The notes under the pieces are model-generated. The model saw only the letters and a list, made by a program, of their open reading frames with translations. It was not told the DNA's origin and ran no database searches. The position numbers and the translations under genes are program-made. A DNA stretch of 64,000 nucleotides from Buxus sempervirens. Lineage: Eukaryota; Streptophyta; Magnoliopsida; Buxales; Buxaceae. The stretch spans positions 40,567,220-40,631,219 of the forward strand of contig OX387186.1 in NCBI GenBank assembly GCA_947561395.2, written 5' to 3'. This document shows, in pieces, positions 1 to 64,000 of the stretch (position 1 is its first letter; each line of letters begins with the position of its first letter).

Positions 1-957
1 ACAGGTGGATCCGTAGGGTAGACCCCCATGTGCTCTAATCTGCGAGATGTGGCTGCTTTGAATATCCTGATCATGTTTTAATGGTTTTTATGTTGAATCT
101 GAATGAATAACATGAATCCATGATGTTTATAGCATGAGATCCCCATTTTTTTAAAATTTGGATTTTTCACATATTTGCACCTACAGCACTGTTTTCGTGA
201 TTTTTGTGATATTAGGCTAAGATCTTGGATTTATCATGATCAATATGGTAGATCTGGATCCAAAAGCCTGAAAGTAACTTCTAGGGTTTCATGATGTGGT
301 TTTTAAATCGTTTTTTATTATTGAGAGAAGACCTACGGTCTAAGTTCTCCCCTTTTGATGTTCTTCATCCACATGGGTATTTTTGGTTTTAATTTTTTGA
401 TTTAATGTGAAATTTGGGCTATATCTATGTCCTCGACTGTTCAAGTTCAATTTTGAAATATTTTATAAAAATCATATTTTTCTTGATTTCTAGAATTTAG
501 CTTGAAGCCAGATTTTTGGATTTTTCACTTTAAATTGATTTTATTTGATTTCATCTCAATTTTGTTTTGATTATGAAACCCTAGGAATGGTATGATCATA
601 TTTGAAAGTTCTGGATCAATCAGACTATTCGTATGAAAAAACCATACATTTTTCTCTTTTTTGTGATTTTTATAGCAAGCCTTTTCCTTTATTTTAACAT
701 GAACAATACTTGGCAACCACCTTGTGTGGATGAATAGGGGTGCCTAACACATTCCCCTGTTCATAACCTAATCCCCTTACCCATCTCTGGTTGTTTTTTT
801 AGGAGGGTTATTTTTACCCTAAAATTGCCTTTTGTGCTTATTTAATATCTTGGTGTCCATTCACACCTAAATTGAATGGTGGTGACTCTTTGTTTTATTC
901 AATCCCGTGTGATGATAAAAGAAGTCATATGAATTTGATTTTTTCCCATGTCTCATA
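1..957 (+). repeat. Partial LTR, same family as element B
   Basis: This is the 3' half of an LTR cut off by the window edge. It aligns almost continuously with 46849-47821 and 57172-58141, including the conserved stretch around 710-800 (caaccaccttgtgtggatga followed by the 'cctaacac...cccctgttcataacc' segment). It ends in tctcata where the other copies end in tctcaca. No primer binding site follows, so it is a 3' LTR or a solo LTR rather than a 5' LTR. It is more diverged from the two B LTRs than they are from each other, which suggests an older insertion. Confidence 0.85.
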
Positions 958-1435
958 ATATTATAAATATCTTAGATTTTTATTAAAATATTAATATATT
1001 TTCAATAAATGTTTATTTTATTCATTTATTCTGTTTTTTGCGGCTATTTTGCCACACGGCCAGTTTTCTTGAAACTTTAACTGCCTATAACTTTCCTGTC
1101 CGATGTCCGATTTCAGCAAACTTAGTGTCGTTGGAATCGGCTCAGAGTCCTCTATCCATTGGGATTAAATTGGACAGCTGAATTAGGGTCGAGCAAAAAG
1201 TCAACTTTTGTTCCCCCAAAAGTTTGACCAGCTCATAACTTTCTCATCCGGACTCTGATTCCAGCAAACTCAGTTGTATTGGAACCGTATCGAAATGCTC
1301 TTTTCAATGAGATGAATTTTGATGGTCAATTTGCACTAGATCAAAAAATCAATTTTTTGGCCCCCTCAGGGTTTGACTTTTTAATTAAAATTTTTATTTT
1401 CTACATTTTTGGGGTGCAAAAATCAGGTGTCTACA
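958..1435. repeat. LTR fragment with TGTAGACACC-type terminus
   Basis: The segment ends in ggtgtctaca at 1426-1435, the inverse of the TGTAGACACC terminus that starts LTRs A and B. It contains the 'cataactttc...tccgga...gattccagcaaactcagt' phrases (1087-1130, 1232-1275), which resemble those in LTR A near 43500. It abuts broken chromovirus gag at 1436, so it is inserted into that element. Orientation is unclear, because such LTRs have inverted ends and could read either way. No coding sequence was seen. Confidence 0.5.
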
Positions 1436-2068
1436 CCTCCGTTTCAGATAAATCGTTCCGGGCGACCAACTGGTAAAACTCCTCTATGTAACCATCGACT
1501 GATCTTGTGCCTTGTCTCAATGCATGAACTCGCTGAAACAAGGTTTGAGTGTAGCCGAAGGGAAGGAAGTGACCCTTCATCTTCTTCTTCATCCTCTCCC
1601 AATAAATGATTTTGGCCTTACCTTGCCTATCTCGTGAGTGTCGCAACTGCTCCACCATGCAGATGCTCTGCCCTTGATTTTGATGGCGACCAGTTTCACT
1701 TTCACACGATTGGGGACTTCGTTGTAATAAAAAATACGCTCCACTTCATTTAACCATTCAATGAATCCCTCGGCCTGGAATGTACCAAAAAACTCGGGAA
1801 GATCGACCTGAAAACCGAGGTCCCCATGACGCTCCTCCCAACCACGATGCTCTCGAAATAGAGCACGATTGTGATATGGGTTTTTGAAAGTGGAATCGGA
1901 TTCATGATTGGAAACCTCACGATCCTTGAAATCGTGCGTCGCCAGACGCTGGGTTAACTCTAAGACTTCCCTCTGCAAATCCTCAATCATCGCATCCTGA
2001 ACGCTATGATCACAGTGCTGAGCTTCCTCATTCAGAATCTGCCCACGATGACCATGACCACTAGCCAT
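1436..2068 (-). pseudogene. Chromovirus-type gag fragment (Ty3-gypsy)
   Basis: The minus strand from 2068 encodes an N-terminal gag: a short coiled region (residues about 25-45), then a retrotransposon gag core with DLPEFFGTFQAEGFIEWLNE and VKLVAIKIKGRASAWW. Around 1590-1660 the frame shifts, and the rest of the core (QLRHSRDRQGKAK, RVHALRQGTRSVDGYIEEF) continues in another frame. Coding ends at 1436, where the neighbouring LTR fragment begins. Motif spacing matches Ty3-gypsy chromovirus gag. No protease or RT remains. This is a dead remnant that belongs with the minus-strand LTR at 2120-2762. Confidence 0.8.
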
Positions 2069-2105
2069 TGAAACTGATGAAATTTCACCCCAGGAAGATG
2101 TTGAA

Positions 2106-2117
2106 GCCTTGATACCA
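2106..2117 (-). other. Primer binding site (tRNA-Met type)
   Basis: Read on the minus strand, TGGTATCAAGGC lies two bases after the LTR end, in the position and with the start expected of the initiator tRNA-Met primer site used by many Ty3-gypsy chromoviruses. It fixes the polarity of the neighbouring LTR and gag. Confidence 0.75.
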
Positions 2118-2119
2118 AC

Positions 2120-2762
2120 TGACGCTAGACAAAATAGTGATTATTCTGCAGCCTAGTTCCAGCAGATGAGTCACAGGGAAGAACACAAGAAAGTTACCCA
2201 AAAACACATAGAATATGTCTCTGAGGTTCAATTGATTATTATTAACCAATTAATGCCTAAAATCAGTCCACAAGCCGGACTTTATAGCAAAAAATTGTAT
2301 GTATTGGAAAGTTACTAAAAATGGCAAAATCCACTAAATCATGCCTAAATGAAATACATAATAAAATAAGCAACCTACGAAAAATCTGGCCCAAATCGGG
2401 TTTAAAATCACTTCCTAATTGACAAACAAAATATTACCATAAATAGCAAAAAATAATTAAAAGTAGTGATTCAGAGGGGACAACAGCGGAATTTGAGGTC
2501 GGAAAATATGCATACAAACTTAGGTCGGTGTCCACAGCGTGTGCACTGAAAAGAGCTTTCCGAATTGGGGTCATATGAGTGATTCTGACACCCGTAGCCA
2601 AAGTTATGGCCAGAATACTGAAACACACTCAAAACTGCCCCAATTAGGAAAATATTACAATCACTTCCCGCCTTTGCACTGATCTGCCAATTCATGGTAT
2701 CTCAACGCCGTCAATGTGCAATATGACAGTGAAGCATCATCTATCTCTGATCCCCTGCATCA
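2120..2762 (-). repeat. 5' LTR of minus-strand chromovirus remnant
   Basis: On the minus strand the segment starts TGATGCAGGGG at 2762 and ends CTAGCGTCA at 2120, directly before the primer binding site. It is 643 bp, short as in Reina-like chromoviruses. A TATA-like GCTATAAAG (minus strand, near 2284) would be the promoter. The matching 3' LTR is not in the window. Confidence 0.65.
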
Positions 2763-3616
2763 AGCATTAACTTGAATATGATAAAAAAAAAAATCTGATT
2801 CGATATTTGATGTTGTTCTTGTTTAGATTCAAGAGAGGAGAAGAAGATATTTTGTTCGAGGTCCAAGATATTTTATCTCTATTCAAATGGTCTTGGTGGC
2901 TGGAAATTTTTTTTGAAATCATATCCCCATGGATCTAGGCATCAAGACCAAAATAAATGTGGTTCACGTTTGGACAAAAAGTGAGATGACCTGGGATTTT
3001 TCTGGAGTTTTTAATATTGCTATTTGATGAGGTTTCAGGTAAGAGAGACACCCGGTTTTAGGCTTTAGTTTCATGTAGAAAGATAGTTGCAAAGTCTATA
3101 ATATATGTGCTATTATTTTATGTACAAACCGAACCCGATCCAAGGGCTTCTTGTGTTTTTTTGTTGAGTTGTAAGGAGTTAATATCTGGAAATCTGGAAA
3201 TTTTGGGGAGAATTTAGCCTAAAACAACATGTAAGTTAGCCCCTTCAACTTGCATAAAATTTCTGTTTTCGGTTTATTCAATCAACCTATCATTGCTATC
3301 GCTAGTTTTGACTTGTTAGCATGAAAAATTCTATTTTAGCATGCTCAAGATATTGGGTTGATTCTAAAAATTTTAATGATGTGGGATTACTTGAATGGAG
3401 ATTTCATGAGTTTTGTTGAGGTTGGGAATGCTCAAATTTTAAGGATTTCACCGAATGCATAATACTAGTTGAAATGCTCTAGTATTATATTTGATACTGT
3501 TAACACCTTGATGGTTAAAATTCATGAGACATATAAATTATGTGTTATGTTTAGAAGTTAACTTTAAGATGCTTTGATAAATTTTATCATTAATTTGTAG
3601 TTGAACATGTTAGAAC
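2763..3616. other. AT-rich non-coding interval
   Basis: No coding region, RNA gene or clear repeat boundary was recognised. The sequence is AT-rich and resembles the degenerate sequence at 7111-8968. It may be the left half of one older LTR or element split by the CACTA insertion. Confidence 0.4.
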
Positions 3617-5330
3617 CACTACAAAAAAACGGGGATTTAGCGGCGGGGTTTAGTAGAGCTTTATCAGCGGTCTTTTAATGACCGCTGCTAAAAGTCATAC
3701 AAATTTTACCCCCTCTCCTCTCCCGGTCTTCTCCATCCCGATCTGTTCTCTGTCACGCGAAACCCTCTCCTTTCCTTCTCACTCGCCCTAATCTATCTAA
3801 TCCATCCCGTTTTCAGTCTCGCGAAAGCCATTTCTCCTCATCTCTCTCCTTTTCCGATCTTTTCTATCCCCAATCTGCTCTGTCTTGCGAAACCATCTCC
3901 TCTCCTTTTCTCTCGCCTCTAATGATTCTCCCATGCGACTCCGCCCTACTGCTCTCCATCTCACTCGGCTCTGCCCTAATACTGTTCCCATCAAATAGAT
4001 CGAAAGCTTCCTCCTCGTCGAAGATTGCAGTTAGATCATCCGGATCTGAGCTCTCTCCGCTGGTCTTTTTGTTCTCCAACGACTTCCGCAATATCAAGAT
4101 ATCGCTCAACCCTAACTTTTCCGCAATATCAAGATATCGCTCAACCCTAACTATAGTTGTCCTCTTCGTCGGTGTTAGGCTGCGCTGAACGACGATCATC
4201 TTCTTCATAAGTATCGTGCTTCTTCTCCGGCGACTATTCTTTATCGGTGTTGAGTGTCTTCTCCGGTGACGGTAAGAGGTCTTCTCTACCTTTTCAATTG
4301 TTTTCTAATTCTCTGTTCAGGGATTTCTATTTTTACGGTAAAATTTGTATGCTTTAACATACAAATTTCTTAGGCTCCAGCAACGTTCAACTCAACGCTC
4401 ACGTTTTCCTTGGTCGACAAAGAAAGGTATTAACGGAAGCTTCCGCAAAGCAGAAACTTTGACAAAGGAAAAGGATTACAAAAGATTAAAAAAAATGGAA
4501 ACCGTACATTTCTTTCTCCCATTTTCGCTATTGATTTCTCTCTAATTTCTTAGGCTTAACCCTGTTCGGATCTATGATTTAGCTTTTCTTCTTAAGATCA
4601 GAAGCTCCATTTACTAGGCGGTTCTTTCCTTTTCGAATTATCACAAAAGGTATGGTAACTTAGGGTTTCTGTTCAAATTTCGTTTTTCTTGATTCGAATC
4701 TATTCTTGAATGGTTTATTCGTTTAAGCATTTGTGAATCACTAAGAAAAGAATGTGATCATTGTTCTTTTCGATTCTTTGCAAGGAAAGTTAGGTAGTTA
4801 CCAATATTTTTTGGGTTCTACTTTATCAGAATTTGTATTTAATTTTATCTTAAACAGGAAAACTGGATGATATCGTGATAAAGAAATGGATACCTGTATT
4901 CATTGGTAAGTTCTCCTTTCAATTTAAAATTAAAAATCTTTTACCAATTCACATCTGTGGATTTTGAGACTGATAGGACACAAGATCCATCAGAAATCAT
5001 ACGTGCAACTAGTGATTATCCCTTTAACCCGCGTAATGCATGATTCCAAGACAGATAATCTGATCTAATATTGCATTTGAATGCCTATAAATTTTTTTGT
5101 TCTGTTCTGTTCTTTGTAATTTCGCTTTCTTGTTCGTTGTAGGCAAGGTCCTAGTTCTTGTTCCTTTATCTGAATTTTTCACCATCCCTAGCTATATCAT
5201 GGTGGGCAGCTTAGTTGTTTGAACATTGAAGTCATATTAACTTCTGGCAGAAGGGTGCCATATATAGCATAGAAGAAGACATTTGAAACCATAATGCCGT
5301 CATCGACACTGGTTATCCGTTTTTATGCAG

Positions 5331-6084
5331 GGATTTTCTCATTCTGATCAGGTGGTTTCTCCTACTGAAGTACTAATTGCTATTCATGGGATTGATCCTG
5401 ACAAAGATGGGATACCGTTGAAGAAGGCATGTGGATGGATACATGTTATTCAGTTTGCTACAAGTTGTTCAACAAGTAAATGTTATTCTATATGCAGGTC
5501 ACAGATGCTTGCAATGCTTGCTTTGAGCAACGGGAAGTATTTACTCAGCAAGTTCTTGCAAAGGTCTTGAATCAGCTGGTAGGGACCTCACAAAGCCCAT
5601 TCATTTCTATTTACCCTGGCTTCTGAATTTTGTTATTTAATTCTTTGCTGATCAAGTACCTTTCTCACAGGTTGAGCAGATTCCTCTTCCCCTATTGTTT
5701 ATGCGTACAGTCTTACAAGCAATAGGTGCTATTCCAGCTCTGGTAAGTATTTAAAAGTATATCTGCTAGTAATTTAAAAGTATTTAAAAGTTACTATTTG
5801 AACCATCAAATGTTGTGAACCACCAAATAACCTTCATGCATGAATAGAATTCGCGAAACAATCATTGTGGGGGGTTTTTTGGTGGGCCAAACAAGTGTCA
5901 TGGTTTAGAGTATTGAGCTCCATTGTGATTGCATCTTGAAAATACTCCTGCTTTATATTTATTGTCTTTTATGTTTTTTTCTTGCAAATCTGCTATGTCA
6001 TTTCATTATGTCCATTGCTATAGGAGATAAAGGAAATGCTGCTGAAGTTCAAGAAATAGATACAGTCGACATTTCAAATAGAAG
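5331..6084 (+). pseudogene. Captured symplekin-like exons inside CACTA
   Basis: Three phase-0 exons are visible: 5331-5426, 5498-5578 and 5671-5742 (96, 81 and 72 nt). Together they encode a stretch with SPTEVLIAIHGIDPDKDGIP, TDACNACFEQREVFTQQVLA and QIPLPLLFMRTVLQAIGAIP. From memory of the family this resembles the C-terminal part of plant symplekin (the Pta1/ESP4 scaffold of the cleavage-polyadenylation complex). A possible fourth exon is 6024-6084. Intron ends are AG acceptors and GT donors, except the donor after 5426, which reads GCATGT. No promoter, start or remaining exons were found, so this is a transduplicated fragment and not a working gene. Confidence 0.7.
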
Positions 6085-6736
6085 GTAAAATGGTGGTCTT
6101 TAAGCATCTGTTGTCGTGAACAATGGTTGACAATTTTGATTTTTATTTAGCATTATTTTCCTTTCAATTTTATATCCAGAGTTTACTTGTATATCTTTTG
6201 GCATGCTGATTGGGAACTGTAGTGCCATTTTACTGAAATCCGCTGGCATGCTGTTCAGTTCACTGCATTTTTGTGCTGCCATGATGGGAAACTGTGATAA
6301 ATTGAGAAATTATAAAAAAGCAAAAAGTTGTAGAATCCATGAATATAAATTATGAGTAACTTCATCCATGAATAATTTATTGTAAGTGTGCATAAATTGG
6401 TTTCAAATTATTTCAGTTTTGTTAAATAGATTCCGTGTTTTCCTTTTTTTTTTTTTGAATTTTTTCTGGGGGTGGGGAGTGGCTCCTTTGTATTTTAGTT
6501 ATTCTTTAGAAAACCTTCTTCCTTTTCAGTTTTTTTTTTTTAGAATCTTGATCGATTTCAACTTAGTTGTACTTGAGAAGAATTTTACTTTTATTTCTTG
6601 AATATGCATGATTTAATTATAATTTTGTAGAGATTTGTTTAGGCTAATAAACAAGGTTTTCGTAATGCTTTGTAACAAGGCCTTTAAAATAAGCACTTTT
6701 TATATTTTCTTAATTTTTAATAAGAAAGGGCAGGTG

Positions 6737-6880
6737 GGTGCATGGAGAAAGGAGCACGGAGCAGGTAGGAGGGCGTTTGGGAGCAGGGAGCAGGGAGCAA
6801 GGAGCCGGGAGCGGGGGCAGGGGGCACGGGCACGGTCACGGTCACGGTCACGGGCAATGGGGGCAGTGGGGGTGGGGTAC
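6737..6880 (+). repeat. G-rich minisatellite in CACTA body
   Basis: Short imperfect repeats of the types gggagca and cacggt (cacgggcacggtcacggtca) run for about 140 bp on the plus strand in an otherwise AT-rich element. G-runs of three to five bases recur and could form quadruplexes. The open frames across it on both strands are low-complexity artefacts. Confidence 0.75.
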
Positions 6881-7110
6881 GGGCAGGGGAATCTCGCATG
6901 CGCTAAAAACAATTTTTTTTTGAAAAACGAAACACGTTTGTGGCGGTCTTAAAACCGCCGCTAAAGCATATAACGAACGCCGCTAAATGATTTAGCGACA
7001 AGACTTTTAGCAGCGGACAACTGTCAGGGACTGCACTTTTTAGCAGCGGTCCTTATGGCTTTACTGGCGGTTTTTGTCCGCCGGTAAAAGGCTAAAATTT
7101 TGTTGTGAAC

Positions 7111-8968
7111 TAAGAAAGGATTGGAAAATACTTAAAACCCAGATTTCTGGAGAAACGTTTCAGATAGATGGAATTTTTAAGCTACTTTGGAGACATATTT
7201 AGGTTTCCGTTTCTGAATGGAAGTTGTTCCATTATGTCTCTATTTTCACAAAAAAATATACTCTGTTCAATATTCTATGATTTAGTAATATTAAACGAAT
7301 TGTTACTATTACTGGTCTGTACAGAATTTTGAAATAAAGTAGACTTTGAAAATTTATAATTAATTAATCAGGAGGAATTTTTTAAAACTGGTATAGGTTA
7401 TTTTAGTACATTGAGTTAGCAATCTAACAAATCAGATTTCATATAATTTGGTTAAGAATTGAATGACTTATGAGGATTTGAATCCCACTACGTCAGAAAA
7501 TACAAAATTGACATAGTTATGATTAAAAATTCTATAGAAAATAAATAGACTATATTTTACGATGGATGTTGGTTTGTTTTAAATTCTGGAAATTGCCAGA
7601 TTAATATGAAACCAGATTTGAATGCGTTTATATCTTAAAGACTTAAAATTTTATGATGGGGAGATATGGCAAAGATTTGAGTATGACGATTCTATTTAAG
7701 TTTGCCATAAATTTTAGGGGACTTATGTTGTCATGTGTTCACTAAGGAATTGTATAATTTATTTAGAAAAATTCAGAATTATATATCTTTGGGAAGTGAT
7801 CAAATGTTTTGATGAGAAGGTGGTGGAATTTTGGAGAACTATTATTATAAAGGTTTTTCTTAAGGTTTAGGTTTAAAAGGTACTTTAGAAATTATTTAAA
7901 ATTAGAATCGAGCATTTTATTTCAAATGTGAATTTCCAGAAAAACTTATTATTAACGGAATTTAAAATTTTTGCTTTTCAAAATATGCAGACATGATATT
8001 TTAATTCCTGGAATTATATTTAAAAGCTAATCATGGTTATTTTATTTTCTATAGATTTCAAATATGTTTACAGTCGTGATCATAGTTTTTTTTTATTAAA
8101 TTGCATTAAATAGTTACTTTGATTTTGACATGTATGTGTCTCCGCGTATGTGAGTGAGTTTTTGACACGTATGTGTCTCCGTGTATGCTGCTATTTTATG
8201 ACATATGTCCTCTACCCAGTTTTGGTGTTTTTCATGTCTAGTGGGCTTATCTCTAAATGGATCCATACAGTATCTGTTGGACCGTATATGCTAATTCACT
8301 CCAGCATCAGTTGATTACTTTCGCGTAGCATCGAATAGCCTGACCGGTGTCGCTGGCCCACTTATAAGTCAGTTAGGTAGCATATTGGCATACTCTGTTG
8401 ATTTATCTCTGGTTTCCTATTTCACGAGTCCTACAAGACTAATTGTGTGATTGCATCATTTTATATTTCATTATGTTTATATTTATCTTGGTTATCCTGA
8501 TTACTCACTTGCATATTTTTGAATTGTTAAAATTTATATTTCTGCATGGCCACTTACTGAGGTGTTATTTCTCACGTTATTATTTTTATTGGATTTGTTT
8601 CCAGACACTCTAGAAGAGGACGCTGCTGTGTTAGATACACAAGGGGACTACCCTGACTATCGAGAGAAAGGTTTCTATCGTTCTGTGTAGGTTCAGGATG
8701 CCATGATTATTATTCGATTTGGATTATTTATGTGGGATATATTAGGATTATTTTAGTGGACCTTGCCAGACTTGACATTGATGGTTTACATTTTGGATAG
8801 TGGTATTTTATCATTATTATTCCATGCTTGAGGAATTTATCATTATTATCGCACTCTGATTATGAACAAGAATTTATTTATGTCTGATTTAGATATATTT
8901 GGGCCTTTTCTAATGTTCAGAGTTTGGGTTTATGATTTTTAAATAGACTTGGATCCAGGGCGTTACAC
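7111..8968 (+). repeat. Probable degenerate Ty3-type LTR sequence
   Basis: No coding sequence is present. The right part carries phrases familiar from long Ty3-gypsy LTRs (ggccacttactgaggtgtt at about 8547, then 'ctctagaagaggacg' near 8609) and ends ccagggcgttaca at 8968. A 30-bp phrase is repeated imperfectly near 8127-8190 (gtatgtgtctccg twice). The start was not found. It may lie left of the CACTA insertion at 3617. Assignment is tentative. Confidence 0.35.
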
Positions 8969-10035
8969 ATGGGGGTAGCCCCATTGTCACCACATACAAA
9001 GATAACCTCATTGACATGAGCTCACCAGCAAAGCTAAATCTAAAATGAGTCTCGTTTTTATATGACGACCCTCCAATGCAAACTAACTTGCAAAAGGAAG
9101 CGCGTATCGTGGAGTCAGAGTAACCAACCAAAGTAAATACCTCTTCACTATCTAGCTTAGCCTATGGATCTATACACCGCTATGCCCGCTAGACACAATT
9201 TACAATCAACACATTTATTATCTTGTTTATAAATAAAATGCCAATCAATATGTAAAGTTTCCCAATTCATAATATCATCTCATCACAATCTGGGTGAGAA
9301 AGGTATTCACCCATTCCATGGTACATAATGTAATTCCAATAATTCCATTACCATACTCTTAATTCCATTTGTGATGATTTACAAATAAATCTCTGTATAA
9401 CATTGATTCACTCAAATTAGGAAGTAAAACAAGGAATTCTTCTTGTAACTCAAAACCATGTTTATTAAAGGAAAGGTACCCAAAACTTTCATTAAATCTT
9501 TAAAACAAGTTTTACCAATGTAGACACGCTCATATCATTACCTATTTAAGTGTTGGACAAGTTATTGGTTCATGTTCACTTGCTTACATAATCCCCTAGG
9601 TTTAACTTCACTCTTCATAGATTAAAGTACTATATATTGTCAAATTTTCCTTATTTAGAACCTAAGATATCAAATCTTGTAATTCTTGTTATTTATCACT
9701 TCCAGAGGGTCATACGGGTCCCTATTGAAGTTTAGGAATAGGTTCTACATTCGAAACTTATATTTTTAAACTACCAATTCCTTCATATTGACCTTTAAAG
9801 TACTTATTTACATTCATTGTTCCAAATTAATGATCTTAATTCCAAATTTAATTCCGTCAATTCCTACACCTCAAATTAATCATTATACAAGTGTTACAAT
9901 TATTAAATTGCTAGAAAAATCATTGGATATTAATTTAGACTCAAAATCCCAAAAATTCAAATTCTGTTAGTAAGCATCAAATTTCTCCGATTTATTTATG
10001 CCTTAATTATTTTCCAAAAATTCGGGGTTTTACAT
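8969..10035. other. AT-rich interval, LTR-like right edge
   Basis: No gene was recognised. The interval ends ggggttttaca at 10024-10034, like the edge of another LTR (its inverse, TGTAAAACCCC, is a plausible LTR start on the minus strand). Small open frames here have no recognisable motif. Confidence 0.3.
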
Positions 10036-10119
10036 TTACCGCTGCTAAAGGCAATATTAAAAAAAAAAAAATTGCTACCGTTGTGGCAATTGCTGGACAT
10101 TGGCACACAGACGAAGATT

Positions 10120-10158
<39 letters not shown>

Positions 10159-11115
10159 AATCAACATCCTTGGAGCCCATTCTTCATGCCAAAAGCTTGA
10201 CACAAAGAAATATAAGAGAGAACAAATTTGTAGAGAGAGATAAAAAACATGAAGTAATAAAATGTTAGTGAAAGAGTAAAAAAGAGAGAGATGATGGAGG
10301 AAAGAAGAAATGCAAAGATAGAGTTAAACAAAATGTACCTTTAATTAGACTATTAAGAGAGAAAGAAGAACCAAGTTGAAGAAGAATAGAAACACAGACA
10401 CTGAAGAGGCTCAGGTGAGATATATGGAGGAGACTTTTAGCCCCCCACTAAAGGTAAATCAAACTTCTGCGCAACGAGAAAGGGGGAATTTTCGCTCTTG
10501 TACTTTTAGTGGTGGTAGCCTACTGTTGATAAAAGGTAAATTAAAATTCCACACAAAGAGAAAGCGGGAAAATTTCTGCTTCTACTTTTACTAGTGGTAA
10601 GTTATTGTTGGTAAAAGTCAAATTAAAATTCCGCGCAAAGAACAACCGGGAAATTTCTAGTAAGTTACCATCGGTAAAAGTCAAATTAAAAGATCAAAAT
10701 GTGAGAGAGGGATTTTCCTGGGAGTTCCTGCCATCAGTAAAGGCTGTACTATTCTTTTTAATAGTTAACATCTTAACCAACGGTTGAACCGTCAATAAAA
10801 ACAACATAATTTAATAATTACCGGTGGTTTTTGAGAACTGTCGGTAAAGATTGAATATTATTTTTTTGAAAAAACTATTAAATCCAAACTTTTATTTTTA
10901 ATTTTTTTCTTACTTTTAACGGCAATAAAAAAAATCTTCTATATTGGCTGGAAGTTCTTGCCAACATTTTACCCGTAGTAGGCTTTTCTTGCTAACAAAA
11001 CACGAATTTCTGGTGGGAAATCCCGCCGCTAAAGGTTATTTCGTGCGCAAAAATCTTACGCCATGGGTTTTTTTTTTTCGTGAAAAAAAGTTTTGTTATC
11101 GCACGTTTTGTAGTG
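10036..11115 (+). mobile_element. Right-end fragment of a second CACTA element
   Basis: The segment ends ttttgtagtg at 11106-11115, the inverse of a CACTACAAAA terminus. It carries repeated subterminal units such as 'ggtaaaagtcaaattaaa', 'ccgctgctaaagg' and 'cccgccgctaaagg' (10040-11040). No left CACTA terminus was found, so the left side is truncated or overlaps the LTR-like edge at 10034. It contains an (AG)n run and no transposase. Confidence 0.65.
10123..10155 (+). repeat. (AG)n microsatellite
   Basis: An uninterrupted AG dinucleotide run of about 33 bases inside the CACTA fragment. Confidence 0.95.
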
Positions 11116-11214
11116 AATTCTCCTCTGATCCAAATGTGTCTTGTGCGAAGCACGTCATGAATCATTATAACATCTATTTTTCAATGCCAATATGGCAACT
11201 AGATTTGTGAACAG

Positions 11215-11877
11215 TAGAGGTGGCAATGGGTCGAGTTTGGGTCGGGTTGATGTATGGGGTTAACAAGCCAAGGCTCAACCCGAACCCGCCCGTTTAATAA
11301 ACAGGTTGGAATATCTCAACCCTAACCCAACCCGCTCTAACCTGCTTCAACCCGCCAACCCGTTTAAATAATTTAAATTATTACTAAAAATTAAAATTTT
11401 AATTCATTCTAATATCAAAGCACACCTAACAAGCATAATAACACAACAATCATTAAGATAAAACTAAAATAACATGAAGAAATGAATTAAAACATAATAA
11501 TAAAGTCTTAAAAGACTCTACTTGTCATCAATGCCTTAATTTATATTAGTAGAGGTTAATAAATTTGAACTATTTATACGTAGAAAGTCTTTCTTCATTT
11601 TATCCTTTGTCATTATTTATATTAAAAGAGGAAAGGTTGAATAGCTACAAGTATTATTATTATAATGTTCCAAACTTTTATTACACAAAAAAATAAACGG
11701 GTTGTAATCGGGTCATTTCGGGTTGAGGGGTCAAACCCTAACCCAACCCGTTTATAATCGGATTGAGAATTCATGACCCAAACCCAACCTGCGGGTTGAA
11801 ACAATCAACCCAAACCCGCCTAAGATCGGACAGGTTCGTGCGGGTTGGTGGGTCATGGGTCACAATTGCCACCTCTA
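11215..11877. mobile_element. hAT-type MITE with 8-bp target duplication
   Basis: Terminal inverted repeats are TAGAGGTGGCAATGGGTC at the left and its near-inverse (gtcacaattgccacctcta) at the right. A perfect 8-bp duplication gtgaacag flanks the element at 11207-11214 and 11878-11885, diagnostic of hAT-superfamily insertion. The ends are rich in 'gggtcgggtt / aacccaacccg' repeats, a well-known feature of such plant MITEs. It is 663 bp with no transposase. Confidence 0.92.
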
Positions 11878-11885
11878 GTGAACAG

Positions 11886-12069
11886 GTGCGGAAGGTAAGC
11901 TGTGTCAACAAAAGAATCAAATCATGGCAAGAAGAGATCTTCCTCGTATTAGATGGGACATCTATTACACATACTTGGCTGAAACTATAAGAACAAAAGA
12001 CAACTTGCAAAATAGAGAAATTATGATAAAATGGTGGTTCACTACTGAATTTTTTTTTAATAAGCGGAT
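11886..12069. other. Short interval between two MITEs
   Basis: No gene was recognised. Its right part (about 12016-12053) is nearly identical to 12974-13011 on the far side of the next MITE. Confidence 0.5.
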
Positions 12070-12949
12070 TAGAGCTGTAAGTAGGGCGGGTTGGTCCGGG
12101 TTTTAATGAGTTCAGGCTCTACCCAATGTAAAATTAGCTAGCCCAATCTCACCTTGGCCCACCCTAAATCCAAACTCCTTGAACCCAAACCCAAACCTAA
12201 AATTATTTTTTGAGTTCGAGCTAGGTTCGAGCCAATGCAATTTAAATGTAAACTTAAGATAATTGCATTTTAAAACATTTTATGGTAAAGTAAAATTAGA
12301 ATTTATGAACCAAAATATTAATTAGGATGCAACATGATAAAAAAAATTATTCAATAAATACATATATAAAGAGATAAAATGCAACTCACATGTTATTTTG
12401 AATACTTTAGAAAAGGAAAAAAAACCAAAGATTACAATAGATGAAGCCTTTTCCCTTAAATCACTCGATTCATATAAATATTTGTCTTTTCCATATAGAA
12501 GTAAGGTTACTCTCTATTTAATTAATAAACTTTACCATTCCCAATTAAGGATGTATTAAACTATCCCCATAGATTTCACTTCAACATGGTTGTACCCTTT
12601 CTGCAAGGTTTTATAAAAATAGCATAGACAAACCATTAGTGTTGTAATTTTCTTAATAGCATATTGCAAAAATAAACTCCCACTTCTCTTAAACAAGAAA
12701 GAAAGATCATGCAAAGAGCTATATTTGGATATGAGTCATGGGTTTCTTCTTTAGAAAGTTTTTGTTATGTAATCATGGATTTATTATTTAGTTCGGGTTT
12801 TTCGAGCCACAAAGCATGACTGAAGCCCAACCTGAACTAAACTTCGGGCCTAAAATTAAGTTTGGGCCTGACCCAAACCCAAACTAAAGTCTTATTTCGA
12901 GCTATTATTCGGGTTGGTTTGGGCGGGTTGGGCAAAACTTACATCTCTA
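12070..12949. mobile_element. Second hAT-type MITE, older
   Basis: The ends TAGAGCTGTAAGTAGGGCGG and ggcaaaacttacatctcta are imperfect inverted repeats. The flanking 8-mers aagcggat (12062-12069) and aagccaat (12950-12957) match at six of eight positions, consistent with a decayed hAT target duplication. The ends are again rich in 'ggcgggttgg'. It is 880 bp with no coding sequence. Confidence 0.75.
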
Positions 12950-13350
12950 AAGCCAATCATGTTAGGGTAGGTACTAGAAATTATGATAAAATGGGGGTTC
13001 ACTATTGGATTTGTGCTTTTAGTGTATGATTAGATGTCTTAAGTAGATCATGTTTGGGAGACCATGATCGGTCTTCGTCGTCCTTCTCTGTCATTGTAAA
13101 TATTTATTCAATTAACCGACCAAAAAAAAAAATGCAATCTCCTATAACAATATATTTTCATGTGACTAAATTCGTCTTTCCGCTTTTATGTAGCTAACAG
13201 TTTCCCCATTATTCGATTTTTTCTTCTGCACCGTGCTGTGGCTGAGGACTTATGTTATTGTTTTTAGGAGAGAAATATATAATTTTTAGGTATAATAAAT
13301 TATATTAAGTATAATATATGTACTTCTTAAGTATTGATTAAGTGTATATG
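12950..13350. other. Flank left of element C
   Basis: AT-rich sequence without a recognisable gene. It ends with the target site copy atatg (13346-13350), which is repeated after element C at 30111-30115. Confidence 0.6.
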
Positions 13351-14444
13351 TGTTTACACCCTATATGACCAACGAATAAGAAAAGGACACGTGGTGCCTA
13401 TGTGGCTTATTTAGGCCATGGCATCAAAGCACGTAGGCCTTGTACAGTTGGTTAGGTCACGTCAGCATGAACACAGAACCAAGAATACAGTTCGAGTCAC
13501 GCCAATACGACAAAACTACAAATATCAGAAGATCGTGTCATCGGCCATTCAAGAATAAACTATTTTTAAGATCGTGGCCGAGCGGTTATCATTCTGGAAC
13601 GGAAGACTGAAGACAACCAACCGCCATGAAGATCGTGCAAGAGTAGGACGTTGAGCAACCGTCAAGGATCGGCTATAAAAGGCATAACTTCGAAGAACTC
13701 AAGGACACAATCCACCCAACCGCAACCGGTTATTATATTATTTTGATCATCCGTGATCTTTTATCCCTTCTACTACAGAAGGATAAACTAGGACCTCTCT
13801 CACTGCTTCCAGTCGCAGTGACATCTTCAACCCCTCTTTACTCCGATTAACACCAGAATCCTACCACCGGAGAGTAAGTTGAGGCCGCCCCTGACTCGCA
13901 GTTCTGTGTTTACAGAATCCTGAGAAGCCGGTCCTGAGACTCGCTCTGATCACGCCAGGTGACTTGTGTATTTTCAGGTAAGCATCAATCCAAGGTGAAT
14001 CCCCCGAATTGACTTTGCTAGCAGCCCCCCTTCCTCCTGCGCTTATACCCGATTACGGCTATAAGACCAGGACAGGCCGGTCCTGCAAGCCCTGTCGGTT
14101 TTCTTTTGTACTTTTTTCCCTTTTGAGGATTATCTGTTGTCGCTTTCGGCTCGTCGGCCGATTTTATAATAAAAGGATTTGTGTGCCATTAGTCGCTCTC
14201 GCTTTCAAACACTTACAAGAACCCAAACGAAGACCGGACCCCTAGTCTTCATATCATCGCCTGACTCGTTTTATTACAGGTGACTTGCAGTACGACTGGA
14301 CCGATCCCGGTTCAGATTCGGAACAGGTGCCCGGGGTCAGGGTTCGACCCGAAATCATTTGTATCAAACGATACTGGCACGCCCGCGTAGAGACACATCA
14401 TCACCACCGACACGTGTCCACACCGGCCCAATTTCGGAGCAACA
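13351..14444 (+). repeat. 5' LTR of element C
   Basis: It starts TGTTTACACCC and ends CGGAGCAACA, and matches 29018-30110 along its whole length with scattered substitutions. It contains a TATA box at 13674-13680 and, downstream, a possible splice donor caggtaag near 13976. An open frame running through the LTR end into gag is incidental. Confidence 0.95.
13674..13680 (+). promoter_or_regulatory. LTR TATA box (element C)
   Basis: tataaaa within ggctataaaaggc, about 770 bp before the LTR end. It is conserved in the 3' LTR at 29342-29348. It is the best candidate core promoter for the genomic RNA. Confidence 0.65.
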
Positions 14445-14452
14445 TCCCTTTT

Positions 14453-14470
14453 TGGCACACCCGGTGGGAC
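14453..14470 (+). other. Primer binding site of element C
   Basis: TGGCACACCCGGTGGGAC begins eight bases after the LTR end. The same motif with one change (TGGCACGCCCGGTGGGAC) follows the LTR of element D at 40815. I did not identify the priming tRNA. The motif is typical of Tat-group elements. Confidence 0.75.
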
Positions 14471-14493
14471 CATTAGTCTTTGAAAGAGCACTA

Positions 14494-16410
14494 ATGGCGG
14501 CAAGAAGGAGTACTCGGCATGCTGAAAATGCAACGCCAGAGGAACCTGCCGAATCTCAGGTAAATCCTCTTTATGGTTTAGAAGTCCCGGAAGAAGGACC
14601 TTCGAGTTCTCAGCCGGATCTTAATGAACGACTCATCCAGGCCATACAAGGTCTTAGCCAACAAATGGGAGGCTTTGGTCAGGGTATTAACAAGATTTCT
14701 TCTGATAATGGTAGAATCCTAGCAGTTTTACAAGAAGGTTTCTCCACAATGGCAAGACCGGCTATGACGGCCGAGCGAGCCGAAACATCGGCTGCTGGTT
14801 CGAATGCTCATGAGAGGATTAATATCCCGGAGCAACCACCAACCATGAACTTAGGTGGAAATGGCCGAAATGAACAGGCCAACACCGCTACTTTAAGGGG
14901 AGAAATACCACCTGGTATCCCAATTCCTCCTAATATGCCTCCAATTGAGGTACGTCCAATGCGGCAAAGGGAAGCACAGGAGAACCATAGAGAAGATATT
15001 GGGGTAAGAAATATGGCCGTAAACCGTAATTACGTCCAAAATGTAATTCAAGAGATGATCGGAGATCAATATCACCGACGAATGACTAGGCCAGTTTATA
15101 GGAAACCTTACCCAGGCTGGATTGACCAGCAATTTGAATTTCCTAGGGGATACAAGATTCCCGAATTCACTTTGTTTTCAGGAGAAGGTCAACAGTCTAC
15201 CATTGAACACATTGGCCGATTTACGGTACAATGTGGAGAGGCGTCCGGTAATGATTTCCTCAGGCTCAGACTATTTGGAAATTCATTAACCGGACAGGCC
15301 TTTACGTGGTACATTACATTACCGGCCAATTCCGTTACAAATTGGGCAATGATGGAAGAGAAATTCCACTCCCAATTTTATCGCACGGAACCCGAAGTAA
15401 CTATGGTTGATCTTGCTCGGTTAAGACAACAACCAGGGGAGTCGGCCGATAAGTATATCGCTCGCTTTAAATATATGAAAAACAAATGCCGAATTCTTTT
15501 ACCGGAATCAGAATTTGCAAATTTGGCCTTAAACGGACTACACTTTGAACTTCGAAAGAAATTCAAAGGTGAACAGTTCGAAGATTTATTTGAATTGTCG
15601 GCCAGAGCAGCCAAATATGAATGGCTGTTACAGGAAGACAACGAAAAGAAAGTCTCGTCTTACGGGTCCTATTACAGGGACTTGAACTTTGAATACGGAG
15701 TTGTAGAAGTCGTGGGAAAACAAGCAATCACCTGTCCGATTCTTATCCGAAAAACCAAGGATACAGAAGCGACAAAAGAGACAAATACTTTTAGCCGAAA
15801 TTATTCTTTTGACATAAATAAGACGGCCGAAATATTTGAATACCTTCTAAAACAGGGGTTCTTCAGACTGACTAAAGACCATCCTTTTATCCCGGCCAAT
15901 GTGGCAGCCAAGGGTAAATCTTGTAAATGGCACGGAGTGAAAACTCACGAAACTAATGAGTGTACTGTACTTCGTAATGTGATACAGGAGAATATTGATA
16001 AAGGACTCCTAAAGTTTGCAGAAACGGACAAAGGGAAAATGCAGGTTGATACACAACCGTTCCCCAAGGAGGTGTCGGCGAATATGGTCGCCATTGGTTT
16101 ACCAAAACGCACCCCAGCAGTTAAAGTCGACCTGGATGGATCCTCGTCAGAAAAATGGGGGAAAAAAGTGCAACCAGGGCAAAACCAGGTGAACTTACGG
16201 CCGAGAAACTGTTGGAGGTATCCACCTACACAAGGACGGTCATGGCGTCAAGAAAGAAGAGGTGAAATATGGGGCGAATGGTGGCATAAATCCAGGCGCG
16301 AACCCAGAATGGAAGAAAGCAGAAAGCGAGATCCTAACGAGATAACAACAAAGAGATGGGCTTCGGCTTCCTCTGAATTATCTTCCAATCAAGTGGCAAC
16401 CAGAAAGTGA
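14494..16410 (+). CDS. gag: Element C Gag polyprotein
   Basis: A 638-residue open frame begins at the first ATG after the primer binding site (MAARRSTRHAENA). The frame also runs upstream into the LTR, but that part has no gag character. An N-terminal acidic, Gln/Pro-rich region is followed by the retrotransposon gag core (about residues 225-390: FTLFSGEGQQSTIEHIGRF, LTGQAFTWYITLPANSV, RLRQQPGESADKYIARFKYM). A Cys/His segment near residue 490 (CKWHGVKTHETNEC) stands where Tat-group Gags have a knuckle-like motif. The last 90 residues look shifted out of the original frame (W- and R-rich). The stop is TGA, with protease remnants further on in the same frame. The product would form virus-like particles. 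Confidence 0.85.
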   Translation: MAARRSTRHAENATPEEPAESQVNPLYGLEVPEEGPSSSQPDLNERLIQAIQGLSQQMGGFGQGINKISSDNGRILAVLQEGFSTMARPAMTAERAETSAAGSNAHERINIPEQPPTMNLGGNGRNEQANTATLRGEIPPGIPIPPNMPPIEVRPMRQREAQENHREDIGVRNMAVNRNYVQNVIQEMIGDQYHRRMTRPVYRKPYPGWIDQQFEFPRGYKIPEFTLFSGEGQQSTIEHIGRFTVQCGEASGNDFLRLRLFGNSLTGQAFTWYITLPANSVTNWAMMEEKFHSQFYRTEPEVTMVDLARLRQQPGESADKYIARFKYMKNKCRILLPESEFANLALNGLHFELRKKFKGEQFEDLFELSARAAKYEWLLQEDNEKKVSSYGSYYRDLNFEYGVVEVVGKQAITCPILIRKTKDTEATKETNTFSRNYSFDINKTAEIFEYLLKQGFFRLTKDHPFIPANVAAKGKSCKWHGVKTHETNECTVLRNVIQENIDKGLLKFAETDKGKMQVDTQPFPKEVSANMVAIGLPKRTPAVKVDLDGSSSEKWGKKVQPGQNQVNLRPRNCWRYPPTQGRSWRQERRGEIWGEWWHKSRREPRMEESRKRDPNEITTKRWASASSELSSNQVATRK

Positions 16411-17540
16411 CCGGAGACGGTTGCCAAATCCTCAGAGGATTCTTCCATTAATAAGGATGCACCATGAAAGATTCCGGAGAAAATAGAAATATCACCAGAT
16501 CACCTTTGCCAAGACTGCAGGCAAAAAGTGATAACAGAATACCAGCATTCCCAGTATAAAGGAAAATCCATCAAGCATGAAGATGCCCGCCACACTCAGG
16601 GGGGCAAGAGACCATTATACTTAACTTCTGGAAGACAAGTAGGTTCGCCGACAAGAACGACAGCCACATATAGCTCCGCTAGGGAAAGCGGCTATATGAC
16701 TCACGAACAATATAGGATGGTAAACAGGGTCAAACCCAGGATGGTAAAACCCCCTATTATTCAAGATGGTCACTGGAAAAGATTGACTCATCCTAAATTT
16801 CCTTTCCATGCACAGGCAAATGTCGCATAACTAACCAGAACGCAGAAGTGACAGCAAACTAAGAGACGATACCAGGAACAGAGTACTGGATCATCTGAGC
16901 CATATTGGTCCTCTAGGTTTGTCGCCAAAAGGCGCATTCCAAAACCACAAAGGCTCGTAATGAGCCCATTACCCGATTCATCAGTTGCTCTAGATGCTAC
17001 ACCCGAACACAATTCTAATGCAGTAACCGAAAGGCTGGTTTCTGACGAAGAATTGACGGACAATTTCGCCGGAGGGGAAGGAGAACAATTGTTAGTCGAA
17101 CAATTGTTAACTAAATATAGCAGGATCTCAACTCCCTCTACGATAGAAGTAACGGAGGAATTGACGCTCGAAACTCCGAAAGACGAGATCAGCGAGTCAC
17201 TGAGTCAACCTCCTTTGAGTGCTGATGCGTCAATAGCTGAAATTTGTTTCAGCCCCCGATACCACTTGACTGCCATATGGTCCTCACTTTACCTATGACT
17301 TTCGGGGCGAGCCAGGAATTGCCACGGTTACAAGAGATCGATGAGGAGGAAGATCCAGTAGCTTTGTATGTGATCGATCCAGAACACCTCGAGGAAGAGA
17401 AAAAAGACCAGAGACCGGCCGATAGTGACAAAATCGGTCCAGTTGAAGAGGTATGTTTTGTTGAACCATCCTTAGCCATGACTCAACATCTGAGGCCTTT
17501 ATTTATAAAGGCGTACATGAACGGGGATCCCTGTCAATAG
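16411..17540 (+). pseudogene. Broken gag-protease linker of element C
   Basis: Several short open frames (16528-16830, 16960-17298, 17244-17540) occupy this interval. The first two share the gag frame and the third is shifted. They are acidic and low in recognisable motifs (ELTDNFAGGEGEQ, LEEEKKDQRPADSD), as expected of the variable linker before Tat-group protease. Stops and one frameshift break it. The frame changes again just before the protease active site, near 17535-17545. Confidence 0.6.
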
Positions 17541-18066
17541 AATTCTAATTGATAATGGGGCAGCAATAAATTTCATCCCAATCTCCACATTGAAGAAGCT
17601 AGGTAAGTCTTATTCGGATTTAATTCCTTCCGAAATTACTGTTACTAACTTTGCAGGGGGTATTACAGGAATTAGAGGAATCCTCCCAATCGAACTAACG
17701 GTTGGGGCACGGCAATCTCTCACGGCATTCTTCGTAATTGAATCATCGGCCGGATACAACGCATTGCTGGGAAGAGATTGGATCCATTCGAATAGATGTA
17801 TACCATCTTCTTTACACCAATCGTTGCTGTTTTGGAAAGATGGCAAAATCGAAGAAGTGAAAGCCGACAAGCGGCCATTTGCCGTAGATTCCAATGCCGC
17901 ACATGCATCCCTTTATAACAAAGGGGTAAAACCTATTTCATTTAATGGATATGACAAGAATGGGCAGCCGATCGCTTCAAGTTCGGCTATACTACAATCG
18001 GCGCAACACCGGCTTATAGAGGTAGCCGCAGTCGCCAAACTCAAAGAACTACCAAATGATGGTTAA
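17541..18066 (+). pseudogene. Element C aspartic protease, frame-broken
   Basis: The active-site triad is at 17551-17559 (Asp-Asn-Gly within LIDNGAAINFIP), the D-N-G form common in the Tat lineage in place of D-S/T-G. Downstream come ILPIELTVGARQSLTAFFVI and ALLGRDWIHSN, the conserved second half of retroviral-type proteases. The domain is separated from the upstream frame by what looks like a single-base insertion near 17535, and from RT by a further frame change near 18060. In an intact element it would cleave the Gag-Pol polyprotein. Confidence 0.8.
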
Positions 18067-18790
18067 ACCATCAGAAGTTGTAGAGGCCGTCGTAAGAAAG
18101 ATGACGGTTTACATGCAGGAAGAAAAAGTAGGGAAATTGCAACAGGATTAGGAATGGCCGGAAAACGGCGAGATAATGGTGAACTCGGCCGAATTCATCA
18201 ACGAACAAGATGATGAAAGGATACAAGATCGGGATGAGATTACTCTCGCTGATCTGCAAGCAGCACTAGCCAAGCTAGAAGACCTGAAGGTAGACACCCA
18301 GGATCCATTAGAAGAAATCAACCTGGGAACAGAAGCAGAACGAAAGCCTGTTTTCATGAGCAAGTTACTACCACCTTCGGTCAGACAAGAAATGGAACAA
18401 TTATTGGCCGAATATTTGGACTGTTTTGCCTGGACTTACCAAGAGATGCCAGGGTTGGATCGAAAAATGGTAGAACATAGGCTCCCTATCAAGCCGGAAT
18501 TCAAGCCATTCAGACAGCCTTCAAGGAGGATGGGTGACGACGTGATATGTAAAGTAAAGGTTGAAATAGAACGGCTTTTATCAGCCGGGTTCATTAGGCC
18601 AATACGATACGTTGATTGGCTTTCTAACGTGGTGCCTGTAATAAAAAAGAATGGTCAAATTAGGGTATGTATTGACTTTCGCAATCTGAATTCTGCAACA
18701 CCCAAGGATGAATATCCAATGCCGATCGCTGATCTCTTAGTTGATAACGCATCACGGCATAAGTATTTGTCATTCATGGACGAAAGCTAA
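18058..18790 (+). pseudogene. Element C reverse transcriptase, N-terminal part
   Basis: Frame 2 opens at 18058 (MVKPSEVVEAVVRKM), meets a TAG at 18148-18150, and continues to 18790. Recognisable RT segments are FAWTYQEMPGLDRKMVEHRL, FIRPIRYVDWLSNVVPVIKK, IRVCIDFRNLNSATPKDEYP (fingers) and KYLSFMD (start of motif A). The catalytic motif A is broken immediately afterwards by a patchwork insertion (18785-18846), so the polymerase domain is non-functional here. Confidence 0.85.
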
Positions 18791-18846
18791 AACGGCATCT
18801 CCGCCTATAACGCATCTCTTAGTTGATAACGCATCTCCGCCTATAA
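18785..18846 (+). other. Patchwork insertion disrupting RT
   Basis: The segment consists of copies of nearby DNA: 14 bases identical to 18874-18887 (downstream), 22 bases identical to 18732-18753 (upstream), and a 16-base unit repeated at 18795-18810 and 18831-18846. It puts a stop at 18788-18790 and shifts nothing recognisable into frame until 18847. Confidence 0.85.
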
Positions 18847-18928
18847 TCAAATTTTTATTGCTGAAGATGATGTAGCTAAAACGGCATTTCGCTGCCCTGG
18901 AGCATTAGGAACTTACTGTTGGGTAGTT

Positions 18929-21679
18929 ATGCCCTTCGGGTTGAAAAATGCTGGTGCAACCTATCAGAGGGCAATGAATCTTATCTTCCATGATATGATC
19001 GGTCAAATACTCGAGGTATATATTGATGATGTGGTAATAAAATCTCAGACCGAGAAAGACCACTTACAACATTTAAAGCGGGTTTTTGAGCGACTTCGAA
19101 AGTACAGCTTGAAAATGAACCCATTAAAATGTGCCTTTGGAGTATCGGCCGGAAATTTCCTAGGCTTTCTCGTACACCAAAGAAGAATAGAGGTTGACAA
19201 AAATAAGGCAAAGTCGGTCATAGAAGCCAAGCCACCTGCCAATAAGAAACAGCTACAAAGATTGCTCGGCCAAGTGAATTTCTTGAGGAGATTCATTTCA
19301 AACTTGGCCGGAAAGATCAGGGTCCTATCTCCATTACTAAAGATCAAAGATACTGAAGAATTTATTTGGAATGAGGAGCACCAAGCCGCGTTTGAAAGCA
19401 TTAAGCAATATTTGGCAACACCACCGGTTTTAGTGCCACCTTCAAAAGAACGGCCGCTAAAGCTTTACATAGCGGCTGCAAATGATTCGATTGGAGTCTT
19501 ATTGGCCCAAGAGAACGAGCAAGGGTTTGAGCAGGCCATTTATTATCTTAGCAGATTTCTCACTCTGGTAGAAGAAAGGTACACTAATCTAGAAAAGTTA
19601 TGTCTCACGCTTTACTATGCAGCTACCAAATTGCGACATTATCTCCTTTCGGCCAGAGAAATTTTTGTCATAGCAGCCACCGACGTGGTTAAATATATGC
19701 TCACTCGACCCACGGTGAGTGGTAGACTCGGGAAATGGACTCTGACTTTGATGGAGTTTGACTTCAAATATGTACCGCGGAAAGCGGTAAAAGGGCAAGC
19801 GTTGGCCGATTTTTTGGCCGATCATCCATCCAGCGTACAAGAAAAAGAACTTGATATCCCAGTGTTTCATGCCAGTTTTTGCTACGCTGAATTCCAACCA
19901 TGGACACTGGAATTTGATGGTTCAAAAACAGAATTCGCTTCTGGGATTGGAGTGGTAATAACTTCACCAACCAGCGACAAGCACGAACATGCATTTCAGC
20001 TCGAAGAATTGTCTACGAATAATCAAGCGGAGTTTGAAGCTACGATTATAGGATTGGAAATTTTATGGGAAATGGGTGCTCGAGCGGTCAATATTGTTGG
20101 GGATTCCCAACTCGTCTTGAAGCAAATGGAGGGCATATATAACTGCAATAGCGAGTCATTGGTACTCTTATTACGAAGAGCGAGATTCTTGGCCCAGCAG
20201 TTCAATAAAATCGAATTTGAACATTGGCCGAGGAAGGGAAATTACCAAGCTAATGAATTGGCCCAGTTAGCATCCGGACTCAGACTGCGCGATTCCATCA
20301 GAACAGTGACCGTACAATCTCTCCCCAATTTCGGGAAAAGACCATTTTTTGTAGATTCACTGGCATGTTGTAATCAGACAATACGACAAGATTGGAGAGG
20401 TGAAATCTGGGGATATCTCAAAGATCCTACTGTGAAGACTAGCAGATCAACCAAAAGGAAAGCCGCCAACTATTTCATTCTGGGCGGTGAATTATACAAA
20501 AAGAGTATTGACGACATCCCACTTAGATGTGTCAACCCTACAGAGGCTATGTTAGTAATGGCCGAAGTACATGAAGGGGTCTGTGGCGCACACCAGGCTG
20601 GAATCAAGATGCGATGGTTATTACGTCGGCATGGTTATTACTGGCCTTCAATATTGAAAGATTGCCAAACATTCGACACAGGATGTCAAGAGTGTCAAAA
20701 ACATGGACCCGTTCAAAGGGTACCAGCATTCGAATTACAAACAATAGTCAAACCATGGCCCTTTAGAGGATGGGCAATGGATTTAATCGGAAAGGTGTAT
20801 CCCCCTTCAGCTGGGCTACATAATTTCATCATAGTAGCTACCGATTATTTCACCAAGTGGGTGGAAGCCAAACCTTTGAAAAAGGTGGAACAATCGGATG
20901 TGATTGAGTTTATCAGGGAGCAGATAATTCACAGATACGGTATCCCAGAAACCATCACGACCGATTCAGGCACCGTTTTTGTGGGACAAGAAATGGTTGA
21001 ATTTGCCAAAACATATGGCATCAGAATGATTCAATCGACACCATATTACGCACAGGCAAATGGGCAGGCGGAAGCAACCAACAAAGTGTTGAAAAATATT
21101 CTGAGAAAGATGATTGAAGATAAGCCAAGAAGTTGGCACAAACTTCTATCTGAAGCATTATGGGCGTATCGAATGTCTTACAAGACGTCTATTGGAACTA
21201 CCCCTTTTGCCTTAACCTTGGGTCATGAGGCAGTTATTCCAGTGGAGATCATGGTCAAATCTTTGAGGGTGGCTATTCAAAATAATTTTACTCCCAAGGA
21301 GTACACAGAAGCAATGTTAATCGAGTTAGAAGACTTGGGAGAAATGAGGAAGCTAGCCCTAGACCGACAAAAGGCACTTAAACAAAGGATTGCGAGATCG
21401 TATAACCGCCGAGTGAAGCACAAGTCATTTGCTCAAGGAGACCTAGTGTGGAAAACACTTCTACCAATAGGAAAAAAGGACTCCTTATACGGAAAGTGGT
21501 CACCTACATGGGAAGGACCACTGCAAGTCAGCAAAGTATTGCCCGGGGGGGCATATCACATACAGTCATTAGACGGTCAAGAAAAGAAAATTATCAACGG
21601 CCAATTTTTAAAACGGTATTTTCCCACTCTATGGGAAAGCCGCGAAATCGATAACCAACCTGAGGAAAATCAGGAATAA
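18929..21679 (+). pseudogene. pol: Element C RT C-terminus, dual RNase H and integrase
   Basis: A 916-codon open frame. Residues 1-40 hold the RT palm with YIDD at 31-34. A first RNase H (about 150-290) has lost the usual catalytic Asp (IAAANDSIGVLL). A second, archaeal-type RNase H follows (about 325-450), with D330, E368 and D392 visible. The integrase has an HHCC zinc region (VHEGVCGAHQ to CQECQ, about 547-595) and a catalytic core with D618, D679 and E715. The last two are separated by 35 residues, the classic DD35E. The C-terminal tail (GDLVWK, YGKWSPTWEGP) lacks a chromodomain. The dual RNase H marks the Tat lineage. The frame itself is open, but its RT half is cut by the upstream insertion. 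Confidence 0.92.
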
Positions 21680-21705
21680 AATAAATATCTACTGCTCGGT
21701 ACCTG

Positions 21706-21727
21706 CAATGCCAAATAAATGGCATTG
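21706..21727. repeat. Stem-loop 1, stem CAATGCCA
   Basis: A perfect 8-bp inverted repeat CAATGCCA / TGGCATTG with a 6-nt loop AATAAA, 27 bases after the pol stop. The loop spells a polyadenylation signal. Confidence 0.8.
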
Positions 21728-22454
21728 TCAAATCGAAGCGCCGACAATACACGATGTGGATTAGACCGAAATAGAAGATCTCCTCGAGATCCTCTCAAAT
21801 CCATTGATCTTCCTCTGAACGTTCGGTCTATAAATACTAAAGGTGAGGTTCGCCACTCTTTCAAGAAATGAAAGCTAAGTAATATGAAGGAAAAGAAATG
21901 GCGAGTGATCAAAAGCCGACTACGGACTAAGGAGATGATCGAAGAAGAAGAGGTCAACAAAGCCGATTACTTCATAGGAATGGGCGGAATTGGAAAAGGC
22001 GGCTTCACTCTCGCTGACCCCATCACGGTAGGTCTTCGACCACCGAGTTCTGGGCAGAGACGAGAGTTCTCTTCTCCGACCAACATTTACGCCGGTCGGA
22101 GTAGTCGCCATCCCCCCCTTTTTCCTTTTGTCCCTTTGGTTAAATTGTCCTTCGCTCATGCCATCCATAATTGGCGTGCGGAGCAATTTCAGGGACATAT
22201 CGGCCCCGGCTGTATTATCAGGCCTCGACTGAAACATCTGGCCTTGGTTGTATGAAAGAGCCGGAAGGGCTCGGCTCTGATTGTATGAAAGATCAATGTT
22301 GAAATAAATACATTTTGATTGTTCTTATTTCAAGTTTTAGTCTTTCTGTAACGAGCAGTTGATATGAAATAAAACGAGCATGTTACGCATCTAAAGACAT
22401 GCAAAAAACTACCGTTTAAATAAAAAGCCGAGAAACCGGCTAAATAAAGTTTAA

Positions 22455-22474
22455 AATGCCAACCATATGGCATT
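22455..22474. repeat. Stem-loop 2, stem AATGCCA
   Basis: A perfect 7-bp inverted repeat AATGCCA / TGGCATT with a 6-nt loop ACCATA, about 55 bases beyond the end of the nearest antisense gene. It has the same stem as stem-loop 1. Confidence 0.8.
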
Positions 22475-22529
22475 GTCATCAAAGAGTTAATACCGAACAA
22501 ACGGTATATTGTTTAAAAGATCTTACCCC

Positions 22530-25290
22530 TCAAAACCAGGTTTTAAATCGGGCATGATCATACTTTGCCCGCTCCAGCAAGAATTGCATCTCAGCCCGGC
22601 GCACCTCCACCTCTCTTTCGTCTCGCATGTGCTCCTCCAAGCGATGACGGCTTGACTCGACCAGCATCCACTGAGCCTTGATAGATTCTTTAAGACGTTG
22701 TTCCTCAGATTGGAGTCGAGATAATTCGGTCGAAGCAGCAGCCGATGGACTGTCAGCAACAGAGACCTGATTAAGAGAGTTGACACCTAGAGTCCACCGC
22801 AAAGCTTCCAGCTGACAATGATAACTGAATACCTCACGGATTTCTTGGCGAAAGTCGGAACATCTGATATTGATAGAACGAAGAAAGTCCATAGCTTCTC
22901 TTAGTTGCGGCACGGCACTGTAAAAGCCGAGCATGGACATTAACCGACTTTCAGCCGTAGGATCCCCATGAGGATTAGTCACCACGACTCGACATATTAG
23001 CAACCGGATCTCAGCCAGCTCATCATCAGAGAGATCTTCAGGTCGACGAAGAACTAAAGAGCGGAGTTCGTCACGACTGTCGAATCCTGAAAGAAATGCT
23101 GGACGAAGATCATGGAATTCTGGAGAGGCGAAACAACGATCTATCTCCATGAAACACGATCTGACAAATCCAAAGCAAGTACCAGGAAGAGCTCTAAAAT
23201 TATCTTCATTGACCACCGGGACTTTTGGATCATCAGGTAATTCATCAGAAGAAGAATCCGATAAAATACCACCAGGGGAAGTGGACGGGCTGGCTTCATC
23301 AAGACCAGGAGAAGGAATGAGAGGAACCTGCCTAGAAGCACTAGGCGATGGATCGGCCATGGAGGAGACAGGATTTGTTGGAGGACGAGATAGGGGACTA
23401 ACATAATGGAATGCACGGGGAGGAGTCGGCATGGGAGATGATCGACCACTGCTTCCAGAACGAACGGGAGGCCCATGCTGAGGGCGAGATAAATCAATAT
23501 CTTCTTCCTCGTCCGAAGGATCGTCAGCCACGATGATATGTTCATCCAGATGTTGAACCCGAAATCGCAAGCTACAACGAGTGACATAAGCACGACCATC
23601 TGAGACCTCACCAATCTTCCGCTTTTTTAGTGGCGACTTCTTGGAGGAAGGGTTGCTCCGACTGGCAGAAGCCTTTGAAGGTCGCCTCCAGCTGACGGTG
23701 ACCATCGGCGTCACCTCAGATTTCTTTTTCTTGCCCTTTACATTGGAGGACCGACGATCATCTAATGGAGAATAAGAAAGTCAGACGCGACCGAATAGAA
23801 AAAATCAATTTACAAGAGAATAAAAGAAAGTTACCTGGGTAACGGGCCTCATAATGCCCACGGAGTTTTCCTATACTCGCAATATCGGCCGCAGTCGGTC
23901 GAAAAAGCGTAGTATATGACTCCGCATCAAGCAGGACAAAGTCAGAATAGAGCCGAGCCCACCATCTCCGAAAGGAAGGTTCGGCCGAGGATTCCCGGGG
24001 AAGAGGATAATTGCGGAAACGATCAGAAAGATCACGAAACCGATGGGTAGCTAACGACAGATAGCTGGGAGTCAAGACTGACCGAGAATCACCATTGGTA
24101 AATGGGAACAAAACAAGAGGAATGCCTTGACCATAACCAAGCTGCCGGCTGACAAAATGCGGCAGGTAGATTTCTACTCCTTCTCTTCTGGAAGTGGCAG
24201 GAGAATCTCGGTTATGCAAGCCAAAAGGGAGCTCCCGGGCAATAAGAAAACTAGCCATAGCACGTCGGCGAGCCTCAGGAGAAGAATTAATGGCAGCATA
24301 AAGAGGGGACCGATGGAATTGTTCTAAGGAAAAGCGATGAAATAAAGGAAGATTCGCCTCCTGTATACCCACAAGGAAAAAATCAAGAACAGCCCTAAAA
24401 GACAATTGCCTAGGCGTCACGGTAAGCCAACGACGGCCGGCATAGTAATAATCAGGGAAAGGGCTATCTACGGCTTCACAGAAAAAGCCGGGGAAGTATT
24501 CATAAAACCAGAATTATAAGAACCAAAGAGGGCCACTAGCGACCCCTAATCGGCCGGAGGACAGACTATATAAACCACGATAGACCTAGCTGAGAAAGAA
24601 GGGAGCTAAAGCCAGACGGCGACCCTGGGCAAGGGCTACCGCAATGCCGGCGAACTCCTTTACCATCTGAGCAGATGGGCCACAGCAGAAAAAGTGGCAA
24701 AGGAGGAACAGCAAGAAAAAACAATGTTCTTGAAAAGAGGGAGGAATATCAACATTTGAAACCCGCTCAGTACGAACGAAGGTGCCAAAAGCAGAAGAAG
24801 CATGAACAGCGCTGAAAACAGAAGACGGGAAAAGAGATAAACTGGAGTCTATTTCTTCCCCAAGAACTGAAAGGCCAGTGATACAACAAACATCTAGGAG
24901 TGTGGGAGTCATGGGACCGTGGCAGAAAGAGAAGGTGTTGGAAACCCGACACCAGAAAAACGAGGCCACCCCGAGCAAGAAAGGATTGAAGGGAATGTAG
25001 AAAGTGGAATAGAAGATTATCTCCGCCAACCCGAGCCTAACCCAGGTCTCCATGTGATAAGGCCGTAGCCTGTTAACCCATTTGTTCCACTCAGGAGAAC
25101 ACTTAGGCCAAGAACGAGGAAGAAGAATCAGAGGACCCCACCTCACAGTGTCATGGGCACCGATCAAATGGTAAGAAGGATGCAGGACCTTTGGGGCCTC
25201 TTCCGTCTCTACATCGGTGCATGGACCAAGAACAAGTCCATCCTCGCCATCACCAAACAGATTCAAGTCATTAGGATGTTCGTCCGCCAT
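22530..25290 (-). pseudogene. Antisense plant-mobile-domain gene, distal copy
   Basis: Read on the minus strand, the likely start is MADEHPNDLNLF at 25290. A long first exon carries a PMD (aminotransferase-like) core: YIPFNPFLLGVASFFW and FCHGPMTPTLLDVCCITG. It keeps one frame to 23835 but is broken by TAG at 24586-24588 and TAA at 24514-24516. A 73-bp intron (GT at 23834, AG at 23762) leads to a second exon with a basic patch (KKSPLKKRKIGE), an acidic Ser/Pro-rich stretch and a C-terminal coiled coil (about 22560-22740), ending at 22530. PMD proteins are known both as host silencing factors (MAIN/MAIL1 type) and as genes carried by Ty3-gypsy and Mutator elements. The function here is unknown, and this copy is broken. 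Confidence 0.75.
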
Positions 25291-25633
25291 GATCGATGAC
25301 AAGAACCAGACAAAGAAAGCTTGCAGAAAGAAGGAAGACGAAACACTACAGAAAACGTCTGCCGATAGGAAAAGATTCGTAATGATTAAAATATCGGAGA
25401 AGAGCTTTTGATAAGACCGCGGTCTTCCCAAAAAAGGTGTTGATGGTACGATTGCCTTCCCAAAGAAATCGAAACGGCGGTTGGAGATCTTCTCGAATAA
25501 AGCGTTTTGAAAGTAAAGATCATACGGGCGAATCAATTTGAAAAGATAAACTTTGTCGAAAATGGGGCCGATTCTGACGGCTAGGACAGTTGGCAAATGG
25601 ATTTCAAAAAAGGATTTGAATTCATTAAATGCT

Positions 25634-28600
25634 TTACAAAGAAGTGTTTAAAATTGCAGAATGAATACGGTCAAAAGACTCTTGAGCAGACCGTTTTTCT
25701 TCAACCAAAGTGGACCAAAGCAGGAAGGAACCTTGAGCCAACTCTATCTCCGATTTCAGCTCATGGGAGATTTCGACGCACTGACGGGTCTTTTCCGTCA
25801 AAGTATCATCAACAGCTTTATTAGTACGAAGGAGTTCCTCCCATTGATTTGCAAGATCAAATCTCTTAGACTGTAACTCCGCAATCTGACGGTCAATCTC
25901 CGTAATATTATCATCGATGATGTTCGTACGGTGGACGGTTTCAATATACTGATGATGACAAATCTCGCACTCATTCCTCAACTGTTGCAAAAGTTGATAT
26001 CGGCCATCAACAGAATCGGCCGTATTACTCATTTCATATAGCTTGGCCGAAAGATGGTCAAAAACAACTTTATAGGAGTAAAGGAGAGTAAGTTGAGAGA
26101 ACACCAATTTTACGTCAGGAGATACAGAAGAGAGATCCTGAAGCTTCGCTGCCAATGCCACCACACGGGTAAGAGTTTCTTCTGAAATGCCAACTATGCC
26201 CGGAGTGAGGAGGCGGATAATCTCCGATCGGATACTTGTTGGAGATAAAGATGAGGGCTCAGATGGACTATCCGACGGAAGATTAGAACAGACATCATTC
26301 AACATAACGTCCAATCGGCCATGCCCATCATCAGAGAGTAATCCCGCAGCAGGAGAAAGTCCCGGAACAAGAGATGAACTGGCGCTCCCCAATTCAACAT
26401 GCGTTTGCTTCGGCCGATCAATATCACCTTCCGCTATTATAGCAGAAGAACCTGGGGGAATATCGGTCAAGGCAGAAAGACTCGGAGGAATGTTAGTCCC
26501 GATGGAAGCAGTAGACGTTGTAGTCTCAACTACCGGAGGGGCAGCGTTCTGTTCATACCCAGGAGGTAATTCTGGAGAAGAACTTCTTTCTGAAGAATCC
26601 TCTCGAATAGATAAATGCTCCTGACCTTCAGGGAGTGCTAAAGGAGCTTCTCCGATGACACTACCAAGAGAATCCAGTGTTTCGACAGGACCAACGAAGT
26701 CGGCCGGGTAAAAAACAGACGTGGGATCAACAACTGGATCCGAAGAAGATTCCATGACATTGGAGGAATGAGCAATTGGACCCGAGGAACTCGAAACCTA
26801 GAAGAATGAAGTGTCAGAACAGGGCACTTGGACATAAATAAGTCGGCCGGGTCAATGAAGATTCAGTACCTTCCGAGAACGCCGTCGTAATGGGACATCA
26901 TCGGGATCTTCATCAAGATCTTCATACGGAACAATCGAAACAGGGCAGTCTGCTGACAAAGCCTCATCCTCGGCCAATTCCCTTGAAGGGGAAGTATAAG
27001 TCTCCAAAGCTAGAAACGGTACTTCACCTGGTAACCGAATAGCTGGATTAATGTCACATGAATCGAAAACAAGGAAGTAGAGAATATACCTTCTTGGATC
27101 GGTGCAGGCAAAGACTCAAACGGACCAGCCTCTAAAGCTAGAGGCAGTACTTCACCTAGTGACAGAATAACTGAATTAGTATCAAGTGGATCAGAAACAA
27201 GGAAGATAAGAAGATACCTTCTTGAATCGACGCAGCCAAAGATTCAAGCAGACCCAATCTTTCGAGATAATAATCGGCCGAATGACAGCAGATTTTAGTC
27301 CACAAAGAATTCCACCAAACATGGAAATCAGAACGACAATTTTGATGACGAGGAAGAAAGGGAAGACGAAATCAATAGCAACGACCCTATAATTATCTTC
27401 CATTTGGGCAGCTTCGGCTACAGTGACAGACGGCCGATCAATAAAACTGGTATCAATAGTAAACAGGCCACCCGCATCAAGTAAGGGGATCCTCTGTTCA
27501 CATCGAAATTGCCGGCTTACACAATTTGGCAAGTATACCTCAAACCCCGGTTTCTTGTTGATTGACTTCACGGCATAATTCAAATTTCGAGCCACCAGAA
27601 AACTGGCCCAGATAAGATGCTGCTCATCAGTTATGACATCAACCATAGAAAGGAAACCGGAAGCATTTGCGGAAACTCCAAAAGGAGGAGTGGGGAAATG
27701 ATGAAGACCAAAAAAGAAACGGAAACACTCAGGAAAAAAGAGAACAACAGGAGTAGTAGCCAAACAGGCATAGCCACCAAACTCAGAAGGCATATTGGAA
27801 GGAATCGGCACCCGAGCATAAAACTGGGATGGAAAGTAATGATAAGCCCAAAATTGAAGAAACCACAATGGCCCCCCAGGATTTTGAAGGGTGCCATGAA
27901 CAAACTCTTGAAGTGAACGGTACAAAACCGATAAAAAATAAGGAGCGAGGGCAACTTCATACTCGCCCAGAATCAGCTTCACCAGTGAATAATACTCTTT
28001 GGTAGCTGCTTGAGCCTTGGAACAGAATACGAAATTACAGAAGAAATCAAGGAGAAAGTAGAAGTGTTCCACTTCATCTTCATAGGCTGGAGGTCAGATT
28101 TGGGCACAGTCCTTGATATAGGACCGATAAGAGGTACGGATCAATTTCGGTGGGGATTCGCTCTCTGACGGTGGAGGTTCGTTCTCTGACAAAACAATCC
28201 CCTTCTGCCGAAGAGATCCCGCCTTCTTAGAAGCTTTTTTCTTCTTCGTTGGGGGTTGCTTTCTTTTCTTTTCTACCTCTTTTCCCTTGTCACCTACGTC
28301 TATCGGAGGTAAATGCTGGTAATCCTTAAGATCTGCCATACCAACCTGAATCTCATGACCAGCCGCGAAGAAACCAGTAATAAAGTAGACATCCATGACA
28401 GCGGGAGTCATCGGCCCACAAGGGAAATTGAAGGTATTAGTCTGAACATTCCAGAATAAACCCATGGCGCAGAGAAGGTCGCGATTCAAAGGAATAGAAT
28501 GACAGGAAAAGTTAATCATGTCATAAATACCAGTCTTACGCCAAATAACGGCGAAACGCTCCTTCATGCTGTCAACCCAGGTCACCCATTCAGAATAGGC

Positions 28601-28792
28601 GGTCGGCCAACTTCGAAAATTTTTGCGAGAAGGTAGATTGAGACTCCGGTCGTCAAGGAAGAGTAAAGGACCCATCACTTTCTCAGTCGGGGCCTCCAAA
28701 GGAGTATTTCTGGCACAAAGGAAAGGACCTACAGATATCGAGCCGTCGAAAACTTCGATTATAGAAGTATAGCGTATGAGATTTCCCGCCAT
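25634..28792 (-). pseudogene. Antisense plant-mobile-domain gene, LTR-proximal copy
   Basis: On the minus strand the likely start is MAGNLIRYTSIIEV at 28792. The frame is open further upstream to 29017, but the start is chosen by analogy with the other copy. The PMD core has SIPLNRDLLCAMGLFW and FPCGPMTPAVMDVYFITG, then a Lys-rich stretch (KKRKQPPTKKKKASKKAG). A TGA at 28094-28096 interrupts the frame, and a frameshift lies near 27345-27370, after which the frame carrying VWWNSLWTKICCHSADYYL continues. Small exons follow, including one ending RRRSRK before a 72-bp intron (26869-26798). The last exon (26797-25634) is Ser/Pro-rich and ends in a coiled coil (IDDNITEIDRQIAELQSKRF). The layout is the same as the distal copy but strongly diverged, so the duplication is old or the two were acquired separately. 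Confidence 0.75.
27001..27256 (-). repeat. Tandem duplication of a short exon-intron unit
   Basis: Two copies about 128 bp apart share ctagaaacggtacttcacct / ctagaggcagtacttcacct and 'accttcttg(g/a)atcg' with about 80% identity. Each ends, on the minus strand, in an AAG|GTAT splice-donor context. They look like a duplicated small exon plus intron of the antisense PMD gene. Confidence 0.65.
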
Positions 28793-29004
28793 TGAAGACA
28801 AAGAAGAAGAAAAGACAAATAGCCAAAAGAGAAAAGTAAAGTAAAATCTCGGCTGCAGTATGTTATAAGCGAGATGAAGCCCGAAAAGTCTCATCATTGC
28901 GATCGTGGGAAAGTGGCGTGATCTTTTCACATCAAGCAACGGACAATTTTTGAAAAACCCAAAGTACTTACTCATCACACCGGCCGATGACGGCGTAATA
29001 AGTA

Positions 29005-29017
29005 AGTAGGGGGGCAA
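29005..29017 (+). other. Polypurine tract of element C
   Basis: agtaggggggcaa lies immediately before the 3' LTR, the expected site for plus-strand priming. Confidence 0.8.
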
Positions 29018-30110
29018 TGTTTACACCCTATATGACCAACGAATAAGAAAAGGACACGTGGTGCCTATGTGGCTTATTTAGGCCATGGCATCAAAGCACG
29101 TAGGCCTTGTACAGTTGGTTAGGTCACGTCAGCATGAACACAGAACCAAGAATACAGTTCGAGTCACGCCAATACGACAAAACTACAAATATCAGAAGAT
29201 CGTGGCATCGGCCATTCAAGAATAAACTATTTTTAAGATCGTAGCCGAGCGGTTATCATTCTGAAAGGGAAGACTAAAGAAGAGTAACCGCCATGAAGAT
29301 CGTGCAAGAGTAGGACGTTGAGCAACCATCAAGGATTGGCTATAAAAGGCATAACTTCGAAGAACTCAAGGACACAATCCACCCAACCGCAACCGGTTAT
29401 TATATTATTTTGATCATCCGTGATCTTTTATCCCCTCTACTACAGAAGGATAAACTAGGACCTCTCTCACTGCTTCCAGTCGCAGTGACATCTTCAACCC
29501 CTCTTTACTCCGATTAACACCAGAATCCTGCCACCGGAGAGTAAGTTGAGGCCGCCCCTGACTCGCAGTTCTGTGTTTACAGAATCCTGAGCAGCCGGTC
29601 CCGAGACTCGCTCTGATCACGCCAGATGACTTGTGTATTTTAAGGTAAGCAGCAATCCAAGGTGAATCCCCCGAATTGACTTTGCTAGCAGCCCCCCTTC
29701 CTCCTGCGCTTATACCCGATTACGGCTATAAGACCAGGACAGGCCGGTCCTGCAAGCCCTGTCGGTTTTCTTTTGTACTTTTTTCCCTTTTGAGGATTAT
29801 CTGTTGTCGCTTTCGGCTCGTCGGCCGATTTTATAATAAAAGGATTTGTGTGCCATTAGTCGCTCTCGCTTTCAAACACTTACAAGAACCCAAACGAAGA
29901 CCGGACCCCTAGTCTTCATATCATCGCCTGACCCGTTTTATTACAGGTGACTTGCAGTACGACTGGACTGATCCCGGTTCAGATTCGGAACAGGTGCCCG
30001 GGTCAGGGTTCGACCCGAAATCATTTGTATCAAACGATACTGGCACGCCCGCGTAGAGACACATCATCACCACCGACACGTGTCCACACCGGCCCAATTT
30101 CGGAGCAACA
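29018..30110 (+). repeat. 3' LTR of element C
   Basis: It matches 13351-14444 throughout with about 20 differences, clustered near 29258-29300. It ends GAGCAACA followed by the target duplication atatg. On the minus strand it lies directly upstream of the first antisense PMD gene and is the likely source of its promoter. Confidence 0.95.
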
Positions 30111-30115
30111 ATATG

Positions 30116-30984
30116 TTAATATATATTGACTAACACATGATTAGTTAATTTTTTTTTTATAATATGATAACATGATAGGGTGCCATAGACCGTATTCTCA
30201 TTGCTGGCTCATGCCCTGGCCTTGTTGGGCCTGTGCCTATGTCATGCCTGGGCTTTGAGCCCACCCGTTCCTTGCTAGGTCTATGTCCATACCAGGAGAG
30301 CGGGGAGGTCCATGCTATGCACGGCCCAATTAACATCCTTTATTTCTACTGGCAGGGTGCACGTGCAGCATTGCATGTAGAGCGAGAGAACAATTTTGCA
30401 ACTATCTAGATTTTAAATAAATAAACAAAGTTTTGAGTATTTTAGCCCTATATTAATGATGCCTTGACAACAAACAATAAGGGTATCATAAAATATTTAG
30501 TAAGTTGTTGGAGCGCTTCCCAAGAGGCCTGTTATCATTATATATATTATAGATGAGAAAATTGTATAGTTAACATATATTTTGGATGGGGGTGGGTTAA
30601 TCATAAAATATTTAGTTGCACATGTCACCCGTTCGTTAAGTCTTTACAAGCACATGTGAGGCCTATGTTTGCACCCCCACTTGCCCTTCTGAATAGGAGT
30701 CCATTTTTTTTTTCTATCATCCCATGTAATGGCGTCGTAATTTCCGGCACTTGTAGTCTTGACATGACGGTCTATTAAAGCTACCATATTTCTTCGCTTA
30801 ATTTCAGACGGAACTGAGTTTTCCATGTGAGATGACGGTCCCTCAAAGCTAACCTATTTCTTTGCTCAAAGCCTGTTTATCTACGCAATGACCTCATCCT
30901 AGAAAAAAATGTCAAAGCCTGTCTATCTATCTATATCTATACTATATATAAAACAAACCCCTTTGGTAATTGTGCCAATCATAT
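30116..30984. other. Intergenic, no gene recognised
   Basis: AT-rich sequence with a GC-richer patch (30200-30330, 'tgggcctgtgcc', 'gggctttgagcccaccc'). Short open frames show no motif. I see no upstream exons for the oxygenase tail that follows. Confidence 0.5.
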
Positions 30985-31172
30985 ACGAAATCCCATTATT
31001 TACGATGCCACAGCCGACGACCAAGATTAGGCCAGTGGTTGAGGTGGTTGAGAAGGATGGGGTGGCTAATTACAAGGAGATCTTGTTTAAGGACTACCTG
31101 AACCATTTCTTTGGAAACGCTCATGATGGCAAAAAGTCTCTTGATTTTGCCAAGTTAATTGATGCCCCATAA
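30985..31172 (+). pseudogene. Truncated 2OG dioxygenase tail (last exon only)
   Basis: The reading frame ending at 31172 encodes IPLFTMPQPTTKIRPVVEVV, then EKDGVANYKEILFKDYLNHF and FGNAHDGKKSLDFAKL. It corresponds to residues from about 308 onward of the intact gene at 36707-38767 (VPIFATPRPTDMIGP, HYKEVLFGDYMNNF, AHDGKKSLD). The HxD and RxS residues and all earlier exons are missing, so it cannot make an enzyme. It lies on the same strand about 5.5 kb upstream of the intact gene, suggesting a decayed tandem duplicate. The C-terminal frame is still open. Confidence 0.85.
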
Positions 31173-32626
31173 TGCCAAAGATTCTTGACTCTCGTTGTAA
31201 TTATACAATAATTAAAATCTTTTATGTGAAGAGAGAGCATGTTCATGTTCCATTGTTACCAAAAAAAAATGTTCATGTTCCATTGTTTGAACTTTCTCGT
31301 TGTAATTTGACTTATGGAGCGAGTGATTTAGATCATCCAATAAAATAAATTCCGTCATCCAAGCAGCATTTATGGAAGGAGACATCAACTGGATAGTTTT
31401 AATAGATACATACCCTTTGGAACGAAATCCTCTATATTTAACCATTTGATTAGCATAATTTTCCGTATAACCTTTTCTAGCCTTTTCAATAGAAAAAGCA
31501 ACAGATGCAGATTGTCAATTTTGATGCAAAAAGCCATTAATTAATTCGAACCAAAACATAGATTAGGCATTGATTTTAAAATTGAATGGGTTTTAAAGAA
31601 TTTGATACTAATTTTCATATTAATTATCAGTTCCTTTCTCAAATGGAGTCAATGTTAGAACAATACAAACTAGAAGCAAGTGGTGAAGACATGAAATTAA
31701 TTTGAAACATAAACCTAGCAAGAAAACAAATGAAATTGAAACAAATTAAAAATGGGTTTCCACACGCGTTTGGAAATTGCGTTCAGGATTCTAATAACTT
31801 TCTTGCTATTCTAATACAAAATTCTAGATTTTTAGTTAAAACTTAAAAATTTTCTTACAACATCCAAAAAGCATAGGGATAATTACTTTAATTTTCAGTT
31901 TTTTTTTTTATTTCAGTTTTCTTTTACTTTCTTTTTTACATATATCTTTCTTGCATTCTCTTGACATCTGAACGGAGCCTTAGTGTTTCAAAAGTTGACT
32001 CCATGTGCCAAGACGTTTTGTTTCATAAGATCCGTTGCTTATGGAATGGCCTTGACTTGGCCATTCCACAAGAAAGATGTATTCAACGGGCAATTGATGA
32101 GTCAAAGTGAAGTTTCAACTATCACCTACCAAGTTGACTTCAGTTGCCGGCCGGTAGCCGGCGGCCGGTTTGGGAACTCCATAGCGTTCTTTCCACTCCA
32201 TTTTTGGAAACTCCATAGCGTTCTTTCACTCTATTTTACACGTCTAACGAGAGGCTCATATGGTCCAATATGATAGGGTAAATCATACGGACCTGTCTTC
32301 AAGTTTGGTAAAATTGCAAATATATACCTCTCCAAATCTTCAAAATAATTTTCATTTATTACTTTTCTATTGAGTGGGAGTTAAAGGTTTTAATCAGAGT
32401 TCGTTAATTTTTAACTGAATTAAAAAGTTATTCGCTAAATAAATTAATGTCGAATTTCTTACCTTTTTAAAACTTTTAAATATCTAATTTTGACAAGGAA
32501 ACAAGTTTAAATCAGAATAACATAAATTCCCATTTACAAAAAGTACTATAGTACGTAAAAAAGTGTTCAAATTAATTAACTTCATTGTATTTATTAAGAA
32601 ACTGAAATCTTAACATTGTTGAGGTA
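31173..32626. other. Intergenic, short duplications only
   Basis: No gene was recognised. The phrase 'atgttcatgttccattgtt' is repeated at about 31239 and 31269. 'aactccatagcgttcttt' is repeated near 32175 and 32208, next to a palindromic GC patch (gccggccggtagccggcggc at 32146). Confidence 0.55.
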
Positions 32627-32962
32627 TAGGGATGCATAGCAACCGAGCCCACCCCTTAAGATTTTAGCCAATACCAAACCCTAACCAGTCATTATTGGGG
32701 TGGTAACGAGGCCGATCCGATTTGACCAGGTTTTTTTTCATAGAATTAGTAAAAAAATTTGTTTTTAAATATATTATATAAATTAATAATATATTTTATT
32801 AGTAAAATATATATTTTTATATGTGAAATATATATACTATTTATAACATATAAAAATAATATTAATTATTTTGGTACATTAAGGGTGGAGTTATGACAGG
32901 GTCGAGACAGGTTGGGCTGCAGGGTGGGCGGGTTACCCAAACCTGCTCCATTGCCATCCCTA
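32627..32962. mobile_element. Small hAT-like MITE
   Basis: The left end tagggatgcatagcaacc and the inverse of the right end (tagggatggcaatgg) form an imperfect inverted repeat. The interior is AT-rich with 'gggttgggctgcagggtggg' near the right end. Flanking gttgaggt and gttgagcg match at six of eight bases, consistent with a decayed 8-bp duplication. Confidence 0.55.
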
Positions 32963-33596
32963 AGTTGAGCGGAAGCTAAATGTTACAATCAACCAAAGCA
33001 AAAGGGAGTCCATGTTATTACTTTCATAGATGTCAAGGAAAAGGTATATATCTTTAATTTTATTAAACCCCAAGAAAAGTTTTTGTATGTCAACATATAA
33101 CTACGCCTTTCGTTTTTATTTTTAAATTAATGTTCATTAATATCTTCTAACTTTTCATTATTTTATGGTGGTTTCACAAAGGAAGAATTTTATGAACTGT
33201 AGTATGCTTGACTTGGCCAAACCTCGTAGATCGAGTCTCGTAGCAGTCCACGATTCGCACCCACCATTTCAGTTTTTTTCACGAGTTGTGAACTTATGAT
33301 TGTCAACGCGTTTCCATCTAACGGTCTCTTTGAGATGATGTAACCCTTTTGTCATGCAAACTATAACAACCACAATAAACACGACAAATACTGTGAGATC
33401 CTGGAATCCTAACGACCTAGCTCAACAAGGATCAAGGTGTTATAAGCTACCCCTTCATGCATGGTGGTCCGCTAACTTAAAAGCCTGCCAATTATCACTA
33501 GGCCTACCCTTGTCAATCCAACCACCTCTCACGTGTAACGTTAGAACCCACACTAGCTATGGACTACTGGATTCGGATCTGGCTTCGATATCATTC
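32963..33596. other. Intergenic, no gene recognised
   Basis: AT-rich sequence with only short open frames. I see nothing that supports a gene. Confidence 0.5.
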
Positions 33597-33901
33597 GTAA
33601 CGACCCAACCCAAGCGAGGCATTGTCTGTTTTGGGCCTAAGCCCACATGGTTTTGTCCCCAAAAAGCACCTCGCTAAGTTAAATGTCATTTCTAATTCTT
33701 ATACCTTATCGGGCTTTCATCTGTTTTTGATGTATGATCCGGATGTCATACCTACGTTGTTTGGAGGAGAAATTGAAGGTTCGTATAGCTTGTGACTTCC
33801 TCAAGTAACTAAGCCTTTTAAGGAAAAACACAAGAGCAAAACCATGATACCTAATGGACCAAAATGGATAATATCGTTGCTGGTAGGATCTAGGCGTTAC
33901 A
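33597..33901 (+). repeat. Possible TRIM or small LTR-like element
   Basis: It starts gtaacgacccaaccc and ends taggcgttaca, so the tips are partly inverse. Internal phrases (gcattgtctgttttgggcct, gttttgtccccaaaaagcac, aaaatggataatatcg) resemble a small non-autonomous repeat common in plant genomes. No target duplication was verified and no coding sequence is present. Identification is from memory of pattern only. Confidence 0.4.
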
Positions 33902-35398
33902 AAATAATATTAGAGCTGAATTCAGATCCAGTAGTGTATAATTGGTGTGGGTCCTCGATCATGTTGCCTATGAGGGTGGATTGCTTGATGAGAGCAGGTT
34001 TGGTGATGTGGCTGACAGGCTTCTAAGATTGGCGCCCTAACGGGATGTATTGTAACAATCCTCGATCCTACATGAGTTTTAGGTCAAAAAGAGGGTGATC
34101 ACCCCCGGGGTCATCACGCATACTATATTAAACATTTTAAGATATGTGGAAGGTCCCGTCAATGATCACCTAAATCATCGGACTATGGTCAAGTCCTCCG
34201 GTAAACCATCTCTTAGCAAATATGAACTGAAAAACCTTATAACAAAAAAGGTCGTGTGAAAGTAATGGATCTTGTCTTACAAGAAAAACGTAAAAGAATT
34301 AAAAAGTGACCTTCAAGAAGATTTTTTCTCAACTTTCTTTAAAGTGAAACAATTTTACACTTGAAATGATTGGTTGGACCAAGGGTTCCGACCAGTGGAT
34401 TCATTGTTTCGACAGTGCGTAAATGAAGGTTCAATGTGAGCAGAATCTCTATTAGTTTGAGCTAAGTCTGGAAGGTGGTCCAATCCAATTCTGATAGAAA
34501 AAAAAAAATTTCTTAGTACTGTCATTATAAGTTTTGATTTCAAGAGCGAGTTGACATTTGAATTTAAGACTAAAACCATGAAAATTTTAGCTAAAATTTC
34601 ACTTCTTTGATTTGCACCAGAATTTGTTTTGAGCTTAGTATAGAAAAAAAAAACAATCACAAGCCTTGTAAGACGGGTTTGTTGGCTAGCACAATGACAA
34701 AAATGGACAGAAAATTTTTCACAAGTCACACGAGTCTGCTACATGCGTGTGAAAAAGCTAAAAAGGATAGGGCCATTGAGTTTAGAGGCGGTTGCCATTG
34801 AGTTTAGAGGCGGTTGGTTTATACACCGTCACAATCACTAGCCTTCGATTTTCCCCCGTCGTGCTAGTAATTATTAACACAAAAAGTCTTTAAATAACAA
34901 TTCCCACAGCCCCTTCTTTTTACTTTCTCTTTGTCATATTCTTCTTTTCGTGGTTTTATTTTTCACGCGGCCCTCCTACTTCATTTTTGTCTTTTTCCCC
35001 TTTTTTTAATATTTTCTTTTCTTCATGTTGTCCTACTTCATTTTTGTTTTTTTCCTCGTTTTTTTAATAGACTTAGACCTTGAACAGAATCTCTTCTTTG
35101 AGTGAATTATTGTCACACTTGCTTTAATCAAAAGAGAGTTCTCCACACATGCCTGCACCCACAAATCAGCCAATCAAGTACTTAGCTTTTTTGTTTTTAA
35201 CTTCTTAAAACCTTTTTTAAATTCTTAAATGCATTTTGTAACATTGAACTAAAGTGCTTACCGTAAACAATAGAGGAGGAAACCTTTTTTTTTATCAAAC
35301 ATAGCATGGGTAGGCATTGTTACTTTATTGGATAATTGTTTTTCAAATATTGTTGATGTTTGAAAATTTCACTTTTAACCCTAAGCACACTATTAATG
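33902..35398. other. Intergenic with a 22-bp tandem duplication
   Basis: No gene was recognised. A 22-bp unit (gccattgagtttagaggcgg) is duplicated head to tail at 34772-34815. The rest is AT-rich. Confidence 0.55.
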
Positions 35399-36047
35399 TA
35401 CGGATGCAACTCGGTTTGGCTTGGTCCAAGTTGACATCGACTCAAGACCAAAATTTGCAAGTTTCGAATAGTAACCTAAATCGAACTAAACTGAACCGAA
35501 TTAAGAACCAACCACTCTAACCCCAAAATCAAACCAAATGTCATGTAGATGCCTTGAGTTTCACCCTCACCCATATCCATCGGGCCTTCCCGTAGAGAAG
35601 CGGAGGGCCAAAGGTCTGAAGATCCTATTCTCATTTTCAAGGTGTGGAATTTCAAGGAAAGTTTAGGTTTTCTGAGAAAGAAATTTCAGCTCTCAAAAGA
35701 CCCTATTGTATTTGCCTTGTTCTCTGGTGGAATAATTTCATCTTGTACATTCATGGACGTCGACATTTAAAGCCGAACCACATAAATCTGTCTCTTCATC
35801 TTGTTCTCTGTTTTCTGTTTCGTTACTGCTCTGTTCAAGGCATTTTTACCCAGCCATTGATTCATTTACAACCGACCGACCGTTTTACCATTTCTTGTGA
35901 TCTGTGGGACCAATGGCCATTCCTTTCCCAACATATTAGTTAATTTGGTTGACAGATTTTACAACCAAACCGTACGCTTGGAAACCCAACCCATAGACAA
36001 TATGGGTCAGTCGGTTCTCAGTTTAACCGAACCAAGTTGCACCCCTA
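35399..36047. mobile_element. Possible hAT-like MITE
   Basis: Left tacggatgcaactcggtttg and the inverse of the right end (taggggtgcaacttggttcg) pair as imperfect inverted repeats, with 'aaccgaac'-type repeats next to both ends. No convincing 8-bp duplication was found, so this stays tentative. Confidence 0.4.
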
Positions 36048-36595
36048 CTAAAACATGCACATTGAAAAATACACTTCTCGTCCCCAAACTTAAGATATCT
36101 CCTACCATTTATTCTTAAGTAGGCACTTAATCATCGTTATTTTATAAAATTTCATTTTTTATAAGCAACTTTATTTACACTCGAATAAATTTAATAAAAT
36201 ACTTACCCATATGCACAATCATGGCCAATTCAACCCAAAAAAAATGGCCAATTCAACCAAAAAAAAAAAAAATGGCCAATTCAACCCATTGTGATTTTGT
36301 AAAAGCAATTAGTTGGACTATTAGGCCATCCCAATGAAATTTTTGCAGTACAGTTTAATAGATGATCATCATGATCTAACCCTTCCGTCATACAAACGTC
36401 TGCTTCCAAATATAAACACAAGGTAGCAGGATCCACACAAAAACCACTCATTTCCATCTAAGACTTCTAGATATATAATATTCAGCTGATTTGTCTGACC
36501 CGACTAAGTAAGACTTAAAAAAGATATCGCATGGTCCGTCTTGGCAGATTTTACATGGACTAGAACTAACAAGGAAACAGTCAAAGTGGCCAGCC
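36048..36595. other. Upstream region of the dioxygenase gene
   Basis: Non-coding sequence that should contain the promoter of the gene at 36707. It includes three copies of atggccaattcaacc (36221, 36244 and 36272) separated by A-runs. No defined transcription-factor site is claimed. Confidence 0.5.
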
Positions 36596-36603
36596 TATAA
36601 ATT
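36596..36603 (+). promoter_or_regulatory. TATA box of the dioxygenase gene
   Basis: tataaatt in cctataaattaag, about 110 bases upstream of the start codon at 36707. This spacing suits a transcription start near 36630 and a roughly 75-base 5' leader. Confidence 0.7.
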
Positions 36604-36706
36604 AAGACCCTTTTGCTGGGATTTTGCACCACCTCCTTCCATCACACAGGCTGTCCTTCATACTCTCTCTGTGTTCTTTCATTCAGAAGCTCATCATCAC
36701 CTACAA

Positions 36707-38767
36707 ATGGCTCCCAGTTTCACCGACGGTGAATCGTTGTTCACCTTTGTCGTCCGAGATGGTTATGGTGTGAAGGGTATGGTGGATTCCGGCCTGTCGA
36801 AGGTGCCGGACAGATACATCCAACCCCCGCAGGAAAGAATCAACAAGCTAGATGCAAACTTACATGTATCTTCCCCAATCGATCTGTCAGAGCTGGATGG
36901 TCCTAACCATGACAAGGTGGTGGAAAATCTTGTGAAAGCCGCTGAAACTGTGGGATTCTTCCAGGTGGTGAACCATGGAGTCCCAGTGGAGTTGCTTGAG
37001 CAACTCAAGGATGCTGCCCACCGGTTCTTTAGCCAGCCAGCAGAGAAGAAAGCAGTTTATCTCAAAGGGGTTAGTCCTAGTCCGTTTGTGAAGTATGGGA
37101 CCAGCTTTGCTCCGGAGAAGGAGAAGGCATTGGAGTGGAAGGACTACCTGAGCATGATCTACACTGGTGATGCCGATGTTCTCAAATATTGGCCTGAAGA
37201 CTGCAAGTAAGTACTTCTAATGAAATATATATAGATATATATATATATATATTCATTAATTTTAGACCTTTATTTTTCTCCTCTTTTGATGGTTCCTTCC
37301 CCCTCCCTTTGCTCATTTTTAACTTATTGTTCTAGTTTTAAAATTTTTTGAGTTTCTAATAGTGTTTTTACCGAACTCCTGTCTTTTTTTCAATTGAAGG
37401 GTATAAAATTATTTTACTAAAACCAGTAAGGGAAAAAAAAATTACCACTTCCTCACTTTTGGGTCAAATTTCAACTATGAATAATTAGATATTAATTTGT
37501 AGATTTGATTGAATGCTTACCAATTATATATTTCTTACAATATTCAGACAATAATATGAAAGATCGATTTCTTAGCAAACAACGATATTGAAAGTCCACA
37601 TTTGATCAATCACTAAATAAATGTTATGAAAGATTTCTTACAAAATAAATTTTATTTTGTAGTATTAATTATAGAAGGATTAGAATTCTCCAAGTTAGGA
37701 AAACAATCTTTCTCTTTTTGTTTCACTATTTAAGGTCTGAAATGGATTTAATTGGACCAAAAAAGAAAAGAAAAATCAAAAACCAAACTCCTTATCTGTT
37801 GAACCAACTTTTCTATATAGGCCATGGCTTCCACTGTAAACGGCTGTTGAAGATGAAATATAATTGGTAAGCTTTCAATCAAATCTGGTCTGATTTTTAG
37901 AACACTTCAAATAAAATATAACCAAGTCAGCTGTATTAATCTTTGTATATCAAACTGGTAATTAAAATCAAAAATCACTTAAAGGATTCCAATGGAGCCA
38001 GCCTTTTTCCTTTTCTCGTTTAACATCAGTAACATCTAACCGTGAAATTTGTATTCAAGGGAAGTGGCACTGCAGTATCTGAAGACATCAACCAAAATGA
38101 TCAGAATGATATTTGAGGTGCTGGTTGGAAACCTTGGTGTGGCTGTCGACGACTCCATGGCCGACGCATACATCGGCGCAAAGATGGTGAACATGAACTT
38201 CTATCCAACTTGTCCCAATCCAGACCTAACCGTTGGTGTCGGCCGCCACTCCGACATGGGCACCTTAACTGTGTTACTACAAGACGGGATCGGTGGTTTA
38301 TATGTGAAAGTTGAAGGCGAAACAGACGCCCAAATAAAGGAAGAATGGATAGAGATTCCGCCCATATCTGGTGCTCTTGTCATCAATGTTGGCGACACCT
38401 TAGAGGTGTGTATATGTTTGTGGACTTGGTTTTTTCTTGCTTTCTTCAATAATGGGATTTTGCCTAACCTGTGTATAAATTCCGTGGTCTTTTTTGTTTT
38501 GTTTTGCCTTTTTAGATACTAAGCAATGGGAGGTACAAGAGTGCGGAGCATAGAGTTCGTACAACGAACACACAGTCGAGAGTTTCGGTTCCCATTTTTG
38601 CAACCCCACGACCAACGGACATGATCGGACCGCTGGCTCCAGCGGTAGAGAGGGATGGAGTGGCCCACTATAAAGAGGTCTTGTTTGGAGACTACATGAA
38701 CAATTTCTTTGGCAAGGCTCATGATGGCAAGAAGTCTCTTGATTGTGCCAGAGTCAATGACCATTGA
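36707..38767 (+). CDS. 2-oxoglutarate/Fe(II) dioxygenase, feruloyl-CoA 6'-hydroxylase-like
   Basis: Three exons (36707-37206, 38060-38405, 38516-38767; introns GT-AG) give 365 residues, near the usual length for this group. An N-terminal DIOX_N region has WGFFQV-like VGFFQVVNHGVP. The 2OG-FeII_Oxy core has iron ligands H230, D232 (GRHSDMGTLTVLLQD) and H294 (SAEHRV), and the 2-oxoglutarate-binding R304 and S306 (RVSVPIF). The C-terminal KAHDGKKSLD motif and the overall pattern resemble feruloyl-CoA 6'-hydroxylases, which ortho-hydroxylate feruloyl-CoA on the route to scopoletin. Related soluble plant oxygenases look similar, so the substrate is inferred. All catalytic residues and splice sites are intact. 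The start is the first ATG after a TATA box, and the gene stands alone. Confidence 0.9.
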
Positions 38768-39799
38768 CTCTTTCCACTCCTGCCCTCCAAACCTGCAAGT
38801 TATTGTGGACTGCCCTTTTCGCCTTTTTTGTTTTTTCTCCTGGTTGCTCTTTTAACTTTTTCCTCTTTGGTTACGTCCAAATTGGGGCTATACTGTTACA
38901 GAAAAATTGGCATTCCGTACAGAGCTATAAATCTAACTTGGACCATCCATAGCGTTAGAGCTTTGTATGTTCTATACATTCGATTAGCCCTCTCTCCTAT
39001 ATAACCTGAAAAATTCACATAACCATAATTATAATGAATCAAATACTTCATCTATATAACTAAAAGAAAATAATTCTATTGACTGTCCGCAGTTACCTCT
39101 CCATGCTATATTTTCTCAGAAATATGGTCATGTTGAGCATATAAAATTGATGCATCTATTGGTCCGGTATTGTAATCCTCATCCTATAATAAAATATATA
39201 TCCATAACAAGCACACCTTACAGTTTCAAATTGGGATCAAAATAGGTTTTATTGTTAGAGTTAAATAAAGTGATTCAAATTCCGAACTACACAAAACAAT
39301 TCCTAACCATATGCTAATACTTTTAGATATCCATTACTATAAACTTAGAGAATAATCCTTTTCAATAGTCAAGAGTTGTCTTTTGAACTACTAATTGCTA
39401 GCAAAATTCAACAAGAACCTGAACAAATCTCGATCAAAAGTTTGTCATGGTTACAAAAAAAAAGAAAAGAAAGAATGTGATCTGGAAAGTCAACATAAAT
39501 ATTCATTCTATTAACTAATCAACTGCAAACTAAATAAAGTCTAGAGCCTTTCAATTTGCGGGCTAGAACATCTTTAATTTAAATTTAATTCAAAATCAAT
39601 ACTAGAGAGAGATTTCTCTGTCTATGGAATCAAAGAATGAAGCTAATTATCCATCACATGTAAGGGGGTAATAGCACCACTAGCAAAACAAAAGGTACCA
39701 CTTTATCGCATCCTTAATTAAAATTAAGTGAGTATTATATTAAAAAGCTCGACCATCTCATAGGCTGAATAAAGCTACTAAAGCAACCTCGATCCCTTT
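38768..39799. other. Downstream flank of the dioxygenase gene
   Basis: The 3' UTR should lie in the first few hundred bases. The remainder is AT-rich with no recognisable gene or repeat boundary. Confidence 0.5.
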
Positions 39800-40284
39800 G
39801 GAACTAAATTTTTTGTGTCATCAAGTCAAAAGTTGACCAAGTCAAATAATTGACTTTGGTAAATAAGATCAGATCCAAGGCCAAGACTTAACCAAATAAA
39901 TAAGCCAGGTTAAACAAAATGATGGTTCGACCCGTAAATTATGAAATACAGGTCAAGACAAGCATCCTACAAATTCAACCCATTAACTTCAAATGGGCCC
40001 CACAAAGCAAGACATGAATGATATTTGTTACTAAAACAAAATAAATTTCTTTTGGTAACAAAGTTGTGATGATCTAAAAAAAGGAAATTCACAACCCCAC
40101 AAATGGCATAGAATATTAAGAAATAATTTAATATTCAAATAAATGCCAAAATCAAATCAAATAGATCTCTCAATATGGTATGCTCAATTAAATTCAAATT
40201 GCTACCAAATGAGACGCACTCTCAAAAGGAAATTCTCAATCAAAGAATATCCTCATATTAAGGCAAGTGCTCATACCCTTTGCC

Positions 40285-40292
40285 TATAAATA
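40285..40292 (+). promoter_or_regulatory. LTR TATA box (element D)
   Basis: tataaata in tgcctataaatagaggacct. The same 20-base string occurs in both LTRs of element B (46407 and 56730 onward). Confidence 0.65.
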
Positions 40293-40814
40293 GAGGACCT
40301 CAATGAGAAGAAAGGACACTTTTCAAGCTCTAGAAGACCTGCCTAAAGCTTGGGGAAACTCTGCAGAAATCAGAAGGCAAATTCAAGCTATAGAAGTTCT
40401 GCCTAAAGCTTGGAGAAACTCTGTAGAAATTCAAAGAGAGTTGGAGAAACTCATTCAAGTCTACACCAAATCTACCCCGTTTTCTCTTTATCAAATTTAT
40501 ACTTTGAGAAATGAGAAGACAAATCACAATCACAAGGAAGAAGGACCATCCGGTTCGAGATCAAGCTTTACGGCCCTCAAACCGAAGATCGAAGTCCAAT
40601 TTGAGATCAAGCTCTTGCAGCCCTCAAGTTAAATATTGAAGTTCGATTCAAGACCAAGCTTGTGTAGCCCTTGGATCAAGACCCATCAAGGAGATTGAAT
40701 CAGAGGAGAATCACAAAGATTGTACCCATTTTCTTCATTTTTAATACAAATTGTTATTTGTTACATTTTTCTTGTCTTTTGTTTTAGACACGAAAATTTG
40801 TGTTAGCAAATTTT

Positions 40815-40833
40815 TGGCACGCCCGGTGGGACC
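40815..40833 (+). other. Primer binding site of element D
   Basis: TGGCACGCCCGGTGGGACC stands six bases after the LTR end and differs by one base from the site of element C. Confidence 0.75.
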
Positions 40834-40972
40834 TCTTTGCCTCTTATCTCATTGTCCTACATCTCAGATCAAAAATTTTGTTATTGCTTCAAGGAAGATT
40901 CAGAATGTTCGTAGTGCCAAGGATGCTACAAACTCGTCCTCGTCTATAGGAGGAAATAATGTGAGTGGTCCT

Positions 40973-42178
40973 ATGACACGAAGCAAGTCTAAGAATGTTA
41001 CTGCTTGAACCAAGTTGTCGTCCACCTCTAAAATGGTGCCAACTAAGGCGACCAAAGCCTTAGTTTCTGCAAAACCCGTCATTTCTTTGGCCTACTTGGG
41101 GGCAAAGAGAAATGAAGCCACTACTACAAGAAAGATGCCTATTCCTTCAAATGACTCCAAGTCTGGGGGAAAATCATTAGACTTGGTGGTAGATGCGAAT
41201 TCAAGTACGGATTCACAATCTGGATCGTCACCTGGCACCCCAAGAGACAAATCTCTCTCAAGAGATCATGAATTTTCAGCTTCTTCATTTTCGGCAGGAA
41301 TGCCTATCATGATGACTGGTGTCTCTGTGATAGAAGAACAGTTGGCAGAAATGGCTCAAGCCATTGCAAAACTCATAAAGACAGTAGAGGAGAAGGACCT
41401 CCAGATTGCTTCTCTCATGAACAAGTTGGAGATGCATAACACTGGAGAATCAAGCCAGGGTCCAAGCCATCCTCCTGGTTACACACCTCAGGTTACTCCA
41501 GTTATTAATGAACCTCAAAGGGTTGTTTCAAATAAAGTCATTAACCATCCTGCTCAGTCAAATATTGTAATTTCTTTATTAGTCCAACAATTACAAGACA
41601 TGATAACAAATACAGTCAGGGCTCAATATGGTGGAGTCCCTCAAAGTACACTGGCATACTCAAAGCCATATACTCATTGAATCGACAACATACGGATGCC
41701 AGCAAGTTATCAACCACCGAATTTCCAGCAGTTTGACAGAAAAGGCAATCCCAAACAATACATTGCACATTTTGTTGAGACTTGCAATAATGCTGGTACG
41801 GAGGGAGATCATCTAGTCAAGCAATTTGTCCATTCCCTCAAAGGAAATGCTTTTGATTGGTATGTTGACTTGGAATCGGGATCCATTGATAGCTGGGAGC
41901 AAATGGAATGCGAGTTCCTTAATAGGTTCTATAGCACTCGACGAACAGTGAGCATAGAGCTTACTAATGCAAAACAATGGAAAGACGAGCCCGTGATTGA
42001 CTACATCAACCATTGGAGGGCACTGAGCCTTGATTGCAAAGATAGGCTTTTGGAAATTTCGGCTGTTGAGATGTGTATTCAAGGAATGCATTGGGGACTT
42101 TTGTACATTCTTCAAGGAATCAAACGTCGCAGTTTTGAAGAGCTGACCACTCGACCACTCGACCACTCGAGCTCATGA
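40973..42178 (+). pseudogene. Element D gag remnant
   Basis: A single frame runs from about 40973 (MTRSKSKNVTA) to 42178 with in-frame TGA stops at 41006-41008 and 41678-41680. The middle has a coiled segment (EEQLAEMAQAIAKLIKTVEE). The gag core is clear: GNPKQYIAHFVETCNNAGTE, LKGNAFDWYVDLESGSIDSW, ECEFLNRFYSTRRTVS. A triplication of 'accactcg' near 42148-42168 shifts the frame, and the continuing sequence is seen in another frame up to 42339. Non-functional. Confidence 0.85.
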
Positions 42179-42339
42179 TATGGAGCTAAGCATTTCTAAC
42201 CGTGGTGCCAACAATCCTCCTTTCCCTGAAAAACATAAAGAAAAGAAATAAACTAAGAAAGGAGAGAAGACTTCCAAGAATTCCATGGCTGTCACAACAG
42301 CCCTGATGAAAATCTTAAGCAATAATAGAAACAAACAGG

Positions 42340-44676
42340 TGTAGACACCCCAAATTGCACAGTAAAAATGATCAATAATCAGTAAAAATCATTATCTCCT
42401 TTGAAGCCAGCACAATAATGTGAAAAAGCAAGTTTTTCCTTGTATTCGACAACTCAGGTCAGATACAAGTATATCTCTTCGTATCCGACATAAGTTGTCG
42501 GATACAAGTAGACCTTAATGTATGCGGCAACATATGCCGAATACATAAAGGTACTAGTGTATCCGACCTGATATGTTGGATACATGATTTTTGCTCAAAA
42601 TTAGGGTTTTCCGAGAGTTTTCACATTTTACCATCATATCCTTCATTAAATGAAGGGAAATCTCAGAAATAGCCTTAGGGTTAAGGTTGGTGGGCTCTAG
42701 ACATTAGTTTGTGTCTACCATCTCACCAACCCTAACCCTAGCCTTTACCTAGAAATAGGAAGCTCCTCCTTAAGCAAATGGCCAACAATTCTTGCCAAAA
42801 ACCTTTGCCAAGGAGAGCTCCGAGTGAAGAGGGGAACCGCTGCGGAACTGCTTCCAGAACCCAGGTAAGCCTCAAACCTATCTTTAATTTTCTGTTTTTA
42901 CATTTCTAGATCAAGATCTCTTCTTCTACCTTTCTGTAGAATAAGGCCTTTGATGTGTATGAAAACTCTTCTCCGGCTCAAAGTATCTCAAGACTCCCCC
43001 TAGCCGTAAAACGTGAAGTCGGGATCTAGGAGAAACAAGACTGGAGATTGATCTTAGTGCTAGAACCTTTTTTGAATAAGCCTTTTGATTCTATGAAGAC
43101 CGTTCCATATTCAAAGTACCCCAAGATTATCTTGAAGAACCGTGTTTAACGGGGAGAGAGAACTAAGGGAAACAATAATGGAACGGAACCCTAGGTTGTT
43201 TGCAGAATCCTATTTTGATTAATATGAATGCATGCTATCTTTGCTATGTTGTTGGAATGATTTTTACACTTACACATACATAGCACATGATTTTAGCGGG
43301 ATTGGCTCATATTTCAGATTTATTGCATTTATTGTGATAAATCTGAAATAAATAGCCCCAAGCAATTCTGGGATGTTTTTAAATGATTTTAAAATGGTTT
43401 TGATCTATCTTGCACGGATCACACACCTCTTATCACTGTTTTGAATTGGTTTTCTCCAAAAAAGGCTTAACTTGACAGCAACTGTACCCCAACTTCAGGC
43501 ACTCATAACTTCATCGTCCGGATGAATTTTGGAGTGATTCCAAAACCATGGGAAAGGTGAGACTGTCTAATTTATGCCTACCAAATTTCATTAATTTCTA
43601 TCAAGCAGATTTTTGACACCATTCTGTCGAAGTTGATAGGTCAGTTCAGGTCAAACTATTGAACCTATCACTTCGAATGGGCGCCATCTGCTTGTTTTAA
43701 ATCCGATTCGAGTGATTTTTATTTCTGGGCACTCCTTTATGAGTCTATTTTCAAATCCAATTGGTTTCATAATTTTTTGATTCCATTTGTGTTGTTGGTA
43801 ACAAATTTACTTAGAACTGCTCAGCAGCACTTTTCTGGGTAAATCTGTGATCTTCGGGGCCTGTTCGGGAGACCATCCAAGGCACATCCGAATGAATTTT
43901 TGTATGAGGCTAGTTTTATTTGAAAGATGGCCATACAGACTTTACTCACACCAAATTTTATGAATTTATATGGAGCCGATTTGGCTAGGCAATTTTCCAA
44001 ACTTGCCTACTTGCCACTTTTAATTATCTCCAGCAGCAATTTTAAAGGAGGCATAACTCCTAGGATTTCAACCGGATTTAATTGAAATTTTGCATGAGCC
44101 TCTTGTTTATCATAATATTTCAAATGGATTTAGTTTGATTCAATTTAAATGGGATTTGAGTGATTTCAAGACAAATGGCATTATATTTTACCAAATTTTT
44201 CGGATTTCACTCAACTTGGTTTTGTGCCATCTTTGCTTTGATTTCCGTTTATTGTTGATATTCCAGAATTGATGTTGACATAAAAGAGGATCTGGAATCC
44301 ATTTGGATTTCTCATGTGAAGATATCACGTATTTGTTTAATTCTTTTTCAATGTTTTCAATAATTTTAGCAAGCTTTCTTACTTTTTTTTTTTGCATGAA
44401 CAACACTTGGCAACCACCTTGTGTGGATGAATGGGGGTGCCTAACACCTTCCCCCATTCATAATCTAATGCCCTTACCCATCTCTGGATTTGATTTTCAA
44501 GTAGGGTTATTTTTACTCTAGAATTTGCCTTTTAGCTATTTTTGATCATCTTTAATCTCTTGGTGTCCATTCACACCTCAAAAAATCTAAATAGTGGCGA
44601 CTCTCCCAATTTTTACGTTGAGCCCGTGTGTTGACGGAGGGTGAACCATCCCGGTGATTTTTTCCCATGTCTCACA
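42340..44676 (+). repeat. 5' LTR of element A
   Basis: It starts TGTAGACACCCCAAATTGCA, ends cccatgtctcaca and is 2337 bp. It shares with LTR B the first 20 or so bases and the last 300 (including cttgtgtggatgaatggggg). The middle differs. It contains GTATCCGAC / GTCGGATAC palindromes (42430-42590). A degenerate TATA (cctagaaatagga near 42749) replaces the strong TATA of B. Confidence 0.88.
42481..42505. repeat. Perfect hairpin in LTR A
   Basis: A 9-bp stem GTATCCGAC / GTCGGATAC with a 7-nt loop ATAAGTT. Two weaker versions follow within 90 bases (near 42520 and 42560). Confidence 0.85.
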
Positions 44677-44678
44677 AC

Positions 44679-44696
44679 TGGCGACTCTGCTGGGGA
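44679..44696 (+). other. Primer binding site of element A (tRNA-Arg type)
   Basis: TGGCGACTCTGCTGGGGA, two bases after the LTR end, is complementary to the 3' end of a plant tRNA-Arg (…CAGAGTCG-CCA, recalled from the family), as used by Ogre-type elements. It is identical in element B at 47824. Confidence 0.8.
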
Positions 44697-45089
44697 CCTA
44701 TGGATTTAAGCCATTTTGTGTATTTGTTCATGCTTTTCTTTACGTTTGAATGCTTGCTATTTTGCTTACTTTATTTGTGCATATTGTTGTATTTCAAATC
44801 AGATTGGGATGCTTTGAAATTTATATGGATCAAGACATGTATGTGTTGCTTGATGTTGCCTAGAGATTGATTTAATAGAAGCCTATCTTGAAGCATGATT
44901 TTGATGCATTTGGTGATAACATGCTCTAATTTGAATTTTTAATGCCATGGTTTGAACATAAAAATTAGAAGCATGAAAACTAGGACTTCAGAATTTTTGG
45001 TGTATTCAAACATGATTCCTATAAACAATGCTTTCTTGTGCTTAATGTTTTTTTTTATGCCATGCCTTTGATTTGGGGTATAGGGGGAC

Positions 45090-45640
45090 GTGATTTGAGC
45101 ATGAAAATAATGAGCAAAAATCTGGAAATTCAGTAGCTATTTTGGAATTTTCAAGCATGTTCTCCCTAATTAAAACACCTCTTGTACCAAATTGTTAGTT
45201 GCTGTATTTTAGGCTTCAATTTGAGTAGGAATAATGCATGTTGAGCACAAAAAATGAAGGATATAAAATCTGGAAATCTAGTGTAAATTTTAGGGGTGTT
45301 CAAGCATGCTTTCTTGGATAGAAACACTTTTGTACAATACATCTAGTGGCTGTATGTTTAGGCTTACATTTGGGCATAAACAAGACACTTTAAGCATGAA
45401 AATGAGACCATAAAACCCAAAATTTGGTAGAGGTTTTGAGGGGGTTTTCAAGCATGTTCCCCGGTTAAAAGCTTCTTGTACAATGCATGTAGGTGCTGTA
45501 TTTTTAGGCCTTTAATTTGGAGGGTATATGATACACTTTGAGCATGAAAAAAAGCATGAAAATCTGGAATTTTAGGGAATGCTTTTGGGTTTCAAGCATG
45601 CCTCCATGGTTTAATTGTTGTTTGCACAAGATGATAACAT
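45090..45640 (+). repeat. About 147-bp diverged tandem repeats in leader A
   Basis: Four units share tcaagcatg (45151, 45300, 45448, 45592), 'cttgtaca', 'gctgtat.tttaggc' and 'aatctgga'. Spacing is 149, 148 and 144 bp. They are not coding. Confidence 0.75.
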
Positions 45641-46152
45641 GTTTGTATACCACTTTTTGGGCATGTAATACTTGTGTGCATATTTAGTTGCTTTGGCTTT
45701 CTTGCTTGCTTATGTTTTGCTTCCAATATGATTGTCATATGCCTTGGCTTGGAATTGTATGCATGGCTACGAAAAAGAATGGCAAGGGGCTGGGACGTTG
45801 TGAATGGACCTCAAATTTAAATGCACTTAAGCACTTTAAACCATTTGCACAACCTACCCATTACCTATAGGAAGTTGAACCCGAATGTGTGTAGCTTGCC
45901 GCACCGAGGTCGTTACTTCGGAAAGCGAAAGTGAAAACATTCATCTTAGAATTTGAGTCAATGACGTGATGACAATGGGATCTGTGATTCGATTCTGTAG
46001 ACACCCCAAATTGTACTAAAAATGAGAAAATAATTGAAAATATTAATTGGGATTTGAAACAGGTCAAAAAAGTGTAAAATCTGGCCAAATTGGTCATGAC
46101 CGTATTTTGTTTACGAACTGGTCATACCTGCAGTTGATATACGGTCACGGTG

Positions 46153-46175
46153 TGCCCGTATTAATAATACGGGCA
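46153..46175. repeat. Perfect 11-bp hairpin in LTR B
   Basis: TGCCCGTATTA / TAATACGGGCA around a single A. The same palindrome is intact in the 3' LTR at 56476-56498. Confidence 0.9.
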
Positions 46176-46410
46176 GGGCGCGACCGTAATATATATACGG
46201 GCACGGGGGTCTTTGTACGAATTTTACCTTTTTGATTTTTGAGCCTTATCTGCACCCAAATTTCTCTCTTGGATAAGCAAATTCTCTTATTTATCTATTC
46301 GAATTATCTCATTTATCCCTGTGGATAAAGGATGAGCATGATCTTGTGTTTAACTTAAACTGAAACTCTATCTTGCCAAACCTTGGACCAACCATGCCCC
46401 TGGGTTTGCC

Positions 46411-46418
46411 TATAAATA
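46411..46418 (+). promoter_or_regulatory. LTR TATA box (element B)
   Basis: tataaata in tgcctataaatagaggacct, conserved in the 3' LTR at 56734-56741 and in element D. Confidence 0.7.
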
Positions 46419-47823
46419 GAGGACCTTTCCTCAAGCAAAAGGCCACGAAATTTTGAGTCCAAGGAATTCTAAGAAGCTCCAAGAGAAGAGAAAGAACTCC
46501 TGCTGCCTGCCTGCTCAATCCAGGTAAGTCCCCTATCCCTTTTGATTTTCTGTCTTCAATTCTAGAAGTAATAGGATCATCTCTATTGCTGTAGAATAAG
46601 GCCATCTTTTGTACTTGTATTCCTAAACTTGTCTCTAAGTACCTCAAGAGTCTCTCTAGCCGTAAAACGTGAAGAGAGAACTAGGGGAAAGGGGAACAGG
46701 TGGATCCCTAGAATAGAACCCCATATCTGTTTTTTTCTTTTTTCATAGAATAAGGCCTGTGATTGTGTTTGTGTAACCAAACCTATCTCTAAGTACCTCA
46801 AGAGTCTTTCTAGCCGTAAAACGTGAAGAGAGAACTAGGGGAAAAGGAAATAGGTGGATCCGTAGGGTAGACCCCCATGTGCTCTAATTTGTGAGACGTG
46901 GCTGTTTTAAATATTTTGATCATGTTTTAATGCTTTTTATGATATATCTGAATGAATAACATGAATCTATGATGTTTATAGCATGAGATCCCCGCTTTTT
47001 TCCAAAATTTGGATTTTTGCCACTTTTGCACCTACAGCACTGTTTTCGTGACTTTTGCGATTTTAGGCTAGGACCTTGGATTTATCATGATCAATATGGT
47101 AGATCTGGATCCAGAAGCCTGAAAATAATTCTAGGGTTTCATGATGTGGTTTTTTAAATCGTTTTTCATTATTGAAAGAAGACCCTACGGTCTAAGTTCT
47201 CCCATTTTGGTGTTTTTCATCAACGTGGGTATTTTTGGTTTTTATTTCTTGATTTAGTGTGAAATTTGGGCTTTATCTATGTCCTGGATTATTCAAGTTT
47301 AATTTTGAAATATTTTATAAAAATCATATTTTTCTAGATTTCTAGAATTTGACTTGAAGCCAGATTTTTGGATTTTTCACTTTAAATTGATTTTATTTGA
47401 TTTTATCTTAATTTTATTTTGATCATGAAACCCTAGGAATGGTATGATCATATTTGAAAGTTCTGGATCAATCAGACTATTCATATGAAAAAACCATACA
47501 ATTTTTGTCTTTTTTGTGATTTTTCCTGATTTTATAGCAAGCCTTTTTTCCTTTAATTTAACATGAACAATACCTGGCAACCACCTTGTGTGGATGAATA
47601 GGGGTGCCTAACACCTTCCCCTGTTCATAACCTAATCCCCTTACCCATCTCTGGTTGTTTTTTTTAGGAGGGATATTTTGCCCTAAAATTTGCATTTTGT
47701 GCTTATTTGATATTTTGGTGTCCATTCACACCTAAATTGAATGGTGGCGACTCTTTGTTTTATTCGATCCCGTGTGATGATGAGGAAGTCAATGGAAATT
47801 TATTTTTTCCCATGTCTCACAAC

Positions 47824-47841
47824 TGGCGACTCTGCTGGGGA
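47824..47841 (+). other. Primer binding site of element B (tRNA-Arg type)
   Basis: TGGCGACTCTGCTGGGGA, two bases after the LTR end and identical to element A. Confidence 0.8.
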
Positions 47842-49320
47842 CTTGTGGATTTGAGCCTTTTGGTGTTTTAGTTCATGTTTTTGATATTTTTGGATTTGCT
47901 TGCTATTTTGTGTTCTTAAGCATGTTGAGTATGTTCTAAATCTCAATTATTGCTTAAGAATTCATGGGGGTAGAAACATGCTTAATTTTGATTTATAGGA
48001 TTGTTTCTACAAACATGCGTAGGGGAGGTCCGTTTTGCTGAACCATGATTATTTCCTGCTATATTTTTATGATAGCATGTTTTAATTTTCAGCATGATCT
48101 CCATGATGATTTTGGGTGTATAACATGATCATATGTTTGCATGATAGATGATTTTTTATGAGCATGTTTTAGGTGCTATAGGATTGTTGTATTTACTTGT
48201 TTATTTTAAATATGCTTTCCTATTATGCCTGGGTTTGTTTATGCATGGCTGCGAAAAGAGTGGCAAGGGTTTGGGACGTTGTGAATGCACCCAATTTTTA
48301 CAATGCACTTTGCACATTTTATTTTTTTACACAGCCTATCCTTAACCTATAGGAAGTTGAACCCGAATGTATGTAGCTTGGCGCAATGAGGTCGATACTT
48401 CGGAAAGCGAAAGTGAAAACATTCACCTTAGAACTTTGGGCTAATGATGTGATGATAATGTGGATCTGTGATTCTGGTCATCACTAGGCTTGAGTGCTAA
48501 GTTGCCATTAAGCCAAAACCCAAAACTCCTACGCTTGAAGGTGGAGTTACACGTTTTTGGCTAAAGTACACAATTACATGGGGATATGGGTTTGTATGAT
48601 TGTGGGAAGGCCGTGTGCAGGGCTTACAAACCAGGGCATAATGCGGATGCTATATTCAAGGTAAACAAGGTAACAAGGTAATCCTATTGTTTTGCATTAT
48701 TATCATGTCATAGGGGTGTCATGGTGCCCATTGGTTCGGGATAAAATTGGTCCCAAAATATGCATATTTTCTAAAATTGGTACAGCCCATAGGAAGAGTT
48801 CTTAACTCTGTTTAGAATCAATCCTACCCTATGTTCACACAAGAGGCAACAGAAGGGTGCCAAATTCTTAAGTATGATGTCAATTTGGAGGGTACATGTG
48901 CCCTCCTAAACATGTATTTTAGCAAAAAGGTCAAAGTCCACTTTGGGACAGTTTAGAAGCTCTGCACTGGGTGAACCGTATGTTTGGATGAGCAATTAAA
49001 GTGATCAAACCATGCAAAAACTGAAAAAACATAAAAGAGCTCCATAAAACCGTATTTGATATACGGGCTGGGCTCATCCGTATTAGTTATACGGGCAGGG
49101 TTCGCTCGTGGATTCCATACGGTCACGGCTGGCTCGTAATTTGAATACGGGCATAGCTGGACCGTACTGTGTATACGGTTTTATCGGAAAATTAAATTTT
49201 AATCAGTTTTTCCCACTAAAATATTCTTTTGACCTTTAAATAATGATAAAGGGAAACAAGTTTGAATAAACTGCTTCAAAAAAAAAAACAAAATAATTGA
49301 ATAAAAAAAAACTGTGAAGG
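47842..49320 (+). other. 5' leader of element B with ATACGG palindromes
   Basis: Non-coding leader. The segment 48340-48700 aligns with the leader of A on both sides of the B insertion. At 49050-49180 short inverted repeats recur (CCGTAT-TTGAT-ATACGG at 49050-49066 and CCGTAT-TAGTT-ATACGG at 49078-49094, then further atacgg/ccgta copies), using the same word as the LTR B palindrome. No open frame with a recognisable domain was found. Confidence 0.7.
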
Positions 49321-51175
49321 TTCCTTGGGCTTCTGAAAGCCTCTGAATTTCAGACTTTTTCAAAAAACTCATGGGCCTCTGAAAGCCTTTGAATTTCAGA
49401 TATTTCAAAAAATCCTGGGGCCTCATAAAGCCTTTGAATTTCAGACTTTTTCAAAAAACTCATGGGCCTCTGAAAGCCTTTGAATTTCAGATTTTTCAAA
49501 AAATCCTGGGGCCTCTGAAAGCCTTTGAATTTCAGACTTTTTCTCAAAAACTCCTTGGGCCTCTGAAAGCCTTTGAATTTCAGACTTTTTATAAAAAATC
49601 CTTGGGCCTCTGAAAGCCTTTGAATTTTAGACCTTTTCTCAAAAACTCCTTGGGCCTCTGAAAGCCTTTGAATTTCAGACCTTTTTCTTTTGGGCCTCTG
49701 AAAGCCTTTGAATTTCAGATCTTTTGGGCCTCTGAAAGCCTTTGAATTTCAGATCTTTTGGGCCTCTGAAAGCCTTTGAATTGCAGACCTTTTTCTTTTG
49801 GGCCTCTGAAAGCCTTTGAATTTCAGACTTTTTCTCAAAACTCCTGGGGCCTGTGAAAGCCTTTGAATTTCAGACTTTCTCTCAAAAAATCCCCGGGCCT
49901 CTGAAAGCCTTTGAATTTCAGATCTTTTTCCTTTGGGCTTCTGAAAGCCTTTGAATTTCAGATCTTTGGGCCTCTGAAAGCCTTTGAATTTCAGACTTTT
50001 CCTCAAAAACTCCTTGGGCCTCTGAAAGCCTTTGAATTTCAGACTTTTATCAAAAATCCTTTGGGCCATCTAAAAGCCTCTGAATTTTAGACAAAACCTT
50101 TTGGGCCGTTTAAAAGCCTCTGAATTTTAGACATTCATTTCTTTGGGCCGTCTAAAAGCCTCTGAATTTTAGACCAATCATTTCTTTGGGCCGTCTAAAA
50201 GCCTTTGAATTTTAGACAATCATTCCTTTGGGCCGTCTATAAGGCTCTGAATTATAGACACATATCCTTTGGGCCGTCTAAAAGCCTCTGAATTTTAGAC
50301 ATTCATTTCTTTGGGCCGTCTAAAAGCCTCTGAATTTTAGACAAATCATTTCTTTGGGCCGTCTAAAAGCCTCTGAATTTTAGACAATCATATCCTTTGG
50401 ACCGTCTAAAAGCCTCTGAATTTTAGAAGGCCGTCTATAAGCCTCTGAATTGTAGACACATATCTTTTGGGCCATCTAAAAGCCTCTGAATTTTAGACAC
50501 ATATCCTTTGGGCCATCTATAAGCCTCTGAATTTTAGACAAATCATTCCTTTGGGCCGTCTAAAAGCCTCTGAATTTTAGACAATCATTTCTTTGGGCCG
50601 TCTAAAAGCCTCTGAATTTTAGACAATCATTTCTTTGGGCCATCTAAAAGCCTCTGAATTTTAGACAAATCATTTCTTTGGGCCGTCTACAAGCCTCTGA
50701 ATTATAGACACATATCCTTTGGGCCGTTTAAAAGCCTCTGAATTTTAGACACAACCTTTGCTTGGGCCGTCTAAAAGCCTCTGAATTTTAGACAAATCAT
50801 TTCTTTGGGCCATCTAAAAGTCTCTGAATTTTAGACAAATCATTTCTTTGGGCCGTCTATAAGCCTCTGAATTATACACACATATCCTTTGGGCCTCTGA
50901 AAGCCTTTGAATTTCAGATCTTTTTCCTTTGGGCCTCTGAAAGCCTTTGAATTTCAAATCTTTTTCCTCAGGCCTCTGAAAGCCTTTGAATTTTAGACCT
51001 TTCTCGAAAATTTCTGGGCCTCTGAAAGCCTTTGAATTTCAGACCTTTTTTCAAAAATACCCCTGGGCCTCTGAAAGCCTTTGAATTTCAGACCTTTTGC
51101 AAAAAATATCCCTGGGCCTCTGAAAGCCTTTGAATTTCAAATATTTTTCTCTTTTTGTGGGACCTGTTGGAAGCC
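49321..51175 (+). repeat. Tandem stem-loop array upstream of gag (element B)
   Basis: About 43 units of 34-50 bp. Each has a short inverted repeat around a conserved loop GCC(T/C)(T/C)TGAA, followed by a T- or A-rich linker. The outer blocks (49321-50055 and 50885-51150) use stem TCTGAAA / TTTCAGA. The middle block (50056-50884) uses GTCTAAAA / TTTTAGAC, with a variant GTCTATAA / TTATAGAC (50235-50259). Both arms change together in most units. Long open frames across the array are repeat artefacts. Confidence 0.92.
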
Positions 51176-51377
51176 CTAGATTATTCCAACAATTCTAAAG
51201 AAAAAAGAAGCAAATAAAGAAAAAAAAAATCCAAACTCGTGTTCACCCAGCTTACACATAGGCATTCATAGGCATGTGAATGAGATTAAATGGGCACTGA
51301 TATTTTCCCTTTATTTTTGCCAGGTACCAAGTACACTTGCAACCATAGCTCCTGTAACCAGATCAAGAGCTCGCGCC

Positions 51378-53114
51378 ATGAATCCCATTGAGACTGAAGC
51401 TGATGCTCCTCACCCAGATTTAGCCCTGCTTCAGGAGCAGGTGGCAGGACTAGCTCGAATGCTAGAGAACATACTATCAGTGCAGGCCGAACAAGTCCAA
51501 GCCTAGAACCAAGCCTCCACTTCCAACCAAGCACCTCCACCTCAAATCAATATTCCACCTCCGGTTCAACCTATTCCTAAACCCACCCCGGAACCTATAC
51601 TGATCAGGGGGGAGACGGTTGAGTTTGAGAAAGAGAAGGAAAAAGAGAGAATGAGGGATGAGATGGAAAAGAAGTTCATGCATAGGCTGGAGATTATTCA
51701 GGACGAGCTAAGGGAAGTGAAAGGGATACGTAACTTTGGGGGCACCAATTTTGAAGATCTGTGCCTATACCCCAATGCATGTCTACCGGCCAAGTTTAAA
51801 TGCCAAGATTTTGATAAATATGATGGCACTGGCTGCCCAATGAGCCATTTGAAGTTATACTGCGGGGCTTTATACCAGTTTGGCCGGGATGACGGCATAC
51901 TAATTCAACTATTCCAGAGGAGTTTAATTGGAGCTGCTTTGAGGTGGTTTACCACTTTGGATCATGGGAAAATAAGAAGGTGGAAGGATTTAGCAGATTC
52001 CTTTTTGGCACAACACAGGTTCAAATTTGAGATTATACCAGATAGGTATGACATGATGAGGATGGCGAAGAGAAATGATGAAACCATAAGGCAATATGCT
52101 AAAAGGTGGAGGGAGTTGGCTGCTCAAGTCAAGCCACCCGTGGGAGAACCAGAAATGATTTCAACTTTCATCATGACATTGGGGCAACCATTTTATAGTC
52201 ACTTGGTGGGTCAAACTACTACCAACTTTGCTACCCTAGTGCAAGTGGCAGACAGAATTGAAGATGGGATCAAGTCTGGGAAAATAGCTGATTACTATGC
52301 AGTGTTGAACCAAGAAGCTTCCACCACTTTCTCTACACAGAAAAAGGAGAATGGTAATGGAAGAATAAAGAATGAAGAAGAGAGAGAAGCAGAAGTGAAT
52401 ATGGTGCAACTTCCTAGGGAACCCTTTCAAATCAATGTCCATCCACCTCCTATCAAGCCAACCCATCAAGTTCCTTTGCTGCCTATCCAAATTAATGTCC
52501 CTTCTGCACAGCCTATGAAGGAGGAAACAGAAGTAAGGAAGAGAAGGGAATTTTCTAAACTGCCTATGAGACCATCTGAGCTTTTGCCTACTTTACTTCA
52601 AAAGGGTTATGTGACTTTGAGGTTGCCAAATCCTCATGCAAGCAAGGGGAAGAATTATGATTCATTTGCAATCTGTGATTATCATATGAGCACTCTAGGG
52701 CATACCACAGATCGTTGCGTGGCCCTAAAGCATGCAATCCAGGATTTGTTGGATAATAACTCCTTATCATTCAATTCAGTCACTCCCATCCCACCTATCG
52801 ATAACAATGGGGCAGGCAACTCAAATGCAATAGGGGCAATTTTCTCTGGAGAAAGAAGATTTGACCCTTCTCAGCTTATCACTCCTATTGGTCCAACAGT
52901 CAGGGTTTATCTTGAAAGAAATGCTCCTGGTTATGAGCAGGAAGGCTTGCCTTACTCAGCAAGAGAAAGAAATTATCTGAAAAGGGAGAAAAATCAACTT
53001 TTGCCTTTGAGAACATGGGTAGTTTTCGAACTCCCACGTTCTCTGAAAAGAAACCCTCATAAGAAGAATGCACATTTCCTGAGAATCTTAAGGAGCCTTG
53101 TTCTCAGGAAGTGA
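51378..53114 (+). pseudogene. gag: Element B Gag, one early stop
   Basis: The frame starts at MNPIETEADAPHPDLALLQE (51378), following VTRSRARA. It is interrupted by TAG at 51504-51506 and then open from 51507 to 53114. The N-terminal coiled coil is followed by the gag core (about 51750-52270: LPAKFKCQDFDKYDGTGCPM, LIQLFQRSLIGAALRWFTTL, ETIRQYAKRWRELAAQVKPP). A Cys/His segment (CDYHMSTLGHTTDRC, near 52675) is followed by KHAIQDLLDNNSL. It closely resembles the gag of A at 59933 onward. The C-terminus after about 52990 looks truncated by the deletion that removed protease. With a single stop, this is the best preserved gag of the nest. Confidence 0.88.
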
Positions 53115-56100
53115 TTTTAATAAAGGCTCTTAAAAAAAAAATTTTTTTTTTTCTCTTTAACATTTGTTCTAGAAAAAAAAAAGTTTTCAGCAAGGTCATT
53201 TTACTTATGAATCATATCTCTTATTGAATTTCATTGAGTTGAATATGACTTCGACATTGGGCTCAATTTTGAGACCAAAATCGAAGAAAAAGATATTTTA
53301 TGTGAAAATTCAAATCTTTTTAAGTGTCATGAGAAGAATATTCTGCAAAATTATGAAGTGACCAATTTAATGGCCTTTGGAACCAAAGATGACCCACAGT
53401 CTTCAATAGAAAAGATAAAAGAAGATTTGAAGTTTCTTTATTAGAATACAGAAAGGATCACATCACTTGCTAATTCGTTCAAAGGGAAGTTGATAATATT
53501 GTTTGAAGAAATTTTGGGGCTTTGCACTTGAAAATATGGGAGAAGATTTGACCTTTTCGTTGGAAATCAAATTGAGCATCATTTGATGGAAAGAATCCAA
53601 ATTCAAAAAATTGATCAAAAGGTGAAGAACTTGTTCATAATAGAGGTTCTATTTGAAAAGGCTTTCATGTTGATAGAAGGTGATTAAGAAAAAAAAAGAG
53701 AAGAAAAAATCCTGAGCTGGTCATGTAGTGCAACTCTTCCAAGTCTAAAATTCAAACTTTTCTTAAAATGATAAGAGGCCTTTCTTTCTTATATCCCCAA
53801 AATTTTTGAAATCCCTAGTTAAACCCTTTGAGCTTGATACATTTTTCCAAATAACCTACACTGAGAATTGTAACCCCACACTGGGGCAAATTTATTAAGG
53901 CATAAAAAAAAGGGAATGAAGGGACAATTATTGAAATTCAAAAGAGATTTTGAATATGTTTTCAAAAAATGGGGCAAAGAAATGAAAAAAAAAAGAAGAA
54001 AAAGAAAAAAAGATAATCAAATGCTATTTGGAGAATGTCTTCAAAATTGTGAAGAAAAGAATGGAAAAAAAAAGGTTCAATACTGGAGAATAAGTTTCAA
54101 ATGAAGAAATCAAAGTGGGGGAAGAACTTCATTACTGGGAGCAATTTTGTATTCATTCCAAGGGAAGAAATGCCTTAAAAATTACAATTTCAGTTAACCC
54201 ATTTGATCATAGGGTATTTGAGCCTTTTATTCCTTTTCTTTCTAAACTAACACCAAGTCTTCATTTCATCCCATTCATAAGTCCTCTTTGATTAAGAAAT
54301 TTTGAATTAAGGCAGTTTTGACTACATGGTTGTTGGTGATGAAGGATAAAAATAAAAAAAGAAAAAAAAAGAAAGAAAAAGAAAAAGGAAAAAATGGAAA
54401 AAATGTAGTGAAAACCCGGAAGGGTGCTACATGGCAAATAATCAGCTATCTACAAGAAGGAAATCGTCAGAGAGGAAAGTCCAGAATTGGTATAGATCCA
54501 GGTGAAGTCCTCATGTTGGTGGTTATTTTGAGATACAGTCACTCTTCAAGTGATTGAGGAAAATTCTCTTTTCAAGACTGAAACAACATAATCAGAACTA
54601 TGATATGAATCATCTGTGAATAAGTTGATGGCCATCAAAATTGCCATTAGGAAATTATTGCTGAATTTGAAGTCATAAATTCCCATATCATGGATACAAG
54701 GGAGAAACAATTGCTCTTCAATTGGATGAAGGAAAATGTCTTTCTAGACTGGGGCAAAATAATCAGATTGAAAGAGTCGTTATATCTGGAGCATCAATTG
54801 ACAAGCCGATGGTCATGGGAATGATTCTAAAGGTTCCGAAGGCTTATTTTGGTCTTTCTTCATTTTCTGAAATAATCTTCTCATTATTCAACTTGATTTT
54901 AATTCTTTTGGACTATATGCTAATAAGTGATTGGATCATTTTTTTCAAAAAAAATATAAAAACACAAAAAAGCAAAAACTATATTTTTGGCCTATGAAGA
55001 GAATCTATATCTTTTCATAAAACATTGGTTTTGCAAGCATTAGAGAATTCTGAGGCCACTAGTATAAAATATATTTTCTTATGTTTGCATTTGCATTATT
55101 CTATTAGGGTTTCTTTTTGGCAAAGGTTAAAAAAAAAAAAGAAAAAAGAAAAAAGAAAAAAAGAGGATCATCTCTACTGAGGGGCAAATACTTCTTCAAA
55201 CAATCAAAACCGGGGCATGCTCAGTGTCTTTTCCTCTGGGTTTTCATTGAAATGAATTCCAACATCTGGAAGAAGCAATCAAGCTTTAGTCTTCGAATTT
55301 GAAAGAAAAAAAAAAGGCTTCGAAGCAATGGCATGTTTTCTTCGTTAAACAAGGGTTCCCAATTCTTCAATCATGAAGAAGGATTTTACTGGGGCAGCAA
55401 GAAGGCATGAAAGACAGATCATGGGTTGTAAAGGCATGAGATTAGATCATCAGATTATGGTTCTCAAATCCATCAATCAAGATGAGGGCATTCACTTGGG
55501 CAATTAAAAAGCATGAAGACAGGTTATGGGCAGTAAGGGCACATAAATCGTTATTGAGAGAGCAAGAAGATAAAGAAGCAAAAGCAAGTTGCAGCATATT
55601 CAAGCACAGGTTCGGGAATCAAATGGCACCCAGGTATATCAAATAAGAAAATCAATCAGGAAAATTCAAAAAGTGAAAAACATCAAAATCAATTGAGTTT
55701 GCAGTGGTCAATTTTAAATCCACATTCTTTTCAAAATTTGCTTGTCTCATATTTCTTTTCATAGCCACGAGAGCTCAAAGAAATCTGAGATAAGGAAGAG
55801 ACGCCACCCCATCAGACTTCAAGCAGGGGTTTCATTAGCTATCTTCGAATCCATGTTTTTATCATTTCTTTGTTTGACCAAAGCAAGTTCAATTAATGAG
55901 ATGTTTTTCAAATGTGTAATTTTGAGTTGTGTTTGTTCTTTGCTGTTCATTGTGCTATAACTGCAGGCCACCCAGAAAATTTGTCTTTTTCATCATTTTC
56001 TCCACACTTTTCAGGAGATTAATGTTTATATCAGTTGTAAGTTGCAAGGATTACCACCTTACCCTCTTTTGTTTAAAAATTTTGTCTCAAATCTCACTTC

Positions 56101-56301
56101 ATATCCACGAGTGCTCAGTGAGAGGAGAGAGGAGGATTTGCCCCTTAAGCTGAGGGACTTTTTAGCAAATCTTCCGCAATGAATTCTTTTTACCAAAATC
56201 ATCCATTTAATCCTTGCAAAATGCAATTTGTTAGACAAAAATCTCAAAAAGTGCAATTGGTGGGTCTTTTTACTCTCTGCTAGTAATTGGTTCCAATCAC
56301 C
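53115..56301 (+). other. Degenerate post-gag region of element B
   Basis: Sequence 53115-53400 aligns with the spacer before RT in element A ('gaatatgacttcga', 'ttggaaccaaagatga'). Beyond that it is AT-rich with A-runs and repeated short phrases (e.g. 'actggggcaaa', 'gggcaaata') and no RT, RNase H or integrase motif in any frame. Small Lys-rich frames are artefacts of A-runs. Confidence 0.7.
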
Positions 56302-56318
56302 AGTAAAGAGGGGGCAGC
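56302..56318 (+). other. Polypurine tract of element B
   Basis: agtaaagagggggcagc directly precedes the 3' LTR. Confidence 0.8.
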
Positions 56319-58141
56319 TGTAGACACCCCAAATTGCACTAAAAATGAGAAAATAATTGAAAATATTAATTGGGATTTGAAACAGGTCAAAAAAGTGTAA
56401 AATCTGGCCAAATTGGTCATGACCGTATTTTGTTTACGGAATGGTCATACCTGCAGTTGATATACGGTCACGGCGTGCCCGTATTAATAATACGGGCAGG
56501 GCGCGACCGTAATATATATAAGGGCACGGGGGTCTTTGTACGAATTTTACCTTTTTGATTTTTGAGCCTTATCTGCACCCAAATATCTCTCTTGGATAAG
56601 CAAATTCTCTTATTTATCTGTTCGAATTATCTCATTTATCCCTGTGGATAAAGGATGAGCATGATCTTGTGTTTAACTTAAACTGAAACTCTATCTTGCA
56701 AAACCTTGGACCAACCATGCCCCTGGGTTTGCCTATAAATAGAGGACCTTTCCTCAAGCAAAAGGCCACGAAATTTTGAGTCCAAGGAATTCTAAGAAGC
56801 TCCAAGAGAAGAGAAAGAACTCCTGCTGCCTGCCTGCTCAATCCAGGTAAGTCCCCTATCCCTTTTGATTTTCTGTCTTCAATTCTAGAAGTAATAGGAT
56901 CATCTCTATTGCTGTAGAATAAGGCCATCTTTTGTACTTGTATTCCTAAACTTGTCTCTAAGTACCTCAAGAGTCTCTCTAGCCGTAAAACGTGAAGAGA
57001 GAACTAGGGGAAAGGGGAACAGGTGGATCCCTAGAATAGAACCCCATATCTGTTTTTTTCTTTTTTCATAGAATAAGGCCTGTGATTGTGTTTGTGTAAC
57101 CAAACCTATCTCTAAGTACCTCAAGAGTCTTTCTAGCCGTAAAACGTGAAGAGAGAACTAGGGGAAAGGGGAATAGGTGGATCCGTAGGGTAGACCCCCA
57201 TGTGCTCTAATTTGTGAGATGTGGCTGTTTTAAATATTTTGATCATGTTTTAATGCTTTTTATGATATATCTGAATGAATAACATGAATCTATGATGTTT
57301 ATAGCATGAGATCCCCGCTTTTTTCCAAAATTTGGATTTTTGCCACTTTTGCACCTACAGCACTGTTTTCGTGACTTTTGCGATTTTAGGCTAGGACCTT
57401 GGATTTATCATGATCAATATGGTAGATCTGGATCCAGAAGCTTGAAAATAAATTCTAGGGTTTCATGATGTGGTTTTTTAAATCGTTTTTCATTATTGAA
57501 AGAAGACCCTACGGTCTAAGTTCTTCCCTTTTGGTGTTTTTCATCAACGTGGGTATTTTTGGTTTTTATTTCTTGATTTAATGTGAAATTTGGGCTTTAT
57601 CTATGTCCTGGATTATTCAAGTTTAATTTTGAAATATTTTATAAAAATCATATTTTTCTAGATTTCTAGAATTTGACTTGAAGCCAGATTTTTGGATTTT
57701 TCACTTTAAATTGATTTTATTTGATTTTATCTTAATTTTTTTTGATCATGAAACCCTAGGAATGGTATGATCATATTTGAAAGTTCTGGATCAATCAGAC
57801 TATTCATATGAAAAAACCATACAATTTTTGTCTTTTTTGTGATTTTTCCTGATTTTATAGCAAGCCTTTTTTCCTTTAATTTAACATGAACAATACCTGG
57901 CAACCATCTTGTGTGGATGAATAGGGGTGCCTAACACCTTCCCCTGTTCATAACCTAATCCCCTTACCCATCTCTGGTTGTTTTTTTTAGGAGGGATATT
58001 TTGCCCTAAAATTTGCCTTTTGTGCTTATTTGATATTTTGGTGTCCATTCATACCTAAATTGAATGGTGGCGACTCTTTGTTTAATTTAATCCCGTGTGA
58101 TGATTAGGAAATCATTAAATTGATTTTTTCCATGTCTCACA
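56319..58141 (+). repeat. 3' LTR of element B
   Basis: Nearly identical to 45996-47821, with TATA at 56734-56741 and the palindrome at 56476-56498. It ends tctcaca followed by the target copy gattt. Confidence 0.95.
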
Positions 58142-59149
58142 GATTTTGGTCATCACTAGACTTGAGTTCTAAGTTGCCAATTAAGCCAAAATCCAAAAAC
58201 CATACGCTTGAAGGTGGAGAAACACGTTTTCATCTAAAAGTACATAATTGCGTTTGGGGAATTGGGTGTAAATGTGGGAAGGCCGTTTGCATGTTTCACA
58301 GGCCAAGGTATAATATGAATACCATATTGAAGGAAATACAAGGTGGCAAGGTAAAACCATGTTCTTTTTTATTATTTTCATATAAATTAAAAGCCATGGT
58401 GTCCATATGCTTGGGACGAAATTTTTCCCAAAAATGTATATAGCCTAAAGTTGGTGTAACCTATAGGATGAGTTTCCAACTCAATAAAGGTCATCCTACC
58501 CAAAGTCCAAGCAAGAGGCAACCAAGTGTACAAAGTCCAATAATGGGTATGTAACTTTGGAGGGTACAAGTACCCTCATAAATTTGGGAATTTTTGCAAG
58601 AATGATGTCAAAGCCCAATTTGGGGCAAGTTTTAAAGGCCAAGTCAAGGTGAACATCAATTGGGAATGAAAATAACATAATCTAGTGAAACAATGAGTCA
58701 AAAAGGACCATTTCGGCCTTAACCAACAACTCAATTCGGTTAAGAAGAATTTCATTTATATCCGGCATATGTTATCGGTTGCAAAGACTTATGCGTGTAT
58801 CCGACTAATTATATCGGATACAATAAGCCATAACCTTATTTGATATATTATGTCGGATACATTCAAAAAATGTATAAATTTGTTTTTCAGCCCAAATTTT
58901 CAGAATAAAATGCCTAAAACACTGTGGATAATCTTTAAGCACCCCAAAGAGAATATAAAAAAATGTTTCAAAAAAATGATAATAAAAAAAAATTGCTTTT
59001 AGGGTTTAACCTAATTTTGGAAATCAAAGAGGAAACCAAGGTGTCATATTTTTTGATACCAATTCAATTCAAATATGTTTTTATCAAGCTTTTGAACTTG
59101 AAAACTGAGAAAATTCAAAAAAAAAAAAAAAGAAACTTTTGGTTGGTTA
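58142..59149 (+). other. Leader of element A, resumed after B
   Basis: It begins 'gattttggtcatcactag', which matches the B leader at about 48473, so it continues the A leader cut at 45995. At 58741-58870 it carries TCGGATAC-type palindromes, the word used in LTR A. It is not coding. Confidence 0.75.
58797..58821. repeat. Perfect hairpin in leader A
   Basis: An 8-bp stem GTATCCGA / TCGGATAC with a 9-nt loop, the same stem word as the LTR A hairpin at 42481-42505. Confidence 0.85.
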
Positions 59150-59745
59150 TTTTATCAATCAAATCAAAACATTTGTGGGACACTTGGAAGCCCTAGAATA
59201 TTCCGAGAAACCTTTGGTTGATTATTTTTTCCAATCAAATCAAAACATTTGTGGGACACTTGGAAGCCCTAGAATATTCAGAGAAACCTTTGGTTGGTTA
59301 TTTTTTCCAACCAAAATCAAAAATTTGTGGGACATTTGGAAGCCCCAGAATATTCCAAAAAACCTTTGTTTGGTCACGAGAACCAATCAAAATCAATAAT
59401 TGGTGGGACATTTGGAAGCCCCAGAATATTCAAAAAAAAACCTTTGTTTGGTCACGAGAACCAATCAAAATCAAAAATTTGTGGGACATTTGGAAGCCCC
59501 AGAATATTCCAAAAAACCTTTGTTTGGTCACGAGAACCAATCAAAATAAAAAATTTGTGGGACATTTGGAAGCCCCAGAATATTTCAAAAAACCTTTGTT
59601 TGGTCACGAGAACCAATCAAATCAAAAAATTTGTGGGACATTTGGAAGCCCCAGAATATTCCAAAAACCTTTGTTTGGTCACGAGAACCAATCAAAAAAA
59701 AAATTTGTGGGACATTTGGAAGCCCTAGAATATTCCAAGCAAAAT
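59150..59745 (+). repeat. Tandem stem-loop array upstream of gag (element A)
   Basis: Nine or so units of about 60 bp (TTTGTGGGACATTTGGAAGC … cacgagaaccaatcaaaa). Each contains the inverted repeat TTTGGAA / TTCCAAA around GCCCCAGAATA (or GCCCTAGAATA), with some mismatched units. One unit of this type (ttggaagccctagattattc) also closes the array of B at 51169. The 241-codon open frame over it is an artefact of the repeat. Confidence 0.88.
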
Positions 59746-59932
59746 CAAAAAAATAATAATAATAATAAAAAAAAAAAAATAAATCTGGACTTGTGTTCAC
59801 CTAACCTACTTGTGTACATTTATAGGGGTGTGACTCAAGTTAAGTGGAAGCTAACTTGTTTCTTTGTTTCTTCTTCCCCAGGTACACTTAATTGCCATCA
59901 TTGCTCCTGTGACCAGATCCAAAGCCCAAGCC

Positions 59933-62230
59933 ATGAATACTGAAGAGAACCAAGCTCAGGCCACCGTACCCGCTCAAGACTTTGCTCAGCTGCAAGACCA
60001 AGTGGCTGGTCTGGCCAAGATGCTGGGAGACTTACTAGCGGTTCAGGCCCAATAGGCCCCGGCCCAAAACCAAGCATCAACCTCCCATCAAGCACCGCCA
60101 CCTCAAGCCTACATTCCACCGCCTGTTCAACCTATACCTAAACCCATTTCTGAACCTGTCCCTGAGCCTATTCTAATCAGGGAAAATACTGTGGAATCTG
60201 AGTAAGAAATGGAGAAGGAAAAAGCTAGGGAGGAGATGGAAAGAAAAATGCTACTCCGGATAGAGAGAATCCAGGAAGAACTGAAGGAGGTAAAGGGGGG
60301 AAACAGCTACGGAGGTACCACCTTCGAGGACTTATGCATGTACCCGGACGTATGCCTACCAGCTAAATTCAAGTGCCTGGATTTCAACAAATATGATGGC
60401 ACAGGCTGCCCTATGAGTCACTTGAAACTATATTGCGGGGCCCTATGCCAGTTTGGCCGGGATGACGGCATACTGATTCAACTCTTCCAGAGGAGTTTGA
60501 CAGGGTCAGCCTTGAGGTGGTTTGCCACGGTGGACCACGGAAGGATTAGAAGGTGGAAGGACTTGGCTGACGCCTTCTTGGACCAGTATAAATTCAACTC
60601 TGAGATCGTGCCAGACTGGTACGACATGATGAGGATGAGCAAGGGGAAAGATGAGTCTGTAAGGCAATACGCCAAGAGGTGGAGAGAGGCCGCCTCCCAG
60701 GTTAGACCGCCCATGTTGGAACCTGAGATGATCTCAACTTTTGTGGGCACACTGGGGTAGCTCTTCTACAACCATCTGGTGGGGCAGATCACCACCAATT
60801 TTACAGCCCTGGTGCAGGTGGCAGACCGGATCGAGGAGGGGGTCAGGTCAGGAAGGCTCATTGACTATTTTACTTTGACTGGGCAGTTTGATTCTGCTGC
60901 TTCCCTGGCACAGAAGAAGGGAACTGGGTTCAAGAAGAACGGAGCCAGGAAAGAAGGGGAAGTAAACCTGGTCCAGGCTCCTCCCGCCAAGAAACCGCTT
61001 CATGTGAGCATCTCTGCACCCCAGCAGGCCCAACAGGCTCAGCACTCTTATCAGACCCCGCACAATGTCAATTTCTCCCCCTCTATGCCTGCCAACCCAA
61101 GGAGGACTTTTACCAAGGAAGAGAGGGAGGCTTGGTTGGCAGCAAGGAGGAACCGAGTCTTTACTCCTCTTCTCGTATCTCTTTCCCAACTACTGCCAAC
61201 ACTACTGAAAGGGGAGTATGTGACCCTGAAGGAACCCAACCCAAATGCCTCGAAGGGGAGGAATTTTGATCCAGCCATCACTTGCGACTATCATATGGGT
61301 GCATCGGGGCACTTTACTGACACTTGCTGGATGCTGAAGCATGTGGTCCAGGACCTGTTGGATCAGAAGGCCCTGGTTTTCAATACTGCTGCACCTGCCA
61401 CATCAGGAAATGATATTGGGTAGAACCTTCTGCCTTACCACAATGGGGCAGGCCCGTCCAACTCCATCACTGCCATATCCGCCACGAGAAGGGCCTTTGA
61501 CCCATCTCAGCTTATAGCACCCGTGGGGACCTCGGTCAAGGTCTATTTCTTCCAAGAGAAAGAAGAAAAGGAGGTTAGTGTTATCTCCAGGAAAAGTGAT
61601 GAGGCTGCTGAAGATATTAGCTCCTCTCTGAACCGGGTCTCCTCCCTCATGGCCCAGATGAGCACTGCTAGGCCTCAATTGGTCTTTAATTGTGGTTCAC
61701 CCACCTGCTCTCCGGCCAAACCACCAAAGGCTCCCTTGGTCATCATCCTAGACCCCACCACCGCCTCCATCAGCTCTTCAATTCCATCAGCCACATCTGG
61801 GTCCAAACTCCAACCCGTGGTTGTAAACATTCCACCTTCCTACAGTATCCCTAGACCGGCCCATACATCTCGGTCCAAACTCGAGCAGTTGGTGGTCAAT
61901 GTCCCTAGACTAGCCTATTCTGAGGTAGATGTACCATGGAATTACAGCGAGGGGGTCACGGCTACGGTTCCGGTGGCCAGGAACCAAAATCAAGAGGAGG
62001 TGAACCTCATGACGAGGTTGGGGAAATGTGTGGAAGGAGTAGAAAAAGAAAAAGAAACAGAGTTGGAGAGAGAGAAAAAAGAAACAGAAGAAAAAAGAAA
62101 AATGAAAGGGAAAACAAAAATAGGAGAAGACACCCCCGAGGGTGCAGAAAATGAGGCATCAGACCTCATAAAAATAATAAAGAAAAGTGAATTTAATCTT
62201 GTGGATCAGCCGAACAAGGTCCCAGCCTAG
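59933..62230 (+). pseudogene. gag: Element A Gag, multiple stops
   Basis: One frame runs from 59933 to the protease with stops at 60053 (TAG), 60203 (TAA), 60758 (TAG), 61421 (TAG) and 62228 (TAG). An N-terminal coiled coil (LQDQVAGLAKMLGDLLAVQA) is followed by a Pro/Gln linker, a Glu/Lys-rich helix and the gag core (60340-60760: LPAKFKCLDFNKYDGTGCPM, ESVRQYAKRWREAASQVRPP). A Cys/His segment CDYHMGASGHFTDTC lies near 61285. The later part (61523-62230) is a Ser/Pro-rich, then highly charged linker. Protein similarity to gag of B is high. Non-functional as it stands. Confidence 0.88.
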
Positions 62231-62248
62231 ATTTCAATTCTGGGCCTT

Positions 62249-62870
62249 TTGCTAAATTCGGAAAAGCATAGGGACGCATTGTTAAGGGTGATACAGAGTG
62301 CACATGTGTCCCAGACCATCGATCCGGACCAACTAGGCAAAATGGTTGGTCAAATTTTGTCACACAATGTGATAAGTTTCTCAGAAGGCGAGATAAGCCC
62401 AGGTGGGTGTTATCATGTTGACCCTTTGCACATCACAGTGCTTTGTAAGGGCAGTATGATAGTACGGGTTTTAATTGACAACGGGTCAGCGTTAAACGTC
62501 TGCTTGTTAATCACTTTTGTCAAGCTTGGTCTGGATCAGTCGAAGATCAAGCAAAATGGGAGGATCGTGAAGGCTTTTGACAGCTCTAAGACACACTCCC
62601 TTGGGGAGATTGAACTGCCGGTCACAATTGGACCGAATATCTTCAACATCACATTTGAGGTGATGGATATACCCGCACCACACAGCCTTCAATTTGCTCC
62701 TAGGAAGGCCGTGGATATACTCGGCTAGGGCAATACCGTCCACGCTCCACCAAAGGGTGAAATACATAAGAGGGCAAAGGGTGATAACAGTCCTAGCTGA
62801 GAATTTGGTGCCTCCCATTGTGTCACCTGATGTACCCTTAATAAATGTAGACTTAACTGTTGACAAGATT
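62249..62870 (+). pseudogene. Element A aspartic protease, frameshifted
   Basis: The domain opens with LLNSEKHRDALLRVI, a conserved lead-in of Tat-group protease. The active-site Asp-Asn-Gly is at 62477-62485 (VLIDNGSALNVC), then GEIELPVTIGPNIFNITFEV. Around 62680-62700 the frame changes by one base, and the conserved LLGRPWIYSARAIPSTLHQR continues in the other frame. Together these cover the full protease fold, but this copy cannot express it in one frame. Confidence 0.85.
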
Positions 62871-64000
62871 GCATTTCACTCGTTTCAGTTTGGGACGGTT
62901 AATTTCATACCTGGGGGGTGTGAGAAAAAAGAAAAGAAGGGGACAACTGCTGAAGAAATGGTAAAGAAAGTGATGGAGAAATACCACTTTCACCCGGGAA
63001 AAGGCTTGGGATTTAACTTACAAGGAATGGTGGAGCCCATCAGGGCCAAGAAGCTGATCCCAAAAGTAGGGTTGGGGTTTAAACCCAGAGGTTGGATGAG
63101 GATGAAGTACGAAGAAGGAGAGAAAAGAAGCAAAGGAAAACTTCCTTATCTAAGGGAGAATTTTCCAAGACCCTCATGTATAATCCAACTATCTCCTTCT
63201 ATGGACCAATCTAAGCCTCCTTACCGAAACATCAACCCATTCCAAAAGCCTTCTATTTCGGCCTTACAACCATACAACCCATCTCCTATACTGGAAACAG
63301 CAGATGGGCCTGGGCCACAGCCCGAGTAGCAGGTGGATTTCTCTGAGGATGTTGGGGCTTTATTCGCCATGATTGAGGGCGATAAGACAGGAGCAGACAT
63401 GGACCTGCCGTTCATTGACTGGGCAGCAGTTAAAATCCCAGATGAGGTTATATTTGGACTGGGCCCCGTAGCAGAAAACGGCAGTACCCACCCGGTGATG
63501 ATGGCATCGGATTTTGGGCTTGAGGAGCAAGCTTGCACAATTTCCCCTGCTCCCCAAAATTTTGTATTGAACAATTAGGAGGAAACTCCCCTTACTTTTG
63601 AAGCAGCGTCTGTGTGGCAAACTGACGCGACTTCCAAAAAAAAAACTCCAATAGTGGAATGCCATTTCCCTGAAGGTCCTAATGAGCCTTCGTCTTCAGA
63701 GGGATTATGTTTAGAAGGCTCACAAAAAAACCAAAAAGATTTTTCTATTTTTTCTAGAAAATTTAATTTTTTCAAAAAGTTCCAAACCACTTATGAACCA
63801 TATAAGCAAACCGAATTGGACCAGGTTGAATATGACTTCGACCTTGAGCTCGACTTTGATCTCATGGGGATCGAAGAAGAGACCAAGGTCGAAGAAGAAG
63901 ATGTTCCAAGAGAAATTGAATATCAATTGGAACGTCATGAAAAGGGGGTCCAACCTAATATTGAGGAGACCATTTCAATAAACCTTGGGACCGAAGATGA
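62871..64000 (+). pseudogene. Element A G-patch region and pre-RT spacer
   Basis: In the same frame as the second half of protease there is a G-patch-like segment (about 62979-63090: YHFHPGKGLGFNLQGM, VGLGFKPRG), a domain known between protease and RT in Ogre/Tat elements and presumed to bind RNA. It is followed by TAG at 63327 and 63576 and by an acidic spacer (FIDWAAVKIPDEV, ELDFDLMGIEEETKVEE). RT would begin just beyond the window. Confidence 0.8.

What the first reader, a model, noticed from the sequence alone, without database searches (positions are those of the whole stretch)
49321..51175. Covarying tandem hairpin array ahead of gag in element B
About 43 units keep a fixed loop core (GCCTTTGAA or GCCTCTGAA) while both arms of the stem change together: TCTGAAA/TTTCAGA, GTCTAAAA/TTTTAGAC, GTCTATAA/TTATAGAC. 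One unit has GTCTATAA/TTGTAGAC, which still pairs through G-U. A few units break pairing (50514, 50686, 50867). Paired change in both arms is what selection on a folded RNA (or cruciform) leaves behind, and it is not expected of a neutral satellite. Its position, just before gag in a very long leader, suggests a role in packaging, translation entry, dimerisation or insulation. I know of no described array of this kind in Ogre-like elements.
Basis: partly seen in the sequence, partly recalled or inferred. Interest (0 to 1): 0.88.

Follow-up and report, generated by a model that had tools for sequence, protein, structure and literature searches.

The report
Pseudoknot array before retrotransposon gag
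Just ahead of its first gene, a plant jumping gene carries dozens of small RNA folds in a row, each apparently a tiny knot whose paired bases changed together across related elements, which points to a working but so far undescribed RNA signal in the element's own genome copy.

Summary
The array is real. It has 43 units (window 49327-51141) plus a 44th, divergent one (51159-51191), in the leader of a Tat-type Ty3/gypsy element (B, 45996-58141) nested in the leader of a relative (C). Leaders of three related families (B, C, D) in the same 676-Mb plant genome restore the case. They share one unit plan with 13 different stems among 21 listed types, and a phylogeny-aware test puts four stem pairs at ranks 1-4 of 435 column pairs. 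The unit is more than a hairpin. A conserved GGGC/AGGC/AAGC/GGGT just 5' of the stem pairs with GCCT/GCCT/GCTT/ACCT at the start of the loop, crossing the stem: an H-type pseudoknot. This second helix shows paired changes at three of its four positions, but is not significant once phylogeny is modelled. My best reading is a multivalent sense-strand RNA domain of unspliced genomic RNA, most likely for packaging or genome-RNA identity; the role is inferred. The listings of my literature searches show no such array. One genome, no RNA data.

The parts
45996..58141 (+). Element B, complete LTR to LTR; LTRs 45996-47821 and 56319-58141
   Evidence: Self-comparison: 45995-47821 vs 56318-58141, 98.36% identical; flanking GATTC (45991-45995) / GATTT (58142-58146) read directly
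47824..47842 (+). Primer binding site TGGCGACTCTGCTGGGGAC of B (the same motif starts at 44679 in C)
   Evidence: Read directly; the tRNA type is not tested
49327..50043 (+). Array block 1: units 1-17, GGGC-C-TCTGAAA-GCCT-TTGAA-TTTCAGA
50063..50879 (+). Array block 2: units 18-37, GGGC-C-GTCTAAAA-GCCT-CTGAA-TTTTAGAC and the GTCTATAA/TTATAGAC form
50891..51141 (+). Array block 3: units 38-43, TCTGAAA type again
51159..51191 (+). Unit 44: GGGA-CC-TGTTGGAA-GCCC-TAGATTA-TTCCAACA; same type as the C array and as single units in D and other B leaders
59156..59742 (+). Homologous array of element C: 8 units, period about 76 bp, GGGA-CA-TTTGGAA-GCCC-CAGAATA-TTCCAAA and GGGA-CA-CTTGGAA-..-TTCCGAG; two of the eight have a weakened stem
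48661..48684 (+). Three donor-like sites AAG|GTAA (introns would start at 48661, 48670 or 48678) upstream of the array, with counterparts in C (58351) and D leaders
   Evidence: splicing not tested
51300..51323 (+). Pyrimidine tract and acceptor-like CAG|GT between array and gag; counterpart in C ends at 59881, and in D leaders
   Evidence: splicing not tested
51378..53114 (+). gag of B: first AUG at 51378, one in-frame TAG, open frame from 51651 with Retrotrans_gag

Best explanation
The array is a string of small H-type RNA pseudoknots in the genomic RNA of a Tat-type LTR retrotransposon. Each unit has helix S1 (usually 4 bp: GGGC, AGGC, AAGC or GGGT with GCCT, GCTT or ACCT; 3 bp in the C type), a 1-2 nt crossing loop, helix S2 (7-8 bp, sequence free but complementary), and a 3-7 nt loop that ends in A. 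Units are joined by spacers that vary freely. SHOWN: the S2 stems, their paired changes over three families, and the place between PBS and gag on the sense strand in the leaders examined. WELL SUPPORTED BUT NOT PROVEN: S1, hence the pseudoknot. INFERRED: the domain works as a multivalent cis-acting signal of the full-length RNA. Many equal sites bind Gag (or a host protein) and mark the RNA for packaging and dimerisation. The unit number can then vary (18-38 pattern hits in 20 B-type leaders) because only occupancy counts. Donor- and acceptor-like sites flank the array, so a spliced gag mRNA would lack it, as spliced retroviral RNAs lack psi. My odds: selected RNA fold 0.85, pseudoknot 0.75, packaging or genome-RNA identity as its main job 0.35.
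For: S2: in a null model that keeps the tree and the substitutions of each branch, the four top-ranked of 435 column pairs are all S2 pairs (97 unit rows seen at least twice, E = 0.0025, 0.01, 0.065, 0.97; 82 rows, E = 0.004, 0.004, 0.033, 1.0, and 244 rows, E = 0.028, 0.028, 0.49, 4.0). S1, with units picked by S2 plus a loose loop pattern that fixes p3 as G and the next three loop bases as pyrimidines: GGGC/GCCT 695, AGGC/GCCT 139, AGGA/GCCT 80, AAGC/GCTT 80, GGGA/GCCC 71, GGGT/ACCT 4. In the GGAC class the outer pair is A-T 84, G-C 72, A-C 1, G-T 1, T-T 10, T-C 1. Within the single stem TCTAGAA the second pair is G-C 13, A-T 17, G-T 1, A-C 0. Pair counts with both helices: 12 D types 132 of 132 cells paired, 20 cells changed on both sides against 5.6 in shuffles, 0 of 500; 8 C types 79 of 80, 7 against 2.6, 0 of 500; 18 B-like types 98.5%, 17 against 4.5, 0 of 500. 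Sliding the partners by one column lowers paired cells to 46-72%, further slides to less. A strict two-helix scan gives 1179 hits in 143,239 leader bases. Arrays were present in 20 of 20 B-type leaders, 8 of 8 C-type leaders and 4 of 4 further D leaders. The commonest S1 form has a G-U on the sense strand, which would be A-C on the other.
Against: With phylogeny modelled, no S1 pair is significant: p2-q3 ranks 9 (E = 12-16) or 10 (E = 18, 244 rows), p1-q4 and p4-q1 rank far down, p3-q2 is nearly fixed, in part by how units were picked. The S1 changes may amount to one or two events each; the fourth pair changes on both sides in only 5 copies, and A.G, unpaired, stands there in 168. In the pair counts, other measures do not beat the shuffles: pairs with a change on both sides 5, 172 and 1 of 500; further pair types 286, 492 and 219 of 500. 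Five single units fold no better than shuffles (z -0.10 to -1.49). Mean predicted S2 probability in the window array is 0.43, with 20 of 43 units above 0.5. Among distinct units G-U to A-C is only 69 to 42, with 98 other mismatches. The antisense strand also gives 503 two-helix hits. Some hairpins inside D arrays have no S1 (TGTCTACAG-gctttta-CTGTAGGCA). Nothing tests binding, packaging, splicing or even transcription. All loci come from one genome, and families share some unit types, so they are not fully independent.
Confidence: 0.45

Rival explanations
1. Translation element: the string of folds lets ribosomes enter or pass the very long, AUG-rich leader (internal entry, shunting, or control of a non-AUG gag start).
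For: The PBS-to-gag leader of B has 53 AUGs in 3534 nt but the array has 2 in 1880; shuffles of the array give 20.3 on average, 11.8 for the C array with 0 observed, and 12-16 in six D leaders with 2-7 observed. Conserved codons A(T/I)IAP(V/R) lie before the first gag AUG in B, C and D. Tobacco etch virus uses a leader pseudoknot for cap-independent translation (PMC8708638, passages).
Against: AGT, GTA and GTG are equally rare in B arrays, so AUG lack can follow from a simple repeat unit; AUGs return between array and gag (3 in 177 nt in B). Unit number varies widely.
Confidence: 0.2
2. Stability or escape element: the knots block 5'-3' decay or keep the leader from small-RNA machinery, protecting the full-length RNA.
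For: Short knots with 7-8 bp stems and interchangeable sequence fit a mechanical rather than a sequence-specific role (inference; no call tests it).
Against: Known exonuclease-blocking RNAs are ring-like and larger (recalled, not tested); no direct evidence.
Confidence: 0.12
3. No RNA function: hairpins drive their own tandem amplification (reverse transcriptase pausing and template switching), and templated repair of imperfect palindromes makes both arms change together.
For: [quoted passage not shown] In-array variants are block copies of about three founders. Phylogeny-aware significance is confined to S2.
Against: S1 crosses S2, has only 3-4 bp and still shows paired changes. Units keep one length while spacers do not. 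In D leaders some types stand as single units in many loci, e.g. AGGC/TCTAGAA 13 copies in 13 loci and AGGC/CTTGAAA 12 in 12, with both helices intact (a scan that lists intact ones only).
Confidence: 0.2
4. Intron device: the array lies in an intron, and the hairpins shorten the distance between donor and acceptor or tune the share of spliced gag mRNA.
For: Donor-like AAG|GTAA upstream and acceptor-like AG|GT downstream of the array in B, C and D leaders. A short reading frame with GKAV and I(F/L)K ends at the donor in B copies and most D leaders read, with a similar one in C, and in B and C it would join the frame before gag in phase.
Against: No transcript data. The acceptor phase fits that frame in only 7 of 12 B-type copies and 0 of 5 D copies read, and the short frame has a stop not far upstream in B and D.
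Confidence: 0.1

Closest known systems
3' UTR tandem repeats of Tat/Ogre elements (source of Lathyrus satellites; PMC7004042, passages seen)
   Same: Tandem arrays of variable length in Tat-lineage elements
   Different: Those lie downstream of gag-pol, and the paper does not use the words hairpin or palindrome (0 occurrences each); this array lies between PBS and gag and covaries
Upstream pseudoknot domain of tobacco mosaic virus (three consecutive pseudoknots; PMC4683447, passages seen)
   Same: Consecutive short pseudoknots in an untranslated region of a plant-borne RNA
   Different: Three knots in a 3' UTR, against 18-38 unit-pattern hits in each of 20 B-type leaders
Ty1 5'-terminal pseudoknot (PMC4974528, passages seen)
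   Same: Pseudoknot near the 5' end of an LTR-retrotransposon RNA; Gag binds there and disruption hurts retrotransposition
   Different: One long-range knot, no array; a packaging role could not be shown for it
Sirevirus repeated palindromic motifs (PMC2829016, passages seen)
   Same: Many copies of a symmetric motif in non-coding parts of plant LTR retrotransposons
Retroviral packaging signal (psi) (recalled)
   Same: Structured RNA between PBS and gag, possibly removed by splicing
   Different: Few unique stem-loops rather than dozens of equal units; Gag binding not tested here

Membership tests
OTA/Tat lineage of plant Ty3/gypsy (Ogre/Retand arrangement) | Archaeal-type RNase H between RNase H and integrase (PMC6317226) | tested here: met
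   Relative L103, downstream of a B-type leader (L086): RVT_1, RT_RNaseH, RVT_3, H2C2 (below its cut-off), rve in that order. B itself shows only gag; its region 53115-56318 has no ORF of 150 aa or more and was not scanned for domains (one search failed)
OTA/Tat lineage of plant Ty3/gypsy (Ogre/Retand arrangement) | Ogre proper: intron between gag-pro and pol, extra ORF with plant mobile domain in many elements | tested here: inconclusive
   PMD found only in another window element (13351-30110); L103 is one open frame over G-patch, RT, RH, INT, unlike the two-ORF Ogre
H-type pseudoknot | Two crossing helices, both supported by paired changes | tested here: inconclusive
   S2 significant under a tree-aware null, S1 paired changes at three of four positions but not significant there
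H-type pseudoknot | Loop lengths sterically possible (1-2 nt across a 6-8 bp deep groove, 3 nt or more across 3-4 bp) | tested here: met
   L1 1-2, S2 7-8, S1 3-4, L3 3-7 in 21 of 21 hand-picked types; the groove rule itself is recalled
H-type pseudoknot | Formed in solution | not testable with these tools
   Needs chemical probing or NMR
Tat 3' UTR tandem repeats | Position downstream of the coding region | tested here: not met
   Array lies before gag in B, C and D
Sirevirus repeated motif | CGG-CCG palindromic core in LTRs | tested here: not met
   Unit sequences
Retroviral-type packaging signal | Between PBS and gag on the full-length RNA | tested here: met
Retroviral-type packaging signal | Missing from spliced RNA | tested here: inconclusive
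   Donor- and acceptor-like sites and partly matching phases only
Retroviral-type packaging signal | Binds Gag and is needed for packaging | not testable with these tools
   none
Any Rfam family | Reaches a gathering score | tested here: not met
   0 matches in the 64-kb window

The most novel reading that the evidence does not exclude
A new kind of repeated RNA domain: a modular pseudoknot string in which dozens of equal knots with interchangeable stem sequences, joined by free spacers, form a multivalent signal that tells genomic RNA from gag mRNA in a large branch of Tat-type retrotransposons. The units seem to be selected one by one for fold, not for sequence.
Probability: 0.35. Interest if true: 0.88.

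Novelty: new variant of a known kind. Interest (0 to 1): 0.74.

Why it matters
How plant LTR retrotransposons, a major part of many plant genomes, mark their genomic RNA for packaging seems largely open; a 2025 review of their life cycle does not use the term 'packaging signal' (PMC12786077, 0 occurrences). A domain of many equal, sequence-tolerant knots makes the question testable: stems can be broken and restored with other bases, and units can be added or removed. It also offers a natural mutation experiment on pseudoknots, with thousands of genomic units: 9,237 matches to one 17-mer with up to one mismatch, against 0 for the reversed control. And it suggests that tandem repeats in transposons, usually read as satellite seeds, can be structured RNA.

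Tried and rejected
DNA cruciform or neutral satellite: does not explain the crossing helix S1, whose 3-4 bp would not hold a cruciform, or the constant unit length beside variable spacers. Covariation inside this array alone: rejected as evidence, about three founders. G-U against A-C as a strand test: 69 to 42 distinct cells, in the expected direction but blurred by decay after insertion. Stability of single units: no better than shuffles. Conservation of unit against spacer by neighbour comparison: the unit pattern was fixed by the search expression, so the ratios are biased and I use only the window count. AUG depletion: real but partly a by-product of the repeat. My 21-type permutation used hand-picked types and left out hairpins without S1; the unpicked version is (35 clusters of 3 or more copies, 31 with a best S1 score of 3 or more over four loop lengths, total 115 against 100.1, 0 of 5000), also not corrected for descent. 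A MAFFT alignment of 55 units (55 of the 97 rows, most TCTGAAA variants left out) misplaced the 3' arms and was not used. I counted pairs instead on 12, 8 and 18 units of equal length: 37 of the 55 plus one added D unit. Two more 29-nt rows, L079:651-679 (first S1 pair broken) and L079:813-841 (stem out of register by one), were left out of the set of 18. In some searches, units with fewer than 4 of 7 stem pairs were dropped, and also those without a G at p3 or with a longer first loop. Relatives elsewhere: viral contigs 0 confirmed relatives with gag, 0 matches to a unit pattern; plant genomes other than the window's own are not held. Leaders L108-L111 were fetched but not analysed. Literature: the listings (20 of 173 papers listed) show no pseudoknot or covarying hairpin array in a retrotransposon leader; this covers only the open-licence library.

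Full report
What is there. Window 45996-58141 is a complete LTR element (B): its LTRs are 98.36% identical over 1828 columns and are flanked by GATTC/GATTT. It sits in the same direction inside the leader of a relative (C). Sequence left of B (45738-45990) and right of B (58142-58632) continues one leader that matches B's own leader at 83% and 73%. Both have the same primer binding site motif and homologous gags (Retrotrans_gag in both). A pol piece downstream of a B-type leader elsewhere in the genome has RT, RNase H, a second RNase H-like domain and integrase in that order (L103), the Tat arrangement described in PMC6317226 (passages).

The array. 43 units found by loop core alone lie in 49326-51144. 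In 292 of 301 proximal stem cells the bases pair, 5 of them as G-U. A 44th unit (51159-51191) has a different stem and a longer loop and is of the type that makes up the array of C (59156-59742). Units keep their length while the 42 spacers have 12 lengths.

Related leaders. The genome of the window is held (676.5 Mb, 247 contigs). A 17-base piece of the unit has 9,237 matches with up to one mismatch against 0 for the reversed control. The gag of B has 10,659 first-look candidates, of which 116 were scored and listed. I fetched 20 leaders of plus-strand B-type gags from that list (18-38 unit-pattern hits each; the pattern counts some units twice), 8 of C-type gags out of 150 listed (5-14 hits each) and 20 chosen through a Tetracentron gag, most of which, by their unit types, form a third family, D (L082 and L084-L086 look like B). 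All of the 20 B-type and 8 C-type leaders have the array. In the third set every leader whose rows I could see has it; the output was cut around L076-L079. Twelve more leaders and four upstream pieces went into the later scans, and four further D leaders all have the array (4 of 4). D arrays mix many unit types side by side, with stems such as TTCTAAA/TTTAGAA, CCTGAAA/TTTCAGG, CTTGAAA/TTTCAAG, CTTGGAA/TTCCAAG, ATTGGAA/TTCCAAT, TCTAGAA/TTCTAGA, TAAGGAA/TTCCTTA, GTTTGAAA/TTTCAAAC.

Stem covariation with descent modelled. I aligned units located by loop motif, built a tree of the 97 distinct unit rows seen at least twice, and compared pairwise G scores with a null that replays the same substitutions on the same branches at random columns. 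Of 435 column pairs the four best are stem pairs 3, 4, 7 and 6 (E 0.0025, 0.01, 0.065, 0.97). An earlier run gave three pairs below 0.05 with 82 rows and two with all 244 distinct rows, all in the stem. Units with fewer than four of seven stem pairs had been dropped before this test, so it is not wholly free of a bias towards pairing. The G test itself does not use the pairing rule.

The second helix. Upstream of the stem stands GGGC, AGGC, AAGC, GGGT or GGGA/AGGA; the loop begins GCCT, GCTT, ACCT or GCCC. Units were chosen by the stem and a loose loop pattern, which fixes p3 as G and the next three loop bases as pyrimidines. The combinations are then GGGC/GCCT 695, AGGC/GCCT 139, AGGA/GCCT 80, AAGC/GCTT 80, GGGA/GCCC 71, GGGT/ACCT 4. 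Discordant ones are fewer, for example TGGA/GCCT 10, TGGC/GCCT 10, GGGC/GCTT 6, AGGC/GCTT 5, AAGC/GCCT 2; one non-unit combination, CGGC/ATTT, was caught 15 times. The fourth pair is C-G in 949, A.G (unpaired) in 168, C.A in 21, T-G in 9 and T-A in 5 copies. Three classes of equal length were counted with both helices: 12 D units, 8 C units and 18 B-like units. In each, cells changed on both sides exceed all 500 shuffles, and each shows a paired S1 change at a different position (second, first and fourth pair; the last in one row). Sliding by one column lowers pairing to 46-72% and further slides to less. These shuffles do not model descent, and two other measures do not consistently exceed them. 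The order GGGC - arm - GCC - arm' makes the helices cross, so the unit is an H-type pseudoknot if both form. Loop lengths (1-2 and 3-7 nt) suit that (the steric rule is recalled). Against it: with descent modelled no S1 pair is significant (best rank 9, E 12-16), because S1 varies little.

How dense. A strict two-helix scan gives 1179 hits in 143,239 leader bases, 503 on the antisense of the same leaders, and isolated hits elsewhere: 14 on the antisense of window 1-44300 (its sense list was cut at the first six), 2 on the sense strand in 51400-56300, 3 in 60000-64000. The antisense number is high because a perfect stem is palindromic, so this scan alone does not prove the strand. The strand argument rests on the G-U in the commonest S1 form and on the orientation before gag.

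How it may work. Position (after PBS, before gag), sense orientation, variable number of equal units, and fold kept while sequence changes speak for a multivalent platform on the full-length RNA. Donor-like AAG|GTAA upstream and acceptor-like AG|GT downstream of the array occur in B and C; the four B-type leaders and four D upstream pieces that I looked at have donor-like sites too. A short frame with GKAV and an end like I(F/L)K stops at the first donor in the window's B, in four other B copies and in four D leaders (IWK in one), with a similar one in C. In B and C it would meet the frame before gag in phase; over all copies read, the acceptor phase fits in 7 of 12 B-type and 0 of 5 D copies. 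If the sites are used, gag mRNA loses the array and only genomic RNA keeps it, which is what a packaging mark needs. This is inference. Splicing of Ogre RNAs is documented for another intron (PMC12786077 and PMC6317226, passages). Rivals are translation entry, RNA protection, splicing geometry, and a non-functional hairpin that multiplies by template switching; they are weighed in their own section.

Known relatives. Tat 3' UTR arrays (PMC7004042), Sirevirus palindromic motifs (PMC2829016), the Ty1 leader pseudoknot (PMC4974528), the TMV upstream pseudoknots (PMC4683447) and the TEV leader pseudoknot (PMC8708638) were each seen as passages only. None is an array of dozens of knots before gag, and the listings of eight searches of the held library show none; one search listed 20 of 173 papers. 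Papers outside that library were not searched.

Limits. One genome, no RNA data, no other species. The D family shares some unit types with B, so families are not fully independent. The five single units I folded are only marginally stable on their own.

Noticed in passing
45738-45994 and 58142-58632: Element B is nested, same strand, inside the leader of element C, so the window holds two related leaders with homologous arrays; B is the younger insertion.
   Followed up: yes
852-879 and 47717-47744 (LTRs); altered in C at 44562: A unit of the same geometry in the LTR shortly before the PBS: GGTG-T-CCATTCA-CACC-TAAAT-TGAATGG; in C the first helix is kept and the second is not.
   Followed up: partly
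51339-51380 (B), 59894-59935 (C), tails of D leaders: Codons before the first gag AUG are conserved as protein (A-T/I-IAP-V/R) in B, C and D although no AUG opens them; a spliced start or initiation at AUU/AUA is possible; one C copy (L060) has stops there.
   Followed up: partly
48560-48660 (B), 58142-58350 (C), L099-L102: A short reading frame with the shared piece GKAV runs up to the donor-like site before the array in B, C and D; in C it is open for 68 codons.
   Followed up: partly
49321-51200, 59156-59742, D leaders: Arrays are nearly free of AUG while the leader upstream is rich in AUG; other A/T/G triplets are also scarce in B arrays.
   Followed up: partly
G000:C1:3413066-3416082 (L008): An element with C-like gag carries B-type units (GTCTAAAA, GTCTATAA, GTTTGAAA) behind C-type units: arrays look mosaic, as if leaders recombine.
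   Followed up: partly
L067, L070, L071, L080 and other D leaders: Between knot units stand other hairpins without the second helix: TGTCTACAG-gctttta-CTGTAGGCA and ATTGGTT-(15 nt)-AACCAAT.
   Followed up: no
13351-30110: Another Tat/Ogre-like element (LTRs 98% identical) with antisense plant-mobile-domain ORFs in 24586-29017 and no two-helix hit between 11056 and 17914, that is, none before its gag.
   Followed up: partly
62694-63329 and L103: A G-patch domain lies downstream of gag in C and before RT in L103.
   Followed up: no
36671-38522: Pieces of a host-type 2-oxoglutarate dioxygenase gene (DIOX_N and 2OG-FeII_Oxy).
   Followed up: no
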